Source of the DNA: Chloroflexota bacterium
GTDB taxonomy: Bacteria; Chloroflexota; Anaerolineae; Anaerolineales; UBA4823
NCBI GenBank assembly: GCA_029265355.1
Contig: JAJUJL010000001.1
Coordinates: forward strand, 1 to 64,000
Direction of reading: 5' to 3'
Length of the DNA: 64,000 nt
Positions 1 through 64,000 of this stretch are shown piece after piece. A model generated the notes under the pieces. That model did not search any database and was not told the DNA's origin. It saw nothing but the letters and a program-made list of their open reading frames with translations. Every line of letters starts with the position of its first letter. Within the stretch, counting starts at the first letter, position 1. A program made the translations under genes and the position numbers.

Positions 1-39
1 CCGAGTCCACGCCGGCGCGGGGCTTGGTGTTTAACCCCC

Positions 40-51
40 GGGGGGGGGGGG
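40..51. repeat. 12-G homopolymer next to a C5 tract
   Basis: A run of twelve G residues directly follows five C residues near the left edge of the window. The first 129 bases contain no gene that I can support. Such a tract may be a sequencing or assembly weak point, or a slippage-prone site upstream of the first gene. Nothing else distinguishes the two. Confidence 0.6.
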
Positions 52-94
52 CGTGCCAAATCGCAAGCCCCACCCCATTTTTTATTTTCTTTCG

Positions 95-100
95 TATAAT
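95..100 (+). promoter_or_regulatory. Candidate -10 element upstream of the PhaR-like gene
   Basis: A perfect TATAAT lies 30 bases before the start codon at 130. No good -35 is seen at the usual 17-base distance. It would give a short leader that carries the AAGGAG ribosome binding site at 117-122. The sequence match is direct; promoter function is inferred. Confidence 0.4.
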
Positions 101-129
101 CAGGCTGGGAATGCAAAAGGAGCCAGGCT

Positions 130-681
130 ATGCCAGTGATCAAACGCTACCCCAACCGCAAACTGTACGATACCGAAGCCAAGCAGTATATCACCCTGGA
201 AGGAATTGCTGACCTGATCCGCAGCGGGAAAGAGGTGCAGGTGATCGACAACGCCACCGGGGAAGACCTGACCGCCCTGACCCTCACCCAGATCATCTTC
301 GAGCAGGAGAAGAAACAAAGCGGCTTGCTGCCGCGCTCCGTGCTGGCGGGTGTGATCCGCGCTGGCGGCGATAGCCTGAGCGCCATCCAGCGCAGCCTGG
401 CCTCGCCGCGCAGCTTCTTGCAGCACGTGGACGAGGAGATCAAGCGCAGGATCAACGAGCTGGTCGGCAAAGGCGAGCTGCCCGAAGCGGAAGGCGAGCA
501 CCTGCTGGGTAAGCTGCTCTCGCCAGCGGGCGCGCCCAAAGCCGCTATCCAGCGGGAGATCGAACGCGCCCTGGATGAGCGTAACCTGCCCTCGCGTGAG
601 GATATCGATAAGCTGTCCTCCCAGCTCGCCGCGCTGGCGGAGAAGCTCGAGGAGTTGGGAAACACTGAACAGGATAAATAA
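130..681 (+). CDS. PHA/PHB accumulation regulator (PhaR-type DNA-binding domain) protein
   Basis: A 183-residue cytoplasmic protein. Residues 3-62 match the N-terminal PHB_acc_N DNA-binding domain of polyhydroxyalkanoate regulators: it opens MPVIKRYPNRKLYDTE, and the 'KRYPNRKLYDT' core with the following 'YITLEGIADLI' stretch is typical. The remainder is charged and helical, probably an oligomerising coiled coil (about 140-180). In proteobacteria PhaR represses phasin and PHA genes and senses granules. No PHA synthase or phasin gene lies nearby, so the target here is unknown. The ATG is preceded by AAGGAG with a 7-base gap, which fixes the start. The family call is firm; a role in PHA metabolism is only family knowledge. 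Confidence 0.82.
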   Translation: MPVIKRYPNRKLYDTEAKQYITLEGIADLIRSGKEVQVIDNATGEDLTALTLTQIIFEQEKKQSGLLPRSVLAGVIRAGGDSLSAIQRSLASPRSFLQHVDEEIKRRINELVGKGELPEAEGEHLLGKLLSPAGAPKAAIQREIERALDERNLPSREDIDKLSSQLAALAEKLEELGNTEQDK

Positions 682-752
682 TTGGAACCCCAGATCAATC
701 CAGGCAGATCAAACGAGTAAAGTATCTGTCTTCACCAGGGTGCATCTGTGGT

Positions 753-779
753 TTGCTGTCACTTTCTCATTTACAGCAA
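753..779 (+). terminator. Weak hairpin after the PhaR-like gene
   Basis: TTGCTGT and ACAGCAA form a 7-bp stem with a 13-base loop in the 134-base gap before the next gene. No clear U-tract follows, so this could be a weak terminator or chance. Nothing else is seen in this gap. Confidence 0.25.
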
Positions 780-815
780 GCTTAGTTTGAGCGGAGCTGA
801 ACCAACGAGAAGAGC

Positions 816-1352
816 ATGATACAGGTTACGGGTACTTACCACCGGACGTTTCGATTTCCTGCTGACTTGAATACCAGCTTCCACTACTTTCGCGACATCC
901 CCCACATCCTGGGGCTGATTCCGCATATCACGTTGTTGCAGAGCAGCCCTGCACAGCACTACCGCATGCTCTACCACACCACCGAGCTGGGCTTGTACCA
1001 GGTTAAGATTTACTGCGACCTGCGCGCCGAGGTGGATGAGCAAACGCGCACGCTGCGCATCCACTCTCAGCAGAACGGCTTCGCGCCGGTAAAGACCGGT
1101 GTGAGCATGTACGGATTGACCGGCCTCGGGGAATATTCCAGCCTCTCCACTTTTCGAGAAGCCGGGGAGCAGACCGAAATCGATTACCAGCTCAGGCTGC
1201 ATTTCGGCGTGCCAGCGCCGCTTGCGCTGCGCCTGCTGCCACGGGGCGCCCTCGAAAGCCTGGCGAGCAGCATTGCCAACCAGCGCATCGTGGAGATCGC
1301 CGAAGGCTTTATCCGCCGCTCGATCCAGGATTTTGAGGAGGCGCGAGCATGA
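816..1352 (+). CDS. SRPBCC-like (DUF1997-type) protein of unknown function
   Basis: A 178-residue soluble protein with no signal peptide. The N-terminus ('GTYHRTFRFPADL') and the alternating strand pattern resemble START/SRPBCC hydrophobic-ligand-binding proteins, particularly the DUF1997 group known from phototrophs. The long C-terminal helix (about 150-178) fits the closing helix of that fold. Function is unknown. Its stop overlaps the start of the following VOC gene by 4 bases (ATGA), so the two are probably translationally coupled. The fold call rests on pattern recognition only; a plain hypothetical protein is the alternative. Confidence 0.5.
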   Translation: MIQVTGTYHRTFRFPADLNTSFHYFRDIPHILGLIPHITLLQSSPAQHYRMLYHTTELGLYQVKIYCDLRAEVDEQTRTLRIHSQQNGFAPVKTGVSMYGLTGLGEYSSLSTFREAGEQTEIDYQLRLHFGVPAPLALRLLPRGALESLASSIANQRIVEIAEGFIRRSIQDFEEARA

Positions 1353-1714
1353 TCATGGAGATCATGGAAGTCATCCCGTATGTTCAGGACATGCAGGCTC
1401 AGGTTGGCTTTTACCGCGATATGCTGGGGCTGGCGGTCTCTTACCCCAAGCCACTCGAGGATTATCACAATGAGAGCTGGGTGACTCTTAACAGCGGCGC
1501 TGGCACGTTGGCGCTCCACAGCGGAGGTCAACGCTGCCTGGAAAAAGACACACCGATGGTTGTTTTCCGGTTGGCAGATATCCAAATGGCGCGCCAGGCA
1601 CTGGTGGAGCGTGGTGTGTCCATCGGCGAGATCTTCAGCGCCGCGCCCGGCGTGCAGGTGTGCCACTTCGCAGACTCGGAGGGCAACCCGCTGGCGCTGG
1701 ATATCGCTCATTGA
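1349..1714 (+). CDS. VOC-superfamily (glyoxalase/bleomycin-resistance-like) protein
   Basis: A single-domain protein of 121 residues with the paired beta-alpha-beta-beta-beta layout of the vicinal-oxygen-chelate fold. It opens 'EVIPYVQDMQAQVGFYRDMLGL' and closes 'HFADSEGNPLALDI', both hallmarks of the family. Members bind a metal and act as lyases, dioxygenases or drug-binding proteins, and the substrate cannot be read from sequence. GGAGG precedes the ATG by 7 bases. The start overlaps the previous stop, which supports co-transcription with the SRPBCC-like gene and probably the chromate transporter downstream. Confidence 0.85.
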   Translation: MIMEIMEVIPYVQDMQAQVGFYRDMLGLAVSYPKPLEDYHNESWVTLNSGAGTLALHSGGQRCLEKDTPMVVFRLADIQMARQALVERGVSIGEIFSAAPGVQVCHFADSEGNPLALDIAH

Positions 1715-1722
1715 TACCCGTT

Positions 1723-2925
1723 ATGTCTGCTGAGCCACGCCAGGAACGCCCATCAGCCTGGAGGCGCGATGTGCGCCTGCTTGAGCTGGCGCGGCTTTTC
1801 CTGCGCCTGGGCTTCACAGCCTTTGGCGGACCGGCAGCGCACATTGCCATGTATCACGATGAAGTTGTAAAACGTCGCAAGTGGCTGAGCGACCAGCAGT
1901 TCATGGATTTACTCGGCGCCACCAACCTGATCCCAGGCCCCAACTCCACCGAGATGGCCATCCACCTGGGCTACCTGCGCGCCGGTTGGCGCGGGTTGCT
2001 GGTTGCTGGCTGGTCTTTCATCCTGCCCTCCAGCGGCATTGTGCTGGCGCTTGCCTGTGGCTACACACGGTTTGGATCGCTGCCTGAAATCGGCTGGCTC
2101 CTGTATGGGATCAAGCCGGTTGTGATCGCCATTATCTTGCAGGCGCTGTGGGCGCTGGGGCGCACGGCGGTCAAGGACGCCCTGACTGCAGCCGCGATGC
2201 TGCTGGCGCTGGCGCTGTACTTCCTGGGCGTGAATCCCATCCTGGCGCTGCTGGTTGGCGCAGGGCTGGCGCTGGGCGGCAAATGGCTGCCGGAGCTACT
2301 GCGCAAACCTGGTATGGGATTATGGCTGCTGCCCTCGGGCTGGCTGGCGCAGCTTTCTACCGCAGCCGGGCAGATTCCGCCGGCGCCCAGCGCCGAGCCG
2401 TTTTCGCTCAGCGCGCTGTTCTTTATCTTTCTGAAGATCGGCTCGGTGCTGTACGGCAGCGGTTATGTGCTGCTGGCCTTCCTGCACAGCGATTTCGTCG
2501 CCAGGCTGGGCTGGCTGACCGACCAGCAGCTCTTGGATGCCATCGCCATCGGGCAGGTCACTCCCGGCCCGGTGTTTACCACCGCCACTTTCATCGGCTA
2601 CCTGCTGGGCGGCGCGCCAGGGGCGCTGCTGGCAACGCTGGGCATCTTCTTGCCTTCGTTCGTCTTCGTCGCCCTGAGCAATCCGCTCATCCCGCGCCTG
2701 CGCCAATCGAGAATCACCTCTCAGGTACTGGATGGCGTCAACGCCGCTTCGCTGGGCTTGATGGCCGGGGTGGCCTGGCAACTGGCGCGCGCTGCTTTGG
2801 TCGATATCCCGGCGCTGGTCGCCGGGCTGCTCGCTGCAGCGCTGCTGCTGCGCTATCAACTGAATTCGACCTGGCTGGTGCTGGGCGGCGCTCTCTTCGG
2901 GCTGCTGCGCGCCAATCCGCTGTAA
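1723..2925 (+). CDS. chrA: ChrA-type chromate transporter, two-domain form
   Basis: A 400-residue membrane protein made of two homologous chromate-transporter domains (about 25-200 and 227-400), the long ChrA form of the CHR family. Domain 1 has FGGP at 34-37 and PGPNSTE at 71-77. Domain 2 repeats the pattern with a Gly-rich helix and TPGP near 280. Most of the chain is hydrophobic helices. ChrA proteins expel chromate, or move related oxyanions, using the membrane potential. An in-frame upstream extension is open, but the ATG at 1723, 8 bases after the VOC stop, is preferred because the extension overlaps that gene. Chromate itself as substrate is assumed from the family. Confidence 0.88.
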   Translation: MSAEPRQERPSAWRRDVRLLELARLFLRLGFTAFGGPAAHIAMYHDEVVKRRKWLSDQQFMDLLGATNLIPGPNSTEMAIHLGYLRAGWRGLLVAGWSFILPSSGIVLALACGYTRFGSLPEIGWLLYGIKPVVIAIILQALWALGRTAVKDALTAAAMLLALALYFLGVNPILALLVGAGLALGGKWLPELLRKPGMGLWLLPSGWLAQLSTAAGQIPPAPSAEPFSLSALFFIFLKIGSVLYGSGYVLLAFLHSDFVARLGWLTDQQLLDAIAIGQVTPGPVFTTATFIGYLLGGAPGALLATLGIFLPSFVFVALSNPLIPRLRQSRITSQVLDGVNAASLGLMAGVAWQLARAALVDIPALVAGLLAAALLLRYQLNSTWLVLGGALFGLLRANPL

Positions 2926-2958
2926 GTACCGCCAATAATTCTGTGATTGGAGCTGAGT

Positions 2959-4989
2959 ATGCAACAACGTACCCCCCTCATCACCATGATCCTGGCATTG
3001 GCTGCCGCCAGCCTGGCTTGCCGCCTGTTCACCGGTGGTTTGCAAACGTCTGAGCCCACCCCAACCTCCCCTGCCCCCACGCGCACGCCGACGCGGCTGC
3101 CTCCCATACCGGTCGAGCCAGGCGCCAAAAACCCGGATGAGCCAGTCTTCGTCAGCGGAGAGATTCCCTACACCTCGCCTTTCTTTGTCAACATGATCGC
3201 CGAGCCGTTCGTGATGCTGGAAGACCAGGCAGGTTTTGCCCGGCGTGACAAGGAGTTTCGCTTTGCGCTGGAAGGGCAGGCCATCGGCCCGGTGCAGGTT
3301 GACGAAGACTTGAAACTCACCTACAGCCTGGCCTTGCCCGCCATCCCCCAGGGCACCTACCTGGACCTGGACAACGACGGCGAGCGCGACACCGGCGTGC
3401 AGGTTTTCGCCGTGGCCTACTGGTTCAATACCTGGGGACCTCCGTTCCTGGAGGAGCGCGATGGCAAAGGCTGGTCTACCGCCCACGCCTCCACCATCAC
3501 CGATCCGGAGAACGATTATGAGATCACCGGCGGGCACCTGATCGTGTGGTCGCCCGATGACCAGCAGTCCTTCCCCAGCGGTTTCGGCCCGGATGGCAAA
3601 CTGTTCACCGAGGACGATCCCGCCGCGCCAATCGCCCCAGGATACTCGCTGGTCAACCTGAACGAGGAGCCGTTCGAGGTGTCCAAATCAGCGCGCATCG
3701 AGCTCACGCTGATCGAGGGCCAGGGCGAGGTGAAAGACTACTCCGATATGGATTACGAAGCCGCCTTCCGTCGCATGCTGGAAAAAGTGTCCCGCGAGTA
3801 TCCTTTTACCGAAGAGAAGAATATTGACTGGCAGCAGCTCACCGAAACCTACGCCGAACGCGCCGCCCAGGCGGACAACGCCGAGGATTTTTACCGCGCG
3901 GTGCGCGACTTCACACACCAAATCCCAGACGGGCACGTATCCGTATCCTTCAATGCGCAGGTGTTCTTCGAAGAACAAGGCGGCAGTTTTGGCATGGTGC
4001 TGGCTGAGCTGAGCGACGGGCGCATCATCGTCACCCAGGTGCTGCCGGACTTGCCCGCCGAGCAGGCCGGCATCCTGCCTGGCGCAGAGATCGTGGAGTG
4101 GGAAGGGCGCCCGGTCAAGGAGGCGTTGGCAGAGATCGAACCCTACCTGGGACCTTACTCCACAGACCACGACCGGCGCCTCGACCAGCTCATTTTCCTG
4201 ACACGCATGCCGGTTGGAGAAAGGGTGCGCCTGAGCTATAGAAACCCGGGCGCGGCCTCGCCGCAGGTCGCCAACTTGCAAGCGGAGATCGATTATGAGT
4301 CGCTCTTCGCCGCCCTGCCGAGCCTGCAGCAAGACGCCCTGGCAATGCCGATCGAGGGACGGGTGCTGGAAGATTCAGGCCTGGGCTACCTGCGCATCAA
4401 CACCTTCTCCGACGATTACAGCCTGATGGCCAAGCTGTGGGAGCGCTACATCAGCGAGCTGATCGACAACGAAATTCCAGGCCTGATCTTGGACCTGCGC
4501 GTCAACAGCGGCGGCTCCAGCGGCTTGAGCCTGGATTTCGCCGGCTACCTGTTCGATCATGAGATCGAGGTTTACGAGGGCTACTACTATAACGAGAACT
4601 CTCAGCAGTTCGAGCCCACCGGTTACCCGGCCAAAATCCAGCCCGCCCCAAAATATTACGACGGGCCAATTGCTGTGCTGATCAGCGCCGACTGCTTCAG
4701 CGCCTGCGAGGGGTTCAGTTACGCCATGTCGTTGGAAGATCGTTCCATACTGGTGGGTCACTACCCCACCGCTGGGGCTTTCGGCGAGGTGGGGCTCGGG
4801 CAGTACAAGCTGCCAGGGGATCTTTCGCTGCAGTTTCCCACCGGCCGCCCAATCACCCCGAATGGCGATATCCTGATCGAAGGAATGGGCGTTCAGCCGG
4901 ATATCCTGGTGCCGGTCACTTATGAGAGCGCCATGGGACAGGTGGACGCCGTGCTGGAGGCGGCGATCAAAGCGCTTCTTGAAGAGTAG
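2959..4989 (+). CDS. S41 (C-terminal-processing-like) peptidase lipoprotein with PDZ domain
   Basis: A 676-residue exported protein. The N-terminus is hydrophobic and ends in a Ser-Leu-Ala-Cys lipobox-like site, followed by a Pro/Thr-rich tether. About residues 30-270 are a family-specific extracellular region. A PDZ domain covers roughly 341-425 ('VLPDLPAEQAGILPGAEIVEW'), then the S41 core (about 470-640) with LDLRVNSGG and a 'CFSACEGF' motif placing the likely nucleophile Ser near 581. The lysine of classical Ctp enzymes is not evident: PTAGAFG stands where GxxTxGKG is expected, as in Lys-less S41 subgroups. GGAG 6 bases before the ATG selects this start over an in-frame TTG. It faces the next gene convergently with only 17 bases between. 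Confidence 0.85.
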   Translation: MQQRTPLITMILALAAASLACRLFTGGLQTSEPTPTSPAPTRTPTRLPPIPVEPGAKNPDEPVFVSGEIPYTSPFFVNMIAEPFVMLEDQAGFARRDKEFRFALEGQAIGPVQVDEDLKLTYSLALPAIPQGTYLDLDNDGERDTGVQVFAVAYWFNTWGPPFLEERDGKGWSTAHASTITDPENDYEITGGHLIVWSPDDQQSFPSGFGPDGKLFTEDDPAAPIAPGYSLVNLNEEPFEVSKSARIELTLIEGQGEVKDYSDMDYEAAFRRMLEKVSREYPFTEEKNIDWQQLTETYAERAAQADNAEDFYRAVRDFTHQIPDGHVSVSFNAQVFFEEQGGSFGMVLAELSDGRIIVTQVLPDLPAEQAGILPGAEIVEWEGRPVKEALAEIEPYLGPYSTDHDRRLDQLIFLTRMPVGERVRLSYRNPGAASPQVANLQAEIDYESLFAALPSLQQDALAMPIEGRVLEDSGLGYLRINTFSDDYSLMAKLWERYISELIDNEIPGLILDLRVNSGGSSGLSLDFAGYLFDHEIEVYEGYYYNENSQQFEPTGYPAKIQPAPKYYDGPIAVLISADCFSACEGFSYAMSLEDRSILVGHYPTAGAFGEVGLGQYKLPGDLSLQFPTGRPITPNGDILIEGMGVQPDILVPVTYESAMGQVDAVLEAAIKALLEE

Positions 4990-5006
4990 AGGGGCTGTCC
5001 GGAATG

Positions 5007-6569
5007 CTATGGCGCTGCCGGTGTACGCCAGATCAGGTACACCGGCGGCAGACCGATGGTGATGGGCGGATCTTCCACATCCGGCAACTCCAGGGGATTG
5101 CCGTACAGATCAAAGTAGGCTGCCGGCCTGTCCTGCAAGCGAATCTCGTGCGTCTCGCCGTCCAGCGACCACAGCAGCCAGATCTCACGGTCTGCCTGCC
5201 GCCAGCGGTAGCCTTTCACCCCCGGATAGTCGTTCACCTCCCCCAGGTAAACCGCATCCTGGAGCTGTTGAACGTTGAACGCGAACGCGTTCAACGCCGG
5301 CTGGGGCTGCAAGCCGGGCAGATTCACCAACTGCGAGGCGCGCCAGCCGGTCAGGCTGTACCAGATATTGGCTTGCAAGCCCTCCGCCAACGCCGCAGCA
5401 TTGGCCTGCGCCAGGTAAGCCGCCTTGGTCTGCAGGAAATCCTCCTGGCGACAGGGTTCTTCAGTGCCCTCGCGCCCACACAGCAGCGCCACCTCGGTAT
5501 TGAACAACGCTTTGCCAGACGCACCATAAGACGCCAGCAATGCCTTAAGATAGCGCACCTTGGGCGTCAGCACCGGCCCGTTCAGATCCCAGGCGCTGCG
5601 CCACACCGAGCTGCCATATTTGCCCGCCTCGCCGTAGTAATAGTCATAGGCATGGAAGCTGATACCATCGAAAGCATTGCCAGCGCCGGCCTTCAACACG
5701 CCTTCCAGGAAGCGCGTGGAGGTGCAGTCGCGCAGCTTGCCCGATCCCGGCGGATCCTCCGGTGGGTCGACTGGATCGCAGTCCAGCACCAGCCCGCCCA
5801 CCAGCACTTGCGCCTGGGGGTCGGCTCGCTTGATCATCGGATAGACCACCTTGAGCATCTCACCGTAATACGCACCGCCGTAATAGGGATCGTCCGCCTC
5901 ACCCCAGCAGCCAAAGGGACTATCAGGCGGCACCAGGCGGTGATCGATGTCTGGCTCGTTACCCAGCTCCCAATAGCGCACATTGTAGGGCGGCTGCCCA
6001 TAACGCTGCACCAACGCCTGGAGATACTGCCCGTAGTCTTCGAAGGCGTTCTCCGCGACTGGGCCGCACAGCACGCCGGGATATTTCTGCGCCCACGCGG
6101 GGGTAAATAGCAGTGCGGCAATCACTTGCAACCCAGACTGCGCCGCCAGCGCCAGTCCAGCTTCATCCGAGGTATTCCAACGAAAATCAGCCGGTTCGCT
6201 GTTCTGCGGTTCGATCTCGTTCCAGCGAAAACGGTCGAAGCGCGTCCAGCGCGCTCCGGCTTGCTGCAGCACGCTCACCTGGAGTTGATCCGACAGGCGG
6301 TTGATGTGCACACCCCAAAACGGCGCTACCGGTGCAGCCGGTGTGCTGGTCCAGGTGGGCTCAGGCGTGGGTGTTGACGTGGCTGTGGGCGCTGGTGTGG
6401 CGGTGGCGGGCGCTACGGGCGCGGGCGCTGCGGGCGTACTGGTCGGCGGCAGAATGGTCGGGGTAGCTGCGGGCAAGGTAGGCGTTGGCAACGGCGCTGG
6501 CGCCGGGCGGCAGGAGGTCAGCATCCACAGCAATGCAACGAGAAGACTCAAAACTCTCTTTGGAATCAT
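5007..6569 (-). CDS. Clan GH-A-like glycoside hydrolase lipoprotein (paralog of the 36649-38157 gene)
   Basis: A 520-residue secreted lipoprotein with a perfect Leu-Thr-Ser-Cys lipobox (Cys20) and a Pro/Thr/Ala-rich tether to about residue 80. The TIM-barrel-like part carries GNEPD (Glu205, likely acid/base) and FNTE (Glu359, likely nucleophile), the two carboxylates of clan GH-A (GH39/GH5-like). A 'FGCWG' block near 219-223 and a C-terminal beta domain follow. A similar protein lies at 36649-38157 with the same blocks. The substrate is unknown; a polysaccharide related to the adjacent locus is an inference. GGAG stands about 8 bases before the ATG. A strong terminator upstream separates it from the locus transcript. 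Confidence 0.8.
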   Translation of the reverse strand: MIPKRVLSLLVALLWMLTSCRPAPAPLPTPTLPAATPTILPPTSTPAAPAPVAPATATPAPTATSTPTPEPTWTSTPAAPVAPFWGVHINRLSDQLQVSVLQQAGARWTRFDRFRWNEIEPQNSEPADFRWNTSDEAGLALAAQSGLQVIAALLFTPAWAQKYPGVLCGPVAENAFEDYGQYLQALVQRYGQPPYNVRYWELGNEPDIDHRLVPPDSPFGCWGEADDPYYGGAYYGEMLKVVYPMIKRADPQAQVLVGGLVLDCDPVDPPEDPPGSGKLRDCTSTRFLEGVLKAGAGNAFDGISFHAYDYYYGEAGKYGSSVWRSAWDLNGPVLTPKVRYLKALLASYGASGKALFNTEVALLCGREGTEEPCRQEDFLQTKAAYLAQANAAALAEGLQANIWYSLTGWRASQLVNLPGLQPQPALNAFAFNVQQLQDAVYLGEVNDYPGVKGYRWRQADREIWLLWSLDGETHEIRLQDRPAAYFDLYGNPLELPDVEDPPITIGLPPVYLIWRTPAAP

Positions 6570-6675
6570 CTAGCGATCTCCATTCTGATGTCTCATCCCG
6601 AGTAACTCCACGGCCCCATCACACGGCGACAGGAGCAATCTCCAATGGACAGGCGGCTTCCAGGCTTCGCTCCTG

Positions 6676-6746
6676 AAAAAAGGGGCAAGCATTTGCCACA
6701 GCCCACCCAGCAGAGAGGTGCCCTGATCCAGGCAAATGCTTACCCC
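6676..6746 (-). terminator. Strong intrinsic terminator closing the polysaccharide locus
   Basis: On the minus strand a 16-bp stem (arms 6731-6746 and 6682-6697, one G-U wobble) with a 33-base loop is followed by six T residues (6681-6676). This is a textbook rho-independent terminator apart from the long loop. It lies 120 bases after the last gene of the locus and upstream of the glycosidase gene. The rest of 6570-6865 shows no gene: short frames there lack family features. Confidence 0.8.
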
Positions 6747-6865
6747 GCCCCCGCTGGCTTTCCGGTTTCGCTCAGCTACGAGAGCGACAGTCCACCAGGA
6801 GAGTTTCATCCCAAATAAAAAGCGTGATAACGCCGTGGAATTACTTGCAGCAACATGCTGTTTTC

Positions 6866-8143
6866 TCAGGAGCGCTGCGTAGAATCACGCCGGGCGGGTA
6901 TGATCGTGGATGCCTGCCCGCGCCAAAGCCGCTCCAGGAACATGGCATCCAGCAGGATCAGGGCGTAATCGAACGGCAGGCGAAAGCGAATGCGGGTGAA
7001 GAAAACCGCCGTGACCAGGGCGCTGAGCAGGTACACACTCACCAGCAGCCACTCAAAGCCGGTGAGCGGAAAGCGGCGCGCCAGCCCCAGGCGCACCAGG
7101 CCCAGCAGCAGCAGGGAGCCGTAGGTGAGCAGCATGACCCCATTTGCCAGGCTCAATCCGCTCACCTGAGTGACCAGCTGATTGCGATAATTGAAGTAGT
7201 TGAGCACTTTTAGCAGGTAAATGCGCACCGCTGCGGCGGGATGGTTGAGAATAAAGGCCAGCGCCTTCTGGCGGAAGTAGCGGTCGCGCGCCAGCTCGCT
7301 CATGCCGTTGGCGGCTTCCCGATAATCACCGATCCCTACCATCGTGCCAGCATCCGGCACACTGTGCGGCGAGTTGCCCAGCAGCAGGTTTTCTCCCGAA
7401 TTGGCAGCCACCGGAATGAAGGCGTCAAAAACCAGCCAGTTGCGCACCGTCCATGCGCCGAGCATCAGCAGCGCTCCGCTCAGGAAGAGCGACAGTCGCG
7501 CCAGCAACCAAGATGGGCGTTTCACCAGCAGCCAGATCACAAACACCGGGAGCGTGAAGGCAAAGATTGGCACAGTCAGCACCAACCAGCCCAAAAGCAG
7601 CCCGGCAGCGCCAGCGCGCCACAGCGAGCTGTGCAGATCCGCCAACAGATATAGCACCAGCACAAACAGCATCCCTGCCAGGGTCTGCGGGTAGAAGGCG
7701 CCTGCGGTGAAAAAGAGCACCGCGTACGCGCAAGCCAGGAGCGCCGCCAGCAAACCGGCAGTTTTGCTCTGCAGTCGCCCCAACAGTCGGTAGAGCGCTG
7801 CCAGGGTCAGCCCGAATGCCAGGAAATTGCTCCAACGCAAGCCAACGAGCCCAGCGCCCAATGCCCGGAAAGGCAGTAACCACAGCACATAGCCCGGAGC
7901 GCGGTAGGCGCTGGGAGTGCGGCCATCCAATGAGTATGAGCCAATCACCAGCAAGTTGTCGACCAGCGCCAGGTAGTCTGCTTCATCGGGCAAAAATCGA
8001 AGCAGCTCGCCGAGGTAAAAGGCGTACATAGCGCCGCCCAGCAGCACCAGCACAATCAGCGCCAAAACCAGCCGCGAGGCGTGCAGCTCAGCCCTGGTCA
8101 TCCAAAGCGCCAACGCTCGACTAAAGCCGCTCATACAGATCAC
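6866..8143 (-). CDS. GT-C-type membrane glycosyltransferase (PMT/ArnT-like)
   Basis: A 425-residue polytopic membrane protein. After the first helix comes an acidic loop with 'FLPDEADYLALV' and then an Arg-x-Pro-Gly-Tyr region ('AYRAPGYVLWLLPF'), the layout of dolichyl-phosphate-mannose-type GT-C enzymes that use polyprenyl-phosphate sugars on the outer membrane face. It is the last gene of the locus. A GTG start overlaps the previous stop (GTGA); an ATG three codons further in is an equally possible start. Acceptor and donor are unknown. It stands in a row of three similar membrane enzymes. Confidence 0.7.
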   Translation of the reverse strand: MICMSGFSRALALWMTRAELHASRLVLALIVLVLLGGAMYAFYLGELLRFLPDEADYLALVDNLLVIGSYSLDGRTPSAYRAPGYVLWLLPFRALGAGLVGLRWSNFLAFGLTLAALYRLLGRLQSKTAGLLAALLACAYAVLFFTAGAFYPQTLAGMLFVLVLYLLADLHSSLWRAGAAGLLLGWLVLTVPIFAFTLPVFVIWLLVKRPSWLLARLSLFLSGALLMLGAWTVRNWLVFDAFIPVAANSGENLLLGNSPHSVPDAGTMVGIGDYREAANGMSELARDRYFRQKALAFILNHPAAAVRIYLLKVLNYFNYRNQLVTQVSGLSLANGVMLLTYGSLLLLGLVRLGLARRFPLTGFEWLLVSVYLLSALVTAVFFTRIRFRLPFDYALILLDAMFLERLWRGQASTIIPARRDSTQRS

Positions 8144-9666
8144 TTCATGCGCACAAAATGAAACAGGTTGAGGCGGTATTCATAATCCTTCTGCCCCAGC
8201 CAGCGCGTCTTCAACCAACGCAGCGAATCCGCCTGGCGCGCGTAATCGGCGCGCTCCGCAAGCTGGTAAAGGCCATTTGCCAATACAATGCTCTCCACCT
8301 CCCCGCCCGATTCGCGCTCTGGCTCGCCCAGGTTCGTGCGCAGCCACCAAACGTCGGAATAGCCAGCTTGCTCAACCTTGGGCCACTCGCTGGGCGCAAA
8401 CACGCGATAGCCAAAGTGAGCGCCATAATACCAGCAAGCATAGTCACCCGATCTTGGGGCGCAAATGATGGCGGTTTGTTCTACAGGCGACACCTCGATT
8501 TGCTGCATGATCTGCCGCCAGGGCACATTGAGGAAGGGTTTGATGAACTCGCGCCCGGTGAAATAGTTGAAGCCCGCCAGCAGATAAACACCCAAAAGCA
8601 GGGCGGGCAGGGTGTTCAGTATTTTTCGAGGCGCGGGTAGCCAGGCAACCAGCCAGATAATCAAAAACGGCAGGCCGTAGAGCATGCGGTTGGGCAGCCC
8701 TTGCCAGCCGGATACCGGATAAACAACGACAATGCTGATCGTCAGGTTGACCGCCACCAGGCTGAACAGCACCAGCAACAGAAACCAGGCCGCGCCCTTG
8801 GCGCGGAGCAGGGCCAGGGTTGCCATGCCAATCAATATGAGCGCGCCGAACCAGGCCAGCGGGTTGAGCGGCGAGAGCACCTCCCCCAGGCCAAAGGCAT
8901 AGCCCAGGTAACCAGCGCGCTTGAAGATCTCGATCCCCAGGTTGGCAGATTGCGCTTCCAGCACCACATCTTTTTCCACCTGGGCAGTCAGCACCGGCAA
9001 CCACGGCACAAACGAGGCCGCCACCATGAGCTGCGCCGCGATCCAGGGCAGCAGCGTGGCGGTATGTTTGCGCAGGGAAAACAGCCACCACAGGTTGCAC
9101 GCCAGCAGGATGCCCAAAGCGGGGTATGAGGTGTAAAGCAGCCCGGCCCCCAGCAAGACGTATGCAACCAGGTAGCCGGGATGGTGTGTTTCCAGGTATT
9201 TCAAAAAAGCGCTGACCAATCCCAATCCCAGCAGCATGGTTAAGGAATAATAACGCGCCGTGTGCCCGTAGGTGAGTAAAAGTGGTGAAAACGCCAACAG
9301 CGCCAGCGCCGCCAGGGCCGCGCCTTGCCCTGCCACGCGGCGCGCCAGCCAGTACGCCAGTCCCAGGGAAGCCAGAGTGAAAATGATCGACAGGCTGCGC
9401 AGTCCGACCTCCTCCACCCCAAAAATTTTGCCCCACGCACCTGTGACCAGAAAGTAAAGCGGCGGATGGCGATCACGCGCTGTCGCCAGGGCGATCTCAG
9501 CCGGCGATTTTAACGCCTGCGTTGCTGTCCAGGCCTCGTCTTCCCAGTAGCTTTTCTGCGCCGCACCCGCAAACTGCAAAACGAGCGCTGCCAGCAGCAC
9601 GAGCAAAATCAAGAGGCGCGAGTCTTTCTTCGGGTCAACTACGGCAGCATCGCTGGAATTATCCAT
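8140..9666 (-). CDS. GT39/ArnT-like membrane glycosyltransferase
   Basis: A 508-residue membrane protein with about a dozen hydrophobic helices. The first extracytoplasmic loop has 'SYWEDEAWT' and then 'DRHPPLYFLV', the acidic pair and Pro-Pro-Leu-Tyr signature of PMT-family (ArnT/GT39/GT83) enzymes. These transfer a sugar from a polyprenyl-phosphate donor to a lipid, protein or glycan outside the cytoplasmic membrane. A soluble C-terminal part of about 150 residues follows the helices. Its start overlaps the preceding DUF2142 gene by 8 bases and its stop overlaps the next start, so the three are coupled. The actual acceptor is not inferable. Confidence 0.78.
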   Translation of the reverse strand: MDNSSDAAVVDPKKDSRLLILLVLLAALVLQFAGAAQKSYWEDEAWTATQALKSPAEIALATARDRHPPLYFLVTGAWGKIFGVEEVGLRSLSIIFTLASLGLAYWLARRVAGQGAALAALALLAFSPLLLTYGHTARYYSLTMLLGLGLVSAFLKYLETHHPGYLVAYVLLGAGLLYTSYPALGILLACNLWWLFSLRKHTATLLPWIAAQLMVAASFVPWLPVLTAQVEKDVVLEAQSANLGIEIFKRAGYLGYAFGLGEVLSPLNPLAWFGALILIGMATLALLRAKGAAWFLLLVLFSLVAVNLTISIVVVYPVSGWQGLPNRMLYGLPFLIIWLVAWLPAPRKILNTLPALLLGVYLLAGFNYFTGREFIKPFLNVPWRQIMQQIEVSPVEQTAIICAPRSGDYACWYYGAHFGYRVFAPSEWPKVEQAGYSDVWWLRTNLGEPERESGGEVESIVLANGLYQLAERADYARQADSLRWLKTRWLGQKDYEYRLNLFHFVRMK

Positions 9667-11581
9667 AGTAATATTTCCAGATACTCGCTAATCCCCAAAA
9701 CAGGGGGATCGCCATCAACAAGCAGTAGAGCGCCAGGCCCAGGGCGCGCGGCAAACGCTGGCTGACAGGGCGGAAGAGCTCGCTCCAACCAGCATGCAGC
9801 AAGAGCAACGTGGGGATAATCGCAGGATAGGCGTAGCGCGCCGGGGGATAATAAATGCGCAGCAGCACGTAATTCTCGCTACGCACCAGGGTCATCAGCC
9901 AGGCGGCTGCGGCGGTCAACCCCAGGTAGAGCAGCATCTCCAGGGGAAGCATGCGCCGGCGACGCCACAGGAAGGCCGCCGCGCCAGCCAGCGCCAGGCC
10001 GGTGAAGATTGCCAGCGCGCGGTAGGGCCGGCTGCCAAGCATGAGCACATGTCCCCAGCCAAAGCGTCCCCAAAAAGTGCGGAACATGTGCCAACCGATC
10101 TCGCGGTGGAACCACCCCGCGCCGCGCAGGTCCAGCAGCACGCCCACGATCCAGGAGGGGCGCGTCTGATCCGGCAGGATCGAGGCGCCCAACCGGTCTG
10201 CCCACAGGCGCACGCGCAGTCCAGCCGACTCGGCGGAGGCGTTGCGCACCAGGTTGACGAACGGCTTTCCCGCCCATACCCCGCCATCCGCCTGGCTGTT
10301 GGCAAACTGCGGTGGTTGCGCGGCGGGGAAGCTGCCCTCCGCCAGCACAACGCCGTCATAGTAAACCTGCAGCGGCGCTGGGTCGGCTGCCGCCAGCGGC
10401 GCCAGCTCGATCCAGGCGCGCCAGGAAGGGGTGTTGATCGTCTCGGTGAAGGCAAAGAAGGAGGGCTCTACCCCCACGGAAACCACTTGAAAAATGTCCT
10501 GGTTGGCCTCGTACAGGTGCAAATTGGGTGTGCGCAGCTCTGCCGGGCGATCGGCCCATATCCACGCGCCAATGGTGATGGTCTTCCCCTGCAACGACTG
10601 GGCTTGCTGGATGGGCAGCAACTGGTAGAGGCGGTAAGGCTGCCCCGGTTTGACCTGCGGTCCAACCTCCAGCAGCAGGGCATGCTCGCCATGCGGCGCC
10701 TGGGCATGCCTGGCCCGCGTTGGCTGCTCCTGGAAGCTCCTGCGCACCCAGGGTGGGGCGTCGCCCCAGGTAAACACAGCCAGGAGCGCCGCCAAAGCCG
10801 CCATACCGCTCAACGCCCAAGCAAGCCAGAGGTAACGGCCGCGCAATACCGAAAAAAGCAGGGCAACAGCCAACAGCGGAACGCCAATATAAGTGGTTTC
10901 TTTGGTCAGCAGCCCCATACCCAGGGAGACCAGCGCGCCAAGCGCCGCCCCAAGCGAAAAGCCGCGCCTCAGCAAGCGTACGCAAGCCCACACGAAGAGC
11001 GAGAAAAAAGCAATCGCGCCCACATCGTTGTTCATCGCCGTCATGATGTCTGCCAGTCCAGGCAAGCACACCATGCCCAAGGGCACAAACAGGCGCAGCG
11101 CGTGACCTTCAGGCGTCAGCTCACAGGTTACCCCATAAGCCGCCAGGATGCTGACCAGGAAAAGCGCCAACGAAAACAGGCGCGCTGCGTAAAGTTGGTC
11201 CTGCACGCTGAAGCTCGACATCAGGCGCAACGGTACAGCAGCCAACACGTAATACAGAGGCGGGTCATTGAGCTGCGTGTAAAAACCAATCCAGGCAGGT
11301 TTGTCTGAAGGCGTCAGGTCGGGCTGGATCGCCATGCCCTCGAAAAAATTGTTCTCGAACATCGAGCGCGCCACATCCAGCCGCATGCCGAGATCGTAAT
11401 CGCCCGGCTTTGGCAGGCTCAAGCGGTTGGCAATCAGCCAGGCATACTCGAAGTGGGTGGGTTCGTCATAATGCTGCCAGGCAGGCGTCAGAAAGACGAA
11501 GACCACGCCCACGACCAGCCCCGCAAGCAAGGCAGCCCCAAGATATTTCCGATCCCTGCTTAACCCTGTGTGCTTTGCCAT
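9659..11581 (-). CDS. DUF2142-type membrane protein (GT-C-like)
   Basis: A 640-residue polytopic protein. The first loop reads 'PAWQHYDEPTHFEYAW', the Asp-Glu-Pro-x-His-Phe signature of DUF2142, a family usually encoded in polysaccharide loci and thought to be GT-C glycosyltransferases. Unlike short members it has a soluble insert (about 290-480) of beta-rich sequence between the two membrane halves, probably an extracytoplasmic carbohydrate-binding-like domain. It follows the phosphatase gene by 2 bases. Enzyme activity is inferred from fold and context only. Confidence 0.72.
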   Translation of the reverse strand: MAKHTGLSRDRKYLGAALLAGLVVGVVFVFLTPAWQHYDEPTHFEYAWLIANRLSLPKPGDYDLGMRLDVARSMFENNFFEGMAIQPDLTPSDKPAWIGFYTQLNDPPLYYVLAAVPLRLMSSFSVQDQLYAARLFSLALFLVSILAAYGVTCELTPEGHALRLFVPLGMVCLPGLADIMTAMNNDVGAIAFFSLFVWACVRLLRRGFSLGAALGALVSLGMGLLTKETTYIGVPLLAVALLFSVLRGRYLWLAWALSGMAALAALLAVFTWGDAPPWVRRSFQEQPTRARHAQAPHGEHALLLEVGPQVKPGQPYRLYQLLPIQQAQSLQGKTITIGAWIWADRPAELRTPNLHLYEANQDIFQVVSVGVEPSFFAFTETINTPSWRAWIELAPLAAADPAPLQVYYDGVVLAEGSFPAAQPPQFANSQADGGVWAGKPFVNLVRNASAESAGLRVRLWADRLGASILPDQTRPSWIVGVLLDLRGAGWFHREIGWHMFRTFWGRFGWGHVLMLGSRPYRALAIFTGLALAGAAAFLWRRRRMLPLEMLLYLGLTAAAAWLMTLVRSENYVLLRIYYPPARYAYPAIIPTLLLLHAGWSELFRPVSQRLPRALGLALYCLLMAIPLFWGLASIWKYYYG

Positions 11582-11583
11582 TT

Positions 11584-12078
11584 TTAAGGCTTGTTTACCC
11601 GATCTTGAGAATTGCGCGCCAGTCGAGCAATGGTCTCGAAGCCCTGGTCGCAGATCTGTTCCAGCTCGGAGGCAGTCTGTTCATAATCCATCAAGGACTT
11701 GCCGTATGGGTCAACCACTGCAAACTGCATGCCAATCATCTCGCTGAACAAGAAAATCTTCCCGGCGGCCTGCGGGAACTCGAACTGCAGCGCTTCCTTG
11801 TGACCCGGCTCCATCACCAGGATCAAATTGAATTGTTCGATCATTTGGCGGGTGACCGATCGGGAGCGATGCCCGCTGGCGTCCAGGCCGCGCTGCTGCA
11901 GCACAAGCTGGCTGTTGGTCGAGACCCGTTGTCCATCCATCGCCCAGGTGCCCGCCGACTCGATCCGCCAGTTCTCACCGCGCGGCACGCGCGCTTTGAG
12001 CAGGGCTTCTGCTATCGGGGAGCGGCAGATATTGGCGGTGCACACCACCAGGATTGAAGCATCTGGTTTTTCACCCAT
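11584..12078 (-). CDS. Low-molecular-weight protein-tyrosine phosphatase
   Basis: A 164-residue cytoplasmic enzyme with the P-loop CTANICRS (Cys13-x5-Arg19) near the N-terminus and the general-acid Asp in DPYG (Asp123). This is the usual length and order for LMW-PTP. Partners of this type (Wzb, EpsB-like) dephosphorylate the tyrosine cluster of capsule kinases, and a Wzc-type kinase with ten C-terminal tyrosines lies upstream in the same locus, its likely substrate. AAGGAG precedes the ATG by about 12 bases. An arsenate-reductase role is possible for the fold, but the context argues for the phosphatase. Confidence 0.88.
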   Translation of the reverse strand: MGEKPDASILVVCTANICRSPIAEALLKARVPRGENWRIESAGTWAMDGQRVSTNSQLVLQQRGLDASGHRSRSVTRQMIEQFNLILVMEPGHKEALQFEFPQAAGKIFLFSEMIGMQFAVVDPYGKSLMDYEQTASELEQICDQGFETIARLARNSQDRVNKP

Positions 12079-12116
12079 TGTCAGGCTTGCTCCTTAAGTT
12101 CTACTGGATTTGCGCA

Positions 12117-13121
12117 TTATCCCGTTCCTGCCTGCGGGAGTCTGTTCAACCGCGCCCCCACCCACCAGAACGCGACCAGGCTCGCCAGGCTGGTGGGCGC
12201 CAGCACGATGGCATGCAAGAGGAGTCCGAAGCTCAGCCCGAGCGATTCGGGCACGCCAAAGATGCCCAGTGAAAGTATACACATATACTCGAACAAACCA
12301 AAGCGCCCCGGCACGACCGGTATTGAAATGCCAGCTTGCAGCGCGACCAATACCAACACAGACGCCTTCCAGGGCAAATCCAGGCCCAACGAGCGCAAGA
12401 CCAGGTCGTTGGTCCACACGGCGGTGCCCCACACCAAAACGGTCAGCGCAGCCAGGCGGACGATATCGCTGCGCAGGCGCAGCACACTCAGGCTGGAGAG
12501 CGCTGCCTGCAGGCGCGGCAGCAGCGCCGAACGCCAGGCATCCGGCAGCCAACCCAACCCCCACGCCAGGCGTTTCTCGATCAGGCTCGGCCAGGCTGCC
12601 ACTACAGCCACCATCAGGCTCAGCAGCACGGCCAGCAAGGTCAGGGTTACACCCGAATCCGCCAGCCAACCTGGCATGGGCAGCAGAAAGATCGTGGCCA
12701 GGAACAACATGGCATACGCCAGCAGATCGATCACCTTTTCAATCGCCAGCGTGCCGAGCAAGAACGAGCGGCTGCCCCCCCTGCGGCCCGCCAGGTACAC
12801 CCGGCTGAGATCGCCAAGGCGTCCAGGTGCGTACCAGTTGACAGTCTGACCGATCAACAACGCGGCAAGCAAATCAGCGAGCTGAAACGGGTAGTCCCCG
12901 CGCTGGGTCATCACCGCCCAACGCGCCAACTTGGCCGCCGTGTTGACCGCCACCGACGCCAGGGCCAGCAGCAGCAAGCCCGCATCGGCTTCCGACAGGC
13001 TGCGCCACACGTCCTGCGGCGGAACATCGCGCAGCGACAGGTACAGCAAGGCCACTACCAGCAGGAAACCCGTGCTCCAGCGCAGCCATTTCGAGCGCAA
13101 GATGCCCGACAGGTGTTTCAT
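12117..13121 (-). CDS. Lysylphosphatidylglycerol-synthase-TM/UPF0104 flippase-like membrane protein
   Basis: A 334-residue protein with about eight hydrophobic helices. The cytoplasmic-loop motif YAPGRLGDLSRVYL is the conserved PGRLGE-type signature of the UPF0104/LPG_synthase_TM family, which includes the flippase domain of MprF and many orphan members in cell-envelope loci. No C-terminal LPG synthase domain is present. The ATG at 13121 overlaps the previous stop by 4 bases (ATGA). A longer upstream frame lies inside the ligase gene and is rejected. It may flip a lipid or lipid-linked sugar; the cargo is unknown. Confidence 0.78.
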   Translation of the reverse strand: MKHLSGILRSKWLRWSTGFLLVVALLYLSLRDVPPQDVWRSLSEADAGLLLLALASVAVNTAAKLARWAVMTQRGDYPFQLADLLAALLIGQTVNWYAPGRLGDLSRVYLAGRRGGSRSFLLGTLAIEKVIDLLAYAMLFLATIFLLPMPGWLADSGVTLTLLAVLLSLMVAVVAAWPSLIEKRLAWGLGWLPDAWRSALLPRLQAALSSLSVLRLRSDIVRLAALTVLVWGTAVWTNDLVLRSLGLDLPWKASVLVLVALQAGISIPVVPGRFGLFEYMCILSLGIFGVPESLGLSFGLLLHAIVLAPTSLASLVAFWWVGARLNRLPQAGTG

Positions 13122-14425
13122 GGCTGCTCGCCTGCCTGCACTGCGTCGGCATGCCCAGGACCTTCCGGGAGAGATAGCCGGGCCGTGGCCATGATGATCC
13201 CCCACACGCCCCAAACCAGGGGCGCCGGGCGCACCATCCCCCAAACGACCGCGTCCACCAGGCCATGCACACCCAAAGCGATCTGCCCGGCGAACAAACC
13301 AGAGCCCAGCCCTGCCATCCACCAATCGCCGTTCACGCTTCCCAGCCGGTAGGCGCGCCAGGAAATTGCCAGCGCCAGCAGGTACATTGCCAACCAGGCG
13401 GCTAACCCTGGCAGACCCACGTCGACGCCAACCTGTAAGAACAGGTTATGCGCATGCCCGATCGCGCCTGGTGGGTAGCGAAACAGGGGATATAGCAGGT
13501 CGGTGACACGGGTGAACGCCCCCAGGCCAACGCCGGTGAGGGGGAAATCCTCGAGTATGTAGAGGGCGCGTGTCCACACCTCACCGCGTCCCTCGCTGCC
13601 ACCCAACGTCGCGCTGGCGATCGCCTCACTCAGAACCCGCTCGGGGCCCAACCAGAGCGAAACCGCCAGCCCAACCACCAAGATGGCTGGCACTAACAGC
13701 CAGCCCCGCCGCCAACGCAGCGCTGCCACTGCCAGTATCGCCGCAGCAGTCGCCAGTATCGCACCGCGTGACAGCGTGAAGGTTAATACCACCGCGCTCC
13801 ACAACCCGGCCAGTGCAAACAGGGCGATCTGCCAGGCATGCCCCTTTTTAGCTCCTTGCCGGCTGCGCCCCACCAGGAACAACGCCAGCGCCAGGGGTAT
13901 CGGCAGTAAATACACCAGCGCGCCGGCCATCACATTCGGGTTGGCTGCATCGCTGACCTGGGCAGGCAGCAAGCTGTACAGGCGCCGGAGAATGGCAGGG
14001 ACGCCCGCATCCGTCCAGGCGACTCCGATCAAGGCATAGAAAGCCAATGCAGCCGAGGCGAGCGCCAGTCCAGCGGCTGCCCAACGCAGGCGCGAACGAA
14101 CCCCCGCCCAGGCCGCCAGGCTGCTGTAGAGCGCCATGCCGTTCAACAAGCGCCAGGCCTGCACCCGGGTTTCATCCGGCTGCGGCGAGATCGCCAGGCC
14201 GAGCAGCGCCGCCAAAAACAACACCATCGTCGGAAAATCGCCCGGTGTGCGCCAGGCGCGGCTGCCCTGCACCACCCTGCTGAGCCAAAAGACTGTCCCA
14301 AGCGAGGCTGCCAGCGGCAAGAACGCTGGGCGCAGCATGGCTGCACTGGTCAATGCCAGCACGGTCCAAAGCTCGACCTGTAAGATCCAGGCAGCGAAGA
14401 TCTGGTATCTGGGTGAAAGTTGCAT
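13118..14425 (-). CDS. O-antigen ligase / Wzy_C-type membrane protein
   Basis: A 435-residue polytopic protein. The large periplasmic loop contains 'GVGLGAFTRV' followed by 'IGHAHNLFLQVGVDVGLPG', the Wzy_C signature with the His-Asn pair found in WaaL ligases, Wzy polymerases and PglL-type oligosaccharyltransferases. A separate Wzy candidate exists at 27468-28856, so this copy may ligate the finished chain to a lipid, wall or protein acceptor. The ATG at 14425 is chosen over an upstream TTG; neither has a strong ribosome site. An intrinsic terminator lies between it and the kinase gene upstream. Confidence 0.8.
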   Translation of the reverse strand: MQLSPRYQIFAAWILQVELWTVLALTSAAMLRPAFLPLAASLGTVFWLSRVVQGSRAWRTPGDFPTMVLFLAALLGLAISPQPDETRVQAWRLLNGMALYSSLAAWAGVRSRLRWAAAGLALASAALAFYALIGVAWTDAGVPAILRRLYSLLPAQVSDAANPNVMAGALVYLLPIPLALALFLVGRSRQGAKKGHAWQIALFALAGLWSAVVLTFTLSRGAILATAAAILAVAALRWRRGWLLVPAILVVGLAVSLWLGPERVLSEAIASATLGGSEGRGEVWTRALYILEDFPLTGVGLGAFTRVTDLLYPLFRYPPGAIGHAHNLFLQVGVDVGLPGLAAWLAMYLLALAISWRAYRLGSVNGDWWMAGLGSGLFAGQIALGVHGLVDAVVWGMVRPAPLVWGVWGIIMATARLSLPEGPGHADAVQAGEQP

Positions 14426-14465
14426 CTCAACCAATTATCTCACATCGCTGAAATGCGATAGCGAT

Positions 14466-14502
14466 AAAAAAAGCCGGGCGACGCTGGTTAAGCTTGCCCG
14501 GC
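14466..14502 (-). terminator. Intrinsic terminator inside the polysaccharide locus
   Basis: On the minus strand GCCGGGC (14502-14496) and GCCCGGC (14479-14473) form a 7-bp GC stem with a 16-base loop, followed by seven T residues (14472-14466). It stands just after the Wzc-type kinase gene and before the ligase gene. Such a site would stop much of the transcript unless polymerase is antiterminated or a new promoter serves the downstream genes. Confidence 0.8.
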
Positions 14503-14562
14503 ATGTGCACCCACAGCATGAAAGCCGCTCCCCACCCGGCTGTCAAGCAAAATATCAACCGC

Positions 14563-16185
14563 TCAGGAAACCGCTTCGCGCGGCTGGGTGGTCTCTTTCT
14601 CGCGCCCGTAATAATTCTGATACGTGTAATAGTAATTGCGGTAGTAGGAATAGCGATAGCGCGAGCTCTTGACCTCGACATCGTTGAGCACCACGCCCAG
14701 GATGTTAGCGCCCACCCGGTTGAGCTGCTCGATCGCCTGGCGAAAAGCCGCCTGCTTGGTTTTGCCCGGCTTCACCACGATGAGCACGCCGTCCACCCGC
14801 GTTGCCAGCACCGCCGCATCGGTCACCACCAACACCGGGGGCGTATCCAGCACGATCATATCCAGGTGATTGCCCAACTGCCCCAGGATGTCACCCATGC
14901 GCCCCGAGCCAAGCAGCTCAGCCGGGTTGGGCGGCAGCTCACCGGAGGTGATCGCCATCAGGTTGCTCACGTCCGTTCTCTGCAGGGCGCCGTTCACCGC
15001 GGCCTGGGGCTGCACAAAGACCGAGCTCAAGCCGTAACGGTTGGGCAGGTTCATCTTTTTGTGCACCTGCGGCTTTCTCAAGTCGGCTTCGACCAGCGCC
15101 ACGCGCAGCCCGGACTGCGCCAGGCTGATGCTCAGGTTGGCAGCCACGGTCGATTTGCCATCTTCAGGCGATGGGCTGGTGATCAGCATGCTGCGCACCG
15201 GCTTGTCCACGCTGGCAAACTGAATGTTGGTGCGCAGCGAGCGGAAAGCCTCCGAAACCGGCGAGCGCGGCTGTGTCTTGACCACCATGGAAGCGCCATC
15301 CGTGGGGTGACGGGCAATGACGCCCAAAATGGGCAGCCCAAACTGGCGCGACACCATATCTGGGGAGAGGGAATCGTCCAGCGCCTCAAACAGAAAGATG
15401 CCGCCAACAGCCAGCGCCAGCGCAATCATGCCGGCAAGCACGGCGTTCATCAAAGCTCGCGGCCGGACAGGAGACTTGGGCGCAATGGCTTCCTCCGCCA
15501 AGACCAGGTTTTGCATCGAAGATGACTCTGCCAGCCGCACTTGCTCCAGGGTCTGCAGCAGCGAGGCGCGAATCTGGTTGTACTGCGCCAGCGTCGCCTC
15601 CAGGCGGGTACGCTCGGCATCATTGTCAGAGTTTTCACCCAATGCGTCGATCTTATCGGTGATCTCCGCAATGTCATTGTCGAAGGAATTGATCTGGCTT
15701 TCCAGGCTTTTGATCGACGCCTGGTAACGCTCGCTCTGACGCTCCTGGTTCTGCCGGATGAAGATCTCCACCAGCCTGTTGGCCGTCTCGGCGGCGCGCA
15801 AGGGGTCGGTATCTTCCACGCTGACATCCACCAACTGTGTATCGCGCACCGGCGTGACGGTGATGCGCGAGCGCAGGTTGGTGTAAGTGGTCAAGAGATT
15901 CATATCCTCGACCACGGCCTCCAGCACAGGGCGCGCCACCAGCAGCTCGGCGTAGGTGCGCGCCAGGCGCTCGCTGGTCAACACCGAAGCATAGTCGGTG
16001 GAGCGGCTGTTGGGCGCTTCATTGACCAACACGCGCGCCGTGGCCTGGTAGACGGGCGTCAGGCGCCGTGAAATGAAGTAAGCGCTGGTCCCGGCAACCA
16101 GGGTCACCAACGCCAGCAGCCATGCCCAGCGCCAGAGCAAATCCAGGTACCTTCTTAATTCTTCGGTGAACGATTGATTTTCCAT
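14563..16185 (-). CDS. Wzc-type polysaccharide co-polymerase and tyrosine autokinase
   Basis: A 540-residue inner-membrane protein. A Wzz domain lies between two membrane helices (about 20-38 and 246-266) with coiled coil at 140-225. The BY-kinase domain follows: Walker A SPSPEDGKST (337-346), Walker A' VALVEADLR (362-370) and Walker B LDTPP (446-450). The tail (510-526) holds ten tyrosines, the autophosphorylation cluster. It sets chain length and drives export through cycles of phosphorylation reversed by the LMW phosphatase in the same locus. Both modules are in one chain, as in Gram-negative Wzc rather than the split CpsC/CpsD of Firmicutes, yet no Wza-like exporter gene is present. A terminator follows the gene. 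Confidence 0.92.
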   Translation of the reverse strand: MENQSFTEELRRYLDLLWRWAWLLALVTLVAGTSAYFISRRLTPVYQATARVLVNEAPNSRSTDYASVLTSERLARTYAELLVARPVLEAVVEDMNLLTTYTNLRSRITVTPVRDTQLVDVSVEDTDPLRAAETANRLVEIFIRQNQERQSERYQASIKSLESQINSFDNDIAEITDKIDALGENSDNDAERTRLEATLAQYNQIRASLLQTLEQVRLAESSSMQNLVLAEEAIAPKSPVRPRALMNAVLAGMIALALAVGGIFLFEALDDSLSPDMVSRQFGLPILGVIARHPTDGASMVVKTQPRSPVSEAFRSLRTNIQFASVDKPVRSMLITSPSPEDGKSTVAANLSISLAQSGLRVALVEADLRKPQVHKKMNLPNRYGLSSVFVQPQAAVNGALQRTDVSNLMAITSGELPPNPAELLGSGRMGDILGQLGNHLDMIVLDTPPVLVVTDAAVLATRVDGVLIVVKPGKTKQAAFRQAIEQLNRVGANILGVVLNDVEVKSSRYRYSYYRNYYYTYQNYYGREKETTQPREAVS

Positions 16186-16274
16186 TTAGACACTCAATGA
16201 TGATGAGACGCACCGTGATAATGACAACTCTGCTTCTATTTTGCCACAAAAACCTGATAATTTCATGACAATTT

Positions 16275-17411
16275 CTAGTGCAGCGCCTGGCGCACTGCCG
16301 CAGCCACGGCTTCCAGGTCGGCGGGGCTCATCGTCGGGTAGAGCGGCAGGGTGATTTCTCGCGCCGCCAGCGCCTCGGTGCGCGGCAGTGAAAGATTGGG
16401 ATAAAGTTCCCGATAGTAGCTGAAAGTGTGGATGGGCGGGTAGTGGATGCTGGTCTGGATGCCCTGGCTGCGCAGGTAATCCATGAAAGCTTTCCGGTCC
16501 ACGCCTGGCGGCAGCAGCGCCGGAAAGATGTGATAAACAGGCTCGACGCCCGGCTGGGCTGCCAGTTGCTGAAAAGGCATCTCTAACCAGCCGTCCAGCG
16601 CTTCCCAGTAAGCGCGGGTGAGCTGGCCGCGGCGGGCGTTGTTCAGCGCCAGCTTCTGCAATTGGGCCACACCCAGGGCAGCGCGCAGCTCATCCATGCG
16701 GTAGTTATAGCCCAATCCCACCACATCGTAGGAATAGGCATGCCCCTGGTGGCGATCCCAGGTCAGGCTGGTCATGCCATGCGAGCGCAGCACACGCAGC
16801 TTGTCTGCCAAATCATCGCGATCGGTGGTCAGCATGCCGCCTTCGCCGGTCGCCAGGTTCTTATTCGAGAAAAAGCTGAAGCAGCCCACATCCCCCCATG
16901 CGCCCAGGCTGCGACCTCCCAGGCGCGCCCCAGGCGCATGGGCGGCGTCTTCGATCACCGCCAGGTTGTGGCGGTGGGCGATGCTCAATATTGCCTGCAT
17001 CTGGCATGGATAGCCGGCGTAGTGCACCACGATCACCGCCCGAGTGCGCGGTGTGATCAAACGCTCGATATCCGCAGGATCGATATTCAAATCATGGGCG
17101 CCGGTCACTTCGGAGAAGCGCACCTGCGCGCCGGTGTACAAAACAGCATTCGATGTCGCCACAAAGGTCAGTGAAGGCGCGATGACTTCATCCCCCGGCC
17201 CAATGCCCAGCGCCAGGCAAGCCAGGTGCAGCGCCACGGTGGCATTGGACACCGCCAGGGCATGCTTGCATCCCACCAGCGTAGCAAACTCGCTCTCGAA
17301 ACGCTGGGTGACCGCGCCCATCGTCAACCAGCGGCTGTCCAACACCTGGAGCACAGCCTGGCGCTCTTCTTCGCCGTAATCCAAATCCGAAAGCGGCACC
17401 CGCCAGCTCAT
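16275..17411 (-). CDS. DegT/DnrJ/EryC1-type sugar aminotransferase
   Basis: A 378-residue PLP enzyme of fold type I. The Schiff-base Lys is about residue 184 in 'FFSNKNLATGEGG', preceded by the EDAAHAPGA cofactor-binding Asp block. Length and motifs match aminotransferases that convert a 4-keto NDP-sugar into a 4-amino sugar. The LegB-like dehydratase two genes upstream would supply such a keto sugar. AGGAG lies 9 bases before the ATG at 17411 and directly abuts an ATG 9 bases further upstream, so the inner start is chosen. It begins 1 base after the preceding gene. The exact sugar product is not determinable. Confidence 0.88.
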   Translation of the reverse strand: MSWRVPLSDLDYGEEERQAVLQVLDSRWLTMGAVTQRFESEFATLVGCKHALAVSNATVALHLACLALGIGPGDEVIAPSLTFVATSNAVLYTGAQVRFSEVTGAHDLNIDPADIERLITPRTRAVIVVHYAGYPCQMQAILSIAHRHNLAVIEDAAHAPGARLGGRSLGAWGDVGCFSFFSNKNLATGEGGMLTTDRDDLADKLRVLRSHGMTSLTWDRHQGHAYSYDVVGLGYNYRMDELRAALGVAQLQKLALNNARRGQLTRAYWEALDGWLEMPFQQLAAQPGVEPVYHIFPALLPPGVDRKAFMDYLRSQGIQTSIHYPPIHTFSYYRELYPNLSLPRTEALAAREITLPLYPTMSPADLEAVAAAVRQALH

Positions 17412-17412
17412 C

Positions 17413-18135
17413 TCATTCATCTCCTAAGATCTGCGGTCGCAACGTTTCCCATTCCTGGACAGCCTGTTCGTAATCGTCCGGGCGACCCAGGTCTTGCCAG
17501 TAGCCATCGAAGGGATAGCCCATCACCCGCTCACCAGCTTGCAGCAGGCGCAGCACCAGGTCGGGAAAATCCAGGCGCTGGTTGCGCTCCACATACTGCA
17601 GCACACGCGGCTCGAATACGTAAATGCCCATGCTCACCCGAAAATCGTAAGTCGGTTTTTCGATGTAGCCTGTCACTCGGTTAGAACGCCCGGGATGGGC
17701 ATCGAAGCGAATCACACCCAGGTCGACGTGCACACGGCGGGTGTGCGTGGCGATGGTCGCGACGGCATGCGAGCTGCGGTGGAAAGCGATCAGGTCTTTC
17801 AGCTCCAGGTTGGTGAGCACATCCCCATTGGTCACCAGGAAAGTGTCGTCCAGGCCATCCACCAGGGAAAGCGGCCCGGCAGTGCCCAACGGCTTGTCCT
17901 CGTAGCTGTAGCGAATGTTCAGCCCCCAGCGGCTGCCATCCTGGAAGAAAGCATTCAACAAGCCCGACAGGTGTCCCACGGTCAGAATCACCTCGTCCAC
18001 GCCGGCGCGCCGCATCTGGCGCAGCAAGATCTCCAGGATCGGCATATCGCCGATCGGCATCAACGGCTTGGGCAGGATCTTGGTATACGGCGCCAGGCGG
18101 GTGCCTTTACCGCCGGCCAGCACAACAGCTTTCAT
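17413..18135 (-). CDS. NDP-sugar nucleotidyltransferase
   Basis: A 240-residue enzyme with the signature LAGGKGTRLAPYT near the N-terminus, KPLMPIGDMP, and the catalytic-loop 'LVTNGDVL'. This is the single-domain form of the mannose-1-phosphate guanylyltransferase / glucose-1-phosphate thymidylyltransferase superfamily. It activates a sugar 1-phosphate with NTP. With Gmd encoded in the locus, GDP-mannose formation is one possibility; activation for the LegB/DegT branch is another. GGAG 9 bases before the ATG at 18135 favours it over a GTG six bases upstream. Base specificity cannot be told. Confidence 0.85.
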   Translation of the reverse strand: MKAVVLAGGKGTRLAPYTKILPKPLMPIGDMPILEILLRQMRRAGVDEVILTVGHLSGLLNAFFQDGSRWGLNIRYSYEDKPLGTAGPLSLVDGLDDTFLVTNGDVLTNLELKDLIAFHRSSHAVATIATHTRRVHVDLGVIRFDAHPGRSNRVTGYIEKPTYDFRVSMGIYVFEPRVLQYVERNQRLDFPDLVLRLLQAGERVMGYPFDGYWQDLGRPDDYEQAVQEWETLRPQILGDE

Positions 18136-18147
18136 CTGCACAAACTC

Positions 18148-19143
18148 CTATACCTGGTACTGGTCCGGACGATACATATCCAGATGCTCGCGGATCCACG
18201 CCACCGTGCGCTGCAGGCCGTCCTGCAGGGAGACTCGCGGCTGCCAGCCCAGGCGCTGGCGCGCCAGGCGATTATCAGAGAGCAAACGCTGCACCTCGCT
18301 CTTTTCCGGGCGCAAGCGGGCCTCCTCCACCAGGATGCGCACCGGGCGCTGCACGATGGACAGGATGATCTCCACCAGTTCGCCGATGCGCACCTCCTCC
18401 CCTGTGCCCAGGTTGAAGGTCTCGCCCAGCACATCCGGCGCCAGCGCGACCGCCAGGAAGCCCTGCACCGTGTCGGAGACGTAGGTCATATCGCGGCGGG
18501 CGTCCAGGTTGCCCAGGCGCACCACCTCGCCGGTCAGCGCCTGGGTGATGATGGTGGGGATCACGGCGCGCGCCGATTGGCGCGGGCCGTAGGTGTTGAA
18601 CGGGCGCAGGGTGACCACCGGCACATCGAAAGCGCGGTAAAAGCTCTCCGCCAGCTTATCAGCGCCAATTTTGCTGGCCGAATACGGCGATTGGCCCTGC
18701 AGAGGGTGAGCTTCGTCGATTGGCACACGCAGCGCCGTACCATACACCTCGCTGGTGGAGGTGTGCACCAGCCGCTCCACCCCAGCTTGCCGGCAGGCCA
18801 GCAGCACATTGAGCGTGCCGATGACATTGGTCTCTACCACTTCGGCCGGGTGGACATAGGAATAGGGAATGGCGATCAGCGCACCCAGGTGAAAGACATG
18901 CGAAACCCCCTCCACAGCTTTCTGCACAGCGGGCAGGTCGCGCAGGTCGCCAGCCACCAGCTCGAGTTTCTTGAACGCCTCGGGCGGCAGCATGCGCAGC
19001 AAGCCCGGGTCTCCCCGCGAGTTGTAACGCACGAAAGCCCGCACCTGTGCGCCCTGCTCCAGCAGCGCTTCGACCAGGTGGCTGGCGATGAAGCCGCCCG
19101 CGCCTGTCACCAGAACCCGGCGTCCTTGCCAGTGATCGGTCAT
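18148..19143 (-). CDS. LegB-like NDP-sugar 4,6-dehydratase (extended SDR)
   Basis: A 331-residue Rossmann enzyme: VTGAGGFIASH at 12-22 binds NAD, Ser129-Thr-Ser-Glu precedes VYG, and Tyr154-x3-Lys158 completes the catalytic set. The stretches 'HTSTSEVYGTA', 'SPYSASKIGADK' and 'RPFNTYGPRQSARAVIPTII' are characteristic of the LegB branch (GDP-GlcNAc 4,6-dehydratase of legionaminic acid synthesis). With the DegT aminotransferase it would make a 4-amino-4,6-dideoxy sugar. No LegI/NeuB synthase or epimerase is in the window, so a plain amino sugar is more likely than a nonulosonate. It sits 4 bases after the sugar transferase gene. Confidence 0.82.
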   Translation of the reverse strand: MTDHWQGRRVLVTGAGGFIASHLVEALLEQGAQVRAFVRYNSRGDPGLLRMLPPEAFKKLELVAGDLRDLPAVQKAVEGVSHVFHLGALIAIPYSYVHPAEVVETNVIGTLNVLLACRQAGVERLVHTSTSEVYGTALRVPIDEAHPLQGQSPYSASKIGADKLAESFYRAFDVPVVTLRPFNTYGPRQSARAVIPTIITQALTGEVVRLGNLDARRDMTYVSDTVQGFLAVALAPDVLGETFNLGTGEEVRIGELVEIILSIVQRPVRILVEEARLRPEKSEVQRLLSDNRLARQRLGWQPRVSLQDGLQRTVAWIREHLDMYRPDQYQV

Positions 19144-19147
19144 CTCG

Positions 19148-20944
19148 TCATGATCCGTGGTGTGGAATGTTCAGCACCTGCTCGCTGCCGGGCGACCTGG
19201 CTTCATCCGCGACCAGGCTGCTGCGCAGGTCGTGCAGGCACTGGCGCGCAGCGGACAGGTCGCCATCTTCCAGGTGCGCTTCCAGCTCTGCCAGCAAGGC
19301 GCTCACCCGCTCTGCTGGCGGTTTGGATGCCGTGTCCTGCCGGACATCGTCTTCCAAAGAAGACGGCGCAGGGGGTGCGCTCAAGCCTGGCCCACCCGGG
19401 AGACTCGTTTTCCCGCTTGCCTGCGAGCCATTCACCGCATGGCGCAGGCTGGCCAACAAATCCGGCGCGAACACCACCCTGGCAGGGGTGGATTTGCAGA
19501 TCTCCAGAACGCTGCGCCGTTCTTCTTCCGGGATGTTGTGGATGGCAAATAAAATGATGCCAATATCGTATTTGCGCACCAACTGGGGAATATCCTCGCG
19601 CCGCCCCAGCACGTTGGCGCCGCGGATGCGCATCTGCTGCTTGTAAAGATCGTCGTCCACATAGCCCACCACGCGGAACGCCGAGCCGGCCCGCCCAGCT
19701 TGTAACCACCAGGCAAAGAATTGCCCGGCCTCGCCCACGCCAACGATCAGCACCCGTTCGCGGGCATCCATGGCCCCCGGTCGCGCCGCCACCAGGCGCG
19801 CCGCCAGGGTTGCCAGCAGGCGCTCGCGGTAGCGCACCGTCACGAAGCCGATCCCCGCCAGGCCCGCCCCCATCACGATCAGCGCTGGCGGCAGCGGCCC
19901 GCCCGGGTAATCCAGCACCCCGCCCTGCCACAGCGAGCTAACCAGCAGCGCCAACAAAGTGCCCAGGCCCAACGCCGGCAGCAGGTCCAGCGCATCGGTG
20001 AAATTGGCCTGCGACCAGACGATGCGGTTGACGCCCATGAAGGCGCAGGTGGCGCTGAACAGGATGGAAAAACCCAGCGCCAGCACCAGCGATTTGAACA
20101 GGCCGACGTTCAGCGGGCCAAACGAGCGCCAAAACACGCCCACCACGCCCAGGGCGACGAACGTCACCAGCAGGTCCACGATGAACCAGGAGACATAGCG
20201 CGTCATCAGGCGCGACAGCGGCCCCAAGAACAGGCGCTCCGGCAGCGGCTGGCGGGCAAACTCCTGCGGCAGCAGCACCAGGAAAGTCCACAGGATCACG
20301 TCCATGTCCAGCCAGAAGCTGCGGTTGCGCACGTAGAGTTGGTCCAGGCGCAGCTTGCTGGGTAAGATGTCTTCCAGGTAAGCATCCATGAGGTTGCCGT
20401 GGTGCAGCAGCGCTTCTTCATTGCGGTAGAGCACCGAGGCCGGGCTGGTGATGCCGGGGCGCACCGAGAGCACCTCGTTGCGCACCACCTCCGGCCAACC
20501 GGCCCCAATCTCAGGGTCCTCGGGCCGCGGCCCGACCAGGCTCATCTCACCCACCAGCACATTCCAGAGCTGCGGCAGCTCGTTGAGCTTGGTACTGCGC
20601 AGCCAGGCGCCCAGCGGCGTGATGCGCGCATCGCCCTGGGCCGTCACCCGTGGGCCATCATAGGACTCGGGGCGCTCGTACATGGTGCGAAACTTGAGGA
20701 TCTTGAACACCCGCCCGCCCTTGCCCAGGCGCGGCCCGCGGTAAAAGACCGGCCCGGGCGAATCGCGCTTGATCAGCAGCGCCACCAACAGAAACAGCGG
20801 CGAGAGCAGCGCCAGCCCGAACAACGCTGCCAGGATATCCACCAGGCGCTTGAGGCCATCGTACAGGCGGCGCGGCCGCGGCCGCGCCAGCGGTATGGTG
20901 CGAAGCGAATCCGTTCGGGGGGGAGAGACTGTGCCAGATTGCAT
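19148..20944 (-). CDS. Initiating polyprenyl-phosphate sugar phosphotransferase with inverted domain order
   Basis: A 598-residue membrane protein. The catalytic bacterial sugar transferase domain is at the N-terminus (about 25-255): KRLVDILAA, then '[11 protein letters not shown]', '[14 protein letters not shown]' and [14 protein letters not shown]. Behind it come about four membrane helices (about 275-400) and a Rossmann-like CoA_binding_3 domain ('[13 protein letters not shown]', then VVGYVDDD) followed by a disordered acidic tail of about 80 residues. In WbaP/EpsE-type enzymes the helices and Rossmann domain precede the transferase domain, so this chain is permuted. It loads a sugar 1-phosphate on undecaprenyl phosphate, the first step of repeat-unit assembly. 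A -10 and palindrome lie just upstream. Confidence 0.88.
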
Positions 20945-20977
20945 GTGCGCTTGCGTGTGCAGCAGGGATCTGCCTAT

Positions 20978-20983
20978 ATTATA
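20978..20983 (-). promoter_or_regulatory. Candidate promoter -10 for the sugar transferase gene
   Basis: A perfect TATAAT on the minus strand would start transcription near 20971, giving a leader of under 30 bases. The -35 position is poor (TGCTAA), which suits an activated promoter. It would give the biosynthetic genes below 20944 an internal promoter. Confidence 0.4.
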
Positions 20984-20986
20984 ACG

Positions 20987-21016
20987 AAAATTGCAACGTT
21001 TTTAGCATGCAATTTT
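20987..21016. promoter_or_regulatory. Operator-like palindrome overlapping the -35 region
   Basis: AAAATTGCA and TGCAATTTT form a perfect 9-bp inverted repeat with a 12-base spacer, next to the TATAAT at 20978-20983. The geometry is that of a dimeric regulator site; no regulator can be named. Confidence 0.4.
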
Positions 21017-21061
21017 GACAAAAACCAGCCACCTTACAAAGAAGCGAAGCGCACCAGCCGC

Positions 21062-22006
21062 TCACTCGCCGGCGGAGCTCTCCGGCAACCCACCGCGCAG
21101 CGGCGGCGGCGCTTCCTGGCGCTCCAAGGGCAGGCGCCCCTGCAGGTAAAAGCGCAGCATGCCCTCGGCTTTGGCCAGCGCTGGCGAGCCGGGTCGCAGG
21201 CGGCGCAGCCCGCGCAGCGCGGCGTGGGAGAGCGGGTTGAAGAGCGGGCGCAGCCAGGGATGGAAGACCACCCGCTGGCGCACCGGCTTGGCCGTGTAAC
21301 CCATGCGGAACTTGAACTCGTCCACGCTGGGCGGCGCGTCCAACGAGTGCAGGCCGTAGAACAGGCGGCGCACGCTGGGACGCCCCAGCGCCGCCTGCGT
21401 GAAAGCGAAGGTCAGCGCGTTGTTGACTCCCTGGCTGAGATAGGCGCTGCGGCTGCCCTGGTGGAGGATGCTGCAGCAATCTTCGCAGGTGAAAGCGATC
21501 AGCGCCGCTGCCAGGGTATCGCCGCTCCAGGCGCCCCAGGCCTCGAAGCCCGGCAGGTCTGCGGCGCTCTGACAGAGAGTCTGCCACCAGGCGGAATCTT
21601 CCGCCTGGGTGCGCCCCTGGCGTTCCAATGTCTCGCGGCGCACCGCCCAGCCTTGCACCGCCAGCTCAGCGAAGGGCAACGGCGCGATGCGAAAAGCCGC
21701 CAGCCCTTTACGCACATCGTAGCGCGCTTTCTTGGGCAGTATCGAGAGCGGGTATTGGCTGCCCTCGTAGACCACGTGGTAGGAGGCCGCCCCGGCCTGG
21801 CTCTCCAGCGGGGTGGAATAGCGCAGCCCGATGGCGCCCAGCCCGCGCCACAGCTCCGCCAGCTCAGCCTCGCCCGGCGCGATCAGCCAGTGGTAGGGAA
21901 AGGCCTGGTAGACGCGCGGCCCCTGGTCGTACCAGTAGCTGCTTTCTGTGCGCAGCACGCGGTGTCCCTGGCGGCGCAGCCATTCGGCGAAGATATCGGG
22001 ATTCAA
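21062..22006 (-). CDS. FemAB/GNAT_6-like acyltransferase
   Basis: A 314-residue soluble protein with no signal. The middle ('GAWSGDTLAAALIAF', then 'LHQGS' and 'QGVNNALTFAFTQAAL') matches the C-terminal GNAT half of FemAB-superfamily proteins, and the last part ('DEFKFRMGYTAKPV') matches their closing Phe-Lys-x-x-Gly-Phe-like segment. FemAB relatives add amino acids to peptidoglycan; those in capsule loci are thought to add acyl or amino acid groups to sugars. Its ATG overlaps the stop of the preceding GNAT gene (ATGA). The specific substrate is unknown. Confidence 0.6.
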   Translation of the reverse strand: MNPDIFAEWLRRQGHRVLRTESSYWYDQGPRVYQAFPYHWLIAPGEAELAELWRGLGAIGLRYSTPLESQAGAASYHVVYEGSQYPLSILPKKARYDVRKGLAAFRIAPLPFAELAVQGWAVRRETLERQGRTQAEDSAWWQTLCQSAADLPGFEAWGAWSGDTLAAALIAFTCEDCCSILHQGSRSAYLSQGVNNALTFAFTQAALGRPSVRRLFYGLHSLDAPPSVDEFKFRMGYTAKPVRQRVVFHPWLRPLFNPLSHAALRGLRRLRPGSPALAKAEGMLRFYLQGRLPLERQEAPPPLRGGLPESSAGE

Positions 22007-22626
22007 GCATTAGCTCCAGTCGGTATGGCGTAAAGCTGGTACATTAATCCATGGCGGACGGTTTCACCAACCCGGGAAAACCCGATGCGCGAATAAAATT
22101 TTATCGCCGCGAGATTATCGCTCTCTGTGATCAGATACACCTCGGCAAAACCGCGCGCTGCGGCATCCTGCAGCAGCGCCTGCACCAATAACTCGGCAAT
22201 ACCTGAGCCTCGCTTTGCCTCCGAGACCACAATGGGTCGCAACTCATATCCAGGAGCTGGAATTCCAGGCCGAGATGGAGGGGGATGCATGTTCGACCCA
22301 AGCACACGCGTTGGCAACTCTGCCAGGAGCATCGGTTGCTGTAAAAGCAGGAGCAACGTCCACACGGTCAATCCAGGCAGGCTGTTCAGTATCAATCTCC
22401 TGCGCAACGCCCGGGCGTCCCATACACCGCAAATATACCCATCCACACTGCCCTGTGAGTACGCAACAAATCCCGTCGCCCCGACTTCCTGACAAACTGC
22501 CCGGTAGTAGAGAGTTAGAAGCTCCTTGGCGGGGCGCACCTTGCGAAAAGAAGACTTGAGGTAGGCCAGGTGCAGTGCAGCGGCCTGGGCGCAGTGCTGG
22601 GGCTGCATCGACAGAATCTCGCTCAC
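22003..22626 (-). CDS. GNAT-family N-acetyltransferase
   Basis: A 207-residue protein with the acetyl-CoA pyrophosphate loop 'AKRGSGIAELLVQALL' and the motif B part 'ESDNLAAIKFYSRIGF' at the C-terminal third. It is placed between a GT4 and a FemAB-like gene, so acetylation of an amino sugar of the repeat unit is plausible. The start is taken as the GTG that overlaps the GT4 stop (GTGA). A longer frame would run deep into the GT4 gene, and an ATG six codons inside is an alternative. Confidence 0.75.
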   Translation of the reverse strand: MSEILSMQPQHCAQAAALHLAYLKSSFRKVRPAKELLTLYYRAVCQEVGATGFVAYSQGSVDGYICGVWDARALRRRLILNSLPGLTVWTLLLLLQQPMLLAELPTRVLGSNMHPPPSRPGIPAPGYELRPIVVSEAKRGSGIAELLVQALLQDAAARGFAEVYLITESDNLAAIKFYSRIGFSRVGETVRHGLMYQLYAIPTGANA

Positions 22627-23846
22627 CGCGCCGCACCCTGCAGCAGGTTTTCGAACTGCGACACGCACACCTGGCGCGAATAGGATGATACCAGCAACTC
22701 GCGCCCGGCCAGCCCCATGCGGGCGCAGCTCTCCGAATCAGATTGAAGCATGAGAATCGCCTCAACCAGCCCAGCCGTGTCGCCGGGCGGCACATTTACC
22801 CCGCAATGGTTCTCTTCGATCAAGCGAGCGATCTCACTCTCTGCCGGCGTCACGCCCAGCACCGGGCGAGCGCTGGACATAATGGCAAAGGTCTTGCTGG
22901 GCAGCGAGGTGGCATGAGAGCGGGCGTTGAGGGTCACCAGGCTGACATCCGCCGCCGCCAGCATCTCCGCCAGCGCCTGGCGAGGCTGATATGGCAGGAA
23001 AAGCACGTTGTCCAGGTTTTGCCGCGCGGCCTCAGCCTGCAGCGCGGCTTTGCGCACCCCTTCGCCGACGATCACGAAGCGCACCGTTTCCCTCGACGCC
23101 AGCCGACCAGCAGCCTGCAGCACGTCTTCCAATGCCGAGTTGTGCCCCAGGTTGCCGGCGTACAAAACCACGAAACAACCTTGCAAACCATACCGGCGGC
23201 GGAATTCGTTCTCCTTGGGCAGCGGCTGGATCTCATCCGGGTTCGACCAGACCGGTATGACCGACAATTTCTCTGCCGGCGCACCCTTCTCCAGCAAACT
23301 GCGGCGAAATCCCTCTGAGATCAATGAAATATGCCCGGCGCGACGGTACAAAAAGCGCTCCAGCCATCGGAAGAAGCGGATGGCCGCCGGGTTGCGCAGC
23401 ACGCCCGCCGCGATGGCTGCATCCGGGTACAGGTCTTCCACGCGCAGCACCCAGGGCGCGCCCCAGGCCACGCTGAGCAGCCAGGCCGCCAGTCCCAGCG
23501 GCAGCGGAGGCGAATAGCTCAGGATGACATCCGGCCGCCCGGCTGCCAGCCCGCCAAAGAGCGCTGTGAAGCTGAAGCTGCCATAATTCAAGATGCGCGC
23601 CCAAAAGCCCTTGCTGGGAGAAATAAAGCTCCAGGTGCGCAGCACCTGCACGCCATTGCGCAACTCGCGCAGCAACCAGGCGTTGCGGTAGCCCGGAAAG
23701 ACCTCGCCCGCCGGGTAGCTGGGCGCGGCGGTGACAAAAGTCACCTGGTGGCCGCGCTGCGCCAGGTCTTCGGCCAGCTCGGTCGCCAGCGCCGCCCCGC
23801 TGACGTCCTCGGGGGCGTAGTGCTGGGCCAAGATCAATACTTTCAC
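22623..23846 (-). CDS. GT4-family glycosyltransferase (WbuB-like)
   Basis: A 407-residue GT-B enzyme. The N-terminal domain begins 'ILAQHYAPEDVSGAALATELA', as in WbuB-like fucosamine/amino sugar transferases. The C-terminal Rossmann domain has 'VVLYAGNLGHN' and the donor-binding 'PSKTFAIMSSARPVLGV' followed by an acidic 'AESEIARLIEE'. It has no signal peptide and acts at the cytoplasmic face on the lipid-linked unit. It has a GTG start and its stop overlaps the GNAT start. It marks the GC-rich side of a sharp composition change: the next gene upstream is AT-rich. Confidence 0.87.
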   Translation of the reverse strand: MKVLILAQHYAPEDVSGAALATELAEDLAQRGHQVTFVTAAPSYPAGEVFPGYRNAWLLRELRNGVQVLRTWSFISPSKGFWARILNYGSFSFTALFGGLAAGRPDVILSYSPPLPLGLAAWLLSVAWGAPWVLRVEDLYPDAAIAAGVLRNPAAIRFFRWLERFLYRRAGHISLISEGFRRSLLEKGAPAEKLSVIPVWSNPDEIQPLPKENEFRRRYGLQGCFVVLYAGNLGHNSALEDVLQAAGRLASRETVRFVIVGEGVRKAALQAEAARQNLDNVLFLPYQPRQALAEMLAAADVSLVTLNARSHATSLPSKTFAIMSSARPVLGVTPAESEIARLIEENHCGVNVPPGDTAGLVEAILMLQSDSESCARMGLAGRELLVSSYSRQVCVSQFENLLQGAAR

Positions 23847-23856
23847 TGTGGTTTCA

Positions 23857-25047
23857 CTATAAACAACCGCTTTTCAGTTCAAAGTAGATATTTTCTAATT
23901 GATCGCCTACAGCCTTAATTGAAAAGGTGTCCTGCATCAGCGCATCACAATTAGATCGCAGCGATTCATAGAGGCTGTGATCCGTTAAGATACGAGCAAT
24001 AGCTTCAGCAAATTCCTCAGGGTCGAAATTTGTTACCAGAGCAACACGGTCTCTTAGAAGATCTGCAATTTCTAGCCCATTAGTGACTACCATCGGTTTT
24101 CCTGCTAAACATGCCTCGATGATGGCCATGGGATAGGTATCTGTCCTGCAAGGCAAAACGAAGACATCAGCATCCTGATAGGCTGCATAAACTTCTTCCC
24201 CTATTAATAATCCGGGTAAAAAAACCCTATCCTCCAGTCCATAAGATGTGATTAGATTTTGCACCTCATCAAGTTGTCCATCATCTGGTCCAACTATGGC
24301 TAAAAATGCATCCTTTACTTTCAAGGTATTGAAGGCATGTACCAACATATCAGTTCCTTTTTTGCGATTTATCCGGCCAAGGAAAAGGATCAAAGGTTTA
24401 TCATCAGGTATATTTATCCTGCGGCGAAATAATCCTGAAGTGGGAAATTTACTCCTATCCGCCAAATCCACACCATTATGAATAAGACGAATTCTCTCTG
24501 GTGGAATCCCATATTTGATTGCTTGCTCCGCCTCGCTCTGTTGGCCGGCAAGAATCATCCCAACGCCACTTAATTCTTGGTTACCCCAGAAGCGGTCATA
24601 AATCTGCTTCACGAAGATCGAATTGACAATTAACTGCATCGCGCCATGCGGTTGTAGGACAAACGGAATTCCTTTAGATCTTGCTGCGCGAGCGATAGGC
24701 AGATTCATAAAGTTTCGGTAACCATTGATATGGATAATATCAAAAGTCGTGATTTCTTTTCGAAGATAACCTGGTAAATCGGGCAGCAAGATCGGACCCA
24801 AGGTGCCTGGCCACCAGGCAAAATTCCAGGTATTGAAGTAAACAACTCTTAATCCGTCAATATTTCGCTCAAAGGTTCCTGGAGCTATTTTTTTATGTTT
24901 ATTGAGCAGGTTGGTGCAATAAATGGTGACACTGTGGCCGCGCCTCATTAGCTCGCGTCCGTTCTGATGCACGATCTTGACTGGCCCGCCCCAAGCACTA
25001 GCTGGGTAAAAACCTAACGTTGACATCAAAATATTTAATTTCGTCAT
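23857..25047 (-). CDS. GT4-family glycosyltransferase, AT-rich
   Basis: A 396-residue GT-B enzyme. The N-terminal half includes 'GGPVKIVHQNGRELMRRGHSV'; the C-terminal half has 'LFLGRINRKKGTDMLVHAF' and the nucleotide-sugar region DTYPMAIIEACLAGKPMVVT. The sugar is not identifiable. The gene is clearly AT-rich: the 60 bases at 24241-24300 contain 24 G/C, against 41 of 60 at 20401-20460 in the sugar transferase gene, which indicates separate origin. The ATG at 25047 is used rather than a TTG two codons earlier. No clear ribosome site is visible. Confidence 0.87.
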   Translation of the reverse strand: MTKLNILMSTLGFYPASAWGGPVKIVHQNGRELMRRGHSVTIYCTNLLNKHKKIAPGTFERNIDGLRVVYFNTWNFAWWPGTLGPILLPDLPGYLRKEITTFDIIHINGYRNFMNLPIARAARSKGIPFVLQPHGAMQLIVNSIFVKQIYDRFWGNQELSGVGMILAGQQSEAEQAIKYGIPPERIRLIHNGVDLADRSKFPTSGLFRRRINIPDDKPLILFLGRINRKKGTDMLVHAFNTLKVKDAFLAIVGPDDGQLDEVQNLITSYGLEDRVFLPGLLIGEEVYAAYQDADVFVLPCRTDTYPMAIIEACLAGKPMVVTNGLEIADLLRDRVALVTNFDPEEFAEAIARILTDHSLYESLRSNCDALMQDTFSIKAVGDQLENIYFELKSGCL

Positions 25048-25114
25048 AATCAAACTTTATTGAAAAGATGAGAGATTCTCAAAGACGGATCCATTTGCAT
25101 CAACAATTTCCTTG

Positions 25115-25711
25115 TTATCCGATCACTCTTGCAGGGTTGCCAGCCGCTATCCTACCTGCAGGTACATCGCGGGTCACCACACTGCCGGCGCCGATCACGC
25201 AGCCGTGCCCCAGCCTGACACCCTTGAGCACCAGGCTATGCATGCCGATGAAGACGTCGTCTTCGATCACTACCGGGGCGGCGGGGGCGTCATTGGGGTG
25301 CAAACGGCGTTCCACCGGGTCGAGCGGGTGAAAGTCGGTGTCGATGATGGTGCAGTTAGCGCCCACGGTAACACGGTCGCCGATGCGGATAGAGCGCGCA
25401 GCGCAGATCACGCCGCCGGTCATGGCAAAATCGTCGCCGATCACCAGCTCGGCGTACGGCTGCCAGGTGCACAGCACCACCGGATGGGCAGGCGCCAGCG
25501 GGTTAGAGACCAGGCTGGAGCGCAGTCCCAGCCGATCGCCGATGAGCAGTGTGCTGCCGCGGTAGCGCTCGATGAGCGGCACGCCGTGCAGGCGCCAGCC
25601 GCGCCGCCAGGGAATACCGTAGTAAGCAAACAGCAGGCGGGCGCGCGGGTAAGCCAGCCAGCGAGCCAGCTCGCCCCACAACTTCCAGGGAGCGTCCAGG
25701 GTGCGGCGCAT
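25115..25711 (-). CDS. Left-handed beta-helix (hexapeptide) acyltransferase
   Basis: A 198-residue soluble protein. Repeated hexapeptide turns from about residue 60 to 190 ('SIRIGDRVTVGANCTIID', 'VVIEDDVFIGMHSLVLKGVR', 'GCVIGAGSVVTRDVPAG', then AAGNPARVIG) are the LbetaH signature of maltose/galactoside O-acetyltransferase relatives. It probably moves an acyl group from acyl-CoA to a sugar of the unit. The start shares one base with the MaoC gene stop (TGATG). A MaoC enzyme directly upstream could supply an unusual hydroxyacyl donor. It is GC-rich, unlike its flanks. Confidence 0.88.
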   Translation of the reverse strand: MRRTLDAPWKLWGELARWLAYPRARLLFAYYGIPWRRGWRLHGVPLIERYRGSTLLIGDRLGLRSSLVSNPLAPAHPVVLCTWQPYAELVIGDDFAMTGGVICAARSIRIGDRVTVGANCTIIDTDFHPLDPVERRLHPNDAPAAPVVIEDDVFIGMHSLVLKGVRLGHGCVIGAGSVVTRDVPAGRIAAGNPARVIG

Positions 25712-26271
25712 CAGGCTGCCCCTCGGGTTGGATGTCGCGCCGCGATCAGTCGTGAATAGAGTTCCTCCAGGCGGCGTGCGATCGCTGCGCCGATGCCGCG
25801 GTTGGCGCCGGTAACCAAGACAACTTGTGAAGGCAATTCAGTCACGTTTTTTTCCTCGATCAGCTCCAACAACTTTACCGTGGCGCGGCCGGTCACTACC
25901 CTCTGGGCGCGCTGGTTCGTAAGTTGGATATCCAACAGCAGGGTGCGCGTCGCCGGCGAGATTTGCGCCACCTGGCCCGAGATTTTCAGGGTGTCGCCGA
26001 TGTACGTGGGGTGGAGGAACTCCAGGGTCTGCGAAGTCCACAGCGCCCCCGGACCCGGCAGCACCATCCCGATCAAGGTCGAGATGAACGCGGATGACAG
26101 CATCCCGTGCACGACCGGTTTTTGCAAGGAGGTGCGCCTGGCAAACTGCTCGTCGACGTGCAGCGGGTTTCGATCCCCTGTCAACCGCATGAAGGTTTCC
26201 ACGTCATCTTGTGTAACGGTGTGCTCGAGCTCTGCGATCTCGCCGACCTTAAACTGCTCGATCGATTTCAT
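25711..26271 (-). CDS. MaoC-type dehydratase with a cut-off SDR tail
   Basis: A 186-residue protein. Residues 1-140 form a hot-dog MaoC domain with the hydratase signature 'DRNPLHVDEQFARRT' and 'PVVHGMLSSAF' (catalytic Asp/His set), as in R-specific enoyl-CoA hydratases. Residues 147-176 are the first strand, glycine loop and first helix of a short-chain dehydrogenase ('VVLVTGANRGIGAAIARRLEE'). The chain then ends, lacking the Ser-Tyr-Lys part and over 200 residues of a normal SDR. This is best read as a MaoC-SDR fusion gene that lost its 3' part. The MaoC domain may still work, giving 3-hydroxyacyl groups to the adjacent acyltransferase. Confidence 0.75.
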   Translation of the reverse strand: MKSIEQFKVGEIAELEHTVTQDDVETFMRLTGDRNPLHVDEQFARRTSLQKPVVHGMLSSAFISTLIGMVLPGPGALWTSQTLEFLHPTYIGDTLKISGQVAQISPATRTLLLDIQLTNQRAQRVVTGRATVKLLELIEEKNVTELPSQVVLVTGANRGIGAAIARRLEELYSRLIAARHPTRGAA

Positions 26272-26274
26272 AGG

Positions 26275-27447
26275 CTACCCTGTACACATCCTGGTGAGTT
26301 CGAGCAGGCTGCCAGCGAAGTGCTCCAGCCCCCAGTGCTGAATAATCTCCCGGCTGGCAGCGCCCATCGCAGCCGCATCGTAGGCGCCGGTGGTAAAGCC
26401 GATCATGTGCTCGACCAAGGGAGACAGGTCATGGGCGTCTACCAGAAAGCCGTTCCTGCCATCCACCACCAGGTCGGGAGCGCACCCGCACTGCTTCGAG
26501 ACCAGCACCGGCAGCCCGCTTGCCATGGCCTCATTCACTACCAGCCCCCACTGCTCTTGAATTGGGACGTGGATGAAGACGCTCGCCCGACCGTAATAGG
26601 CGGGCAGCTCGGCAGCCTGGCGGAAGCCGGGAAATTCCACACCGGTGATTTGATGCTCAGAGACGATTTGATTGATTTTATCCTTCTGCGGACCATCGCC
26701 CAGCACCACCAGGCGCCAGGGATCACAGCCCAAACGCCCTATCCTATGCCGGTATTGATGGTATGCAGAAAGGACGCCATGGATATTCTTGCGCTCAATC
26801 CAGCGAGCAGAAACAAGAAAGAAACGCTCCGGCGAACCCAACCCTGGCAGATGCCCGACCTGAGCAGGCATGCGCCGGACGGCTTCAGCGCCTTTCTCGA
26901 AAAACTCGTTATCCACCGCATCGTATCCCAGGCGGATCCGCCCCGGCCTCATTCCTAACCGGACGAGGTAATCGCGATGTAAGCTTCCAGCGCAAAAACC
27001 GGCTGAATATTGCGAAACCAGCCAACGTTTGAACGCTTCTCTTGATGGATGGCGGGGAAAGTCATCCGCTTTACTGTCCGACATCAAAATTGCAGGACAA
27101 CCATTGATCCGGCACCACAAAAGGATCGCCAGGGAATCAACCGCACTGTAACCGTTGATGGCAACAACATCCGGCTTAATGTCTCTCAACAGGGCGCCCA
27201 CCCGGCGATAAATCTGAATGAAAGATAAATCTTCAATATATCTATCTGGGAAAGCTACCCGGTATTCGATGTGTTTTGTTTGATCACTCACATGCCATGA
27301 ATATATTTCATCGTACACCGCGATCTCCAGACCAATAACCTGAATAGCCGATTCTCTCAGTCGAAGGGCGGCCTTCTCTAAACGGGCTAAATGGTAAGGC
27401 CCAAAACGGGGCCAGTGAAGTACATGCCTGAGCATTTGAATTTGCAC
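26275..27447 (-). CDS. GT4-family glycosyltransferase
   Basis: A 390-residue GT-B enzyme. Its C-terminal domain shows 'FLVSARWIERKNIHGVLSAY' and the E-x7-E donor motif in 'QEQWGLVVNEAMASGLPVLV', near residue 295. The N-terminal acceptor domain is divergent. It starts with GTG, 20 bases after the polymerase gene, and has no obvious ribosome site; an ATG four codons in is possible. It belongs to the variable middle part of the locus. The sugar it transfers is not predictable. Confidence 0.86.
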   Translation of the reverse strand: MQIQMLRHVLHWPRFGPYHLARLEKAALRLRESAIQVIGLEIAVYDEIYSWHVSDQTKHIEYRVAFPDRYIEDLSFIQIYRRVGALLRDIKPDVVAINGYSAVDSLAILLWCRINGCPAILMSDSKADDFPRHPSREAFKRWLVSQYSAGFCAGSLHRDYLVRLGMRPGRIRLGYDAVDNEFFEKGAEAVRRMPAQVGHLPGLGSPERFFLVSARWIERKNIHGVLSAYHQYRHRIGRLGCDPWRLVVLGDGPQKDKINQIVSEHQITGVEFPGFRQAAELPAYYGRASVFIHVPIQEQWGLVVNEAMASGLPVLVSKQCGCAPDLVVDGRNGFLVDAHDLSPLVEHMIGFTTGAYDAAAMGAASREIIQHWGLEHFAGSLLELTRMCTG

Positions 27448-27467
27448 TGGTTGGTCTACAAGTCGAA

Positions 27468-28856
27468 CTACCCTTGGGGAGATGCAGTTCGAACATCAAC
27501 AGGAATACCTTGACCCTGTAAAGTGTAATTTTTTGAAGACGACCTGGATTTTGGAGTAAACAACCAGATCAGCAATGCAGGAAGAGCCATGATACCATAA
27601 AGCATAACTCCCCAATAATCGTGGCTGCCCCATACCATCCACAGTGTACTCAACCAGGCTATGCCCAAGGAGCGAAGGATATCGGAAGAACTTTCAGCGA
27701 GCATACCATCTAGTTTCCGAAGCAGGAAGGCGAACAAGGCCATCTCAATAATGACAGCTACAATGCCCCCATTGGAATAAAAACTGCCGATCAAGGACGA
27801 TTTTGAACCGATTAACAGGTTATCGATCTCTGGTGGATAAGTCTTGCCTTGCAGATCGCGTAGCCAATCTACCAAAAAATACTTTTGTGGAAAGACTCTA
27901 TTAGGTATCCATCCAGTAGCCAGGTAGTTGATCATTGGTAGACCGTAGTCAAAACCGGTCAAAGTGTCTTTCAAGAAACTCTCCAGATAGAATGTTGCCA
28001 GCATCGCAGTGTCTGCCTGGGTAAAAATATCGCTCGCTCTGGCAGGTATCTGCGAAGATATATCCAGGATCTCTGCTGTGGAGGAGGAGACAGTCCAGCT
28101 TGTGTGACCACGAATTTGTAAGACCGCGGCTAGAAAGAATACGCTGGCTATCCCAAGAACAGGCGGCCAGCTTCGCTTGGATTGCATCGTGATCACGATC
28201 GTAAGGGCTATTAGCATCGAGACAGTAGCAAAGCGAGAATACGAATGAGGGAGCGAAAGAAATAAGTATGCCGCGGCCAAAAAATAGCCCAAAACACGCA
28301 TCGGTAAACTGCGCAAGATGATCAACAATAAAATCGGGATAAATAAGAAAACGTGCGCTACCGATTGATAACCTGTAACCGAGCCCACAAATCGCCCACG
28401 AGAGATGATCACGTCCCCCGTGGGAGACAACAACCCGGCTCGAAAGGTGAGCAACGAGTAGAGACCAAATCCCATAAGTATGATCATAATCAGAGCAGTC
28501 AACGGAGTCAGGTGAAATTCTAATGGCTTGAGTTTCGCTTTCTGTCTCGTGACGGGAGTTGATAAATAAACCCGGAAAAATACCGCAATCCCGACAACAA
28601 TCACAAACGCGATCCAAATTCCGCGAGATACACCTCCACCGATCATCATGCGCAAGGTATAGGGATACTTGTCTCCACCCACAAACACAGAAAGTGGGGC
28701 AATGACAAAATAAAGCAGCATGGCTGCCCAAGACCAGAAGCCAAAAGTCGTCCAGCGAAACAGGTGCTGCCTCTGCAGCATGACCCCAAAGATCAGCAAT
28801 TCGACGAGCACAACAATTGCTGTAATCAATAATATTGTATCCGAGTTAACATTCAT
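27468..28856 (-). CDS. wzy: Oligosaccharide repeat-unit polymerase, Wzy-like
   Basis: A 462-residue protein with about twelve hydrophobic helices and one large outside loop (about 280-390). That loop contains 'GSKSSLIGSFYSNGGIVAVII', the Gly-rich pattern common in O-antigen/capsule polymerases that link lipid-borne repeat units at the outer face. Wzy proteins are highly divergent, so the call rests on topology, this motif and position between glycosyltransferases in a Wzx-containing locus. The gene is AT-rich, as wzy genes often are. Its ATG lies 29 bases after the preceding GT4 stop. Confidence 0.72.
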   Translation of the reverse strand: MNVNSDTILLITAIVVLVELLIFGVMLQRQHLFRWTTFGFWSWAAMLLYFVIAPLSVFVGGDKYPYTLRMMIGGGVSRGIWIAFVIVVGIAVFFRVYLSTPVTRQKAKLKPLEFHLTPLTALIMIILMGFGLYSLLTFRAGLLSPTGDVIISRGRFVGSVTGYQSVAHVFLFIPILLLIILRSLPMRVLGYFLAAAYLFLSLPHSYSRFATVSMLIALTIVITMQSKRSWPPVLGIASVFFLAAVLQIRGHTSWTVSSSTAEILDISSQIPARASDIFTQADTAMLATFYLESFLKDTLTGFDYGLPMINYLATGWIPNRVFPQKYFLVDWLRDLQGKTYPPEIDNLLIGSKSSLIGSFYSNGGIVAVIIEMALFAFLLRKLDGMLAESSSDILRSLGIAWLSTLWMVWGSHDYWGVMLYGIMALPALLIWLFTPKSRSSSKNYTLQGQGIPVDVRTASPQG

Positions 28857-28885
28857 AGTGTTTTTTTATCACGCAACCGTGGATT

Positions 28886-30142
28886 TTACAAGAAAATATC
28901 GCTTGGCGCAGCATGAAATTCCCGAGAGTAGATTTCCGAGTATACTGACAGAAGCCGTTCGCCGTATGCTTTCCAGGTGAACCTACGCGCCTGGTTCCAG
29001 GCTGAACGACCCATTTCCATACGTTCGTCTGGGTGCTCGAATAAACGCGTTATCCGATCAGCGAGCGCGGCAGAGTCACATATAGGAACAACAAACCCAT
29101 CCTCACCATCTCGGACCGCTTCTTTGCTCCCTGTGTTCTGTGAGACGATGACGGGCAATCCACAAGCCATCGCCTCCAGAGTGACCAAACCATACGAATC
29201 GGAGAGCGAGGGCAGCACAAATACCGAGCCACTAAGATAGATATCAACCAGGGATGCTTGTGGGAGTAAGCCGAGATATTCAACAAAAGGCATTCCGAGA
29301 TAGGGCTCGATGACCTTGCGGCTCGATGCTTCTATAGCACCTGCCATGATGAGTTTTAGATTTGGGATGCCGAGGTTTTGCACCGCTTCCAGAAGGTAAA
29401 TCACACCTTTGCGAATGGACAATTGACCGACATACACAATCCTAAATTCAGGTTGACTCACCTGTCGAAAATTCTGGTCGCTGGCTGCATCCGAAAATTT
29501 TTCGATATCTACCCCATAGGGAACGATTCGCAATTTGCTGGCTGGAATTCCAGCCTCGATAAACGTTCGCGCCGCGTATTCAGATGGCACGATGATCAAA
29601 TCCGCGATCTCATATTCGGCAATTTTGCGGGATTGGTAAGGCAAATCAATGGCGGTATACTCTAAACCCAACTTTTGATACGCTGTTCGCAATATCCGGT
29701 TCTGGTAGTCGCTATGTTCTGCGCGAACATCACAAATTAAGAATGCTCCTCGATCCTTGAGTTTTTTAGCTGTCTCGAGGCCGAGTGTATTGACAAAATG
29801 AAACACCTGGCATTCATCGGCGCGCCGCCTGGTAGCCTCATCGAATTTCTTACTGAAGAAGCCATCTGCTTGCGGCGCAGATACGAGGCGAGAGGTTTTT
29901 AAGAGCCGCGCCAGGATCTCAGGCCCGATAATTTCGACGATTTTTCTTCGATCCACCTCCTCAAGGTGACGCGAGACGATCCTTTTTTTCCATTTACCTG
30001 GCATGACCCGAAACCAGATATTCAAATATCGATTTGGGGCAATGCTGGTGTAGTAAGTCTTCAATAAACCTGCATGGTACAGAGCCCGCGCAGCATGGTG
30101 ATAATGCGAGATATTTCCGGAGGATAAAATGACGCCCGACAT
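28886..30142 (-). CDS. GT4-family glycosyltransferase
   Basis: A 418-residue GT-B enzyme. The C-terminal domain has 'FRIVYVGQLSIRKGVIYLLEA' and the donor site 'SLSDSYGLVTLEAMACGLPVIV' near residue 310. The N-terminal part is long and includes a Lys/Arg-rich helix. It lies between the TPR protein and Wzy genes and is moderately AT-rich. The start at 30142 is an ATG with no clear ribosome site, 18 bases beyond the preceding gene. The sugar is unknown. Confidence 0.87.
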   Translation of the reverse strand: MSGVILSSGNISHYHHAARALYHAGLLKTYYTSIAPNRYLNIWFRVMPGKWKKRIVSRHLEEVDRRKIVEIIGPEILARLLKTSRLVSAPQADGFFSKKFDEATRRRADECQVFHFVNTLGLETAKKLKDRGAFLICDVRAEHSDYQNRILRTAYQKLGLEYTAIDLPYQSRKIAEYEIADLIIVPSEYAARTFIEAGIPASKLRIVPYGVDIEKFSDAASDQNFRQVSQPEFRIVYVGQLSIRKGVIYLLEAVQNLGIPNLKLIMAGAIEASSRKVIEPYLGMPFVEYLGLLPQASLVDIYLSGSVFVLPSLSDSYGLVTLEAMACGLPVIVSQNTGSKEAVRDGEDGFVVPICDSAALADRITRLFEHPDERMEMGRSAWNQARRFTWKAYGERLLSVYSEIYSREFHAAPSDIFL

Positions 30143-30160
30143 ATAATTTTTCGAAAATCC

Positions 30161-31069
30161 TCACTTGGAGTCGGTCGGCAAGCGCCTGGACAGGTTTTCA
30201 AGCCGCTCTGAAAGTGTACTGTAAACACCGGATTCGAGACCTGGCCTGGCTTTTTCGAGCAGGCCGCCAGCCAGTTGAGCCTCCACCCGTCCCTTCTCAT
30301 AATCGCCCACTGCTACATAGCATTCTCCGAGCTGGAGAGCGTACCCAATATCCAATTGAGGTCGGAAGACGCCATCATAAGCGCGACGACCCGCTTCCAT
30401 CACCTCGATAGCTCGCTGACAATCTCCCACTCGGACATAAGATTGAGCGGTCTGGAAGGAGAGATAATAGCTCCCAGGCAAGAGTTGAATAGCCTGACCG
30501 AAATAATCCGCGGACATTTTCCAATCACCCAAAGATCGGTATATTTCTCCCAATGTTTGGAAGGCTTTAGCTCTTTCATTTTTATCCAGAGAAGGATCTT
30601 CACTGCCTATTTTGATGAGAAGCGCGCTTCTCTCCAGGTCTCCTGATCGAAAAAGCATAATTCCCCAATCGAGGCTTTCGCTGGCTGGCAGCGCTTGCCA
30701 TTCGAGGCCTGCCCGCACAGCATCACCCATCAACCAGGCCAGGTTTCCTTTCCAGCGCACAATCAAATCTTCTCGATCACAGGTATCCATTCTCATCATT
30801 ATTGCTCTGGCTGCTGAAAGATCTGCACCTGCCATCATCCTGCTGCGCCACAGCGCCTGGCAACCTCGCGAATCATCGGCCTGCTCTGGGATTTGTTGGA
30901 GCATAAGACGATCATACTCGTCAGGTTGGATGTTCTTGATACGCCCAATCCAACGCAGACTGGAGATAATTTGAACGCTTCCGGGCTGCAACAACGAAAT
31001 CACAGCCGAAATCAAAACTGCCACCATTAACCAACGAGTATTGCCTGTGCCTGGCATTTGCCACAACAT
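30161..31069 (-). CDS. TPR-repeat membrane-anchored protein
   Basis: A 302-residue protein with one N-terminal membrane helix (about 12-32) and a large helical domain containing TPR-like pairs. The clearest is at about 190-285 ('AKAFQTLGEIYRSLGDWKMSADYFGQAI' region, then 'LQLGECYVAVGDYEKGR'). TPR proteins in polysaccharide loci often scaffold the polymerase or exporter. The ATG at 31069 follows GGGAG by 10 bases and is preferred over a TTG nine codons earlier. The role here is inferred from context only. Confidence 0.65.
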   Translation of the reverse strand: MLWQMPGTGNTRWLMVAVLISAVISLLQPGSVQIISSLRWIGRIKNIQPDEYDRLMLQQIPEQADDSRGCQALWRSRMMAGADLSAARAIMMRMDTCDREDLIVRWKGNLAWLMGDAVRAGLEWQALPASESLDWGIMLFRSGDLERSALLIKIGSEDPSLDKNERAKAFQTLGEIYRSLGDWKMSADYFGQAIQLLPGSYYLSFQTAQSYVRVGDCQRAIEVMEAGRRAYDGVFRPQLDIGYALQLGECYVAVGDYEKGRVEAQLAGGLLEKARPGLESGVYSTLSERLENLSRRLPTDSK

Positions 31070-31103
31070 TGACGCGATTCTCCCGTATCCTCTCAATCGC
31101 TAA

Positions 31104-32099
31104 TTAATATCGGGGCAATACATCAGAACCATAATTTGTTACACCTAATCGCTCAGCCCATCCCAGGATTCTTTGTTGATCTTCCTGAGATAACCGATTT
31201 TGCCATTCCCTGAGAAGGGCGTTTTGGGAGGCGCCAATCGACTCTGGTCTTGTCATTCGGCTCTTTTTGGAGCTATCCACGCGCGATTGACGCCGGTTGC
31301 CCGGCAAGCCGAGCCAGTCACTGATTTCTTCCAAAATCTGATTTGGCTGGTTCACGATGTTCTCGTAATAAATGATTTTATGTGGGCGTGAAGCCAACTG
31401 GCTCAGCGCGACATGGTTTTCTACTGCCCACCAGACCGCGTGCGCCCCGAGTAAATCTTTTTCCTGTTCGATCTCTTTCTTCCAATCCCGCAAGTAATCT
31501 TCGACCAACTCTTCTTGCACCAGGATATCACGAACATCGGCATGCCAGGGAATGGGCAAGCTCAATCGAGAATTAATGACCGCACATGGATGCCTTAAGA
31601 GGTAGACGACAGGGCAGTGAAATTGATCGATGACATATCCCAACATCAAATTCATCCGAATTTCTTTGACCAGGAAGCGCCTGGGAAACATCGCATCGCG
31701 CTGAAAATCCGTCCAATAATTGCGGTACTTCCCGGTCAGGATGGCTTCCAGGTGAGATCGCCAACCAGGATAGTCCCCGCCTGGTCGTAAATAGATTTCC
31801 CGAAAATATGGGTCGGTTCGATCCCATCCGGTCAGCTCACGCACCTGTTCATTCCACAAAGGTATCAACGGCTCAAAGATCTGTTGTATGCCGGCTGATG
31901 CCGCCAATAGGTCGCCAACCCAGGTCGTGCCGCTTCGGCCAGAACCCGCCAGGATGATCGTTGAAGAAGCTTCGGGACTCCCGTTTAGCAAGAACCCCAA
32001 TCTTTCCCCCAATAATCCAAACGCCACGTATAACTTTCGGAAGGGATCATCGAGCATGAGGGGTGTAGAATACTTCTTAACCAGATTACGAAATTTCAT
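31104..32099 (-). CDS. PAPS-dependent sulfotransferase
   Basis: A 331-residue enzyme with the 5'-phosphosulfate-binding loop GSGRSGTTWVG near residue 52 and the 3'-phosphate-binding segment 'LLRHPCAVINSR' near residue 173, both defining the sulfotransferase_3/1 families. The rest fits the P-loop NTPase-like fold. It would move sulfate from PAPS to a sugar hydroxyl, so the polysaccharide is probably sulfated. No PAPS synthesis genes occur in the window, so the donor must come from elsewhere. The gene is AT-rich relative to the flanks. Sulfation of a lipid is an alternative. Confidence 0.87.
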   Translation of the reverse strand: MKFRNLVKKYSTPLMLDDPFRKLYVAFGLLGERLGFLLNGSPEASSTIILAGSGRSGTTWVGDLLAASAGIQQIFEPLIPLWNEQVRELTGWDRTDPYFREIYLRPGGDYPGWRSHLEAILTGKYRNYWTDFQRDAMFPRRFLVKEIRMNLMLGYVIDQFHCPVVYLLRHPCAVINSRLSLPIPWHADVRDILVQEELVEDYLRDWKKEIEQEKDLLGAHAVWWAVENHVALSQLASRPHKIIYYENIVNQPNQILEEISDWLGLPGNRRQSRVDSSKKSRMTRPESIGASQNALLREWQNRLSQEDQQRILGWAERLGVTNYGSDVLPRY

Positions 32100-32199
32100 G
32101 GATGCAGCCGTTTCACTTGTTTGAAATCCGGGTTGTTTTCGTAATACTGTAAGGATCTAATAGACTCACAGCGCACAATCTATCCGGGTTATCCATCTC

Positions 32200-33231
32200 T
32201 CATAACTTCTTACGGTTACTCTTTCCCGCCCATCCCATGTAAGCCATATAGGCGCTTGGGAAAAAATAGGTCGTAATCCAACGTGCAATTCTTCGAGGAG
32301 GCGTGCCTTTTAGCATGGCCTGGAAAAACAGCGCTGCCTTTCGCAACGCAGGCGCCTCCAACAACCTCCCCTCTGTTTCAACCTCCCAAAGCATTCGCTG
32401 CGTAACTGCCCTGAGTGCCTCGAACTGCTCGGCTCTAGCGGGGAAAAGCCTCTTGGCCAGGTCCAAATCCTTTAGTCGTGTGCGGTAGACAGCAGCATAA
32501 TCAGCAACATGACCTGGAATGCGGCTGAGCATTTTCTTAGCGTCTGGCTTTCCTTTGTGGTCTGCGTCAAAATGCAAGTTGCCCGAATGACTGCGATACA
32601 GCACCAGCGGCTCGTAGAGATATTCAACCGATCCAAGAATTGCTGCGCGAAATGGGATCACATAATCTTCGTGTACAACCTGCTCGGACATTGGGCCAAA
32701 AATGTCGAAAACATTTCGATGCCAGGCCTCGGTGCAGCCCGCGATACCAGCCCTGTGTTCTGCCAGCCATTCCAACGTCAAAGAAGCGTCAGATGGCGGA
32801 TGGCTTCGCAACAAAGCTAACCTCCTCCCAGTTTCATCGATCGAATAACCGTTCGAGTAAAAACAATACGCCTGTTTGCCTGAACGCTGATAGGCATCGT
32901 AGATTCGTTGTGCGCGCTCGGGCAGAGAAACATCATCCCCGGCGGCTCCCACGATCAATTCACCCTGTGCCATCGAAGCAAGCAAATTAATATGCGCCCC
33001 AAGCCCCAAATTCTTGGGGTTACGACGGGCAATGATTTTATGAGGTCCATTGTACTTAGACACTTCCTGTTGGATTACATCGTAGGTTCCATCGGGCGAA
33101 GCGTCATCCGAGATAATGATTTCGAGCGGAGAGTATGTCTGTTGGAAAGCTGCTCGTATCGCTTCACCAACAAACGCCTCTTGTTTGTAGGTCGGAATGA
33201 TGAGGGAGATCAATAGTCGCTCGTTTTCCAC
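32200..33231 (-). CDS. GT2-family glycosyltransferase
   Basis: A 343-residue GT-A enzyme: 'SLIIPTYKQEAFVGEAI' at the N-terminus, ISDDASPDGT (nucleotide-binding Asp pair) and 'GAAGDDVSLPERA' in place of the DxD metal site. A helical C-terminal extension of about 100 residues follows. It starts with GTG, preceded by GGAG with a 6-base gap, which supports this start. The 100 bases between it and the sulfotransferase gene hold nothing recognisable. The sugar and linkage are unknown. Confidence 0.88.
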   Translation of the reverse strand: MENERLLISLIIPTYKQEAFVGEAIRAAFQQTYSPLEIIISDDASPDGTYDVIQQEVSKYNGPHKIIARRNPKNLGLGAHINLLASMAQGELIVGAAGDDVSLPERAQRIYDAYQRSGKQAYCFYSNGYSIDETGRRLALLRSHPPSDASLTLEWLAEHRAGIAGCTEAWHRNVFDIFGPMSEQVVHEDYVIPFRAAILGSVEYLYEPLVLYRSHSGNLHFDADHKGKPDAKKMLSRIPGHVADYAAVYRTRLKDLDLAKRLFPARAEQFEALRAVTQRMLWEVETEGRLLEAPALRKAALFFQAMLKGTPPRRIARWITTYFFPSAYMAYMGWAGKSNRKKL

Positions 33232-33246
33232 CGATTGCTCCGAAAT

Positions 33247-34224
33247 TTACAAGATCTTCCTTAGAACCAGCGAGGCTTTCCCAAACCGGATACCCAGGCT
33301 CTCCCACACGTGGATAACCGCCCGATTGGTCACCTGGGTCGAAAAAAACACGTATTCTGCGCCAAAATCCTTTAAGTGATAATTGACCTCGGAAATCAAT
33401 CGCCGGTACCAACCTTTATAATTGGGTGATACAGCGCTCAAGATAGGCTGGCTCAGTCGCACCCCCCAATCATCCCACTTCTTCCGGTGATACTTTACTG
33501 TGCAAAACGCCATCGGGTTCGGCACATCGGGCACCAATGTAATATCGGCAAATCCCTCCAGTACAGATGCCTGCACCCAACGCTCCATTAGCCTGTCTGC
33601 ATTGGCTGTCCCAATAAATGGATCGGCATGAAAACGGTCATAAGGGTTGACCATTTCACGCGCAACTCGCGCCAGTAACGGTACATCTTCCGCGGTTGCG
33701 CTTCGAATTCCAAACCGCTCAGGATAGGAATAGTCCTTGACAATAAGGTAATAAAAAACCCGTGACTCGATCACCGAAAATCCCAGGTCTCCCAGCGAAC
33801 GTAGCAATGCAATATCTCTTGGATCAATTTGGCCAAAAATATATTTGATATTGTGTTCTTCGGCAAACTTTAACCACAGACGAATAGCCGAATTATAGTC
33901 ATCAGTGAGCGGATCTGCCTGCCTGTTTAGAGTGTACACGCCGTCTAAACGAGCGATATTTGAGCCGAAGAAATCAGAATCCCACGGCAGCCTGCGGGCA
34001 AATACACCGATTAGGTCATTTTGGGTACTCTGATAAACAATCCGCAGGTCATCTTCCGCTGGTATGTCCTCCGTCAAACCATCCACCAATACCTGGCGAT
34101 CGCGCTCGAGCGAGATGCCGGGAATGTAATCGAACGGCGACCAGCTTATGTATTTCATCAGGGAAGACCTGATAAACTCAATTTCTGCGTCGATGCGTTG
34201 AATAATCACATTCTTCTCCGGCAT
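33247..34224 (-). CDS. WecD-like GNAT acetyltransferase
   Basis: A 325-residue protein. Around residue 75 'RLPWDSDFFGSNIARLDG' is the hallmark of the N-terminal module of dTDP-fucosamine acetyltransferase WecD and relatives. The GNAT domain follows, including 'YGLRSATAEDVPLL'-type entry (here 'FGIRSATAEDVPLLARVA') and the acetyl-CoA-binding C-terminal half. It probably acetylates a 4-amino sugar, which fits the LegB-like/DegT pair in the locus. An about 60-residue N-terminal addition precedes the WecD-like part. It starts 16 bases before the GT2 gene's own start region. Confidence 0.75.
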   Translation of the reverse strand: MPEKNVIIQRIDAEIEFIRSSLMKYISWSPFDYIPGISLERDRQVLVDGLTEDIPAEDDLRIVYQSTQNDLIGVFARRLPWDSDFFGSNIARLDGVYTLNRQADPLTDDYNSAIRLWLKFAEEHNIKYIFGQIDPRDIALLRSLGDLGFSVIESRVFYYLIVKDYSYPERFGIRSATAEDVPLLARVAREMVNPYDRFHADPFIGTANADRLMERWVQASVLEGFADITLVPDVPNPMAFCTVKYHRKKWDDWGVRLSQPILSAVSPNYKGWYRRLISEVNYHLKDFGAEYVFFSTQVTNRAVIHVWESLGIRFGKASLVLRKIL

Positions 34225-34229
34225 TGCAC

Positions 34230-34331
34230 TTATCTTTCGATTGTAACCGAATTGTTACGGTCGATCATTAATACCGCACTAAACATTTGCAAAGCAGCCA
34301 TACTAAGCGATGAATTCCACCAATAACCCAT
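34230..34331 (-). pseudogene. 33-codon open stretch, possible gene remnant
   Basis: An ATG-started frame of 33 codons ends 5 bases before the WecD-like start, and the frame is open for about 15 codons further upstream. It reads as plausible protein (hydrophobic and aromatic, 'GYWWNSSLSMAALQMF') but matches nothing I recognise. It lies in the 243-base gap before the flippase gene's 3' end. It may be the C-terminal scrap of a lost gene or chance. The rest of that gap shows nothing. Confidence 0.25.
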
Positions 34332-34467
34332 TTTGGTCAGGCCGCGCCAGGACGAAGTGATCACTCTGACTGGTTCTACGAGGTATCGGACAGTGTGCCT
34401 TCACCCTTTTTCCACGAAAGGCTACAGCAGGATATCACTTTCATAACTGGCAAGATCAAGTTCTGGT

Positions 34468-35961
34468 TCATGATTTTAAATGATCTGTCTTGATCGCAAT
34501 CCAAGTGTTTAGCAAAGTGAAGAGCTTCCTGCGTTCGGTTGCTGTCAAGGTCATGAACGAAAACAAAAAAGATAAAGATACAAAAAACAAAGCGATCAAC
34601 CAATTGACTGTGGACGCATTCCAGGTTGCAATCGAGGCAATCACCAAGAGTAAAAATCCCGCAATCCAGGCAATCGTATTACGCCTATCAGCCTTAAACC
34701 CATATTTCTTATAGATATACGGGATATAAAATGCCAGATAGAGAATGTAACAAAAGTAATATGCTACAGCAGTCCCCTCGAGAGAATGGAACATATGCAA
34801 AGAGAGGTAAGAGCCTCCAAGCAAAACGACATAGAAGAGCGTATCGGTCAAAAAGTATACTCTCATATTGGCATAAGCTAGCATTGGCATAGCTATCACA
34901 AATGCTAAGAACTTTAGGTAATCGCCGATAACCATCCAACGCATTTGCGCCAGGGCGCTTAAGAAATCGGACGAGAATAAGAGACGTATAACCAATGGTT
35001 TCAGAACGATAACTGAACAAATCAATGGAACAGATAGGAGTATCGTGATGTGAAGGATGTTGGTCATGAGGATGGTGCGTTCCTCGACCGTTTGAATCCT
35101 GCTTAGTGTCGGTAAATAGTAGGTGGTAAACGATGTCAGTACCAGGAGCACATAGCGCATACTGAAGGACCACCCGGCATTGAATATGCCGGCGCCATTC
35201 AACCCTTGCTCTTTGATCGCCAGGCTATTGATTGCAAGGAGCACATTTCCTCCCACCTGGGAAACCAAAAACATTGTTGCCGCTATGGATAAAAAGTAAA
35301 CAAGCTGCTTTCGCCTGAAAAGTGAAAAAATATTCCCGGAGATCTGGGCGAGCCATCCTTTCCTGAACAACACTACACCAGCATAAATTGCTTGCACGAA
35401 CACGCTAGTTGACAGCATAAATATGAAGGCCAAGGTCCACCCATTTTGGACCAGCAGAGCAACAGGGAATGCCAACAATAGAAGCGCTGAGACGCCGATA
35501 ATTTGCGAGATGGCCAGATGACCGATCGCGCGGAAGCCATTTAAAGTTGCAGTAAGATAAAGCTGCACTACAGAAAGTGCGATGGGCACCGAAAGCCACC
35601 TCACCAAAAACACCAGATTTTCGTCAGATTCTCTCAACAAATATTGTGTTATCGGATCAGCAAAAACCAAAAGCAAAGTTACAACTGTTACGGTTCCCAC
35701 AAGAAACACCAGCAAGACGGTTGCACGATATTCAGCCTGGTCCGATCCTTGTTTGGAAGCTATCCCTTGCAGGAGCGCTGTACCGCCCCCGAAAGCCGCA
35801 GCCGAAAATCCTGTGACCCGGACCTGGTCGAGCACTGAGTACAGCCCAATACCATCTGGCCCCAGTACTGATGCCAAAATCTTGGTGGTGAGTATCCCAA
35901 AAATTGCAGCGATAATCGCTGCGCCGCCGGTCTTGGTCGCCGCTTTAATAATCTCGATCAT
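34468..35961 (-). CDS. wzx: Wzx-type repeat-unit flippase
   Basis: A 497-residue protein with twelve or more hydrophobic helices of the MOP/MATE superfamily (polysaccharide_synt type). It begins 'IKAATKTGGAAIIAAIFGIL' and then 'GPDGIGLYSVLDQVRVTGF', typical of O-antigen translocases. It would flip the undecaprenyl-linked unit to the outer face, where Wzy acts. The ATG at 35961 is chosen; a TTG four codons earlier also has a weak AAGG site. The start overlaps the truncated acyltransferase gene by 17 bases. The gene is AT-rich. Confidence 0.9.
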   Translation of the reverse strand: MIEIIKAATKTGGAAIIAAIFGILTTKILASVLGPDGIGLYSVLDQVRVTGFSAAAFGGGTALLQGIASKQGSDQAEYRATVLLVFLVGTVTVVTLLLVFADPITQYLLRESDENLVFLVRWLSVPIALSVVQLYLTATLNGFRAIGHLAISQIIGVSALLLLAFPVALLVQNGWTLAFIFMLSTSVFVQAIYAGVVLFRKGWLAQISGNIFSLFRRKQLVYFLSIAATMFLVSQVGGNVLLAINSLAIKEQGLNGAGIFNAGWSFSMRYVLLVLTSFTTYYLPTLSRIQTVEERTILMTNILHITILLSVPLICSVIVLKPLVIRLLFSSDFLSALAQMRWMVIGDYLKFLAFVIAMPMLAYANMRVYFLTDTLFYVVLLGGSYLSLHMFHSLEGTAVAYYFCYILYLAFYIPYIYKKYGFKADRRNTIAWIAGFLLLVIASIATWNASTVNWLIALFFVSLSFLFSFMTLTATERRKLFTLLNTWIAIKTDHLKS

Positions 35962-36256
35962 GAACGCTGCCAATAACCTTCATCGAGTTTCTCACGACGA
36001 TTGAGCCTGAGATTACTGATTCTGATGAACCAGCCAGGTGAAAGCCCAAGATAACCTGGGAGTCGAGCCGCAATATCCCGCTGCCTTGAAATTGTGTTGG
36101 GTGATTAATCCTTACTGAGCGGCCAATCTCGACCTGACCCCCATAGAGCCAGGCCTGCAGCTTAAGGCGCAGCAGGTAGACGGGAGCGAATAGTAAGCGA
36201 AGTCGCAGATAGAATTTAATTGGAGAACGAAAGGCGCGATGAAAGCGATTTAGCAT
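35945..36256 (-). pseudogene. Truncated hexapeptide acyltransferase fragment
   Basis: A 103-codon frame. After a basic amphipathic N-terminus ('KFYLRLRLLFAPVYLLRLKL') come two beta-helix-like turns ('GGQVEIGRSVRINHPTQF', 'GSGILRLDSQVILGFHLAG') as at the entry of left-handed beta-helix acyltransferases. It stops after about 80 residues of such a protein, running into the flippase start, and lacks the coils that hold the active site. There is no ribosome site before its ATG. I read it as a 5' fragment of a decayed gene, though a short functional protein cannot be excluded. Confidence 0.5.
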
Positions 36257-36300
36257 AAATACAAGCGATAGACCAGCGGATAGCTGCTAAGAACGATTCG

Positions 36301-36447
36301 TTATCGGTCATCCAGAGACGGGACGATGATGAAAACATCAGCCACCCACTTGCGGCGAAAATGCACATCCGCTCCGCCCACTTCATGACCACGCGCCGGC
36401 AGGGACCAACCCAAACCGCCATCCAAGCCAGCAATGAAGACCTTCAT
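36301..36447 (-). pseudogene. N-terminal remnant of an NAD-dependent epimerase (SQD1-like)
   Basis: A 48-codon frame with a real ribosome site (GGAG about 10 bases before ATG; a GTG 6 bases upstream is better spaced). Its product opens with a Rossmann start, 'MKVFIAGLDGGLGWSL', and continues 'ARGHEVGGADVHFRRKWVAD', resembling the first 40 residues of UDP-sulfoquinovose-synthase-like SDR epimerases. It then leaves the family and hits a stop. It is too short to be an enzyme, so it marks a deletion in the locus. Residues around the Gly loop already look eroded. Confidence 0.55.
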
Positions 36448-36533
36448 TCGCACAATTCTCCTGAATAGTTGGGGGGTGTGACTGAATCATTAGAACCGCG
36501 CAATCTCGGTCACATTATAGCAATAGAATCGCA

Positions 36534-36563
36534 AATAATGCTTGCAGTTGCGCAAGCATTATT
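36534..36563. terminator. 12-bp perfect hairpin after the second glycosidase gene
   Basis: AATAATGCTTGC and GCAAGCATTATT pair perfectly around a 6-base loop. It lies 86 bases past the glycosidase stop (minus strand) and before the epimerase remnant. There is no long T-tract on either side, so it could be an mRNA 3'-end structure, a weak terminator or a protein site. The remaining gap (36448-36648) shows nothing else. Confidence 0.45.
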
Positions 36564-36648
36564 GCAAATGATTGAGCGTAGCCTGGATCTTGAAAGGGGG
36601 CAAGCCCGACCGATCGCATTTCTCAGCGAACAGCCGGGCCTGCACAGC

Positions 36649-38157
36649 TCATGGCTTTTGCACCAGGTAGACCGGGCTGAAGCCAACCGTCATCTCAGAC
36701 TGCGAGGCTTCCACCTGAACGGGCACGCCAGCCAGGTTGTACACGCCGAGCAGCTTGCTGCCGGGCAGCGCGATCACCAGTTGCTGGTCTTCCAGCGCCC
36801 ACAGCACATCCACGTAGTTGCCGTTCTTCTGGAAGCGGTAAGCCTCGATGCCGGCGCCGTAATCCACCGCTGCCACGAAGCGCGCCGCGGCAAGCTGCTG
36901 GTTGAGGTACTTGTACGCGTCGAAGGACGGGCGCGGGGTGAAATCGCCATTGAGCAGGCCGGTGTAGCGCCAGCCCGGGTCTTCCAGCGAATACCAGGCC
37001 TGCCCCTTGACGCCGTTGCCCAACCCGCGCACCATGGTGCGCGTCAGGTAATCGGCCTGGTTGGTGAAGTAATCGTCGCCGGGCGGCACGCACCAGGGGC
37101 ACTTCACCGGGTCTTCGATGCATCCGAAAGCCGTCTCGTTGAGATAGAGCGGCTTGCTCACCCCGTACTCGTCCAGGATGGCCTGCAGGAAGCGGGCTTT
37201 GCCCACCACGCCGCCGCCCATGTCGGTCCAGGCGGCTGGCATCAGATCGTAATCGGCGGTCACACCCCAATAGGAGGTGTGCCAGTGATAGGCGACGGCG
37301 TCGAAGTAAGGCGCTGCGCCGGATTGCAGCACGCCGCGCAGGAAATTCTCGGGAATGCCGTTGCCCCAGGCCGGGTCGGTATTGGGAGACGGCAGCACCA
37401 GGCCGCCCACCCACACCTCCGCCTCGGGGTCGACGGCGCGTATGACGGGAGCGACGGCCTTGAGCATCTCGCCGTAGCGCTGCCCGCCGAAGTAAAGCAG
37501 GTCGTCACGGTCGCCCCAGCAGCCAAAGACCGAATTCACCGCCACCGAATCGGGGTCGAAATCGGGCTCGTTGCCGATCTCCCACAGGTGCACGCCGTAC
37601 TCGGGTGCGGCGTAGCGCTGCACAACCTGGCGCATAAACTCGGCGAAGGCGGGCAGCTTCTCCGGGCGGATGGGGCCGCACGTGGTGAGCTGTCCATCAT
37701 CGCGCGCATTCGGATCCACCGCCCAGTAAGGCGTGCCCTTGACAGCGACCAGCACCGGAAAGCCGGCCTGGCGCAGGACGCGCAGGTTGTTTTCGAACAA
37801 GGCCAGCTTGCTCCAATCGATCGGGCCGCCTTCCACCGGCTGCAGCTCGTGCCAGCGGATCGAGCCGCCCAGGCGCACCAGGCTGGGATTCAATTCGACC
37901 AGCCGGGCGTACTTGGCGTCGCCGGTGAAAATGGTACCCACCAGTTCCACGCCAAAGCGAAAATCGAGCGGCGAGCCGCTGTAGACCTTGGGCAGGTAGA
38001 CGATGCTGCCGACAGAGGGCGCTGCGGGAGCCGGCTGGCTGGCTTCCGATGCGGCGCGTCCGCTCCAGCGCCCGGCCGTCAGGCCAAAACCAGCCGCCAG
38101 CAGGGCAGCCGCCGCCAACAAGTTCACCAGGTTCACCAGCGCGTGTTTTCGGGTCAT
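36649..38157 (-). CDS. Clan GH-A-like glycoside hydrolase (paralog of the 5007-6569 gene)
   Basis: A 502-residue exported protein with an uncleaved or cleaved N-terminal hydrophobic segment (about 8-28) and no lipobox Cys, unlike its paralog. The TIM-barrel-like part carries GNEPD (Glu197, likely acid/base) and LNET (Glu341, likely nucleophile), plus the same 'FGCWG' and YGEMLK blocks as the other copy. A C-terminal beta domain ends 'FSPVYLVQ'. GGAGGA before the ATG gives a strong ribosome site. Its place within the locus suggests trimming, release or turnover of the polymer. Transfer activity on the chain is an alternative. Confidence 0.8.
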   Translation of the reverse strand: MTRKHALVNLVNLLAAAALLAAGFGLTAGRWSGRAASEASQPAPAAPSVGSIVYLPKVYSGSPLDFRFGVELVGTIFTGDAKYARLVELNPSLVRLGGSIRWHELQPVEGGPIDWSKLALFENNLRVLRQAGFPVLVAVKGTPYWAVDPNARDDGQLTTCGPIRPEKLPAFAEFMRQVVQRYAAPEYGVHLWEIGNEPDFDPDSVAVNSVFGCWGDRDDLLYFGGQRYGEMLKAVAPVIRAVDPEAEVWVGGLVLPSPNTDPAWGNGIPENFLRGVLQSGAAPYFDAVAYHWHTSYWGVTADYDLMPAAWTDMGGGVVGKARFLQAILDEYGVSKPLYLNETAFGCIEDPVKCPWCVPPGDDYFTNQADYLTRTMVRGLGNGVKGQAWYSLEDPGWRYTGLLNGDFTPRPSFDAYKYLNQQLAAARFVAAVDYGAGIEAYRFQKNGNYVDVLWALEDQQLVIALPGSKLLGVYNLAGVPVQVEASQSEMTVGFSPVYLVQKP

Positions 38158-38167
38158 AAAGTCCTCC

Positions 38168-39388
38168 TCAGCGGGGAGATTCGGGCTTGACGAGGGTTTG
38201 GATGCTGTCCCGGAGAATATCGAACCAACGGTAAGGATAGTACACGGGCCACAGCCACTCCGGCCTGGGGCGGTAGCGCCAGCGCAGGTAGGCGGGCTCC
38301 GGAAAGATCAGGTCCCACAGCAGGCGCATGCGCCGTGGCAGGGGCTGGGCCTGCAGGCCGCGCCACACCACGCTGGTACGGGTGGGTCTTCGCTCGCCGG
38401 TGGGCGGGGCGACGGCGGCGCGGCTGGCTTCCAGGGGCAGCAGCGCCTGGCGCGCCGCCAGGTAGCCTTCTGGCAAAGGCCAGGACAGGCGCTCTTCGAG
38501 CGTGTGCAGCGCCTGGTCGAGCAGCCCCTCCCAGCCCAAGCGGCGCGCCTGGGCAAGGAGCGCCGTCCAGTCCAGCTCGCCGGCGGCTGCGTGGCGCTGG
38601 AGCAGCAGGTACAGGTCGTAGTACCACACCAGGCGTTCCCCCTCGCCAGAGTGCTGCTGCAGCAGATGGGCAACCAGGTAGAGCAGGTTGGCCTCCGCGG
38701 TCAGCGCCAGGGCGCCCAGCTCTCGCAGGTCGGCCGCGGCTGGCTGAGCCGCCTGGCGCGGCCAGGGCTGGGTGTGCTGCCAGAACCATTCCAGGGCGTG
38801 CGCGTCGCCAGCCGTGTTGGGGTGGAAGGCCTCCACCAGGCTCCAGTGCAGCTCGAGCGGCACCTGGCGTTGCGGCCCGCCGTGCAACAGCACGTGGTGG
38901 TGGGCGTGATTTTCGGCCATTTTCTGGTAGCCCAGCCGGCTCAGGGCGCGCACCGCCAGGGGCACATACGGGTACGGCGCCAGCACATCCAGGTCGGTCA
39001 TCACCCGCAGGGCAGGATCGGAATAGAGATCCACCGCCAGGTCGATGCCCTTCAGCACCACCACGGGTATGCCCGCCTGCTGGAAGGCTTTCAAGATGTA
39101 GGTGAGCTCCTGGACCAGTAGCGAGTTGAACGCGGCGGAGATGTAGTAACTGCGCTGCAGCCGGCCGCGCAGCGCGGCTGGCGCGCCTGGCGGCAGGCAG
39201 CGCGAGAGCAGCGGGGCGACGCCCTGGGCTTCTGCCAGGGTCGCCAGGCGCTGCCAGCCGGCCTCATCCAGCGCCTGCCAGTCGGCGCTGCGCCCGGCGG
39301 CGCCTTCCGTGGCGCTCAATACCTGGCACAGCAGCCGGTATTCGGCCTGCTCCTGGAAGGGGAAAGCGGCGGCAGCGACGGTGGTCAT
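38168..39388 (-). CDS. Nucleotidyltransferase-like family protein (NTP_transf_5 type)
   Basis: A 406-residue soluble protein. Around residue 114 'VVLKGIDLAVDLYSDPALR' followed by MTDLDVL is the Lys-Gly...Arg-x-x-x-Asp-x-Asp pattern of PF14907 (uncharacterised nucleotidyltransferases). The long C-terminal region is helical and Leu/Ala/Arg-rich. Members often occur in peptide-modification and polysaccharide loci, but the reaction is not established. It sits between gmd and the glycosidase, 8 bases after gmd, so it is co-transcribed. The family is recognised; the function is unknown. Confidence 0.68.
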   Translation of the reverse strand: MTTVAAAAFPFQEQAEYRLLCQVLSATEGAAGRSADWQALDEAGWQRLATLAEAQGVAPLLSRCLPPGAPAALRGRLQRSYYISAAFNSLLVQELTYILKAFQQAGIPVVVLKGIDLAVDLYSDPALRVMTDLDVLAPYPYVPLAVRALSRLGYQKMAENHAHHHVLLHGGPQRQVPLELHWSLVEAFHPNTAGDAHALEWFWQHTQPWPRQAAQPAAADLRELGALALTAEANLLYLVAHLLQQHSGEGERLVWYYDLYLLLQRHAAAGELDWTALLAQARRLGWEGLLDQALHTLEERLSWPLPEGYLAARQALLPLEASRAAVAPPTGERRPTRTSVVWRGLQAQPLPRRMRLLWDLIFPEPAYLRWRYRPRPEWLWPVYYPYRWFDILRDSIQTLVKPESPR

Positions 39389-39396
39389 GTTTCAGC

Positions 39397-40485
39397 CTAC
39401 CCGGCGCGCTCCTGGTGAACGCCGTCATCGCTCACCACCTGGTCTTCCCAGCGGTGCCAGCGCCCGTGGTGCTTTTCCAGGATCTTGCGCCCTTCTCCCG
39501 GCGATGGCAACCCTTGCAGTTCCAGGTCGGCATCCACCATGATGCGCACCAGGTCCTTAAAGAAGACGCGCGGCTCCCAGCCCAATACGCTGCGGGCTTT
39601 GCTGGGGTCGGCCAGCAGGTAGTCCACCTCGGTGGGGCGGAAGTAGCGCGGGTCGATCTTGACATATTGCTGCCAATCCAGGCCAGCGTATGAGAAAGCC
39701 TCTTCCAACAGCTCGCGCACGGAGTGCGCCTCGCCGGTGCCGATCACAAAGTCCTCGGGCTGGTCGTGTTGCAGCATCTTCCACATGGCTGCCACGTAAT
39801 CGGGGGCGTAGCCCCAGTCGCGCTTGGCTTCCAGGTTGCCCATGTAGAGGAAATCCTGCTTGCCTGCCAGGATGGCTGCCACGGCGCGGGTCACCTTGCG
39901 GGTGACAAAGGTCTCGCCGCGGCGCGGGGACTCGTGGTTGAACAGGATGCCGTTGCAGGCGAACATCTGGTAGCCTTCGCGGTAGTTGCGCGTCACCCAG
40001 TAGGCATAGACCTTGGCGGCTGCGTAGGGGCTTTGCGGCTGGAAGGGGGTGTTTTCGCTCTGCGGCGGCCTGGCGCTGCCAAACATCTCAGAAGATGAGG
40101 CCTGGTAGAAACGCGCCTTCACGCCGCTCTTGCGAATGGCTTCCAGGATGCGCATGGTGCCCAGGGCGGTCACGTCGCCGGTGTACTCTGGCAGGTCGAA
40201 GCTGACGCGCACATGCGACTGCGCCGCCAGGTGATACACCTCGTCCGGGCGGATGTTATAGATCAGCTCGGTCAGGTTGCCAGAGGCGGAGATGTCGCCA
40301 TAATGCAGGCGCAGGTTCACGCCATTCTGGTTATGTGGATCGCGATAGATATGATCGATGCGTTGGGTGTTGAATGTGCTGGCGCGCCGGATCAGGCCAT
40401 GCACTTCGTAGCCTTTGGACAGCAAAAGCTCAGCCAGATACGAACCATCCTGTCCGGTGATGCCAGTTATCAATGCCTTTTTCAT
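39397..40485 (-). CDS. gmd: GDP-mannose 4,6-dehydratase
   Basis: A 362-residue extended [18 protein letters not shown] at 8-22 is the diagnostic NADP site, followed by '[15 protein letters not shown]', '[10 protein letters not shown]', 'SSSEMFG' and Tyr154-x3-Lys158 in SPYAAAK, then '[17 protein letters not shown]'. This fits GMD over its full length. It converts GDP-mannose to GDP-4-keto-6-deoxymannose, leading to GDP-fucose, rhamnose or perosamine. No GMER/FCL reductase gene is adjacent, so the end product is open. It is the first biosynthetic gene after the antiterminator, with a 221-base hairpin-rich spacer. Confidence 0.96.
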
Positions 40486-40585
40486 ACTTTTCGTTCCTCT
40501 CCGAAATTATTGCAGATTGCGCCATAATGCGCTATCCCCCATTTTTCTTATTGCCGCCTGACAATATTGCAATGCCGGCAGGCAA

Positions 40586-40622
40586 CTAAACTCCCGCAAT
40601 GGGCCAGGAGCGGTGAGTTTAG
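40586..40622. other. Hairpin in the antiterminator-gmd spacer
   Basis: CTAAACTC plus CCGC (40586-40597) pair with GCGG and GAGTTTAG (40610-40622) with one bulged T, leaving a 12-base loop. No T-tract follows on the minus strand. The 221-base spacer (40486-40706) contains no gene. The element could be an RNA signal in the transcript leader ahead of gmd, possibly a recruitment, pause or attenuation site. Confidence 0.45.
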
Positions 40623-40706
40623 CAATAGCCGCGCTCCGCCCTTCCGACACGCGCGGGTTGGACTGGATGGTGGTACGCTAGTCCAGTCGAAAAAAGCGCC
40701 CAAAAG

Positions 40707-41216
40707 TTACTTGCGGCGTTGAATCTTACCGGCGTCCAATTCAATGGGCACCTGGCGCTGGTTGCTGAGCAGTTGCAGCAGAACGCGCACACGCTCGCTG
40801 CCGGGCAAGCGGGCATCAAAGATGGCTTCGAATCCCGAGAATGGCCCTTCGCGTATCACAACCACATCGCCGCTTTTCAGCCCATCGAACACCTCACCGC
40901 CCGCCGCGGCGATCTCCTCGACGCGTTTTTGAATGGCGTGGATCAGGTTCTCAGGTACGATGGCGGGCTCGTCGCCGAAACTCACCAACCCCAGGGCGTG
41001 CGGCATCCATTGGAACGTGGATTTGCCGAGCTGCTCCAAGTCTGCCTGCACAAACATATAACCCGGGAAATAGGGGCGTAGTTTTCGTGAGCGCGGGTTG
41101 ACAGGGTTGACGCGCAGGCGAGGGTAGTAAACCTCGATGCCCTGGGCGCGCACCTGGCGCCAGACGACATCTTCTTTGCGCGCTTTACTGCGCAATGCAT
41201 ACCAATGTACCGGCAT
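40707..41216 (-). CDS. NusG/RfaH-like specialised transcription antiterminator
   Basis: A 169-residue protein. The NGN domain (about 1-105) starts 'HWYALRSKARKEDVVWRQV' and includes 'YYPRLRVNPVNP' and 'PYFPGYMFVQADL', the core NusG-family motifs. A KOW domain follows ('LKSGDVVVIREGPFSGFEAI'). It is shorter than housekeeping NusG and heads a long polysaccharide operon, the position of RfaH, LoaP and UpxY. It should bind RNA polymerase and suppress pausing and termination in that operon. GGAG about 10 bases before the ATG at 41216 sets the start. A longer upstream frame overlaps the M50 gene and is rejected. Confidence 0.88.
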   Translation of the reverse strand: MPVHWYALRSKARKEDVVWRQVRAQGIEVYYPRLRVNPVNPRSRKLRPYFPGYMFVQADLEQLGKSTFQWMPHALGLVSFGDEPAIVPENLIHAIQKRVEEIAAAGGEVFDGLKSGDVVVIREGPFSGFEAIFDARLPGSERVRVLLQLLSNQRQVPIELDAGKIQRRK

Positions 41217-41250
41217 AATTGACCTACTCCAGGGATCTGACCAGAGAGTT

Positions 41251-41259
41251 ATTTTACCA
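41251..41259 (-). promoter_or_regulatory. Extended -10 promoter of the polysaccharide operon
   Basis: On the minus strand TGG-TAAAAT forms an extended -10 (TGn plus hexamer) about 35 bases before the antiterminator start, with no good -35. Transcription would begin near 41244. This is the only promoter-like element in the spacer between the M50 gene and this operon. Confidence 0.45.
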
Positions 41260-41313
41260 GTTTTCCCCCTTATTTCAGGCGCCTGCAAACCGCCGCCTGC
41301 AACGCCGGTGCAC

Positions 41314-42069
41314 TCAGGCGACTTCCAGGCCAGTCCAGCGCTCCAACAGGCGGCGCAGCAGCGCAAAAGGCAGCAAAAACAGGGCGTGCAGCCCGAAGCT
41401 GAGCCCCAAAACGCTGGTAGCCGCCAGGGCTGCTCGGTTCAACCAGGGCGCCAGGTGGGTGAGCATCCACGGACCTGCGCCAGCGACCAGGCCAAGCCCC
41501 AGCAGAGCGCCGGAGGCCAGCCCCAGGGGCAGCCAGGCGCGCCGGTCTGAGCGGGAAGGGAACATGGTGCTGCTGACGGTGAACGCCAGGTACATCCACA
41601 GCCAAAAGTCCGAGCGCTGGTAAACCGTGCTCCAGGCCTCGGGGAGGGCCTGCGCGCCAGCCTGGCGCACTGCCTCCCAAAAGCCCAGCAATCCCAGACG
41701 GTTCTGACCAGCGTAGGCGACAAACAAGCCGCCAGCGATCAGCGGCGCGGCGCCAATCAGGGCGTCGCGCACCAGGTCAGTCCGGGCTGTTTCCACATAG
41801 CCCAGTTGCAGCCGCCCATCCGCGGTGGCGCGGGGCGCCAGCGAAAAGCGCCCGGTGCGCACCAGCAGCAATCGGGCCGTGAAATAATGGCTCAATTCGT
41901 GCAGGAGCACACCGGGAAAAAACAGCAACGCAAACAGCGCTTGAGAGAGATCTGCCCGGCGGGTGATCAACAGAAATACTGCCTGGATTTCACGGTGCAG
42001 CAAGCGTTGAAAGACCAGCAGCAACGCCAGGCCCAGCAGCAACCAAAATATGCTCTCGATTTGGCTCAA
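41314..42069 (-). CDS. M50 (site-2-protease-like) membrane metallopeptidase homolog
   Basis: A 251-residue protein with about six hydrophobic helices. HELSH at 57-61 is the zinc-binding HExxH motif, placed in a helix as in S2P-type M50 proteases. A following Asn/Pro-Asp-type second zinc site is not clear ('LIGAAPLIAGG' region instead), so it may be a divergent or inactive member. Its start overlaps the tpiA stop by 4 bases, making it part of the glycolytic operon. The substrate is unknown. The family call rests on the motif and topology. Confidence 0.72.
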   Translation of the reverse strand: MSQIESIFWLLLGLALLLVFQRLLHREIQAVFLLITRRADLSQALFALLFFPGVLLHELSHYFTARLLLVRTGRFSLAPRATADGRLQLGYVETARTDLVRDALIGAAPLIAGGLFVAYAGQNRLGLLGFWEAVRQAGAQALPEAWSTVYQRSDFWLWMYLAFTVSSTMFPSRSDRRAWLPLGLASGALLGLGLVAGAGPWMLTHLAPWLNRAALAATSVLGLSFGLHALFLLPFALLRRLLERWTGLEVA

Positions 42070-42824
42070 GCAGCCGCAGCCTGGGTAATACCAATAAATT
42101 CTTCAGCTTTCAAGCTGGCGCCGCCCACCAGGGCGCCATCGATTTCCGGTTGACTGAAGAATTCAGCGGCAATGCTGGCTTTGACCGAGCCGCCATACAG
42201 CACGCGCACCCCTTGAGCAAATGGCGCGCCAAAGAGTTCTTCCAATACCGGCCGGATGATGTCGGCGACCACGCTGTTAGCCAGTTCTCCAGTCGCCGCG
42301 CGCCCGGTGCCAATCGCCCAGACAGGTTCGTAGGCGATCACCAAGGTGGTGGGATCGTTGAGGTCCAGGCGCGCCAGGCCGTCGCGCAACTGGCGCTCGA
42401 TGACCTCCCGCGTGCGGTTGGACTCGTTCTCTTCCAGGGTCTCTCCCACGCACAGGATCGGCAACAAGCCGTGCAGCAAGGCCGATTGAAGCTTGCGATT
42501 GACCGTTTGGTCTGTTTCCCCAAAGTAGGTGCGCCTCTCCGAGTGACCGATGATCACATAGCGCACCAGTTCCGCCAGCATCAGGGGGGAGATTTCGCCG
42601 GTATACGCGCCAGACGGCTCCCAGTGCATGTTCTGCGCGCCGAGTTGAATGTTGGTGCCCTCCAAAAGGGCGCGCACAGCCAGCAAATCGGTGAATGGCG
42701 GGCAAATCACCTTTTCAACGCCTGCAATGGCCTGCAAGCCTGGAACAAGTTCGGAAACCAGGTGGCGCGCTTCCGCAACCGTTTTGTACATCTTCCAGTT
42801 ACCAGCCACGATGGGTACTCGCAT
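42066..42824 (-). CDS. tpiA: Triosephosphate isomerase
   Basis: A 252-residue enzyme of normal length. It starts 'MRVPIVAGNWKMYKT' (catalytic Asn and Lys), with the electrophile His in IGHSERR, the catalytic Glu in 'AYEPVWAIGTG' (motif with loop 6), and 'LYGGSVKASIAAEF' for phosphate binding. It interconverts dihydroxyacetone phosphate and glyceraldehyde 3-phosphate. The ATG at 42824 is preceded by GAGG with a 6-base gap; a longer frame upstream has no support. It is downstream of gap and pgk and coupled to the M50 gene. Confidence 0.97.
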   Translation of the reverse strand: MRVPIVAGNWKMYKTVAEARHLVSELVPGLQAIAGVEKVICPPFTDLLAVRALLEGTNIQLGAQNMHWEPSGAYTGEISPLMLAELVRYVIIGHSERRTYFGETDQTVNRKLQSALLHGLLPILCVGETLEENESNRTREVIERQLRDGLARLDLNDPTTLVIAYEPVWAIGTGRAATGELANSVVADIIRPVLEELFGAPFAQGVRVLYGGSVKASIAAEFFSQPEIDGALVGGASLKAEEFIGITQAAAA

Positions 42825-42863
42825 GGTGAACCTCGCTTCTTCGTTGCAGTAGATCAGAAAATT

Positions 42864-42896
42864 GGGGTGTGCAGACAGGCTGCGCCCACACACCCC
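42864..42896 (-). terminator. Attenuator-like hairpin between pgk and tpiA
   Basis: On the minus strand GGGGTGTG and CACACCCC form a perfect 8-bp stem with a 17-base loop, followed by AATTTT. The short U-tract suggests a weak intrinsic terminator that could lower tpiA expression relative to gap and pgk. A second small stem with a CGAAA-type loop lies at the pgk end of this 100-base spacer. Confidence 0.55.
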
Positions 42897-42924
42897 CGTT
42901 TACTGTGCTCCAGCCTTTCGGGCT

Positions 42925-44103
42925 TTAGTTGCGATCTAACAATGCTGCCACGCCGGGAAGCACCAGGCCTTCCAGCATTTCCAGCGAAGCCCCACCGCCG
43001 GTGGAAATATGCGTGATCTTATTCGCCAGGCCGGACTGGTTGACTGCTGCCACCGAGTCGCCTCCGCCAATGATGGAGGTGGCGCCACTGCTGGCCACTG
43101 CCTGGGCGATGCTGTACGTGCCCTGGGCGAAGTTGGGCATCTCGAAGACGCCCATTGGCCCGTTCCACACCACCGTGCCAGCCGAGGCGATGACCTTGCG
43201 GAACGCAGCCGCCGTCTCAGGGCCAATATCCAGGATGCGCCAGCCGTCCGGCACTGGCGCCATCGGCATCACCCGGCTCTCGGCCTCGTTCTCGAAGCGG
43301 TCGGCAATCACCACATCGATCGGCAGGCGCAAGCGGGTGCCTCCCATGGCGAGAAGTTCGCGTGCCGTATCCAGGGCCTCGTCTTCCACCAGCGAGTCGC
43401 CCACCGGGTAGCCCTGGGCCTTGAAAAAGGTGTTCGCCATGCCGCCGCCGATCAAAACGTGGTCGGCGATCTTCAGCAGGTTGCGAATCACGCCGATCTT
43501 GTCGCTGATCTTTGCGCCGCCCAGGATGGCGACAAACGGGCGTTTCGGTTCAGCGATTGCCTGTCCCAGGTATTGAATTTCTCTCTCCATCAGGAAACCG
43601 GCCACGGCCGGCAGGTGATGGGCTACGCCTTCGGTCGAAGCGTGGGCGCGATGAGCAGAGCCAAACGCGTCATTGACATACACATCAGCCAGCCTGGCTA
43701 ACTGCTCGGAAAGCTCAGGATCGTTCTTGGTTTCGCCAGGGTGAAAACGGGTGTTTTCCAAAACCAGGATCTCACCTGGCTTGAGCGCCTGGGCAGCAGC
43801 GGTGACATCTGGGCCAACCAGGTTACCCACGAACGCCACCGGCTTACCCATCAAGCCTGCCAGGTAGTCTGCGACCGGTTTCATGGAAAACTCAGGCGAT
43901 GGGCCGCCTTTTGGACGTCCCAGGTGCGAACACAAGATCAAGGAAGCGCCTCGATCCAAGAGGTAATTCAAAGTTGGCAGAGCGGCCCGGATGCGGGTAT
44001 CATCCTTGACCTTGCCTTCTTTGATCGGCACATTGAAATCGACGCGTACCAGGACGCGTTTGCCTCGAAAATCGATATCGCGGATGGTTTTTTTATTGAA
44101 CAT
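42925..44103 (-). CDS. pgk: Phosphoglycerate kinase
   Basis: A 392-residue enzyme of typical length. '[20 protein letters not shown]' is the PGK signature near the N-terminus, with the substrate Arg set ([10 protein letters not shown], 'CSHLGRPKG') and the nucleotide site '[11 protein letters not shown]' near the end. It transfers phosphate between 1,3-bisphosphoglycerate and ADP. GGAG with a 6-base gap precedes the ATG at 44103. An ATG in the same frame 12 bases upstream lies before the ribosome site and is rejected. A perfect hairpin stands just before its ribosome site. Confidence 0.97.
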
Positions 44104-44118
44104 GGCGCGCTCCAAACC

Positions 44119-44150
44119 GGTGAAGCGCCCGATGCACTGGGCGCTTCACC
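44119..44150 (-). other. Perfect 12-bp hairpin between gap and pgk
   Basis: GGTGAAGCGCCC and GGGCGCTTCACC pair perfectly around an 8-base loop. It ends about 8 bases before the pgk ribosome site, with no T-tract. A role as RNA processing or stability element, separating gap from pgk message levels, is likely by analogy to gap operons elsewhere. Protein binding to the palindrome is the alternative. Confidence 0.6.
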
Positions 44151-44165
44151 TCTGATGGAATGGAT

Positions 44166-45221
44166 TTAGAGGCTTTTAGCCATCAATGCAGCCAGGTCGG
44201 CGGTACGCACCGAGTAGCCCCATTCGTTGTCGTACCAGGCGACGATCTTGGCGAAGGTGCTCGATTCCTTGCCCAACACCTGGGTGAAAGGCAGGTCGAC
44301 GCTGGAAGAGTGCGGGTCGCCTTTGTAATCGATGCTCACCAGCGGCTCATCCACCGCTTGCAAGATGCCCTTGAGCGGGCCGGCAGCCGCGTCACGATAG
44401 AGCTGGCGCAGTTCTTCGGTCGTGGTGGCATTTTCCAACTCAACCGTCAGGTCAATCACCGAGACGGTTGAAGTCGGCACGCGCAGCGCGTACCCGTCCA
44501 ATTTGCCGGCCATGTCTGGAATGACCAGCTTCAGGGCGCGAGCTGCACCGGTGGAGGTGGGAATGATGCTCATGGCCGCCGCGCGCGCCCGGCGCAGATC
44601 GCTGTGCGGCAGGTCCAGGATCTTCTGGTCGTTGGTGTAGGCGTGAATGGTGGTCATGAAGCCGCGCTTGACGCGATAGCGATCGTGCACGACCTTCACC
44701 GCCGGCGCCAGGCCGTTGGTGGTGCAGGAAGCGTTCGACACAACGTGGTGCCTGGCAGGGTCGTACATATCGTGGTTAACGCCTAAAACCACCGTCAGGT
44801 CTTCGCCCTCTGCCGGAGCGGAGATGATCACCTTCTTGGCGCCGCCCTTGGTGATGTGATTCTCAGCGCCCTTGACCAACTTGCCTTTCTTGTTGACGCC
44901 ATCGGATTTCACGGTGAAAATGCCGGTGCTCTCAACCACAATCTGCACACCCAGGTCGCCCCACGGAATATTGGCGGGATCGGTCTCTTTGAAGACCTTG
45001 ACCGGCTTGCCATCCACGAGCAATTCGTCGTCTCCAACCTCCACGGTTCCATCGAAGCGCCCATAGTTCGAGTCATACTTCAACAGGTGCGCCATGGTCT
45101 TCAAGTCACCGATATCATTGAAAGCGACGACCTCCAGCGTATCCGGATGGTAGTCTCGAATGGCCTTCATCACCTGACGACCGATGCGACCAAATCCATT
45201 GATGCCAACTTTTACTGTCAT
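44166..45221 (-). CDS. gap: Glyceraldehyde-3-phosphate dehydrogenase, type I
   Basis: A 351-residue enzyme. '[19 protein letters not shown]' binds [11 protein letters not shown] carries the catalytic Cys, and '[22 protein letters not shown]' and '[11 protein letters not shown]' are further signatures. It oxidises and phosphorylates glyceraldehyde 3-phosphate. Asp in 'VAFNDIGD' suggests NAD preference. GGAGG 6 bases before the ATG at 45221 overrules a 22-codon in-frame extension. It is the first gene of gap-pgk-tpiA. The 92-base gap to yvcK contains no clear promoter consensus. Confidence 0.97.
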
Positions 45222-45313
45222 TTTAGCCTCCAAGCTTTTGTCTATAACAGATTTTTGTTCGAAGCTGCTTTGTGATTGAGCAGCCATTTTTCACGAAAAC
45301 AATCTCCACAACA

Positions 45314-46648
45314 TTATTCTACCAGAGGGCCGGTTTTTTCCTGATACAAATCGATGAGTACGCGCGCCAATTTTTCCGAATCGTGCCGCCAGGGGCGCTG
45401 TTCATCCACCAGGTCTGCTTCGTACACCCGGTAATTGGCCTGGGAAAAATCATCCCTTTCGACCCAACTCACACCTGCCGGAAGGACGCCCGCTTTGCGG
45501 TTATTCACCACCACCACGTCGAACAAGTTTCTGCCGACATGCTCTTGCATGGCTCGCACGTGATCGCTGCAAGAATAGCCATCGGTTTCACCGGGTTGGG
45601 TGGCGACATTGCACACGTACACGCGCAGCGCACGGCAGGCGCGCAGCGCCTCTGCCAGGTCGGGCACGAGTAAATTGGGCAGCAAGCTGGTGTACAGGCT
45701 GCCCGGACCGATCACGACCAGCTCGGCGCTCAGTATGGCGCGCACCGCATCGGGAAAGGCGGGCGGGTCGTTCGGCTCCAACCAGACGTGGCGCACACGC
45801 CCCGCCGCTTCAGGAATACGGCTTTCACCCTCAATGCGCACTTCGCTCACCAGGTGGGGAAGGCGAACATCGGCCACCAGGCGCACATTGTGCAGGGTGG
45901 AAGGCAACACTCGCCCATAGACCGCCAATACCCGCCCCGATTCTGCCACGGCTTCTTCGAAACTGCCGGTGATATCCGCCAGGGCGCTGATGAAAAGATT
46001 GCCAAAGGAATGCCCATCCAGTCCGCCCTCTCCATCTGGAAAGCGGTATTGGAACAACTGACCGAGCAGGGCCTCATCATAAGACAAGGCTGCCAGGCAG
46101 TTGCGCAGGTCGCCCGGCGGCAGTATACCCAAATCGCGGCGCAGCTTGCCTGAAGAACCGCCGTCATCGGCGACGCTGACCACCGCGGTGATGTTGTAGG
46201 TGTATTGCTTGAGCCCGCGCAGCAAGGTCGACAAACCGGTGCCGCCGCCCAGGGTGACGATGCGCGGGCCGCGTTCGCGGCGGCGGTGCTGCGTCAGGGT
46301 ATCCACCATGTGGCGGCCTGGGCGCAGGAATGGCAGCATCAAGGTGCGATTGATGCCATAGATTCCCAGCAAGATTAAGCCCAGCCCCAGACCGCCGAAG
46401 ATGATTGCCCGAAGCGGACGGGCTAGAAAACGCAGTGAAGCAGCAGAGAGCAACGGCAGCCACCAGGTTTCGGGCGCTGTGCGGTACACATCCAATATCA
46501 GGATGGCCAGACCAACCCCGATCAATGTCGTTCCCGCCAGTATCACCGCCATCCAGCGTTTTACCCCCAGGCCAGGAACCAACCACTGCAGCAACCGCGC
46601 CGCGGCATTCCACCAGGATCGTAAACGGCGCAGAAATTTGTTGTTCAT
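45314..46648 (-). CDS. yvcK: YvcK/CofD-like gluconeogenesis factor with N-terminal membrane helices
   Basis: A 444-residue protein. The C-terminal 310 residues start 'RIVTLGGGTGLSTLLRGLK' and contain 'VVSVADDGGSSGKLRRDLG' and 'PPGDLRNCLAAL', the CofD-like UDP-sugar-binding fold of YvcK. YvcK is needed for growth on gluconeogenic carbon and for cell-wall homeostasis. The first 125 residues add two to three membrane helices missing from Bacillus YvcK, so this copy is membrane-bound, a layout I associate with Chloroflexota. Position next to gap-pgk-tpiA fits a carbon-flux role. No strong ribosome site is visible. Confidence 0.86.
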   Translation of the reverse strand: MNNKFLRRLRSWWNAAARLLQWLVPGLGVKRWMAVILAGTTLIGVGLAILILDVYRTAPETWWLPLLSAASLRFLARPLRAIIFGGLGLGLILLGIYGINRTLMLPFLRPGRHMVDTLTQHRRRERGPRIVTLGGGTGLSTLLRGLKQYTYNITAVVSVADDGGSSGKLRRDLGILPPGDLRNCLAALSYDEALLGQLFQYRFPDGEGGLDGHSFGNLFISALADITGSFEEAVAESGRVLAVYGRVLPSTLHNVRLVADVRLPHLVSEVRIEGESRIPEAAGRVRHVWLEPNDPPAFPDAVRAILSAELVVIGPGSLYTSLLPNLLVPDLAEALRACRALRVYVCNVATQPGETDGYSCSDHVRAMQEHVGRNLFDVVVVNNRKAGVLPAGVSWVERDDFSQANYRVYEADLVDEQRPWRHDSEKLARVLIDLYQEKTGPLVE

Positions 46649-46706
46649 TCAGCTAAGATCATAGCAGCCTTTAGCGGTCTCGTCAACGGCTTGCAGCAGG
46701 ATTATA

Positions 46707-46715
46707 TGCTATACT
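46707..46715 (+). promoter_or_regulatory. Extended -10 promoter giving a probably leaderless ROK message
   Basis: TGC-TATACT is an extended -10 ending only 7 bases before the ATG at 46723. The expected start of transcription falls on or next to the start codon, and no Shine-Dalgarno is present between. Leaderless translation is inferred. Confidence 0.5.
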
Positions 46716-46722
46716 TTGTGCT

Positions 46723-47658
46723 ATGAGAAGTTACATCGCCGTGGACGTCGGGGGCACCCAGATTCGCGCCGCCTGTTACCTTGAAGACAACCTGGAACCT
46801 GCATGTGTCCAGCGCATTGCAACGCACTCCCCCGGTGAAAGCCCGCTGGAGCGTTTGATGGCAGCCATCCAATCGGTCTGGCCTGAAAACGGCCCTGTAC
46901 AGGCGATTGGCGTGGCTGCACCCGGTCCGCTGGACCCTTACCAGGGCGTCGTCCTGTCCGCCCCAAACATCCCCGGATGGATCAACTTGCCTTTGCAGCG
47001 CCGGTTGGAAGAGCGCTTCAATGTGAAAGTGGCCACCGGCAATGACGCCAACCTGGCTGCCCTTGGCGAATGGCGCTTTGGTGCAGGGCAGGGACACCAT
47101 CACCTGATCTACCTGACTGTCAGCACCGGCATTGGGGGAGGCGTGATCGTCGATGATCGGCTGTTGCTGGGTGCGCGCGGCCTGGCAGCCGAATTGGGCC
47201 ATGTGACCGTCATGCCGGATGGCCCGCTGTGCGGGTGCGGGCATCGCGGTCATCTGGAAGCCATCTCTTCTGGAACGGCCATTGCCCGCTGGGTGCAACA
47301 AGAAATTGCGCAGGGGCGCAACTCCAGCCTGCCTGCCGGGCGCGCCCTCACCAGCAAGCAGGTGGCCGAGGCTGCCCGCCAGGGAGATGAACTGGCTATT
47401 GCTGCATTGGCCCGCGCTGGCACTTTTATGGGTATCGCCCTGGCTGGGTTGCTGCACACCTTTAACCCTTCTGCCATTATCATCGGCGGAGGCGTCTCCC
47501 AAAGCGGCAGCCTGTTCTTCGACCCCATGCGAGCAGCGCTGCGCGATAATGTCATGACGCCGGACTATTTGAAAGATCTGGTGATTGCCACTGCCGCGCT
47601 GGGCGACTCTGCCGGTTTGATGGGCGCCTTGGCGCTCGCTCACATGTCGGCAGACTGA
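46723..47658 (+). CDS. ROK-family sugar kinase (glucokinase-like)
   Basis: A 311-residue enzyme. 'IAVDVGGTQIRAACY' is the ATP-binding loop, 'GNDANLAALGEWRFG' the substrate site, and CGCGHRGHLEAISSG the zinc/ROK signature (Cys-x-Cys-Gly with Glu). No DNA-binding domain precedes the kinase, so it is an enzyme, not a NagC-type repressor. It probably phosphorylates glucose, or another hexose, with ATP. It stands divergent to yvcK with 74 bases between, and the message may be leaderless. Exact sugar preference cannot be set. Confidence 0.9.
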   Translation: MRSYIAVDVGGTQIRAACYLEDNLEPACVQRIATHSPGESPLERLMAAIQSVWPENGPVQAIGVAAPGPLDPYQGVVLSAPNIPGWINLPLQRRLEERFNVKVATGNDANLAALGEWRFGAGQGHHHLIYLTVSTGIGGGVIVDDRLLLGARGLAAELGHVTVMPDGPLCGCGHRGHLEAISSGTAIARWVQQEIAQGRNSSLPAGRALTSKQVAEAARQGDELAIAALARAGTFMGIALAGLLHTFNPSAIIIGGGVSQSGSLFFDPMRAALRDNVMTPDYLKDLVIATAALGDSAGLMGALALAHMSAD

Positions 47659-47716
47659 TCCAGTTACCCACGCTGGGGACAATCAACAGCTTATAGACCT
47701 GAAGCGCGACGACATC

Positions 47717-49411
47717 ATGCAAGCCCCTTCATTGGATAAACGCTGGATCATCGCCACACCTTTGCCTGCCGAAGTGGATGCGCAGCTCTCTGGTTTCCAT
47801 CCCATCTTACGCCAGCTCCTGTACAATCGCGGACAGGCCACTGAGGCCCAGGCGGTTTCCTATCTGCGCGCAGAGGCGCCAGAGGGCGCCAGTCCGATCA
47901 ACTTGCTGGGCATGCAAGCCGCAGTGGACAGGCTCTTATATGCGATGAAGCACGCCGAACCGGTGGCGATTTACGGCGATTATGACGCCGACGGCGTGAC
48001 TGCCACCGCGCTCCTGGTGCAGTATCTCAGGCGCCTGGGTGCAGATGTGCGTGGTTATATCCCAAACCGCTTCGATGAAGGGTATGGCTTGAACATCGAG
48101 GCCCTGCAAACGCTGCGCGAGCAGGGGATCAAACTGGTCATCACCGTGGACTGCGGCATCCGCTCGCCGAAAGAAGCCAGCTTCGCCCGAGAGATCGGGC
48201 TGGACCTGATCATCACCGATCATCACCATCCCGGCGAAGAGTTGCCCGAAGCATTGGCGATTTTGAATCCCAAGCAAGCCGGCGACAACTATCCAGATAA
48301 GAACCTGGCAGGCGTTGGCCTGGCCTACAAGCTGGCAGCCGGGGTGGATCTGAGCACGGGCAACTCCCTGGCGGAGGAATTCCTGGACCTGGTGGCTTTG
48401 GGCACTGTCTCTGACCTGGCACCGCTCACCGGCGAGAACCGCAGCCTGGTGCGCCGCGGTCTTGAACAGTTGCGCAACCCTCAGCGACAGGGTATCCTCT
48501 CATTAATTGGAGTCGCTGGCCTGAATGCCGCGCAAATTTCGGCTGGCGACATTGGGTATCTGTTGGGACCACGCTTGAATGCCGCCGGCAGGTTAGAGTC
48601 AGCCCTGGCATCCTTAGAACTGCTCACCACAGACAATGTCATCCAGGCGGCGTTCCTGGCGCAGCAGTTGGATGTTCACAACCAGGAACGACAGCGCCTG
48701 ACACGTGAAATCCAGGAGAACGCCGAGCGCATCGCGCTGCAAGACGATGAGCAGGCTTACCTGCTCTTTGCTGCCCACCCGGATTTCAACCCCGGGGTGG
48801 TTGGCCTGGCAGCCTCTCGCTTGATGGAAGTGTATTACCGCCCCGCAATCGTGGCCTACCGCGGCGACGAGTTTACCCGCGCCTCCTGCCGCAGCATCCA
48901 GGAATTTCATATCACCGACGCTCTCGACCAGTGCGCTGAGTTGATGGAACACCACGGCGGACATGCCGCGGCAGCCGGCTTCACCGTGCGCAATGAGAAC
49001 CTGCAGGAGCTGATCTCTCGCTTGAAGGATATTGCCAGAGCGCAGTTGGAACGCCTCGATCTGCGCCCCACGCTGCATGCTGACATGGAAATTCCGCTAC
49101 GCGAGTTGAAAGCCGATCTCTTGCCGGTGCTCGAAAGCCTGCAACCCACCGGTATTGGAAATCGTCGGGCGCAATTTGTCACCAGAAATCTGAAGGTCTT
49201 GAGTGCGCGCGCCGTGGGACGTGACGGCGCTCATCTGAAGCTGGCGGTCAGCGATGGGTGGATCACCTTCGACGGTATCGCCTTCCGCCAGGGTCACTGG
49301 GCCAACACCCTTCCCGCCAGGGTCGATCTCTTGCACACTTTCGAGCGCAATGAGTACAACGGCCGCACATCCCTGCAGCTCAATATTCTTGACATCAAAC
49401 CGGCGCAATAG
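47717..49411 (+). CDS. recJ: Single-stranded-DNA-specific exonuclease RecJ
   Basis: A 564-residue enzyme. The DHH domain has 'IYGDYDADGVTATALL' and 'ITDHHHPGEELP' (metal ligands), and the DHHA1 domain contains HGGHAAAAGF near residue 415. A C-terminal OB-like part (about 450-564) completes the bacterial RecJ layout. It degrades single-stranded DNA 5' to 3' in recombination and mismatch repair. It follows the ROK gene by 58 bases and probably shares its transcript. It ends 12 bases before the stop of the convergent GT2 gene. Confidence 0.94.
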   Translation: MQAPSLDKRWIIATPLPAEVDAQLSGFHPILRQLLYNRGQATEAQAVSYLRAEAPEGASPINLLGMQAAVDRLLYAMKHAEPVAIYGDYDADGVTATALLVQYLRRLGADVRGYIPNRFDEGYGLNIEALQTLREQGIKLVITVDCGIRSPKEASFAREIGLDLIITDHHHPGEELPEALAILNPKQAGDNYPDKNLAGVGLAYKLAAGVDLSTGNSLAEEFLDLVALGTVSDLAPLTGENRSLVRRGLEQLRNPQRQGILSLIGVAGLNAAQISAGDIGYLLGPRLNAAGRLESALASLELLTTDNVIQAAFLAQQLDVHNQERQRLTREIQENAERIALQDDEQAYLLFAAHPDFNPGVVGLAASRLMEVYYRPAIVAYRGDEFTRASCRSIQEFHITDALDQCAELMEHHGGHAAAAGFTVRNENLQELISRLKDIARAQLERLDLRPTLHADMEIPLRELKADLLPVLESLQPTGIGNRRAQFVTRNLKVLSARAVGRDGAHLKLAVSDGWITFDGIAFRQGHWANTLPARVDLLHTFERNEYNGRTSLQLNILDIKPAQ

Positions 49412-49423
49412 CTGCGCGTTTTC

Positions 49424-50107
49424 CTAATCCACAAAGCGATATTTGATCAACGCCCACATCGCCTCGAACGCATCCCAGGCGGTGATTTTCTTTCCCTCGC
49501 TGTAATCTCTCGGATTGAAAGAGATGGGCACTTCGAAAATACGCACCTTGCGTTTTAAGATTTTGGCGGTAAATTCGGGTTCGAAGTCGAAGCGATTGGC
49601 GCGCAGCTTGAGCCCAGCAACCACTTCCTTGCGGAAAACTTTATAACCGGTTTCCATATCGGTCAAGATATTGTTGTACAGGATGTTGGTAACCAGGGTC
49701 AAAATCTTGTTGGCGACCATATTGAGAAACAGGATCGGCCGGCGCGCCCCACCCAAGAAGCGTGATCCATACACTACATCGGCGATGTTCTCCTCGATGG
49801 GGCGCAGCAAGTTGGGATACTCCCGAGGGTCGTATTCCAGGTCCGCATCCTGAATGAGAAGCACATCGCCCCGCGCTTCTTGGATGCCCGTCCGCACCGC
49901 AGAACCCTTGCCTTCGTTCTTTTCTTTGAATATCACGCGGACGCCTTCTTTTCCATCTAACCCTGCCAAAACGGCGCGCGTGCCGTCTGTAGAGCCATCA
50001 TCGACGATCAATATTTCAGTGGCAGCCTGCATATGCTTGACACGTCGGACGATTTCTTCGATGGTCTTGCTTTCGTTGTACACGGGGATAATCACGGTAA
50101 GGTTCAT
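49424..50107 (-). CDS. GT2 glycosyltransferase, polyprenyl-phosphate-sugar synthase-like
   Basis: A 227-residue GT-A enzyme: 'LTVIIPVYNESKTIEEIV' at the start, 'LIVDDGSTDGT' and the metal-binding QDADLEYDP. Its short length without membrane helices, plus 'MVANKILTLVTNILYNNILTDM'-type sequence (conserved Asp-Met-x-Thr-Gly-Tyr follows), matches dolichol-phosphate-mannose-synthase-like proteins (DPM1 form). It would make polyprenyl-phosphate-hexose, the donor type needed by the GT-C enzymes at 6866-11581. It is divergent to the AAA ATPase gene. Mannose versus glucose is open. Confidence 0.85.
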   Translation of the reverse strand: MNLTVIIPVYNESKTIEEIVRRVKHMQAATEILIVDDGSTDGTRAVLAGLDGKEGVRVIFKEKNEGKGSAVRTGIQEARGDVLLIQDADLEYDPREYPNLLRPIEENIADVVYGSRFLGGARRPILFLNMVANKILTLVTNILYNNILTDMETGYKVFRKEVVAGLKLRANRFDFEPEFTAKILKRKVRIFEVPISFNPRDYSEGKKITAWDAFEAMWALIKYRFVD

Positions 50108-50193
50108 GAACGCAATTATAACTTGGGCGGTGCGATCGCGGCGGAAAATTACAGCTTCGTTAGCCAGGTGTAGGAATGATTAAATTTGTAACA

Positions 50194-50202
50194 TGCTATA
50201 AT
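50194..50202 (+). promoter_or_regulatory. Extended -10 promoter of the AAA ATPase gene
   Basis: TGC-TATAAT is a perfect extended -10. Transcription would start near 50209, leaving a leader of about 65 bases before the ATG at 50274. No clear -35 is present. Confidence 0.5.
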
Positions 50203-50273
50203 GCGAGCACGTTATCAATGGCATTGAGCTTTGCTTCTTACATTAACTGAGCGCTTTGCCAGCGGAGGACAGG

Positions 50274-51617
50274 ATGCAACAAGCCAGCCAACGAACCCTA
50301 TCTGGGGCAGATACAACCCCGAAAATACCCGGCTTTGTGCCCAAACCCATCAGCAATATCGAGGACACCGGGTTGTCAGGTTTATGGTTGCAGGACCTGG
50401 CGCTCAAGATCTTATATTTCCAGGGATACATGAGCGGTTTCAAGGTCTCCGAAGAGATGGCGCTGCCATTCGCGGGCGTGGTGGATCAAATCCTGGAGGC
50501 GCTCAAACGTGAAAAATTTGTGGAGGTCAAATCCAGCCAACAGATCGGCCTGGGAGAAGGCTCCTATCAATATGCCATCACGGGCGCGGGCATCGCCCGC
50601 GCCCGCGAGGCGTTGGAGCGCAGCCAATACGCCGGCGCAGCGCCCGTGCCTTTAGAAGTCTACAACGACTCGATCCGCCGGCAAAGCCGCGCCCGCACGG
50701 TGGTGATGCACCAGTCGCTGCAGCAAGCGCTCTCCAAACTCGTGCTCAGCGAACACACCTTTCAGCGGCTGGGTCCTGCCATCAACTCAGGCACCTCCAT
50801 ATTTTTGTACGGCCCGCCAGGAAACGGAAAAACGACCATTGCCAGGGCGATGGGGGGGCTGATTCTGCGGGAGAGCATGTATATCCCATACGCGCTCTAC
50901 GTGGATGGTCAAGTGATCAAGCTCTTTGACAGCGTCAATCACCAGCGCGCGGAGGAGCGGGAAAGCGAGCAGCCGCCCAGCGGCTCCATCCGCAGCAACC
51001 GCCGCGATCCGCGTTGGGTGCAAATCCGTCGCCCGTTCATCGTAGTGGGCGGAGAATTGAACCTGGCTGGGCTGGACCTGGTTTTCGATGATGTCAACAA
51101 ATTCTATGAAGCGCCATTTCAAGTCAAAGCCAATGGCGGCATTTTGCTCATCGACGACTTTGGACGCCAACAGGTCAGGCCGCGCGACTTATTGAACCGT
51201 TGGATCGTGCCCCTGGAGAATCGCATCGATTACCTGACTTTACACACCGGGCGCAAAGTGGAAGTGCCTTTCGATGTGATGGTGGTGTTCTCGACCAATT
51301 TACCTCCGCGCGACCTGGTGGATGAAGCCTTTCTGCGCCGCCTGCGGCATAAAATCGAAATTGGCGACCCCAGTTACGAGGAGTATCGCGAAATATTCCG
51401 CCGTGTGGCGAACGCCAAAGGTGTAAAGTATTCCGACCAGGGGCTGGCATATCTGTTGCAAGAGTGGTACATTAAGCGCGATAGAAAATTGCGCGCCTCC
51501 CACCCGCGTGATCTTTGTGATCAGATACTGGATATCGCCCGCTATTTGAACACAGAGCCCGCCATGACCAACGATCTGCTTAACCGGGCTGCCGAGGCCT
51601 ACTTTGTAGAACTGTAG
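50274..51617 (+). CDS. AAA-family ATPase with N-terminal winged-helix-like region
   Basis: A 447-residue cytoplasmic protein. About residues 35-125 look like a winged-helix-type module ('LDLALKILYFQGYMSGFKV'-like start and 'YQYAITGAGIARAREAL'). The ATPase domain follows with Walker A YGPPGNGKTT near 182, Walker B ILLIDDFG, and 'VVFSTNLPPRDLVDEAFLRR' with arginine fingers. Close relatives are common in Chloroflexota, often unlinked to a known pathway. GGAGG 5 bases before the ATG selects it over an in-frame TTG. The role is unknown; a chaperone or assembly ATPase is possible. Confidence 0.78.
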   Translation: MQQASQRTLSGADTTPKIPGFVPKPISNIEDTGLSGLWLQDLALKILYFQGYMSGFKVSEEMALPFAGVVDQILEALKREKFVEVKSSQQIGLGEGSYQYAITGAGIARAREALERSQYAGAAPVPLEVYNDSIRRQSRARTVVMHQSLQQALSKLVLSEHTFQRLGPAINSGTSIFLYGPPGNGKTTIARAMGGLILRESMYIPYALYVDGQVIKLFDSVNHQRAEERESEQPPSGSIRSNRRDPRWVQIRRPFIVVGGELNLAGLDLVFDDVNKFYEAPFQVKANGGILLIDDFGRQQVRPRDLLNRWIVPLENRIDYLTLHTGRKVEVPFDVMVVFSTNLPPRDLVDEAFLRRLRHKIEIGDPSYEEYREIFRRVANAKGVKYSDQGLAYLLQEWYIKRDRKLRASHPRDLCDQILDIARYLNTEPAMTNDLLNRAAEAYFVEL

Positions 51618-51649
51618 TTTTCCCATCCGCGTAGAAAGGCAACGCCAGC

Positions 51650-52420
51650 GTGTACCCAAGCCTGCCACGCCCGACCATTTTTGCGCACCGGGGCGCCAGC
51701 GCCTATGCCCCGGAGAACACACTGGCTGCTTTCGAGCTAGCCTTGCGGCAATCTGCAGATGCCATTGAATTGGACGCAAAGTTGAGCGCCGATGGCCAGG
51801 TGGTCGTCATTCACGACCAGACGGTCGATCGCACCACCAATGGTCAAGGAAAGGTGAACCAACTGACCTTGAGGCAGCTCAAAGAGCTGGATGCCGGAAG
51901 TCATTTCGACGCCTCCTTCCGAGGTGAGCAAATCCCCACCCTGGAAGAAGTTTTTGAGGCTGTCGGGCAGCGCACATGGATCAACGTCGAGCTGACCAAT
52001 TACAACGCCATTTTTGACGACCTGCCAGATGAGGCAGTGAAGCTGGTTCGTCGTCACAACCTGGAAAAGCGGGTGATCTTCTCTTCATTCAATCCACGCG
52101 CCCTACTTCGAGCGCGCAAGCTGTCGCCCGATATCCCAATCGCTTTACTGGCGTTGCCTGGCCCCGCTGGGAGCTGGGCTCGCTCCTGGGCAGGGTGCCT
52201 GCTGGCTTACCGTGCGCTTCACCCTGAAGTAAGGGATGTCACGCCAGAGTTGGTCGCCAGCGTCCATAAGCGTGGCTGCCTGGTCAATGTGTACACCGTG
52301 AATCAGGTGGAGGTGATGCAGCGCTTGTTAACCATGCAAGTCGATGGAATATTCACAGATGATCCGGTGCTTGCCCGGCAGGCGTTCGCTGGCTTTCGCG
52401 CGGATATTGACCCGGGATGA
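51650..52420 (+). CDS. Glycerophosphodiester phosphodiesterase
   Basis: A 256-residue cytoplasmic TIM-barrel enzyme of the GDPD family. 'IFAHRGASAYAPENTLAAFELAL' contains the catalytic His and Arg-Gly, 'AIELDAKLSADGQVVVIHDQTVDRTTNG' the Glu/Asp metal ligands and second His. It hydrolyses glycerophosphodiesters to glycerol 3-phosphate and alcohol. No signal peptide is present, so UgpQ-type intracellular use is expected. The start is GTG with AAGG about 10 bases upstream. It follows the ATPase gene by 32 bases. Confidence 0.92.
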   Translation: MYPSLPRPTIFAHRGASAYAPENTLAAFELALRQSADAIELDAKLSADGQVVVIHDQTVDRTTNGQGKVNQLTLRQLKELDAGSHFDASFRGEQIPTLEEVFEAVGQRTWINVELTNYNAIFDDLPDEAVKLVRRHNLEKRVIFSSFNPRALLRARKLSPDIPIALLALPGPAGSWARSWAGCLLAYRALHPEVRDVTPELVASVHKRGCLVNVYTVNQVEVMQRLLTMQVDGIFTDDPVLARQAFAGFRADIDPG

Positions 52421-52426
52421 TAGCGC

Positions 52427-53401
52427 ATGTTTCCCGCTGAATGGATCCTGGCCGCTCAAGAGCGCATCGCTGACCACATCCACCACACCGCGGTGAGCTA
52501 CGACCCTGTACTGAATGCCTGGTTCAAATGGGAAAACCAGCAAGTGACCGGTTCGTTCAAAATACGCGGTGCACTAAACAAGGTGCTCACCCTGGAATCC
52601 TGGGAACGCCAGCGCGGCCTGGTGACCGCCTCCGCAGGCAATCATGGGCAGGGTCTGGCAATGGCTGGTAACCTGGTCGGAGCGCCGGTCGTGGTCTACG
52701 CCAGCCAGCACGCAGCGCCATCCAAGCTGGCTGCGATGCGCGCCTTAGGCGCAGAAGTGCACCTGGTCTCGGGAGGGTATGGTGAAGCAGAGCAAGCCGC
52801 TCTGGCTCACAGCTCGGCCCAAGCAATGACCTGGGTATCTCCATACAACGATGCGCAAGTCATTGCCGGACAAGCCACCCTGGGTTTAGAAATTCTGGAA
52901 GACTTGGCAGAGCTGCAGGAATTCATCTGCCTGGTTCCCGTGGGGGGCGGGGGGTTGCTGGCAGGTGTCAGCGCCTGCCTGGCTGAATTGGGCAGCACAG
53001 ACCGAAAAATTCGCGTGATCGGTGTCCAGTCGACAGCCTCCCCTTTCATGCACAGCCTGTTCTATCATAACCACCAGCAGGGCGTCGAAGAACTTCCCAG
53101 CCTGGCAGATGGCCTGGCGGGGCCTGTGCAAGAGGGTTCGCTCACCACACCTATCATTCAGCGTTATTGCGATCGAATTCTCCTGGTGAGCGAAGAGGAG
53201 ATAGCCCTGGCAATCGCCTATGCGTGGGCGAATTATTCCGAAAAGATCGAGGGCTCGGCTGCTGTGGTCCTGGCAGCTTTGCTTTCCCAGCCCGAAATCG
53301 GGCGCCCGGTCGTTGCCATCGTATCCGGTGGAAACATCCAGCCCGAGGTTCATCATGAGATCATCTCATCTCATCGCACGCTGAAATACAAAGGAATATA
53401 A
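52427..53401 (+). CDS. Threonine/serine dehydratase-like PLP enzyme
   Basis: A 324-residue fold-type II PLP enzyme. The Lys in TGSFKIRGALN forms the Schiff base, 'SAGNHGQGLA' is the substrate loop and 'VPVGGGGLLAGV' binds the phosphate. The length fits the catabolic dehydratase without a regulatory ACT domain, so it makes 2-ketobutyrate or pyruvate plus ammonia. It follows the diesterase gene by 6 bases. Its stop and the next start share one base (TAATG), so it is tightly coupled to the CoA-transferase-like gene. Serine racemase activity is a possible alternative. Confidence 0.9.
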   Translation: MFPAEWILAAQERIADHIHHTAVSYDPVLNAWFKWENQQVTGSFKIRGALNKVLTLESWERQRGLVTASAGNHGQGLAMAGNLVGAPVVVYASQHAAPSKLAAMRALGAEVHLVSGGYGEAEQAALAHSSAQAMTWVSPYNDAQVIAGQATLGLEILEDLAELQEFICLVPVGGGGLLAGVSACLAELGSTDRKIRVIGVQSTASPFMHSLFYHNHQQGVEELPSLADGLAGPVQEGSLTTPIIQRYCDRILLVSEEEIALAIAYAWANYSEKIEGSAAVVLAALLSQPEIGRPVVAIVSGGNIQPEVHHEIISSHRTLKYKGI

Positions 53402-54255
53402 TGGCAAACCGAGGCAGCATGGATGCTCCAATCACCCCGGATGAATTTATGGTGGTGTGCATGGCTCGCCAGATTGAAGATGGCGAGACGGTGGTGCAGG
53501 GCCTGGCCACACCGCTTGTTGCGGCTGCGTATTTATTGGCAAAACACACTTCTGCCCCGCATCTCTATTTTGCTTCGGCAATCGGTCAGGGTATTTGCCG
53601 CAAGCCAGCGCCGCTTGCATTGCTGAATGTCGAAAGCCTGTGGTTGGATCGCTCATTGACCAACACCAGCTTTGTCAATGTGGCCAGCGAAATTCTGCCC
53701 ACGCTTAAGCCAAAAGAGTTCTTCCGCCCTGGGCAAGTGGATGCGCAGGGCAACTTTAACAATATCGCCTTTGGCAAAGATATCCTGCAAGGTGGGTTGC
53801 CCCGCATGCGCTTGCCCGGCACTGGCGGCATTCCAGATGTGACCACCATGATTGAGAAAGTCTACCTGTATGTGCCACGCCATTCACGCGTCACCTTTGT
53901 ACCCGAACTGGATATTTGCTCGGGCATGGGACACACCACTGAGCGGCGAATGGGGGCAGGCCCCCGCTGGCTGGTGACAGATCTGGGGCAGTTTGATTTT
54001 CACCATGGGCGCATGCGGTTGGTGAGCTGGCACCCCGGCGTCTCTATTGAGCAGATCCAGTCTCGAACCGGTTTCGAGCTGGAAATCGCGCCCGATGCCA
54101 GTGAAACTCCACCCCCCTCCCTGGAAGAGTTGCGCCTGCTCAGGGAAGAAATCGACCCGCTCAACATCCGTCGCCTGGAACTGCTCAGCGGCAATGCCCG
54201 CCGGCAGCTCCTCTATGAAATTATTGAGCGTGAAACTTCTCAATTTAAGAACTGA
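53401..54255 (+). CDS. CoA-transferase beta-subunit-like protein without an alpha partner
   Basis: A 284-residue protein. The layout resembles subunit B of glutaconate/3-oxoacid CoA-transferases: 'TPDEFMVVCMARQIEDGETVVQGLATPLVAAAYLLA' type entry, 'GQVDAQGNFNNIAFG' and the late 'RLPGTGGIPDVTTM'. The Glu expected in a Tyr-Glu-Ser-Gly-type active-site segment is not evident ('YFASAIGQG' stands there). No subunit A gene is adjacent. It may be a non-catalytic or differently acting relative. It is translationally coupled to the dehydratase gene, hinting at a shared keto-acid pathway. Confidence 0.68.
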   Translation: MANRGSMDAPITPDEFMVVCMARQIEDGETVVQGLATPLVAAAYLLAKHTSAPHLYFASAIGQGICRKPAPLALLNVESLWLDRSLTNTSFVNVASEILPTLKPKEFFRPGQVDAQGNFNNIAFGKDILQGGLPRMRLPGTGGIPDVTTMIEKVYLYVPRHSRVTFVPELDICSGMGHTTERRMGAGPRWLVTDLGQFDFHHGRMRLVSWHPGVSIEQIQSRTGFELEIAPDASETPPPSLEELRLLREEIDPLNIRRLELLSGNARRQLLYEIIERETSQFKN

Positions 54256-54265
54256 CTGACGTGAT

Positions 54266-57115
54266 ATGAGAGCGCCTCGAGATGCTGCACCATTCAACCT
54301 GCGCCGCCGCAAGCCCGGTTTGCGAACCGTGGCAGTGAAATGCGCTTTACTGCTGTTGATTTTGCTGGCGACGAACACAACTTACTTCGTGCAAGCGTTT
54401 GCCCAGCCATCTATTCAGCAAGAAACATCTCAAGCCGCGCAGCTTCTGGCGAGGCTATCTCCCGAAGAGAGAGTGGGGCAACTCTTCCTGGTCACCTTCA
54501 ACGGTATGGACGTCGGAGAAGGCGCACCCATCCACAACTTGATCCGCGATCATTATATCGGGGGCGTGATCCTATTGGCTGCCAATGATAACTTCTCCAG
54601 CGAACCCGACTCGTTGGAGAAGCTGCAAACCATGATCCGCCAAATTCACTTGACGCGCTGGACTGCCGCACAATCCACGCCGGCAGCCAGCGCATCCAAT
54701 GAAACGGATGCAATAGACTTCATCCCCCTGCTGGTGGGCACTTCACAAGAAGGCGATGGCTTTCCAAACGATCAGATATTATCCGGCCTGAGCAAATTGC
54801 CCAATCAAATGGCATTGGGCGCCACCTGGCAACCAGAGCTGGCAGAAAAGGTCGCCAGCTTACTCGGCACAGAGTTGTCTGCCCTGGGGATTAATCTGTT
54901 GTTTGGACCTGCCCTGGATGTGCTTGAATCTCCGGAGAAAGACAGCAACAGCGATCTTGGCACGCGCGCCTTCGGGGGCGACCCCTATTGGGTGGGCGCA
55001 ATGGGCAGCGCCTTCGTGCGCGGGGTGCACGTGGGCAGCCAGGGAAGAATCGCCGTCATCGCCAAACATTTCCCTGGCAATGGCGGAGCTGATCGTCCTC
55101 CAGAGGAAGAAGTTGCCACGGTCAGAAAATCGCTCGAGGAGCTCAAGAAGTTTGACCTGGCGCCGTTCTTCACCGTCACCGGCGACGCCACCGATCCGCT
55201 CGCGGCCGCGGATGGTCTATTGGCCTCCCACATTCGCTACCAGGGATTTCAGGAAAATATCCGCGCCACCACCCGACCGGTAAGTTTTGATCCACAGGCA
55301 TTCAATACACTGATGAGCTTGCCTGCCCTGGCAACCTGGCGTCAAACTGGCGGGCTGATGGTGAGCGATAATCTCGGCAGCCGTGCCGTGCGGCGCTTCT
55401 ATGAGTTGACCGGGCAGCCTTACGAGGCGCGCCGGGTAGCCTTGAACGCCTTCCTGGCGGGCAACGACATGCTTTACATGGGCGATATGTCTGACCCAGT
55501 CGCAGAGATCGATTCTTTTACTGCTATTGTGCAGACACTGCAATTTTTCTCTCAAAAATACCGCGAGGATCCTGTTTTTGCGGCGCGCGTTGACGAATCT
55601 GTCCTGCGCATTTTGCAGCTCAAAAATCGCCTGTATCCCCAGTTCGTCCTGGAGGACATCCTGCCGCAAAATGAATCTCTGGCAGGGATTGGCGCTGCCA
55701 ATCAGTTGTCTTTCGAGGTGGCTCAGCAAGCTGCCACCCTGATCAGCCCCTCCCTGGCAGAATATGACGCGGCCTTACCAGACCCGCCAGATCAACTCGA
55801 CCGGATGGTATTTATCACCGATACCCGATCTGCCAGGCAATGCAGCCAATGTCCTGAAGAGTACCTGCTGGCGCCAGATGCATTGATGCAATCCGTCCTG
55901 CGCTTGTATGGCCCCCAGGCAGGCAGGCAAGTCTTTACCCCCAACCTGAGCGCACACACTTATCAAGAATTGATTGAAATGCTGGAAAGTGTCCCTGGCA
56001 CAACCCAGATCGAACGCGATCTCAGGCGCGCTAACTGGGTGGTCTTCGCCACGCTGGATGTCAACGAAACCTACCCAACCTCCCAGGCGCTGCACCGTTT
56101 TCTGGGCGAGCGACCCGACCTGCTGCAGCAGAAACGCCTGATCGTATTCAGCTTCAGCGCACCCTATTACCTGGATGCCACCGATATCTCTAAAATCAAC
56201 GCCTATTTTGGTATGTACAGCCACACCCCGGGGTTTATCGATGTCGCCGCCCGGTTGCTCTTTCGCGAGCTGCGCGCCCAGGGTTCCCTGCCAGTGTCAG
56301 TACCGGGCATCGGCTATGATCTGATCACGGCCACCTCGCCAGATCCAGGCCAGGTGATTTCGCTGCAAATTGATCTTCCGGAGGCAGAGCAGCCCCAGCC
56401 CACCCCCCCGCTGCTGCCAACGCCTTCAGCGGAGTTTAGAATTGGCAGCACGATTGCAGTGCGCACCGGTGTCATCCTCGACCATAACGGGCGCCGAGTT
56501 CCCGATGGCACACCGGTTCAGTTCATTGTTACGATCAACAGTGAATTGGCTGGTTTGCCCGCCACAGTCACCACGCGCGATGGCATTGCGAGAACATCCA
56601 TCCAGGTGGACAGTTCGGGCATTCTGGAAGTTCGGGCGGAGAGCGAGCCGGCCAAGCAATCGGATATACTTCGTTTCGAGATACCGGTTGAGAACGTGCC
56701 GCCGCCCACCCAAACTCTAACACCCGAGCCCACTGCTGAACCAACGCCAGAGCCAACTGCCACACCGCAGGTGATCACCCCAGCCGGACCCCAGACCCCC
56801 GAACGGGTACAACCCGAGATGATCGATTGGTTGATGTCGTTGTTGGTTGCCTGTATCGTGGGACTGGTCGCTTACCGCCTGGTGTCGCTGGCAGGGTACG
56901 TGCGTTGGGGGGTAAGAGCTGGTTTCATGGCAATCATCGGGGGACTGTTGTTCTATATTTACCTGGCACTGCAACTGCCAGGCGCGCAAGAACTGATCGA
57001 TCGATCGGGCGCATTCGCTATCCTGGCCATGACCTCTTCCGGAGCCCTGGCAGGATTGCTCATCACCTGGGTATGGCGCTACATTCAAATCAGGAACAAC
57101 ACGCCGTTTGAGTAA
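54266..57115 (+). CDS. GH3-like exoprotein with C-terminal membrane domain
   Basis: A 949-residue protein. It has a signal segment (about 24-48) and a GH3 N-terminal barrel (about 60-420) with 'ARLSPEERVGQLFLVTF', KHFPGNGGADRP near 270 and 'GGLMVSDNLGSR' (likely nucleophile Asp). A second alpha/beta domain and a beta domain follow to about 810, then a Pro/Thr-rich linker and three to four membrane helices at the end. In NagZ-type GH3 enzymes a Asp-x-His pair after KHFPG acts as acid/base; here the residues are DRPPEEE, with no His. It may be a different GH3 branch or inactive. It starts 11 bases after the CoA-transferase-like gene. Confidence 0.82.
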   Translation: MRAPRDAAPFNLRRRKPGLRTVAVKCALLLLILLATNTTYFVQAFAQPSIQQETSQAAQLLARLSPEERVGQLFLVTFNGMDVGEGAPIHNLIRDHYIGGVILLAANDNFSSEPDSLEKLQTMIRQIHLTRWTAAQSTPAASASNETDAIDFIPLLVGTSQEGDGFPNDQILSGLSKLPNQMALGATWQPELAEKVASLLGTELSALGINLLFGPALDVLESPEKDSNSDLGTRAFGGDPYWVGAMGSAFVRGVHVGSQGRIAVIAKHFPGNGGADRPPEEEVATVRKSLEELKKFDLAPFFTVTGDATDPLAAADGLLASHIRYQGFQENIRATTRPVSFDPQAFNTLMSLPALATWRQTGGLMVSDNLGSRAVRRFYELTGQPYEARRVALNAFLAGNDMLYMGDMSDPVAEIDSFTAIVQTLQFFSQKYREDPVFAARVDESVLRILQLKNRLYPQFVLEDILPQNESLAGIGAANQLSFEVAQQAATLISPSLAEYDAALPDPPDQLDRMVFITDTRSARQCSQCPEEYLLAPDALMQSVLRLYGPQAGRQVFTPNLSAHTYQELIEMLESVPGTTQIERDLRRANWVVFATLDVNETYPTSQALHRFLGERPDLLQQKRLIVFSFSAPYYLDATDISKINAYFGMYSHTPGFIDVAARLLFRELRAQGSLPVSVPGIGYDLITATSPDPGQVISLQIDLPEAEQPQPTPPLLPTPSAEFRIGSTIAVRTGVILDHNGRRVPDGTPVQFIVTINSELAGLPATVTTRDGIARTSIQVDSSGILEVRAESEPAKQSDILRFEIPVENVPPPTQTLTPEPTAEPTPEPTATPQVITPAGPQTPERVQPEMIDWLMSLLVACIVGLVAYRLVSLAGYVRWGVRAGFMAIIGGLLFYIYLALQLPGAQELIDRSGAFAILAMTSSGALAGLLITWVWRYIQIRNNTPFE

Positions 57116-57119
57116 ATGC

Positions 57120-58109
57120 TCAGCGAGCTAACGTCAGCGCCAGGCTGGCGAGGATCAGCACAGCAACGATTCCAATCAGGGATAATTCTGCTGGCGAAGA
57201 GACCAGGTCCGCCAGAGTTGGCGAGGGAAGTGGAGCCCGTGGTCGCGTCACCGGATTCCAGTCGCCCAACAGGGCCTGCCGAAAAGCTTCCACATCCGCA
57301 GGCCGGTCTTCAGGATGCAGACTCATCGCCCATAAAATCGCCCGCTCGGTTCGCTGGCTGATATCCGGATTAAGCTGGCGGGGCGAAACAAGGCTGGATG
57401 GATTCAGAAACAGTTCGCGCGCTTCGATTGGCGGATGGTTGGTCAGCAAATGGTAGAGGGTTGCGCCAAAGGCATAAATATCACTGCGTGTATCGGTATG
57501 GCCGCTGTCGCCACCGTATTGCTCCAGGGGGGTGTACAGAGCTGTTCCGCGGCCTTGAAGTATCGTTACCGTAACATCTTCAGAGCTGAGAATTTTTACC
57601 AGTCCAAAGTCCACCAGCTTAACCAAACCGCTGGGCGTCAGTTTTAAATTTCCCGGCTTAATATCGCGGTGCAGGATGGGAGGACGCTGGCTGTGAAGAT
57701 AGGAAAGAGCATCGGCTATCTGGCTGGCCCAGGCCAGCACTTCTCGTTCGGGTAGAAAACGCCCCTCCTGGCGCGCTTCGATCATCAAAGTGCGCAGGTC
57801 TTTTCCCGGCACAAAATCCATCACCAGGTAATCACGTCCCCCAATCGAAAAGTAGTCCGAGACTTTTGGCAGGTTGGGATGATCCAGCCGCGCCAGGATA
57901 GTCGCCTCACGCAAAAACTGCTCACGAGCTTGTCTTAACAATCCCGTGGGCATGTTGCGATCATGCTCCACCTCCTTTAGCGCGCATAATCGCCCCTCCA
58001 GGCGCAGATCGTCGGCCAGGTAAATACTCCCCATGCCTCCCTGGCCAATAATCCGCCGGATTTTATAGCGACTTCTCAGTACATCTCCTGCTTTTAATGC
58101 AGAGGGCAT
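57120..58109 (-). CDS. Ser/Thr protein kinase with C-terminal membrane anchor
   Basis: A 329-residue Hanks-type kinase. Residues 15-275 hold the catalytic domain: [13 protein letters not shown] loop, Lys in [17 protein letters not shown] catalytic loop (Asp) and DFG with an activation segment. '[15 protein letters not shown]' replaces the usual GTPxYMAPE. A linker follows and one membrane helix at the C-terminus (about 305-327), with no extracellular sensor. GGGAG precedes the ATG by about 4 bases. It is divergent from the FHA-winged-helix gene, its probable phospho-target. It ends 4 bases from the GH3-like stop. Confidence 0.92.
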
Positions 58110-58252
58110 GCAACTCCCTTGCCTGGGTGCTCAATGATGGCGGCATCACCATTCAGCTCAGGCTTATTCCGGCGACTGTTTTTTCCACTTCACCATCAGC
58201 GCATAGCATCTGTCGACGAGTTTATGATATTATACACAAGGGAGAGAAGATC

Positions 58253-58927
58253 ATGGGAAAACAAAACGAAGAAGCCGCCATATTGGTCGCGCAGGCTGGC
58301 CCATTGAACGGTATGCGCTGGCAGTTGCGCAGAAAACTGATCATCGGCCGCGACAGCGATTGCGACCTGGTGGTCAACGATCGCCAGGTATCCAGGCGCC
58401 ACGCCAGCATCACGCCAACTCCCGAGGGTGTTTTTTTGGAAGACCTGGGCAGCAAAAACGGCACTCACCGCAACGGCAAACCATTCAGCGGCGCAGTTCT
58501 CCTGGAAGATGGCGATATCATCCAAATTGCATTGGCGCAACAATTCGTTTTCATGAGCTCCGATGCCACCTTACCACTCGATGATGACTTTTTACAAGCT
58601 CCTGGCCAGATGACACCCGGAAAGCTGCACCTGGAAAAGCGCTCGCGGCGTGTCTGGATTGACTCCCGGGAGGTTCTCCCTCCACTTTCATTGTCGCAAT
58701 TTCATTTACTGGAGATGCTGTACGAAAATCCGGGGCGAGTCATTGCGCGCAGCGACCTGATCCGCAAGGTGTGGGGAGAAGAACAAGCCATCGTGGTCTC
58801 AGAACAGGCGCTGGATGCCCTGGTTCGCCGCCTGCGTGAACGGTTAGCAGAATTTGACCCTGAGCACCAGTACATCGTCACCGTGCGTGGTCATGGTTTG
58901 CGATTAGATAATCCCCCTGCCGAATAA
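58253..58927 (+). CDS. FHA domain fused to OmpR-type winged-helix regulator
   Basis: A 224-residue protein. The FHA domain (about 10-100) has 'IIGRDSDCDLVVNDRQVSRRHASI' and 'DLGSKNGTHRNGKPF', both phosphothreonine-binding signatures. A trans_reg_C winged helix follows (about 125-222), including 'LSLSQFHLLEMLYENPGRVIAR' and 'YIVTVRGHGLRL'. There is no receiver domain, so control is expected through phosphothreonine binding, not Asp phosphorylation. The ATG at 58253 has GGGAG just upstream; a longer frame reaching into the kinase promoter region is rejected. It is divergent from the Ser/Thr kinase. Confidence 0.92.
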   Translation: MGKQNEEAAILVAQAGPLNGMRWQLRRKLIIGRDSDCDLVVNDRQVSRRHASITPTPEGVFLEDLGSKNGTHRNGKPFSGAVLLEDGDIIQIALAQQFVFMSSDATLPLDDDFLQAPGQMTPGKLHLEKRSRRVWIDSREVLPPLSLSQFHLLEMLYENPGRVIARSDLIRKVWGEEQAIVVSEQALDALVRRLRERLAEFDPEHQYIVTVRGHGLRLDNPPAE

Positions 58928-58933
58928 ACGATC

Positions 58934-58974
58934 ACGTGGAGTGGATCTCACATCGCTCAAGATCCACTCCACGT
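58934..58974. terminator. Bidirectional 15-bp terminator-like hairpin
   Basis: ACGTGGAGTGGATCT and AGATCCACTCCACGT form a perfect 15-bp stem with an 11-base loop. It fills the space between the convergent FHA regulator and CpXC genes. No T-tract follows on either side, but the position and strength fit a shared transcript end. Confidence 0.65.
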
Positions 58975-58991
58975 TGATGAGCCTCTCCAGC

Positions 58992-60335
58992 TTACTTCCC
59001 CAGGTTCGCTTTCATCGAAAACCGCAGCACCTGGCGATGAACCGCCTGAATGCGCTTGATCAACTCCTCGTCGCCGGTGGATTGCAATTGGGTCATGACA
59101 TTGGTGAGTGCGCTGATGAATTCAGGCGTGATCTGAGCAGCATTCTGCTCGATCAGAGCCTGGCGGCTGGCGTCATCCTCTGCCTCCAGCATGGTCTCGA
59201 TGAGTTTCACCTCCGGCGGCGGAGCGCTGGCCTCCTGAATCACCGCGAGCAATTGTTGGATTTTCGCACTTCGCTCCAGGTTGCCCTGTTTGCGTGCTTC
59301 TGCCAGCAAGGCATCCAACTCTCCCAGGAACATTTCATCCACCAGGTCCAAATTTTCTGCCATGGCCTTTGAGGTATCTGGCGCTTGCAACATCTTCTCG
59401 ATCACCCCTCGAATTGCCTTGCGTCGTTCCTCGATCATGCCATCGATCTCGCGCGTGAGCTCGAGCAGCTTTTCGCGAATCTCGATCAAGCGCGCCCGGC
59501 CGTCGCTGCGCGCCCGTTCGATGCGCTGGCTCAGCATTTGGAAAAACTCGTAATCCATGGCTGGTCTCGTCAGCCGCACCAGCGCTTGCAAGCGAGTATC
59601 ATTGGGAGCCGCGACAACCACATCTAACAAGTCTTCACGCGTCAACTGGTCCCCAAGTTCACGCAGTGAATTGATGGCAGCTTCGTATTCTTGTGATTGG
59701 GCTTGCAGTTCTTTCCCAAATGTTGTAATCGGCAACAGGCTGCGTTGCAATTCTGCCAGCGCCCGCGCAGAGCGTTGGTCGCCTGCTGCCAGCGAGGCCT
59801 CCGCCAGCCGGCTGATCAGGCTGAAAAATTCAGCATCGATCAATTGATCTTCTTGCTGGGCGATGGTTTGTCTGACATCCGGAGCCGCGCTGATCAGGCG
59901 CTGCAGCAAGTTCATCTTCTGCTGCTGGGCCTGGATCATCTCGCGGGTAATGCCCTCTCCTTCCAACACACGCTCCACAAGCCCTTGCATCGTCAGCGTG
60001 GATTGCGGGCGCAGTAAATAGCCCTTGCGCTTCTCCTGAGGCAAACGATTGATCACCTGATTGATCAATCCACCCAGGATGCGCTCCTGTTCGTTGCGCG
60101 GCAAGCCCATCTCGGGAGGCATGTAACTCAGCAACAATTCTTTATCCGGATCATGATAGACGATCGGGGTTGCCAGCGATCCTTGATAGCCGCAGTATTG
60201 GCAGGCGATCACATTGACCGCCCCGGACAACAATTTCTGCTTGGCAGATGGATCAGACGCCACGTCGAAAAGTTGTTCAACCTCGACAACAATGGGCTGG
60301 CGGCAGTTTGGGCAATTGACGCGTGTTTTTGGCAT
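58992..60335 (-). CDS. CpXC-domain protein with long helical tail
   Basis: A 447-residue protein. Residues 6-115 form the CpXC domain: Cys-Pro-x-Cys (VNCPNCRQPI) and Cys-x-x-Cys-Gly (CQYCGYQGSL), a predicted zinc ribbon, followed by 'VYHDPDKELLLSYMPP'. The remaining 330 residues are helical and charged, with coiled-coil character, reminiscent of scaffold proteins. CpXC proteins have no firmly assigned role. It ends against the FHA gene and starts 30 bases after the histidine kinase gene, so the two minus-strand genes may be co-transcribed. The function is unknown. Confidence 0.75.
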   Translation of the reverse strand: MPKTRVNCPNCRQPIVVEVEQLFDVASDPSAKQKLLSGAVNVIACQYCGYQGSLATPIVYHDPDKELLLSYMPPEMGLPRNEQERILGGLINQVINRLPQEKRKGYLLRPQSTLTMQGLVERVLEGEGITREMIQAQQQKMNLLQRLISAAPDVRQTIAQQEDQLIDAEFFSLISRLAEASLAAGDQRSARALAELQRSLLPITTFGKELQAQSQEYEAAINSLRELGDQLTREDLLDVVVAAPNDTRLQALVRLTRPAMDYEFFQMLSQRIERARSDGRARLIEIREKLLELTREIDGMIEERRKAIRGVIEKMLQAPDTSKAMAENLDLVDEMFLGELDALLAEARKQGNLERSAKIQQLLAVIQEASAPPPEVKLIETMLEAEDDASRQALIEQNAAQITPEFISALTNVMTQLQSTGDEELIKRIQAVHRQVLRFSMKANLGK

Positions 60336-60365
60336 TCGGTCTCCTGAAATAAAATAATTTGACGA

Positions 60366-61919
60366 TCAGTCCCTGGGTAATGAAAAACAAATCCGAGCGC
60401 CGTCGCCGCGCCTGGGCTCTACCCAGATCTGCCCACCATGCGCTTCGACAACCGCCCGCGCCAGGTATAAACCCAGCCCCGCCCCTTTAGTGGTGCGCGC
60501 TGCGTTTGAGGCGCGGTAGAAACGATCAAATACGTGAGGGATATCATCCGGCGCGATACCTGGACCTTGATCACTGACACAGATAATCACTTGGTTAGGA
60601 CGCACCTGGCCTGAGATCACGATCTCGCCACCCTGTGGCGAGTACTTGATCGCATTCGACAACAAATTGGAGATCACCTGAGAGATGCGGTGCTCATCTG
60701 CCAGGATCACGGGAAAATCAGCAGGAAAATCCACTCGGATGGTATGCAGATTGGTCTGCGTGCGAAAACGAGTGGCAATGCGCTCCGCCAGTTGATCAAT
60801 TGCCACATCGGAAGAATTGATCGCAAGTGCCCCCGCCTGGAGACGTGAAGCATCCAACAAATTTTCGATCAGCTCCGTCAACCGGTCGGCTTCTTCCTCG
60901 ATGACCTGCAAACTATCTTCAACAATGCGCCTATCCCAAGATGCATCCTCACGGCGCAGCGTGCTCACGTAGCCCTTGATCAAGGCAACCGGTGTCTTCA
61001 ATTCGTGGCTGACAACTGAGATAAAGGTGCTCTTAAGTTCTTCTGCTTCGCGAAAACGGGTAATATCACGCACCGTCGCCACGATGTTTAACAAGACGCC
61101 ATCGGGATTGACCAGCGGCGCGTAGGTGATACCCACCGGAAGCGGCACTCCCGAGGGGCGCGCCAGATCGCCTTCCACATATAAAACCGCATTGGGGGTG
61201 AGGGGCCATCCACCGCTCTCAGCCTGTTCCAAAGTCTGCCCATCTTTCGGGTGGATCAGGCGGATGACTTCATGATGCTTTTTACCGCGAATTTCCTCCG
61301 CGGATAAGTTCAACATGCGCATGAGCGCCGGGTTGCAGCGTTCGATGCGATGATCGGTGGTCAGGATGAATATCCCATCGGCAGCCGAATCCAGCAGGGC
61401 ATCCAGGCGCTGCTTCTCATGGCTGATCTGGGTATAGAGGCGTGCATTGTGAACTGCAATGGCTGCCTGGTCGGCAAAACTCTGCAGCAAGGCAGTGTCA
61501 TTGGCGGAAAAGACTCCCGGATAGTTACGAAAGACGAAGATGACGCCTATCACCTGCTTGCGAACGATGAGCGGCAAGCCAACCCCCGTCAAAAGCCCCA
61601 GGCTGGCAGTGTGGGTGAGGTCTTGCAGCAGGCGATTGATCTCGGGCAATTCGGCGCGCGCTGGATCTTCTTCAACCGGAATTTCCGAAAACAGGCGATC
61701 CATGTAGCGTAAGAAAGCGTGAGGGATGCCGTGGGAGGCTGAGACCGTCCAGCCTCCCATTTCCTCTCGCAAAGCGATCAAACCAGCCTGTCCCGCCAGC
61801 ATCTCGGCGCTGATCCGCAAGATGCGCGCCAAGAGAGTGTCCAGGTTTAGCTCCTGGGTGATGGCGCGTGAAATTTCCAGAAGATAATCACGCTGGCGGA
61901 CACGCAGGTCAGGCAACAT
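60366..61919 (-). CDS. GAF-PAS sensor histidine kinase
   Basis: A 517-residue soluble kinase. A GAF domain (about 15-170), a PAS domain (about 180-300) with 'DGIFILTTDHRIERCNPALMR', HisKA with SHELKTP (phospho-accepting His) and HATPase_c (NLLSNAIKYSP, DQGPGI, GAGLGLYLA) follow in order. No membrane helix is seen, so it senses an internal cue, perhaps a ligand or redox state bound by GAF. No response regulator gene is adjacent. The ATG at 61919 is used; a TTG nine codons upstream is possible. It overlaps the aminotransferase gene end by 11 bases. Confidence 0.88.
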   Translation of the reverse strand: MLPDLRVRQRDYLLEISRAITQELNLDTLLARILRISAEMLAGQAGLIALREEMGGWTVSASHGIPHAFLRYMDRLFSEIPVEEDPARAELPEINRLLQDLTHTASLGLLTGVGLPLIVRKQVIGVIFVFRNYPGVFSANDTALLQSFADQAAIAVHNARLYTQISHEKQRLDALLDSAADGIFILTTDHRIERCNPALMRMLNLSAEEIRGKKHHEVIRLIHPKDGQTLEQAESGGWPLTPNAVLYVEGDLARPSGVPLPVGITYAPLVNPDGVLLNIVATVRDITRFREAEELKSTFISVVSHELKTPVALIKGYVSTLRREDASWDRRIVEDSLQVIEEEADRLTELIENLLDASRLQAGALAINSSDVAIDQLAERIATRFRTQTNLHTIRVDFPADFPVILADEHRISQVISNLLSNAIKYSPQGGEIVISGQVRPNQVIICVSDQGPGIAPDDIPHVFDRFYRASNAARTTKGAGLGLYLARAVVEAHGGQIWVEPRRGDGARICFSLPRD

Positions 61920-63246
61920 GTGATGGCTGAACCTCTTGCTCGGCAATGGTCAGTGCATCTTCCAAGATATTCAAAGCTTCGTCTACCTCAGCGCGGCTGA
62001 CACTCAAGGGCGGCGCCAAACGAATGACACTCTTGCCGCAACCCAATGTCAGCAAGCCCATGCGGAATGCGATGTCCACAACGTGATCGCGCAATTTCTC
62101 CGCAGGCTCGCGTGTTCCTTGATCTTTGACGAATTCCACGCCGATCATCAAGCCTTTGCCACGCACATCACCGATGCTGGGATGGCGAGACTGAATATCC
62201 TTGAGGGCGCTGAGCAGGTAAGCGCCCATGTTGGCTGCATTTTGCATGTAACCGTTCTCGATCAAATCGATGGTCGCCAACGCTGCCGCGCAAGCCAATG
62301 GATTCCCGCCGTAAGTGTTGCCATGCGCGCCCTTCGGCCAATTCATGATGTGCTCACGGGCAAATGTTGCGCCCAGGGGAAAACCAGAAGCAATGCCTTT
62401 CGCCGCGCAAACGATATCCGGCTCGACATCCCAATGCTCAATGGCCCACCATTTCCCGGTGCGTCCCATGCCCGACTGCACCTCATCAACAATCAATAAG
62501 ATGCCATGGCGGTCACACAGCTCACGCAGAGCGGGGAAAAAGCCATCTGCCGGTATCACATAGCCGCCTTCACCCTGGATCGGTTCAACCAGTATGGCAG
62601 CCACATTATCGGCTGGCAAGACATGTCCAAAAATTTGTTCTTCAATATAACGAACAACGGTTTGACCATAATCTTCATGCGCCTTTGGTAAGAGCACCGG
62701 TCGATAAGGGTCCGGGAAAGGCACATGTACGACGCCGCTCATCAGGGGATAGAAATCGCGGTGATAGACAGGTTTACTGGCAGTGAACGCCACCGAGCCC
62801 ATGGTGCGCCCGTGGAATGCCCCCAGAAAGCCGATGAATTCGGTGCGGCCGGTGTAGTGACGCGCCAGCTTAATGGCCGTTTCAACGGCTTCGGTTCCCG
62901 AGTTGGTCATGAACGAGATGGCATTATCCATGAAAGGCGCAATGTCGTTGAGTTTCTCTCCCAGCTCGACCCATTTTTCATGATAGTAATCTGAAGAGAT
63001 GTGGATGAAGCGCTCTGCCTGCTCCTGAATGGCGCGCACAACCTGCGGGTGACTGTGACCGGTGGAGACCACCGCAATCCCAGCCGCAAAATCCAGGAAG
63101 CGATTCCCGTCTACATCCCACACTTCTGTGCCGCGACCGTGATCCATAACAAATGGATAACCGCGTGGGTATGAAGGCGAGATCACATCTTGATCGCGTT
63201 TAATGATTGCCTTCGCCTTAGGACCGGGGAGATTCATCATCGGCAT
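61909..63246 (-). CDS. Class III aminotransferase (GABA/acetylornithine type)
   Basis: A 445-residue PLP enzyme. 'FMTNSGTEAVETAIKLAR' binds the cofactor phosphate, 'LIVDEVQSGMGRTGKWWA' holds the Asp, and the Schiff-base Lys is in CAAKGIASG near residue 290. The layout fits 4-aminobutyrate, acetylornithine or lysine-type omega-amino acid aminotransferases. AGGAG lies 9 bases before the ATG at 63246, which overrules a TTG three codons earlier that abuts the ribosome site. It overlaps the kinase gene, so the two probably form one transcript from the promoter at 63389-63397. Confidence 0.9.
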   Translation of the reverse strand: MPMMNLPGPKAKAIIKRDQDVISPSYPRGYPFVMDHGRGTEVWDVDGNRFLDFAAGIAVVSTGHSHPQVVRAIQEQAERFIHISSDYYHEKWVELGEKLNDIAPFMDNAISFMTNSGTEAVETAIKLARHYTGRTEFIGFLGAFHGRTMGSVAFTASKPVYHRDFYPLMSGVVHVPFPDPYRPVLLPKAHEDYGQTVVRYIEEQIFGHVLPADNVAAILVEPIQGEGGYVIPADGFFPALRELCDRHGILLIVDEVQSGMGRTGKWWAIEHWDVEPDIVCAAKGIASGFPLGATFAREHIMNWPKGAHGNTYGGNPLACAAALATIDLIENGYMQNAANMGAYLLSALKDIQSRHPSIGDVRGKGLMIGVEFVKDQGTREPAEKLRDHVVDIAFRMGLLTLGCGKSVIRLAPPLSVSRAEVDEALNILEDALTIAEQEVQPSHVA

Positions 63247-63388
63247 AAATTTCAACTCCTGAGCTATTTATCTAAAATCTATCCTGAGATAGAACCTTAG
63301 GGAAGTGGCGCGTGCAGCCGACCTCCCAACTCGACCTTCGGATAGAACCATGTGTGCTTATCCCCGCTGATCTTGGATAAGCCAAAGA

Positions 63389-63397
63389 ATTATATCA
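63389..63397 (-). promoter_or_regulatory. Extended -10 promoter of the aminotransferase gene
   Basis: On the minus strand TGA-TATAAT forms an extended -10, with no good -35. Transcription would start near 63382, about 135 bases before the ATG. It faces the tgt promoter with overlapping control regions. Confidence 0.5.
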
Positions 63398-63405
63398 TTG
63401 CACAA

Positions 63406-63436
63406 TTGCCAGTAGTATGACAAACAAGGGTATAAT
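63406..63436 (+). promoter_or_regulatory. Promoter of tgt
   Basis: TTGCCA (63406-63411) and a perfect TATAAT (63431-63436) are separated by 19 bases, slightly long. The start point near 63443 leaves a leader of about 34 bases before the TTG at 63477. Confidence 0.6.
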
Positions 63437-63476
63437 CTGGGACTGCATTCCATCTGATAGGAAAACTGTCCACCGA

Positions 63477-64000
63477 TTGAGCCAAGACGCCTCCTTCAAG
63501 TTTGAGATTGTTGCTCGCCAGGGAAGAGCCAGGGCGGGTTGCTTCCACACCCCCCACGGCGCGCTTCTCACGCCAATCTTTGCGCCAGTTGGCACCCAGG
63601 CCACGGTGAAAGCCGTGACCCCAGCCCAATTGACCGACCTGGGCGCGCACCTGGTGCTTGCCAATACCTATCACCTGTACCTGAGACCCGGAGACGCATT
63701 GGTCGCTGAGATGGGTGGCTTACACCGCTTCATGGATTGGGAGAGACCCATCCTGACTGACTCCGGTGGTTACCAGGTCTTCTCCCTGGCAGGCACACGC
63801 AAAATTGATGATGAAGGCGTAACTTTCAAGAGCCATATCGATGGCTCCACCCATCGCTTCACCCCGGAAAAATCGATTGCCATCCAGGAGAATCTGGGCG
63901 CGGATATCATCATGGCATTCGATGAGTGCGCTCCACCCTACGACCGGGATTATAATGAGCGCGCTGTCGCCCGCACCCACGCCTGGCTCGAGCGTTGCGT
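63477..64000 (+). CDS. tgt: Queuine/archaeosine-type tRNA-guanine transglycosylase, 5' part
   Basis: The first 174 codons of tgt; the gene runs off the window. Its N-terminus reads '[20 protein letters not shown]', then '[16 protein letters not shown]', '[11 protein letters not shown]' and '[13 protein letters not shown]', whose Asp is the proton-handling residue of bacterial Tgt. It swaps guanine-34 for preQ1 in tRNAs decoding NAU/NAC codons. The only in-frame start near the promoter is TTG at 63477, with AGGA 14 bases upstream, which is a little far. The catalytic nucleophile and zinc site would lie beyond the edge. Confidence 0.93.

Follow-up and report, generated by a model that had tools for sequence, protein, structure and literature searches.

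In the window (the whole 64,000-nucleotide stretch of Chloroflexota DNA analysed here), one gene encodes a protein in which a phosphoglycosyl transferase (PGT) domain of the small monotopic type is fused to the N-terminal half of a PglF/CapD dehydratase whose SDR catalytic domain has been lost. This composition is shown, at the level of sequence, by a tree of the membrane and Rossmann module, by the grouping of the PGT domain and by fusion intermediates. We think it rather probable that this protein, encoded at the head of a probable amino-sugar operon, loads a sugar-1-phosphate onto undecaprenyl phosphate using an Asn-Glu pair where other superfamily members are described as having Asp-Glu.

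Domain organization and distribution

A preliminary description of the gene had placed the transferase domain first, with the membrane helices and a Rossmann-like domain behind it. Pfam matches, an AF2 model and structure matches confirm this order (Table 1). The 598-aa protein matches Bac_transf (PF02397) at 190.7 bits (E 2e-56), far past the curated Pfam cut-off of 27 bits. Its match to CoA_binding_3 (PF13727) at residues 390–494 is weak (22.2 bits, E 1.6e-4) and lies just below the cut-off of 25 bits, but relatives score well above it (e.g., 43.3 bits in L056). Bac_transf is matched by 58 of 58 family members and CoA_binding_3 by 56 of 58 at E 0.01 or better, with a best E of 3.9e-15. Residues 394–503 of the model also match the Rossmann domain 3nkl (Z 16.2, VIA-align), and the earlier assignment of the C-terminal half to CoA_binding_3 holds. 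A domain search that included Pfam found no match to an SDR catalytic domain in the 598-aa protein.

The AF2 model (pLDDT 85.7, pTM 0.70) runs from a long first helix (residues 25–61) through the PGT fold, four helices (242–275, 282–302, 315–338 and 353–371) and the Rossmann fold to a helical hairpin. Residues 15–229 match PglC and WbaP at Z 19–21 (VIA-align; WbaP Z 20.8, PglC Z 19.0). What had been described as an acidic tail resolves in the model into a disordered linker (512–540) and a two-helix hairpin (544–559 and 563–583). The membrane topology had been expected to differ from that of the known class, but this need not follow: because an even number of helices stands between them, the PGT domain on one side and the Rossmann domain and tail on the other could all be cytosolic, with the four helices in between.

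Table 1. Coordinates of the fusion gene, its parts and the downstream genes in the window
Feature	Position	Strand	Evidence
Whole gene, 598 aa: PGT domain, four helices, Rossmann domain, tail	19148..20944	(-)	ORF from ATG; order common to 74 distinct proteins
Reentrant membrane helix, residues 25-61, D36-X12-P49 motif	20762..20872	(-)	AF2 helix; D36 and P49 in 74/74
Bac_transf (phosphoglycosyl transferase) domain, residues 32-225	20270..20851	(-)	Pfam E 2e-56; PglC/WbaP Z 19-21
Asn121-Glu122, position of the catalytic Asp-Glu dyad (PglC D93-E94)	20579..20584	(-)	Asn 74/74, Glu 74/74
RNEE motif, residues 174-177, position of PglC Arg145 and following	20414..20425	(-)	E176 74/74, E177 73/74
Four predicted membrane helices, residues 242-371	19832..20221	(-)	AF2 model
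CoA_binding_3-like Rossmann domain, residues 390-494, PglF/CapD origin	19463..19777	(-)	Pfam; 3nkl Z 16.2; module tree
Tail helical hairpin, residues 544-583; GGDEF or REC instead in some relatives	19196..19315	(-)	AF2; Pfam of relatives
SDR, LegB-like NDP-sugar 4,6-dehydratase, next gene	18148..19143	(-)	TIGR04180 425 bits, cut-off 475; conserved neighbour
Sugar-1-phosphate nucleotidyltransferase	17413..18141	(-)	NCBIfam and PDB matches; conserved neighbour
DegT aminotransferase, nearest PseC/ArnB	16275..17420	(-)	Conserved neighbour
Wzz/BY-kinase, polysaccharide co-polymerase with tyrosine autokinase	14563..16185	(-)	TIGR01007 196 bits, above cut-off; frequent neighbour

A scan of 84,980 species genomes found ∼70 loci with the PGT-first order, nearly all of them in Anaerolineae, and together with whole-genome searches it yielded 74 distinct fused proteins. 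The survey of genomes that the preliminary description had called for shows that, of 298 genomes from the class, 18 (belonging to 12 of 187 genera) have the fused order; within the bacterial family of the window's own genome, a long match in this order occurs in 11 of 38. Carriers of the PGT-first ORF include the cultured Thermanaerothrix daxensis, Levilinea saccharolytica and Ornatilinea apprima, and two Verrucomicrobiota-group genomes (L049, L106) also have the fused order. The ORF is unbroken in all 74 distinct proteins, those of the three cultured species among them, and we therefore exclude, with near certainty, an assembly or sequencing error that joined two genes. We found no paper on the initiating transferases of Anaerolineae.

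Origin of the fused protein

The membrane and Rossmann parts lie C-terminal to the PGT domain, unlike in the definition of large PGTs (WbaP type), and the protein had been read as a permuted WbaP/EpsE-type enzyme. The reversed order and both domains stand; the kinship does not. A true circular permutation, in which a WbaP-type large PGT had its helices and Rossmann domain relocated to the C-terminal side of the transferase domain, would account for the same three parts in reversed order. It would also fit the alignment with L022, a canonical large PGT from the bacterial family of the window's genome, whose residues 70–275 align with residues 290–500 of the window protein and residues 299–487 with 25–225, so that the two blocks are swapped. 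Nonetheless, trees and profiles make such a permutation highly improbable.

We built a module tree from the membrane/Rossmann module cut from fused proteins, large PGTs and CapD-type dehydratases. In this tree a branch with support 98/97 sets all 12 large PGTs apart, and the module of the window family lies among the N-terminal halves of PglF/CapD dehydratases, where it groups first with the L199 module (99/95) and next with CapD modules from other Chloroflexota (99/97). Profile comparison likewise places the module nearer to CapD (E 4.7e-36) than to large PGTs (E 2.4e-24). The PGT domain of the fused family, in turn, falls among small PGTs in the PGT tree. Intermediates of a fusion also exist. 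Separate DegT, PGT and CapD genes stand next to each other at L217 and L221, an intermediate stage, and L199 encodes a PGT with aspartate at the nucleophile position (D-type, as opposed to N-type with asparagine) fused to a CapD whose sequence continues into the SDR domain before the contig ends.

Two Desulfobacterota genomes encode a PGT with the module but without the SDR domain (L200, L201). Two fusions are likely, though the question is not settled, since a single fusion origin gives AU p 0.013 on the modules and 0.049 on the PGT domains; the Desulfobacterota proteins probably record the second. PglF-like dehydratases and large PGTs have their N-terminal module in common, a likeness that was called puzzling in 2024 (PMC10942596), and the fused family shows this module moved between dehydratases and PGTs by gene fusion. 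Elsewhere in the window's own genome (G000:C49:50822-52831; L005, L039, L041), a CapD gene comes immediately after a canonical large PGT, and both kinds of CoA_binding_3 module stand there side by side.

The catalytic site

The active site of PglC comprises the dyad D93-E94 together with K59, R88 and R111, and its reentrant helix carries a DX12P motif (PMC12802240). A two-step reaction has been proposed in which the aspartate of the dyad acts as nucleophile (PMC7729866). An Asp-Glu dyad has been stated for all superfamily members; simulations show Arg145 of PglC binding undecaprenyl phosphate, and this residue is important for activity (PMC10519829). In the fused proteins, by contrast, the residue aligned with PglC Asp93 is Asn121 in 74 of 74, followed in every one by Glu122, so that the pair is Asn-Glu throughout. 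The other residues are kept: D36 and P49 of the DX12P motif, K84, R140 and E122 are invariant (74 of 74) and R116 is present in 73, with K84, R116 and R140 equivalent to PglC K59, R88 and R111/112. Judged by sequence, the window protein is a Bac_transf homologue, and we refrain from classing it among the canonical Asp-dyad PGTs.

The PGT domain is the best-conserved part of the fused protein: across the family, mean pairwise identity is 0.61 there, compared with 0.36 in the helical part and 0.39 in the Rossmann part. Such conservation of the domain and of its remaining catalytic residues argues for a working active site, whereas the exchange of a supposedly essential nucleophile in every member puts activity in doubt. 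Counted from the position of PglC Arg145, two further acidic residues, E176 and E177, follow at +2 and +3. Apart from L213, all N-type proteins have glutamate at the E176 position, and in nearly all of them E177 is present as well; D-type relatives are variable at both positions. We hypothesize only that the pair might stand in for the aspartate.

Surveys with exact patterns on genome samples place the exchange in a wider setting. Among 251 Chloroflexota genomes, the pattern K-x-(D/N)-E-L-P-Q matched 13 places of each type: every N-type place is a fused ORF, and one D-type place is fused (L147, the same gene as L199). The matches listed from 198 Desulfobacterota genomes are all D except L183/L201, which is also fused. 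Stand-alone N-type small PGTs occur in Bacteroidota (4/247 genomes), the Verrucomicrobiota group (7/240) and Methylomirabilota (1/95). Those at L202–L212, from Bacteroidota and the Verrucomicrobiota group, are stand-alone Asn-Glu small PGTs that nearly all carry an RDEE motif. When the nucleophile column is masked, the PGT tree requires five changes of D/N state, and a single N-type clade is rejected (p 7e-6, computed without the long row L213). The test thus rejects one common origin for the asparagine, and the D/N exchange is recurrent. Nor is asparagine strictly tied to the fused order, since stand-alone N-type and fused D-type proteins (L199, L200) both exist.

Gene neighbourhood

The fusion gene heads an operon in which the SDR, nucleotidyltransferase, aminotransferase and Wzz/BY-kinase genes follow downstream. 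Most relatives have the identical gene set in identical order, with an SDR that mostly shares 60–75% identity. The set is kept even at L201 in Desulfobacterota, with SDR (60%) and nucleotidyltransferase swapped, and an SDR (53%) and a nucleotidyltransferase adjoin the N-type stand-alone PGT L213. D-type PGTs of other Chloroflexota often adjoin CapD and DegT instead. Six further Bac_transf proteins are encoded in the same genome.

The SDR scores below the LegB equivalog cut-off (TIGR04180; 425 versus 475 bits). Taken together, the neighbouring families suggest an NDP-4-amino-4,6-dideoxy sugar as the operon product. A non-UDP donor is possible, because the cluster that contains LegB of legionaminic acid biosynthesis also has a GDP-sugar branch (PMC4481668). 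Elsewhere in the window, a MaoC-like ORF at 25711-26271 (-) ends in an apparent cut-off SDR start (VVLVTGANRGIGAAIARRLEE) and has an acyltransferase-like ORF (25115-25711) beside it; this MaoC-like ORF could be a gene that has decayed or undergone fusion.

C-terminal tail and regulatory fusions

Several relatives carry additional domains at the C-terminus. Pfam identifies GGDEF behind the Rossmann domain in seven of them (L050, L056, L063, L081, L089, L090 and L094) and a fused REC (response regulator receiver) domain at L049:5911-8121. The GGDEF motif is degenerate in those inspected (L050, L056, L063, L081 and L099), and the domain is for this reason probably a sensor or contact rather than a cyclase. 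The MAG that carries L049 is labelled Lentisphaerae and shares its phylum sample with the Verrucomicrobia MAG L106; the gene may reflect either lateral transfer or a binning error. In other relatives (L062, L068, L071, L077, L107, L108 and L110) the tail conserves a two-cysteine, FQCQxCLARY-like motif that may be a site for a metal or for contacts. Direct contact with a response regulator is known to switch on the large PGT EpsZ (PMC12802240), which makes regulation through the C-terminal end plausible here as well. The GGDEF and REC fusions would then be natural examples of signals acting on the step at which a surface polysaccharide is begun.

Proposed function and alternative explanations

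In the function that we favour, the operon would supply an NDP-4-amino-4,6-dideoxy sugar, and on the inner side of the membrane the fusion protein would most likely pass the sugar-1-phosphate on to undecaprenyl phosphate, starting a polysaccharide. The dehydratase activity lost with the SDR domain could be supplied in trans by the LegB-like SDR encoded next door. The fused module may serve as membrane anchor, dimer contact and nucleotide sensor, as has been proposed for the DUF of WbaP, which is stabilised by uridine nucleotides in an enzyme inhibited by UMP (PMC10942596). Catalysis by Asn-Glu is a speculative step; it might use another acid (Glu122 or Glu176-Glu177) or proceed without the usual Asp-linked intermediate.

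A different role would follow if the PGT domain were a pseudoenzyme that binds or senses undecaprenyl phosphate or a sugar nucleotide for the Wzz/kinase while another PGT initiates. The asparagine found in 74 of 74 proteins at the proposed nucleophile (PMC7729866) is what one would expect of such a domain, the six other Bac_transf proteins of the genome could provide the initiating enzyme, and the GGDEF and REC fusions of relatives suggest regulation. Against this, all other checked catalytic residues are kept in a domain that is the most conserved of the protein, the D/N exchange recurs in stand-alone small PGTs too, and the gene is the only one for a PGT in its conserved operon among the neighbours listed. 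We consider a pseudoenzyme unlikely. Still less credible is normal Asp chemistry after deamidation of Asn121 in the folded protein, which would restore the usual Asp-Glu dyad. Repeated D/N replacement in the tree around an otherwise kept site would suit it, but a Gly following Asn favours deamidation and the residue after Asn121 is Glu; an asparagine fixed in 74 of 74 proteins would also be an odd way to encode aspartate.

A broader reading, which we advance tentatively and hold to be somewhat short of even, is that the Asn-Glu members of Bac_transf (the fused clade together with several stand-alone small-PGT lineages) are active PGTs without an Asp nucleophile that use another acid or direct attack in a ternary complex. 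As all 74 members of the fused family have asparagine at the catalytic Asp, the accepted mechanism may not be valid for them. The fixed exchange itself contradicts the claim that the Asp-Glu dyad is universal (PMC10519829), and through the Asn members it becomes possible to test directly whether the covalent Asp mechanism is universal. If they are active, there is a second chemistry in a superfamily taken as mechanistically uniform.

Comparison with known systems

The window protein resembles the small monotopic PGTs, such as PglC of Campylobacter, in its fold, reentrant helix and most active-site residues, and its PGT domain groups with them, with PglC itself on another branch of the PGT tree. 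It differs from PglC in having asparagine for the nucleophilic aspartate and in its added C-terminal membrane and Rossmann module. With the large monotopic PGTs (WbaP, EpsE, EpsZ) it has in common four helices, a CoA_binding_3-like domain and a PGT domain, but the order is reversed and the module is of other descent; moreover, WbaP has Asp-Glu where the window protein has Asn-Glu. The swapped β-hairpin of WbaP is not evident either, because the AF2 model has no strands after residue 492.

PglF/CapD UDP-sugar dehydratases have the N-terminal module of four helices and a Rossmann domain that is closest by tree and profile, whereas the window protein lacks their SDR catalytic domain and carries a PGT domain in front. 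Finally, the bifunctional monotopic PGTs, a class named in PMC10942596, likewise combine a PGT core with a C-terminal fusion. L199, in which the PGT is joined to CapD up to the SDR domain, fits this class, while the fused part of the window protein is without a second catalytic domain.

Follow-up and report, generated by a model that had tools for sequence, protein, structure and literature searches.

A NusG paralog and an ops-like element associated with polysaccharide gene clusters in Anaerolineae

A 169-aa NusG paralog (SP) is encoded at 40707-41216 on the minus strand of the analyzed DNA, and a conserved ops-like element, ATGTCGRAAGGGCGGAGCRYG, lies at 40630-40649 on the same strand, between the SP gene and gmd. 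The window, as we call the whole 64-kb stretch, corresponds to bases 1-64000 of contig C19 (464,490 bases), in a genome of 5.05 Mb that is 98% complete. Our comparisons establish the paralog, a separate housekeeping copy, and the element with its conservation, position, orientation and co-occurrence with SP. We consider it probable that SP is an RfaH-like elongation factor that has an ops-like code of its own and occurs mainly in Anaerolineae, and that it acts both on the adjoining operon and in trans on other polysaccharide operons; this function is a prediction.

The NusG paralog and its chromosomal neighborhood

The original prediction described a short NGN-KOW protein related to NusG, and this was confirmed for an open reading frame that begins with an ATG at 41216 and whose stop codon ends at 40707. 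Its NGN domain matches PF02357 (NusG) with 57.8 bits against a cut-off of 22.2, its C-terminal part is a KOW-like domain, and the AlphaFold2 model has a mean pLDDT of 86.2. The genome encodes a single SP, and the proposal depended on SP not being its sole nusG; indeed, a separate housekeeping copy is present at G000:C64, between secE and rplK/rplA, flanking open reading frames that were assigned by reading their sequence. With NGN and KOW domains alongside a housekeeping nusG, SP classes as a NusG-SP. Rho is also encoded in the genome.

Among the NCBIfam models, SP scores highest with RfaH (84.4 bits; equivalog cut-off 144.5), followed by UpxY (58; cut-off 100), NusG (44) and LoaP (36; cut-off 125), each below its cut-off, and a PDB profile search with SP gave 79 bits for RfaH and 56 bits for E. 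coli NusG. The nearest named family is RfaH, in line with the likeness first supposed, though SP falls under every curated cut-off. Two other approaches to this kinship were set aside. A tree with a strong branch had E. coli RfaH on the same side as the SPs; the placement was not used because its very long branch joins another long branch. Likewise, a Foldseek search against the PDB, which matched NusG and RfaH alike with low TM scores, was not used.

A probable extended -10 of the SP promoter, TGGTAAAAT, is present at 41251-41259 (-), as originally described. The -35 paired with it is poor (CTGAAA, 9/12 in all, with 0.5 such sites expected per shuffle). Extended -10 boxes were found within 160 nt upstream of the SP gene at 17 of 53 loci (shuffled mean 1.8, maximum 8), and since they are enriched there, a promoter before the gene is plausible. 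A recruitment site upstream of the SP gene was considered and rejected, the de novo search having returned mainly -10 boxes in that region. SP may be the first gene of its operon, as had been proposed; same-strand genes continue upstream to 46648 (a gene of no assigned family, tim, pgk, gap and cofD), and only 97 nt separate SP from the upstream gene ending at 41314. The nearer of these neighbors (the gene of no assigned family, tim, pgk and gap; 41314-45287, -) form the home of SP in the family: at least one of tim, pgk or the unassigned gene precedes SP on the same strand at 27 of 56 SP loci, so the gene has a conserved home behind glycolysis genes. The lodging of a polysaccharide regulator beside glycolysis genes, both in the window (41314-45287) and at the SP loci of relatives, is an observation in its own right.

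Past the element, the first gene is gmd (GDP-mannose 4,6-dehydratase; 39397-40485, -; TIGR01472 520 bits, cut-off 415), followed at 5007-39388 (-) by the putative target, a run of polysaccharide genes that is recognized by profile families and might form a single transcript. These families include nucleotidyltransferase, flippase-like, glycosyltransferases, Bac_transf, epimerase, DegT, Wzz/Wzc, Wzy_C, LMW phosphatase and others. The run had been described as reaching 6866 on one strand with many overlaps of 1-8 bases. Polysaccharide families were indeed present in most genes scanned from SP to 8140 (minus-strand ORFs only), and the run may continue beyond 6866, the gene at 5007-6569 being also on the minus strand and belonging to the gene set found downstream of SP in relatives. 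Five overlaps were counted (8140-8143, 9659-9666, 17413-17420, 22003-22006 and 25711), but the run also includes same-strand gaps of 221 nt (40486-40706), 675 nt (35974-36648) and 243 nt (34225-34467), so that a single 34-kb transcript remains putative.

In several relatives the home locus is compact: SP is accompanied by a low-molecular-weight phosphatase, a DUF2142 protein and others, and often by gmd. The window has the look of a compact locus that has taken in a large polysaccharide cluster. Two genes within the run have unusual architectures. A sugar-phosphate transferase (19148-20944, -) shows an unusual domain order, with Bac_transf at residues 32-225 followed by CoA_binding_3/NeuD-like at 390-494, and a MaoC-like dehydratase (25711-26271, -), possibly a truncated fusion, ends in residues that match the start of a short-chain dehydrogenase.

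The element in its own genome and across relatives

The original prediction could name no ops-like element for this lineage, a statement now superseded by comparison of relatives. A recurrent string was seen among the listed sequences that follow their SP stop codons. A de novo k-mer test on 54 such stretches, each at most 300 nt long, recovered the 14-mer TGTCGGAAGGGCGG, with at most one mismatch, in 23; the best 10-mer in 20 dinucleotide shuffles reached 8 of 54. In the window, the element defined by this comparison, the k-mer test and a logo (TGTCGGAAGGGCGGAGCGCG, 40630-40649, -) stands 57 nt past the SP stop codon and is the only match within three mismatches in the 64 kb. It occurs within 300 nt downstream of the SP gene at 24 of 56 loci.

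Three exact copies of the 17-mer occur in the genome (C19:40633-40649, C19:317317-317333 and C60:156648-156664), all standing before polysaccharide genes. Behind the two distant copies, for each of which ten genes were scanned, one of them upstream, the same-strand genes encode glycosyltransferases, sugar-phosphate transferases, nucleotidyltransferases and hexapeptide acetyltransferases. Since two exact copies lie far from the SP gene, SP probably also acts in trans. Service to the operon in which it is encoded, as first proposed, is likely to be only one part of its role, because these two copies head distant polysaccharide clusters with no SP there, and the element is missing from most compact home loci in relatives. 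Only the exact copies are informative within the genome, as a search allowing three mismatches gave 17 matches against 27 in the reversed control.

One element-headed cluster, L107, carries a WecG/TagA glycosyltransferase fused to STAS domains (L107:14170-15654, -) and, near this fusion, a SpoIIE-type phosphatase (L107:10596-12134, -), a pair that may represent partner-switching control inside a polysaccharide operon. Moreover, a single protein of the same cluster joins nucleotidyltransferase, hexapeptide repeats and Bac_transf (L107:12485-14170, -).

In the order sample (101 genomes of the family and order), TGTCGRADGGGCGGAGC gave 51 matches in 36 genomes against 2 in the reversed control, and the element was present in 31 of 54 SP-positive and 5 of 47 SP-negative genomes (Fisher p 6e-7, in a test that ignores relatedness and with three SP-positive genomes, G008, G068 and G089, resting on fragments). 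The strict element is missing in 23 of the 54 SP-positive genomes, some of which carry variants. In the phylum sample (400 genomes), a slightly wider pattern gave 28 matches in 19 genomes against 7 in the reversed control; 22 fell in 13 genomes with a strong SP and 6 in genomes without SP. The element was thus present in 13 of 29 SP-positive and 6 of 371 SP-negative genomes (Fisher p 1.6e-12, again ignoring relatedness), where SP-positive means at least 200 bits, a limit set after a gap between 204 and 147 bits had been seen. Most of the genomes compared are metagenome assemblies. Outside the order, SP and the element occur together in G238, G312, G349, G356 and G468. In three genomes of another class (G312:C61, G349:C22 and G356:C102), the SP gene is preceded on its own strand by the element, at a distance of about 400-800 nt, a position that would suit autoregulation. 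Five order-sample genomes carry the element with no SP detected; in two of them (G009 and G054, 95-96% complete), the housekeeping nusG was the only one found. The exact element of G009 (95% complete; L152, C27:86704-86720) precedes a mostly co-directional run.

Furthermore, a scan with ATGTCGRAAGGGCGGAGC of one genome per species for 84,980 species returned 86 stretches, 22 of them with an SP gene in the stretch. According to titles read by hand, the 80 titled stretches comprise 66 from Chloroflexota, 12 from other phyla and 2 from unnamed bacteria. The pair Y-G at positions 19-20 is present in 53 of 67 Chloroflexota sites and in only 2 of 12 sites from other phyla, and all 12 of the latter, against 25 of 67 of the former, are contained in open frames of 200 codons or more; the matches from other phyla therefore look like chance. 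Named carriers of the element are Bellilinea caldifistulae, Anaerolinea thermolimosa, Thermanaerothrix daxensis and Leptolinea tardivitalis, and a scan of IMG/VR for phage or viral carriers returned 0.

Of 34 sites in 33 trans stretches, 30 have a downstream neighbor, and in 24 of these the nearest such gene points the same way; the nearest upstream gene does so in 17 of 30. Among 64 proteins chosen from 202 listed at trans sites, the commonest family was Glycos_transf_2, in only 7, with Bac_transf in 5 and Wzz in 4, a suggestive count of polysaccharide families made without a background, and other functions such as AMP-binding and radical SAM were also present. A promoter just upstream of the element is only weakly enriched (TGnTAnAAT in 8 of 94; shuffled mean 2.4, maximum 7). 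In the 38 SP loci that are followed by 4 kb or more of sequence, the element occurs in 1 of 14 compact and 18 of 24 other loci (p 1e-4), under a post hoc grouping in which the single element-bearing compact locus is the window, so placed by its match to a gene resembling 5007-6569. This split indicates that the element tends to accompany polysaccharide cargo, not the SP gene as such.

Pause register, core and ops-reading residues

From 100 non-redundant instances taken as Chloroflexota, 96 of them of the 17-nt form, a logo gave the consensus A TGTCG R A A G GGCGGAGC R Y G, in which the conservation of positions 1-17 is inflated by their use in selection, and the A at -1 belonged to the pattern of the 84,980-species scan only. 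Outside the search pattern, position 19 is Y in 93 of 96 and position 20 is G in 79 of 96. Taking Y19 as -1 and G20 as +1 places positions 9 (G in 90 of 96) and 10 (G in 96 of 96) at -11 and -10. A consensus pause carries G-11 G-10, Y-1 and G+1, and all of these letters are found in the element, where pausing is predicted; in the window, G-11 G-10 (element positions 9-10) lie at 40640-40641 (-), Y-1 at 40631 and G+1 at 40630. In four variants with an inserted T (GGCGGATGCKTG), a run of three G keeps this register, which ops exemplifies in the passages of PMC5995543 devoted to it.

The core GCGGAGC (40633-40639, -) is a candidate non-template mini-hairpin (GC - GGA loop - GC), suggested by its sequence and by DNA folding. 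Nearest-neighbor folding of 12-mers as DNA gave -1.9 kcal/mol for the window, -0.9 each for ops and the T-insert form, and 0 for the common form ending in GTG (GGGCGGAGCGTG), and because these energies are mixed the hairpin is plausible only. DNA mini-hairpins are unusually stable when two G-C pairs close a GNA or GNNA loop, according to the relevant portion of PMC4686876, a rule that fits ops (GGTA) and the common core (GGA), but not the T-insert loop (GGAT). In ops, as the structural passages of PMC5995543 describe it, the loop spans G4-A7 above a C3-G8 pair, and T6 is flipped out into a pocket formed by H20/R23/Q24/R73. Compared with the E. coli ops fetched as a control (GGCGGTAGCGTG, waaQ leader), the core of the element differs in its loop: GC-GGA-GC can form with G8 again as the partner, but its loop has one base fewer. 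T6 is replaced as well, GGGCGGAGCRYG having G at position 6 in the pause register. In the L080 variant, GGCGGATGCGTG, a change of TA to AT is the sole difference from E. coli ops. The base before TGTC is A in 81 of 96, giving ATG, and G in the window itself.

On the protein side, 52 SPs were compared, with residue correspondence to RfaH read from the alignment. K11 (RfaH K10) is K in 51 of 52, Q21 (H20) is Q in 40, positions 24 and 25 (R23, Q24) are variable, P72 (R73) is P in all 52, and W70 (A71) is W in 50. Hence, of the RfaH ops-binding set K10, H20, R23, Q24 and R73, only K10 is clearly kept; correspondingly, the element has no flipped-out T6 and SP does not keep the residues of the T6 pocket. 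No tie between W70Y and T-insert elements is claimed: Y occurs in two of the 52 SPs, one of them that of L080 (T-insert), but the T-insert locus L068 keeps W. The PVNPR segment of the NGN beta-hairpin is nearly invariant. In the section of PMC11001881 that treats it, the corresponding loop of RfaH contacts upstream DNA. The ATGTCGRAA half would be situated immediately upstream of the bubble and may be read by the PVNPR loop. The one AlphaFold2 model of SP has its KOW in the beta form. Among autoinhibition and fold-switch residues, E48 is mostly R, K or Q, I93 is mostly kept, and the F130 and R138 equivalents are present in 52 of 52.

We infer binding of SP to the element, polymerase pausing, the hairpin and read-through in the following sequence. 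RNA polymerase transcribing the leader would pause at the element (register GG(N8)YG), and the NGN domain would read GGGCGGAGC on the exposed non-template strand, which might be folded into a tiny GC-GGA-GC hairpin. The upstream half (ATGTCGRAA, 8-9 bp) would lie in the upstream duplex, within reach of the PVNPR loop of the NGN beta-hairpin. Once loaded, SP would displace housekeeping NusG and protect the polymerase from Rho-dependent polarity, and the long cluster would thereby be transcribed to its end. SP would thus work like RfaH, yet it is not filed as RfaH, since it scores below the model cut-off and both T6 and its pocket are replaced. That the pair amounts to a second ops system, with a hairpin bearing G (or A) for T6, a matched change of pocket and an upstream-duplex half read by the NGN beta-hairpin, is a proposition on which we are evenly divided.

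Alternative readings and known systems

The alternative that survives best, which we nevertheless hold to be unlikely, is that the element is an RNA signal and that SP or another protein binds the nascent transcript instead of non-template DNA. LoaP is held to bind an RNA hairpin, strict conservation would fit RNA equally, GRAA within TGTCGRAAGG could make a GNRA loop, and the window leader has other hairpins. However, no Rfam family is found in that leader at a meaningful score, and it folds only mildly better than shuffles (z -1.68). The GNRA loop or the pair that closes it is disrupted by substitutions at positions 8 (A to G/T) and 9 (G to T), the flanks of the element are not conserved, and the pause register together with the likeness to ops points to DNA.

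Slightly less credit is given to the idea that the element marks polysaccharide operons for another factor (e.g., housekeeping NusG or another pause-dependent regulator), the SP gene merely riding along. The five SP-negative genomes of the order sample with the element would agree with this, as would the compact SP home loci, usually devoid of it; against it, co-occurrence persists when the element and SP are on different contigs, and the six SP-negative matches of the phylum sample do not exceed the seven of the reversed control. We find it more doubtful still that SP serves its own cluster only, in cis, like UpxY and LoaP, with the other copies being relics or unrelated. In the window the SP gene does stand directly before a long cluster, and the cis arrangement is common among SP loci, but the two distant exact copies precede polysaccharide genes in the same genome, and many relatives carry the element solely on other contigs. 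Finally, a conserved small coding sequence starting at the element (ATG TCG GAA GGG CGG AGC), which the A before TGTC might suggest (an A whose prevalence owes something to the ATG in the scan pattern, and which is G in the window), is very improbable and was rejected. Variation among its codons falls on first positions (6 and 9), with no change at any third position, the inserted T of the variants throws the reading out of frame, and the frame after ATG is no longer than the others (median 21 vs 24 and 15 codons, n=77).

Among known systems, RfaH/ops of Enterobacteria resembles our preferred reading of SP as a trans-acting factor with its own code in several respects: a short NGN-KOW NusG paralog besides housekeeping NusG, a short element ahead of long polysaccharide operons, with the consensus-pause letters and a GC-rich core (here a candidate hairpin), a kept K10 equivalent, and action in trans, predicted here from three exact copies in one genome. 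The differences are the phylum, the RfaH score of SP (84.4 bits, cut-off 144.5), G (A in T-insert variants) for ops T6, the shorter loop of the common form, the replaced T6 pocket, an extra conserved upstream half (ATGTCGRAA), and, in SP, a KOW predicted as beta-barrel and loss of the E48 of the autoinhibitory salt bridge. JUMPstart (RF01707) is likewise a leader of polysaccharide operons, and its 3' part, GGGCGGTAGCGTG, minus one T equals the common core, but its 5' stem-loop part is absent from the element leader; RF01707 gave no match up to E 10 in the window leader (40450-40760), whereas the E. coli waaQ leader scores 55 bits.

LoaP of Bacillota is also a NusG paralog, promoting antitermination in long clusters, and it differs in its RNA hairpin target and in the low score of SP with its model (36 bits, cut-off 125). 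UpxY of Bacteroides is a NusG paralog heading capsule-type clusters; SP again scores below its cut-off (58 against 100 bits), and one SP goes with several dispersed sites, while UpxY genes are found one per locus, with UpxZ, in the account given in part of PMC7593976. Monomorphic beta-RfaH proteins, in a portion of a preprint (PMC13015549), are RfaH relatives held not to switch fold and adjoining their target operons; they are described there as ops-independent and lacking a few ops-binding residues, whereas SP has a conserved element.

RfaH at ops is the best understood sequence-specific recruitment of a NusG paralog, RfaH is considered "mostly limited to Proteobacteria", and ops contacts are regarded as a late step of RfaH evolution, in the passages of PMC7593976 that deal with them. 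A literature search outside subscription papers and supplements found no paper pairing RfaH, ops or NusG paralogs with Chloroflexota, and the main texts of PMC7593976, PMC7819879 and PMC13015549 nowhere contain the word "chloroflexi" (or "anaerolineae", where that too was sought).

In brief, a distant phylum couples a NusG paralog to an element with the same pause register, a nearly identical core, and another loop base and pocket, which offers a natural test of how NusG paralogs change their code. The 20-nt signal predicts regulons for uncultured Anaerolineae, and the named carrier strains offer places to test the element. One part of PMC11001881 asks if further elongation factors are recruited by non-template hairpins that differ in their loop bases; if the second ops system is true, the answer would be yes, and recruitment by pause plus hairpin would either have arisen twice or far predate the Proteobacteria.
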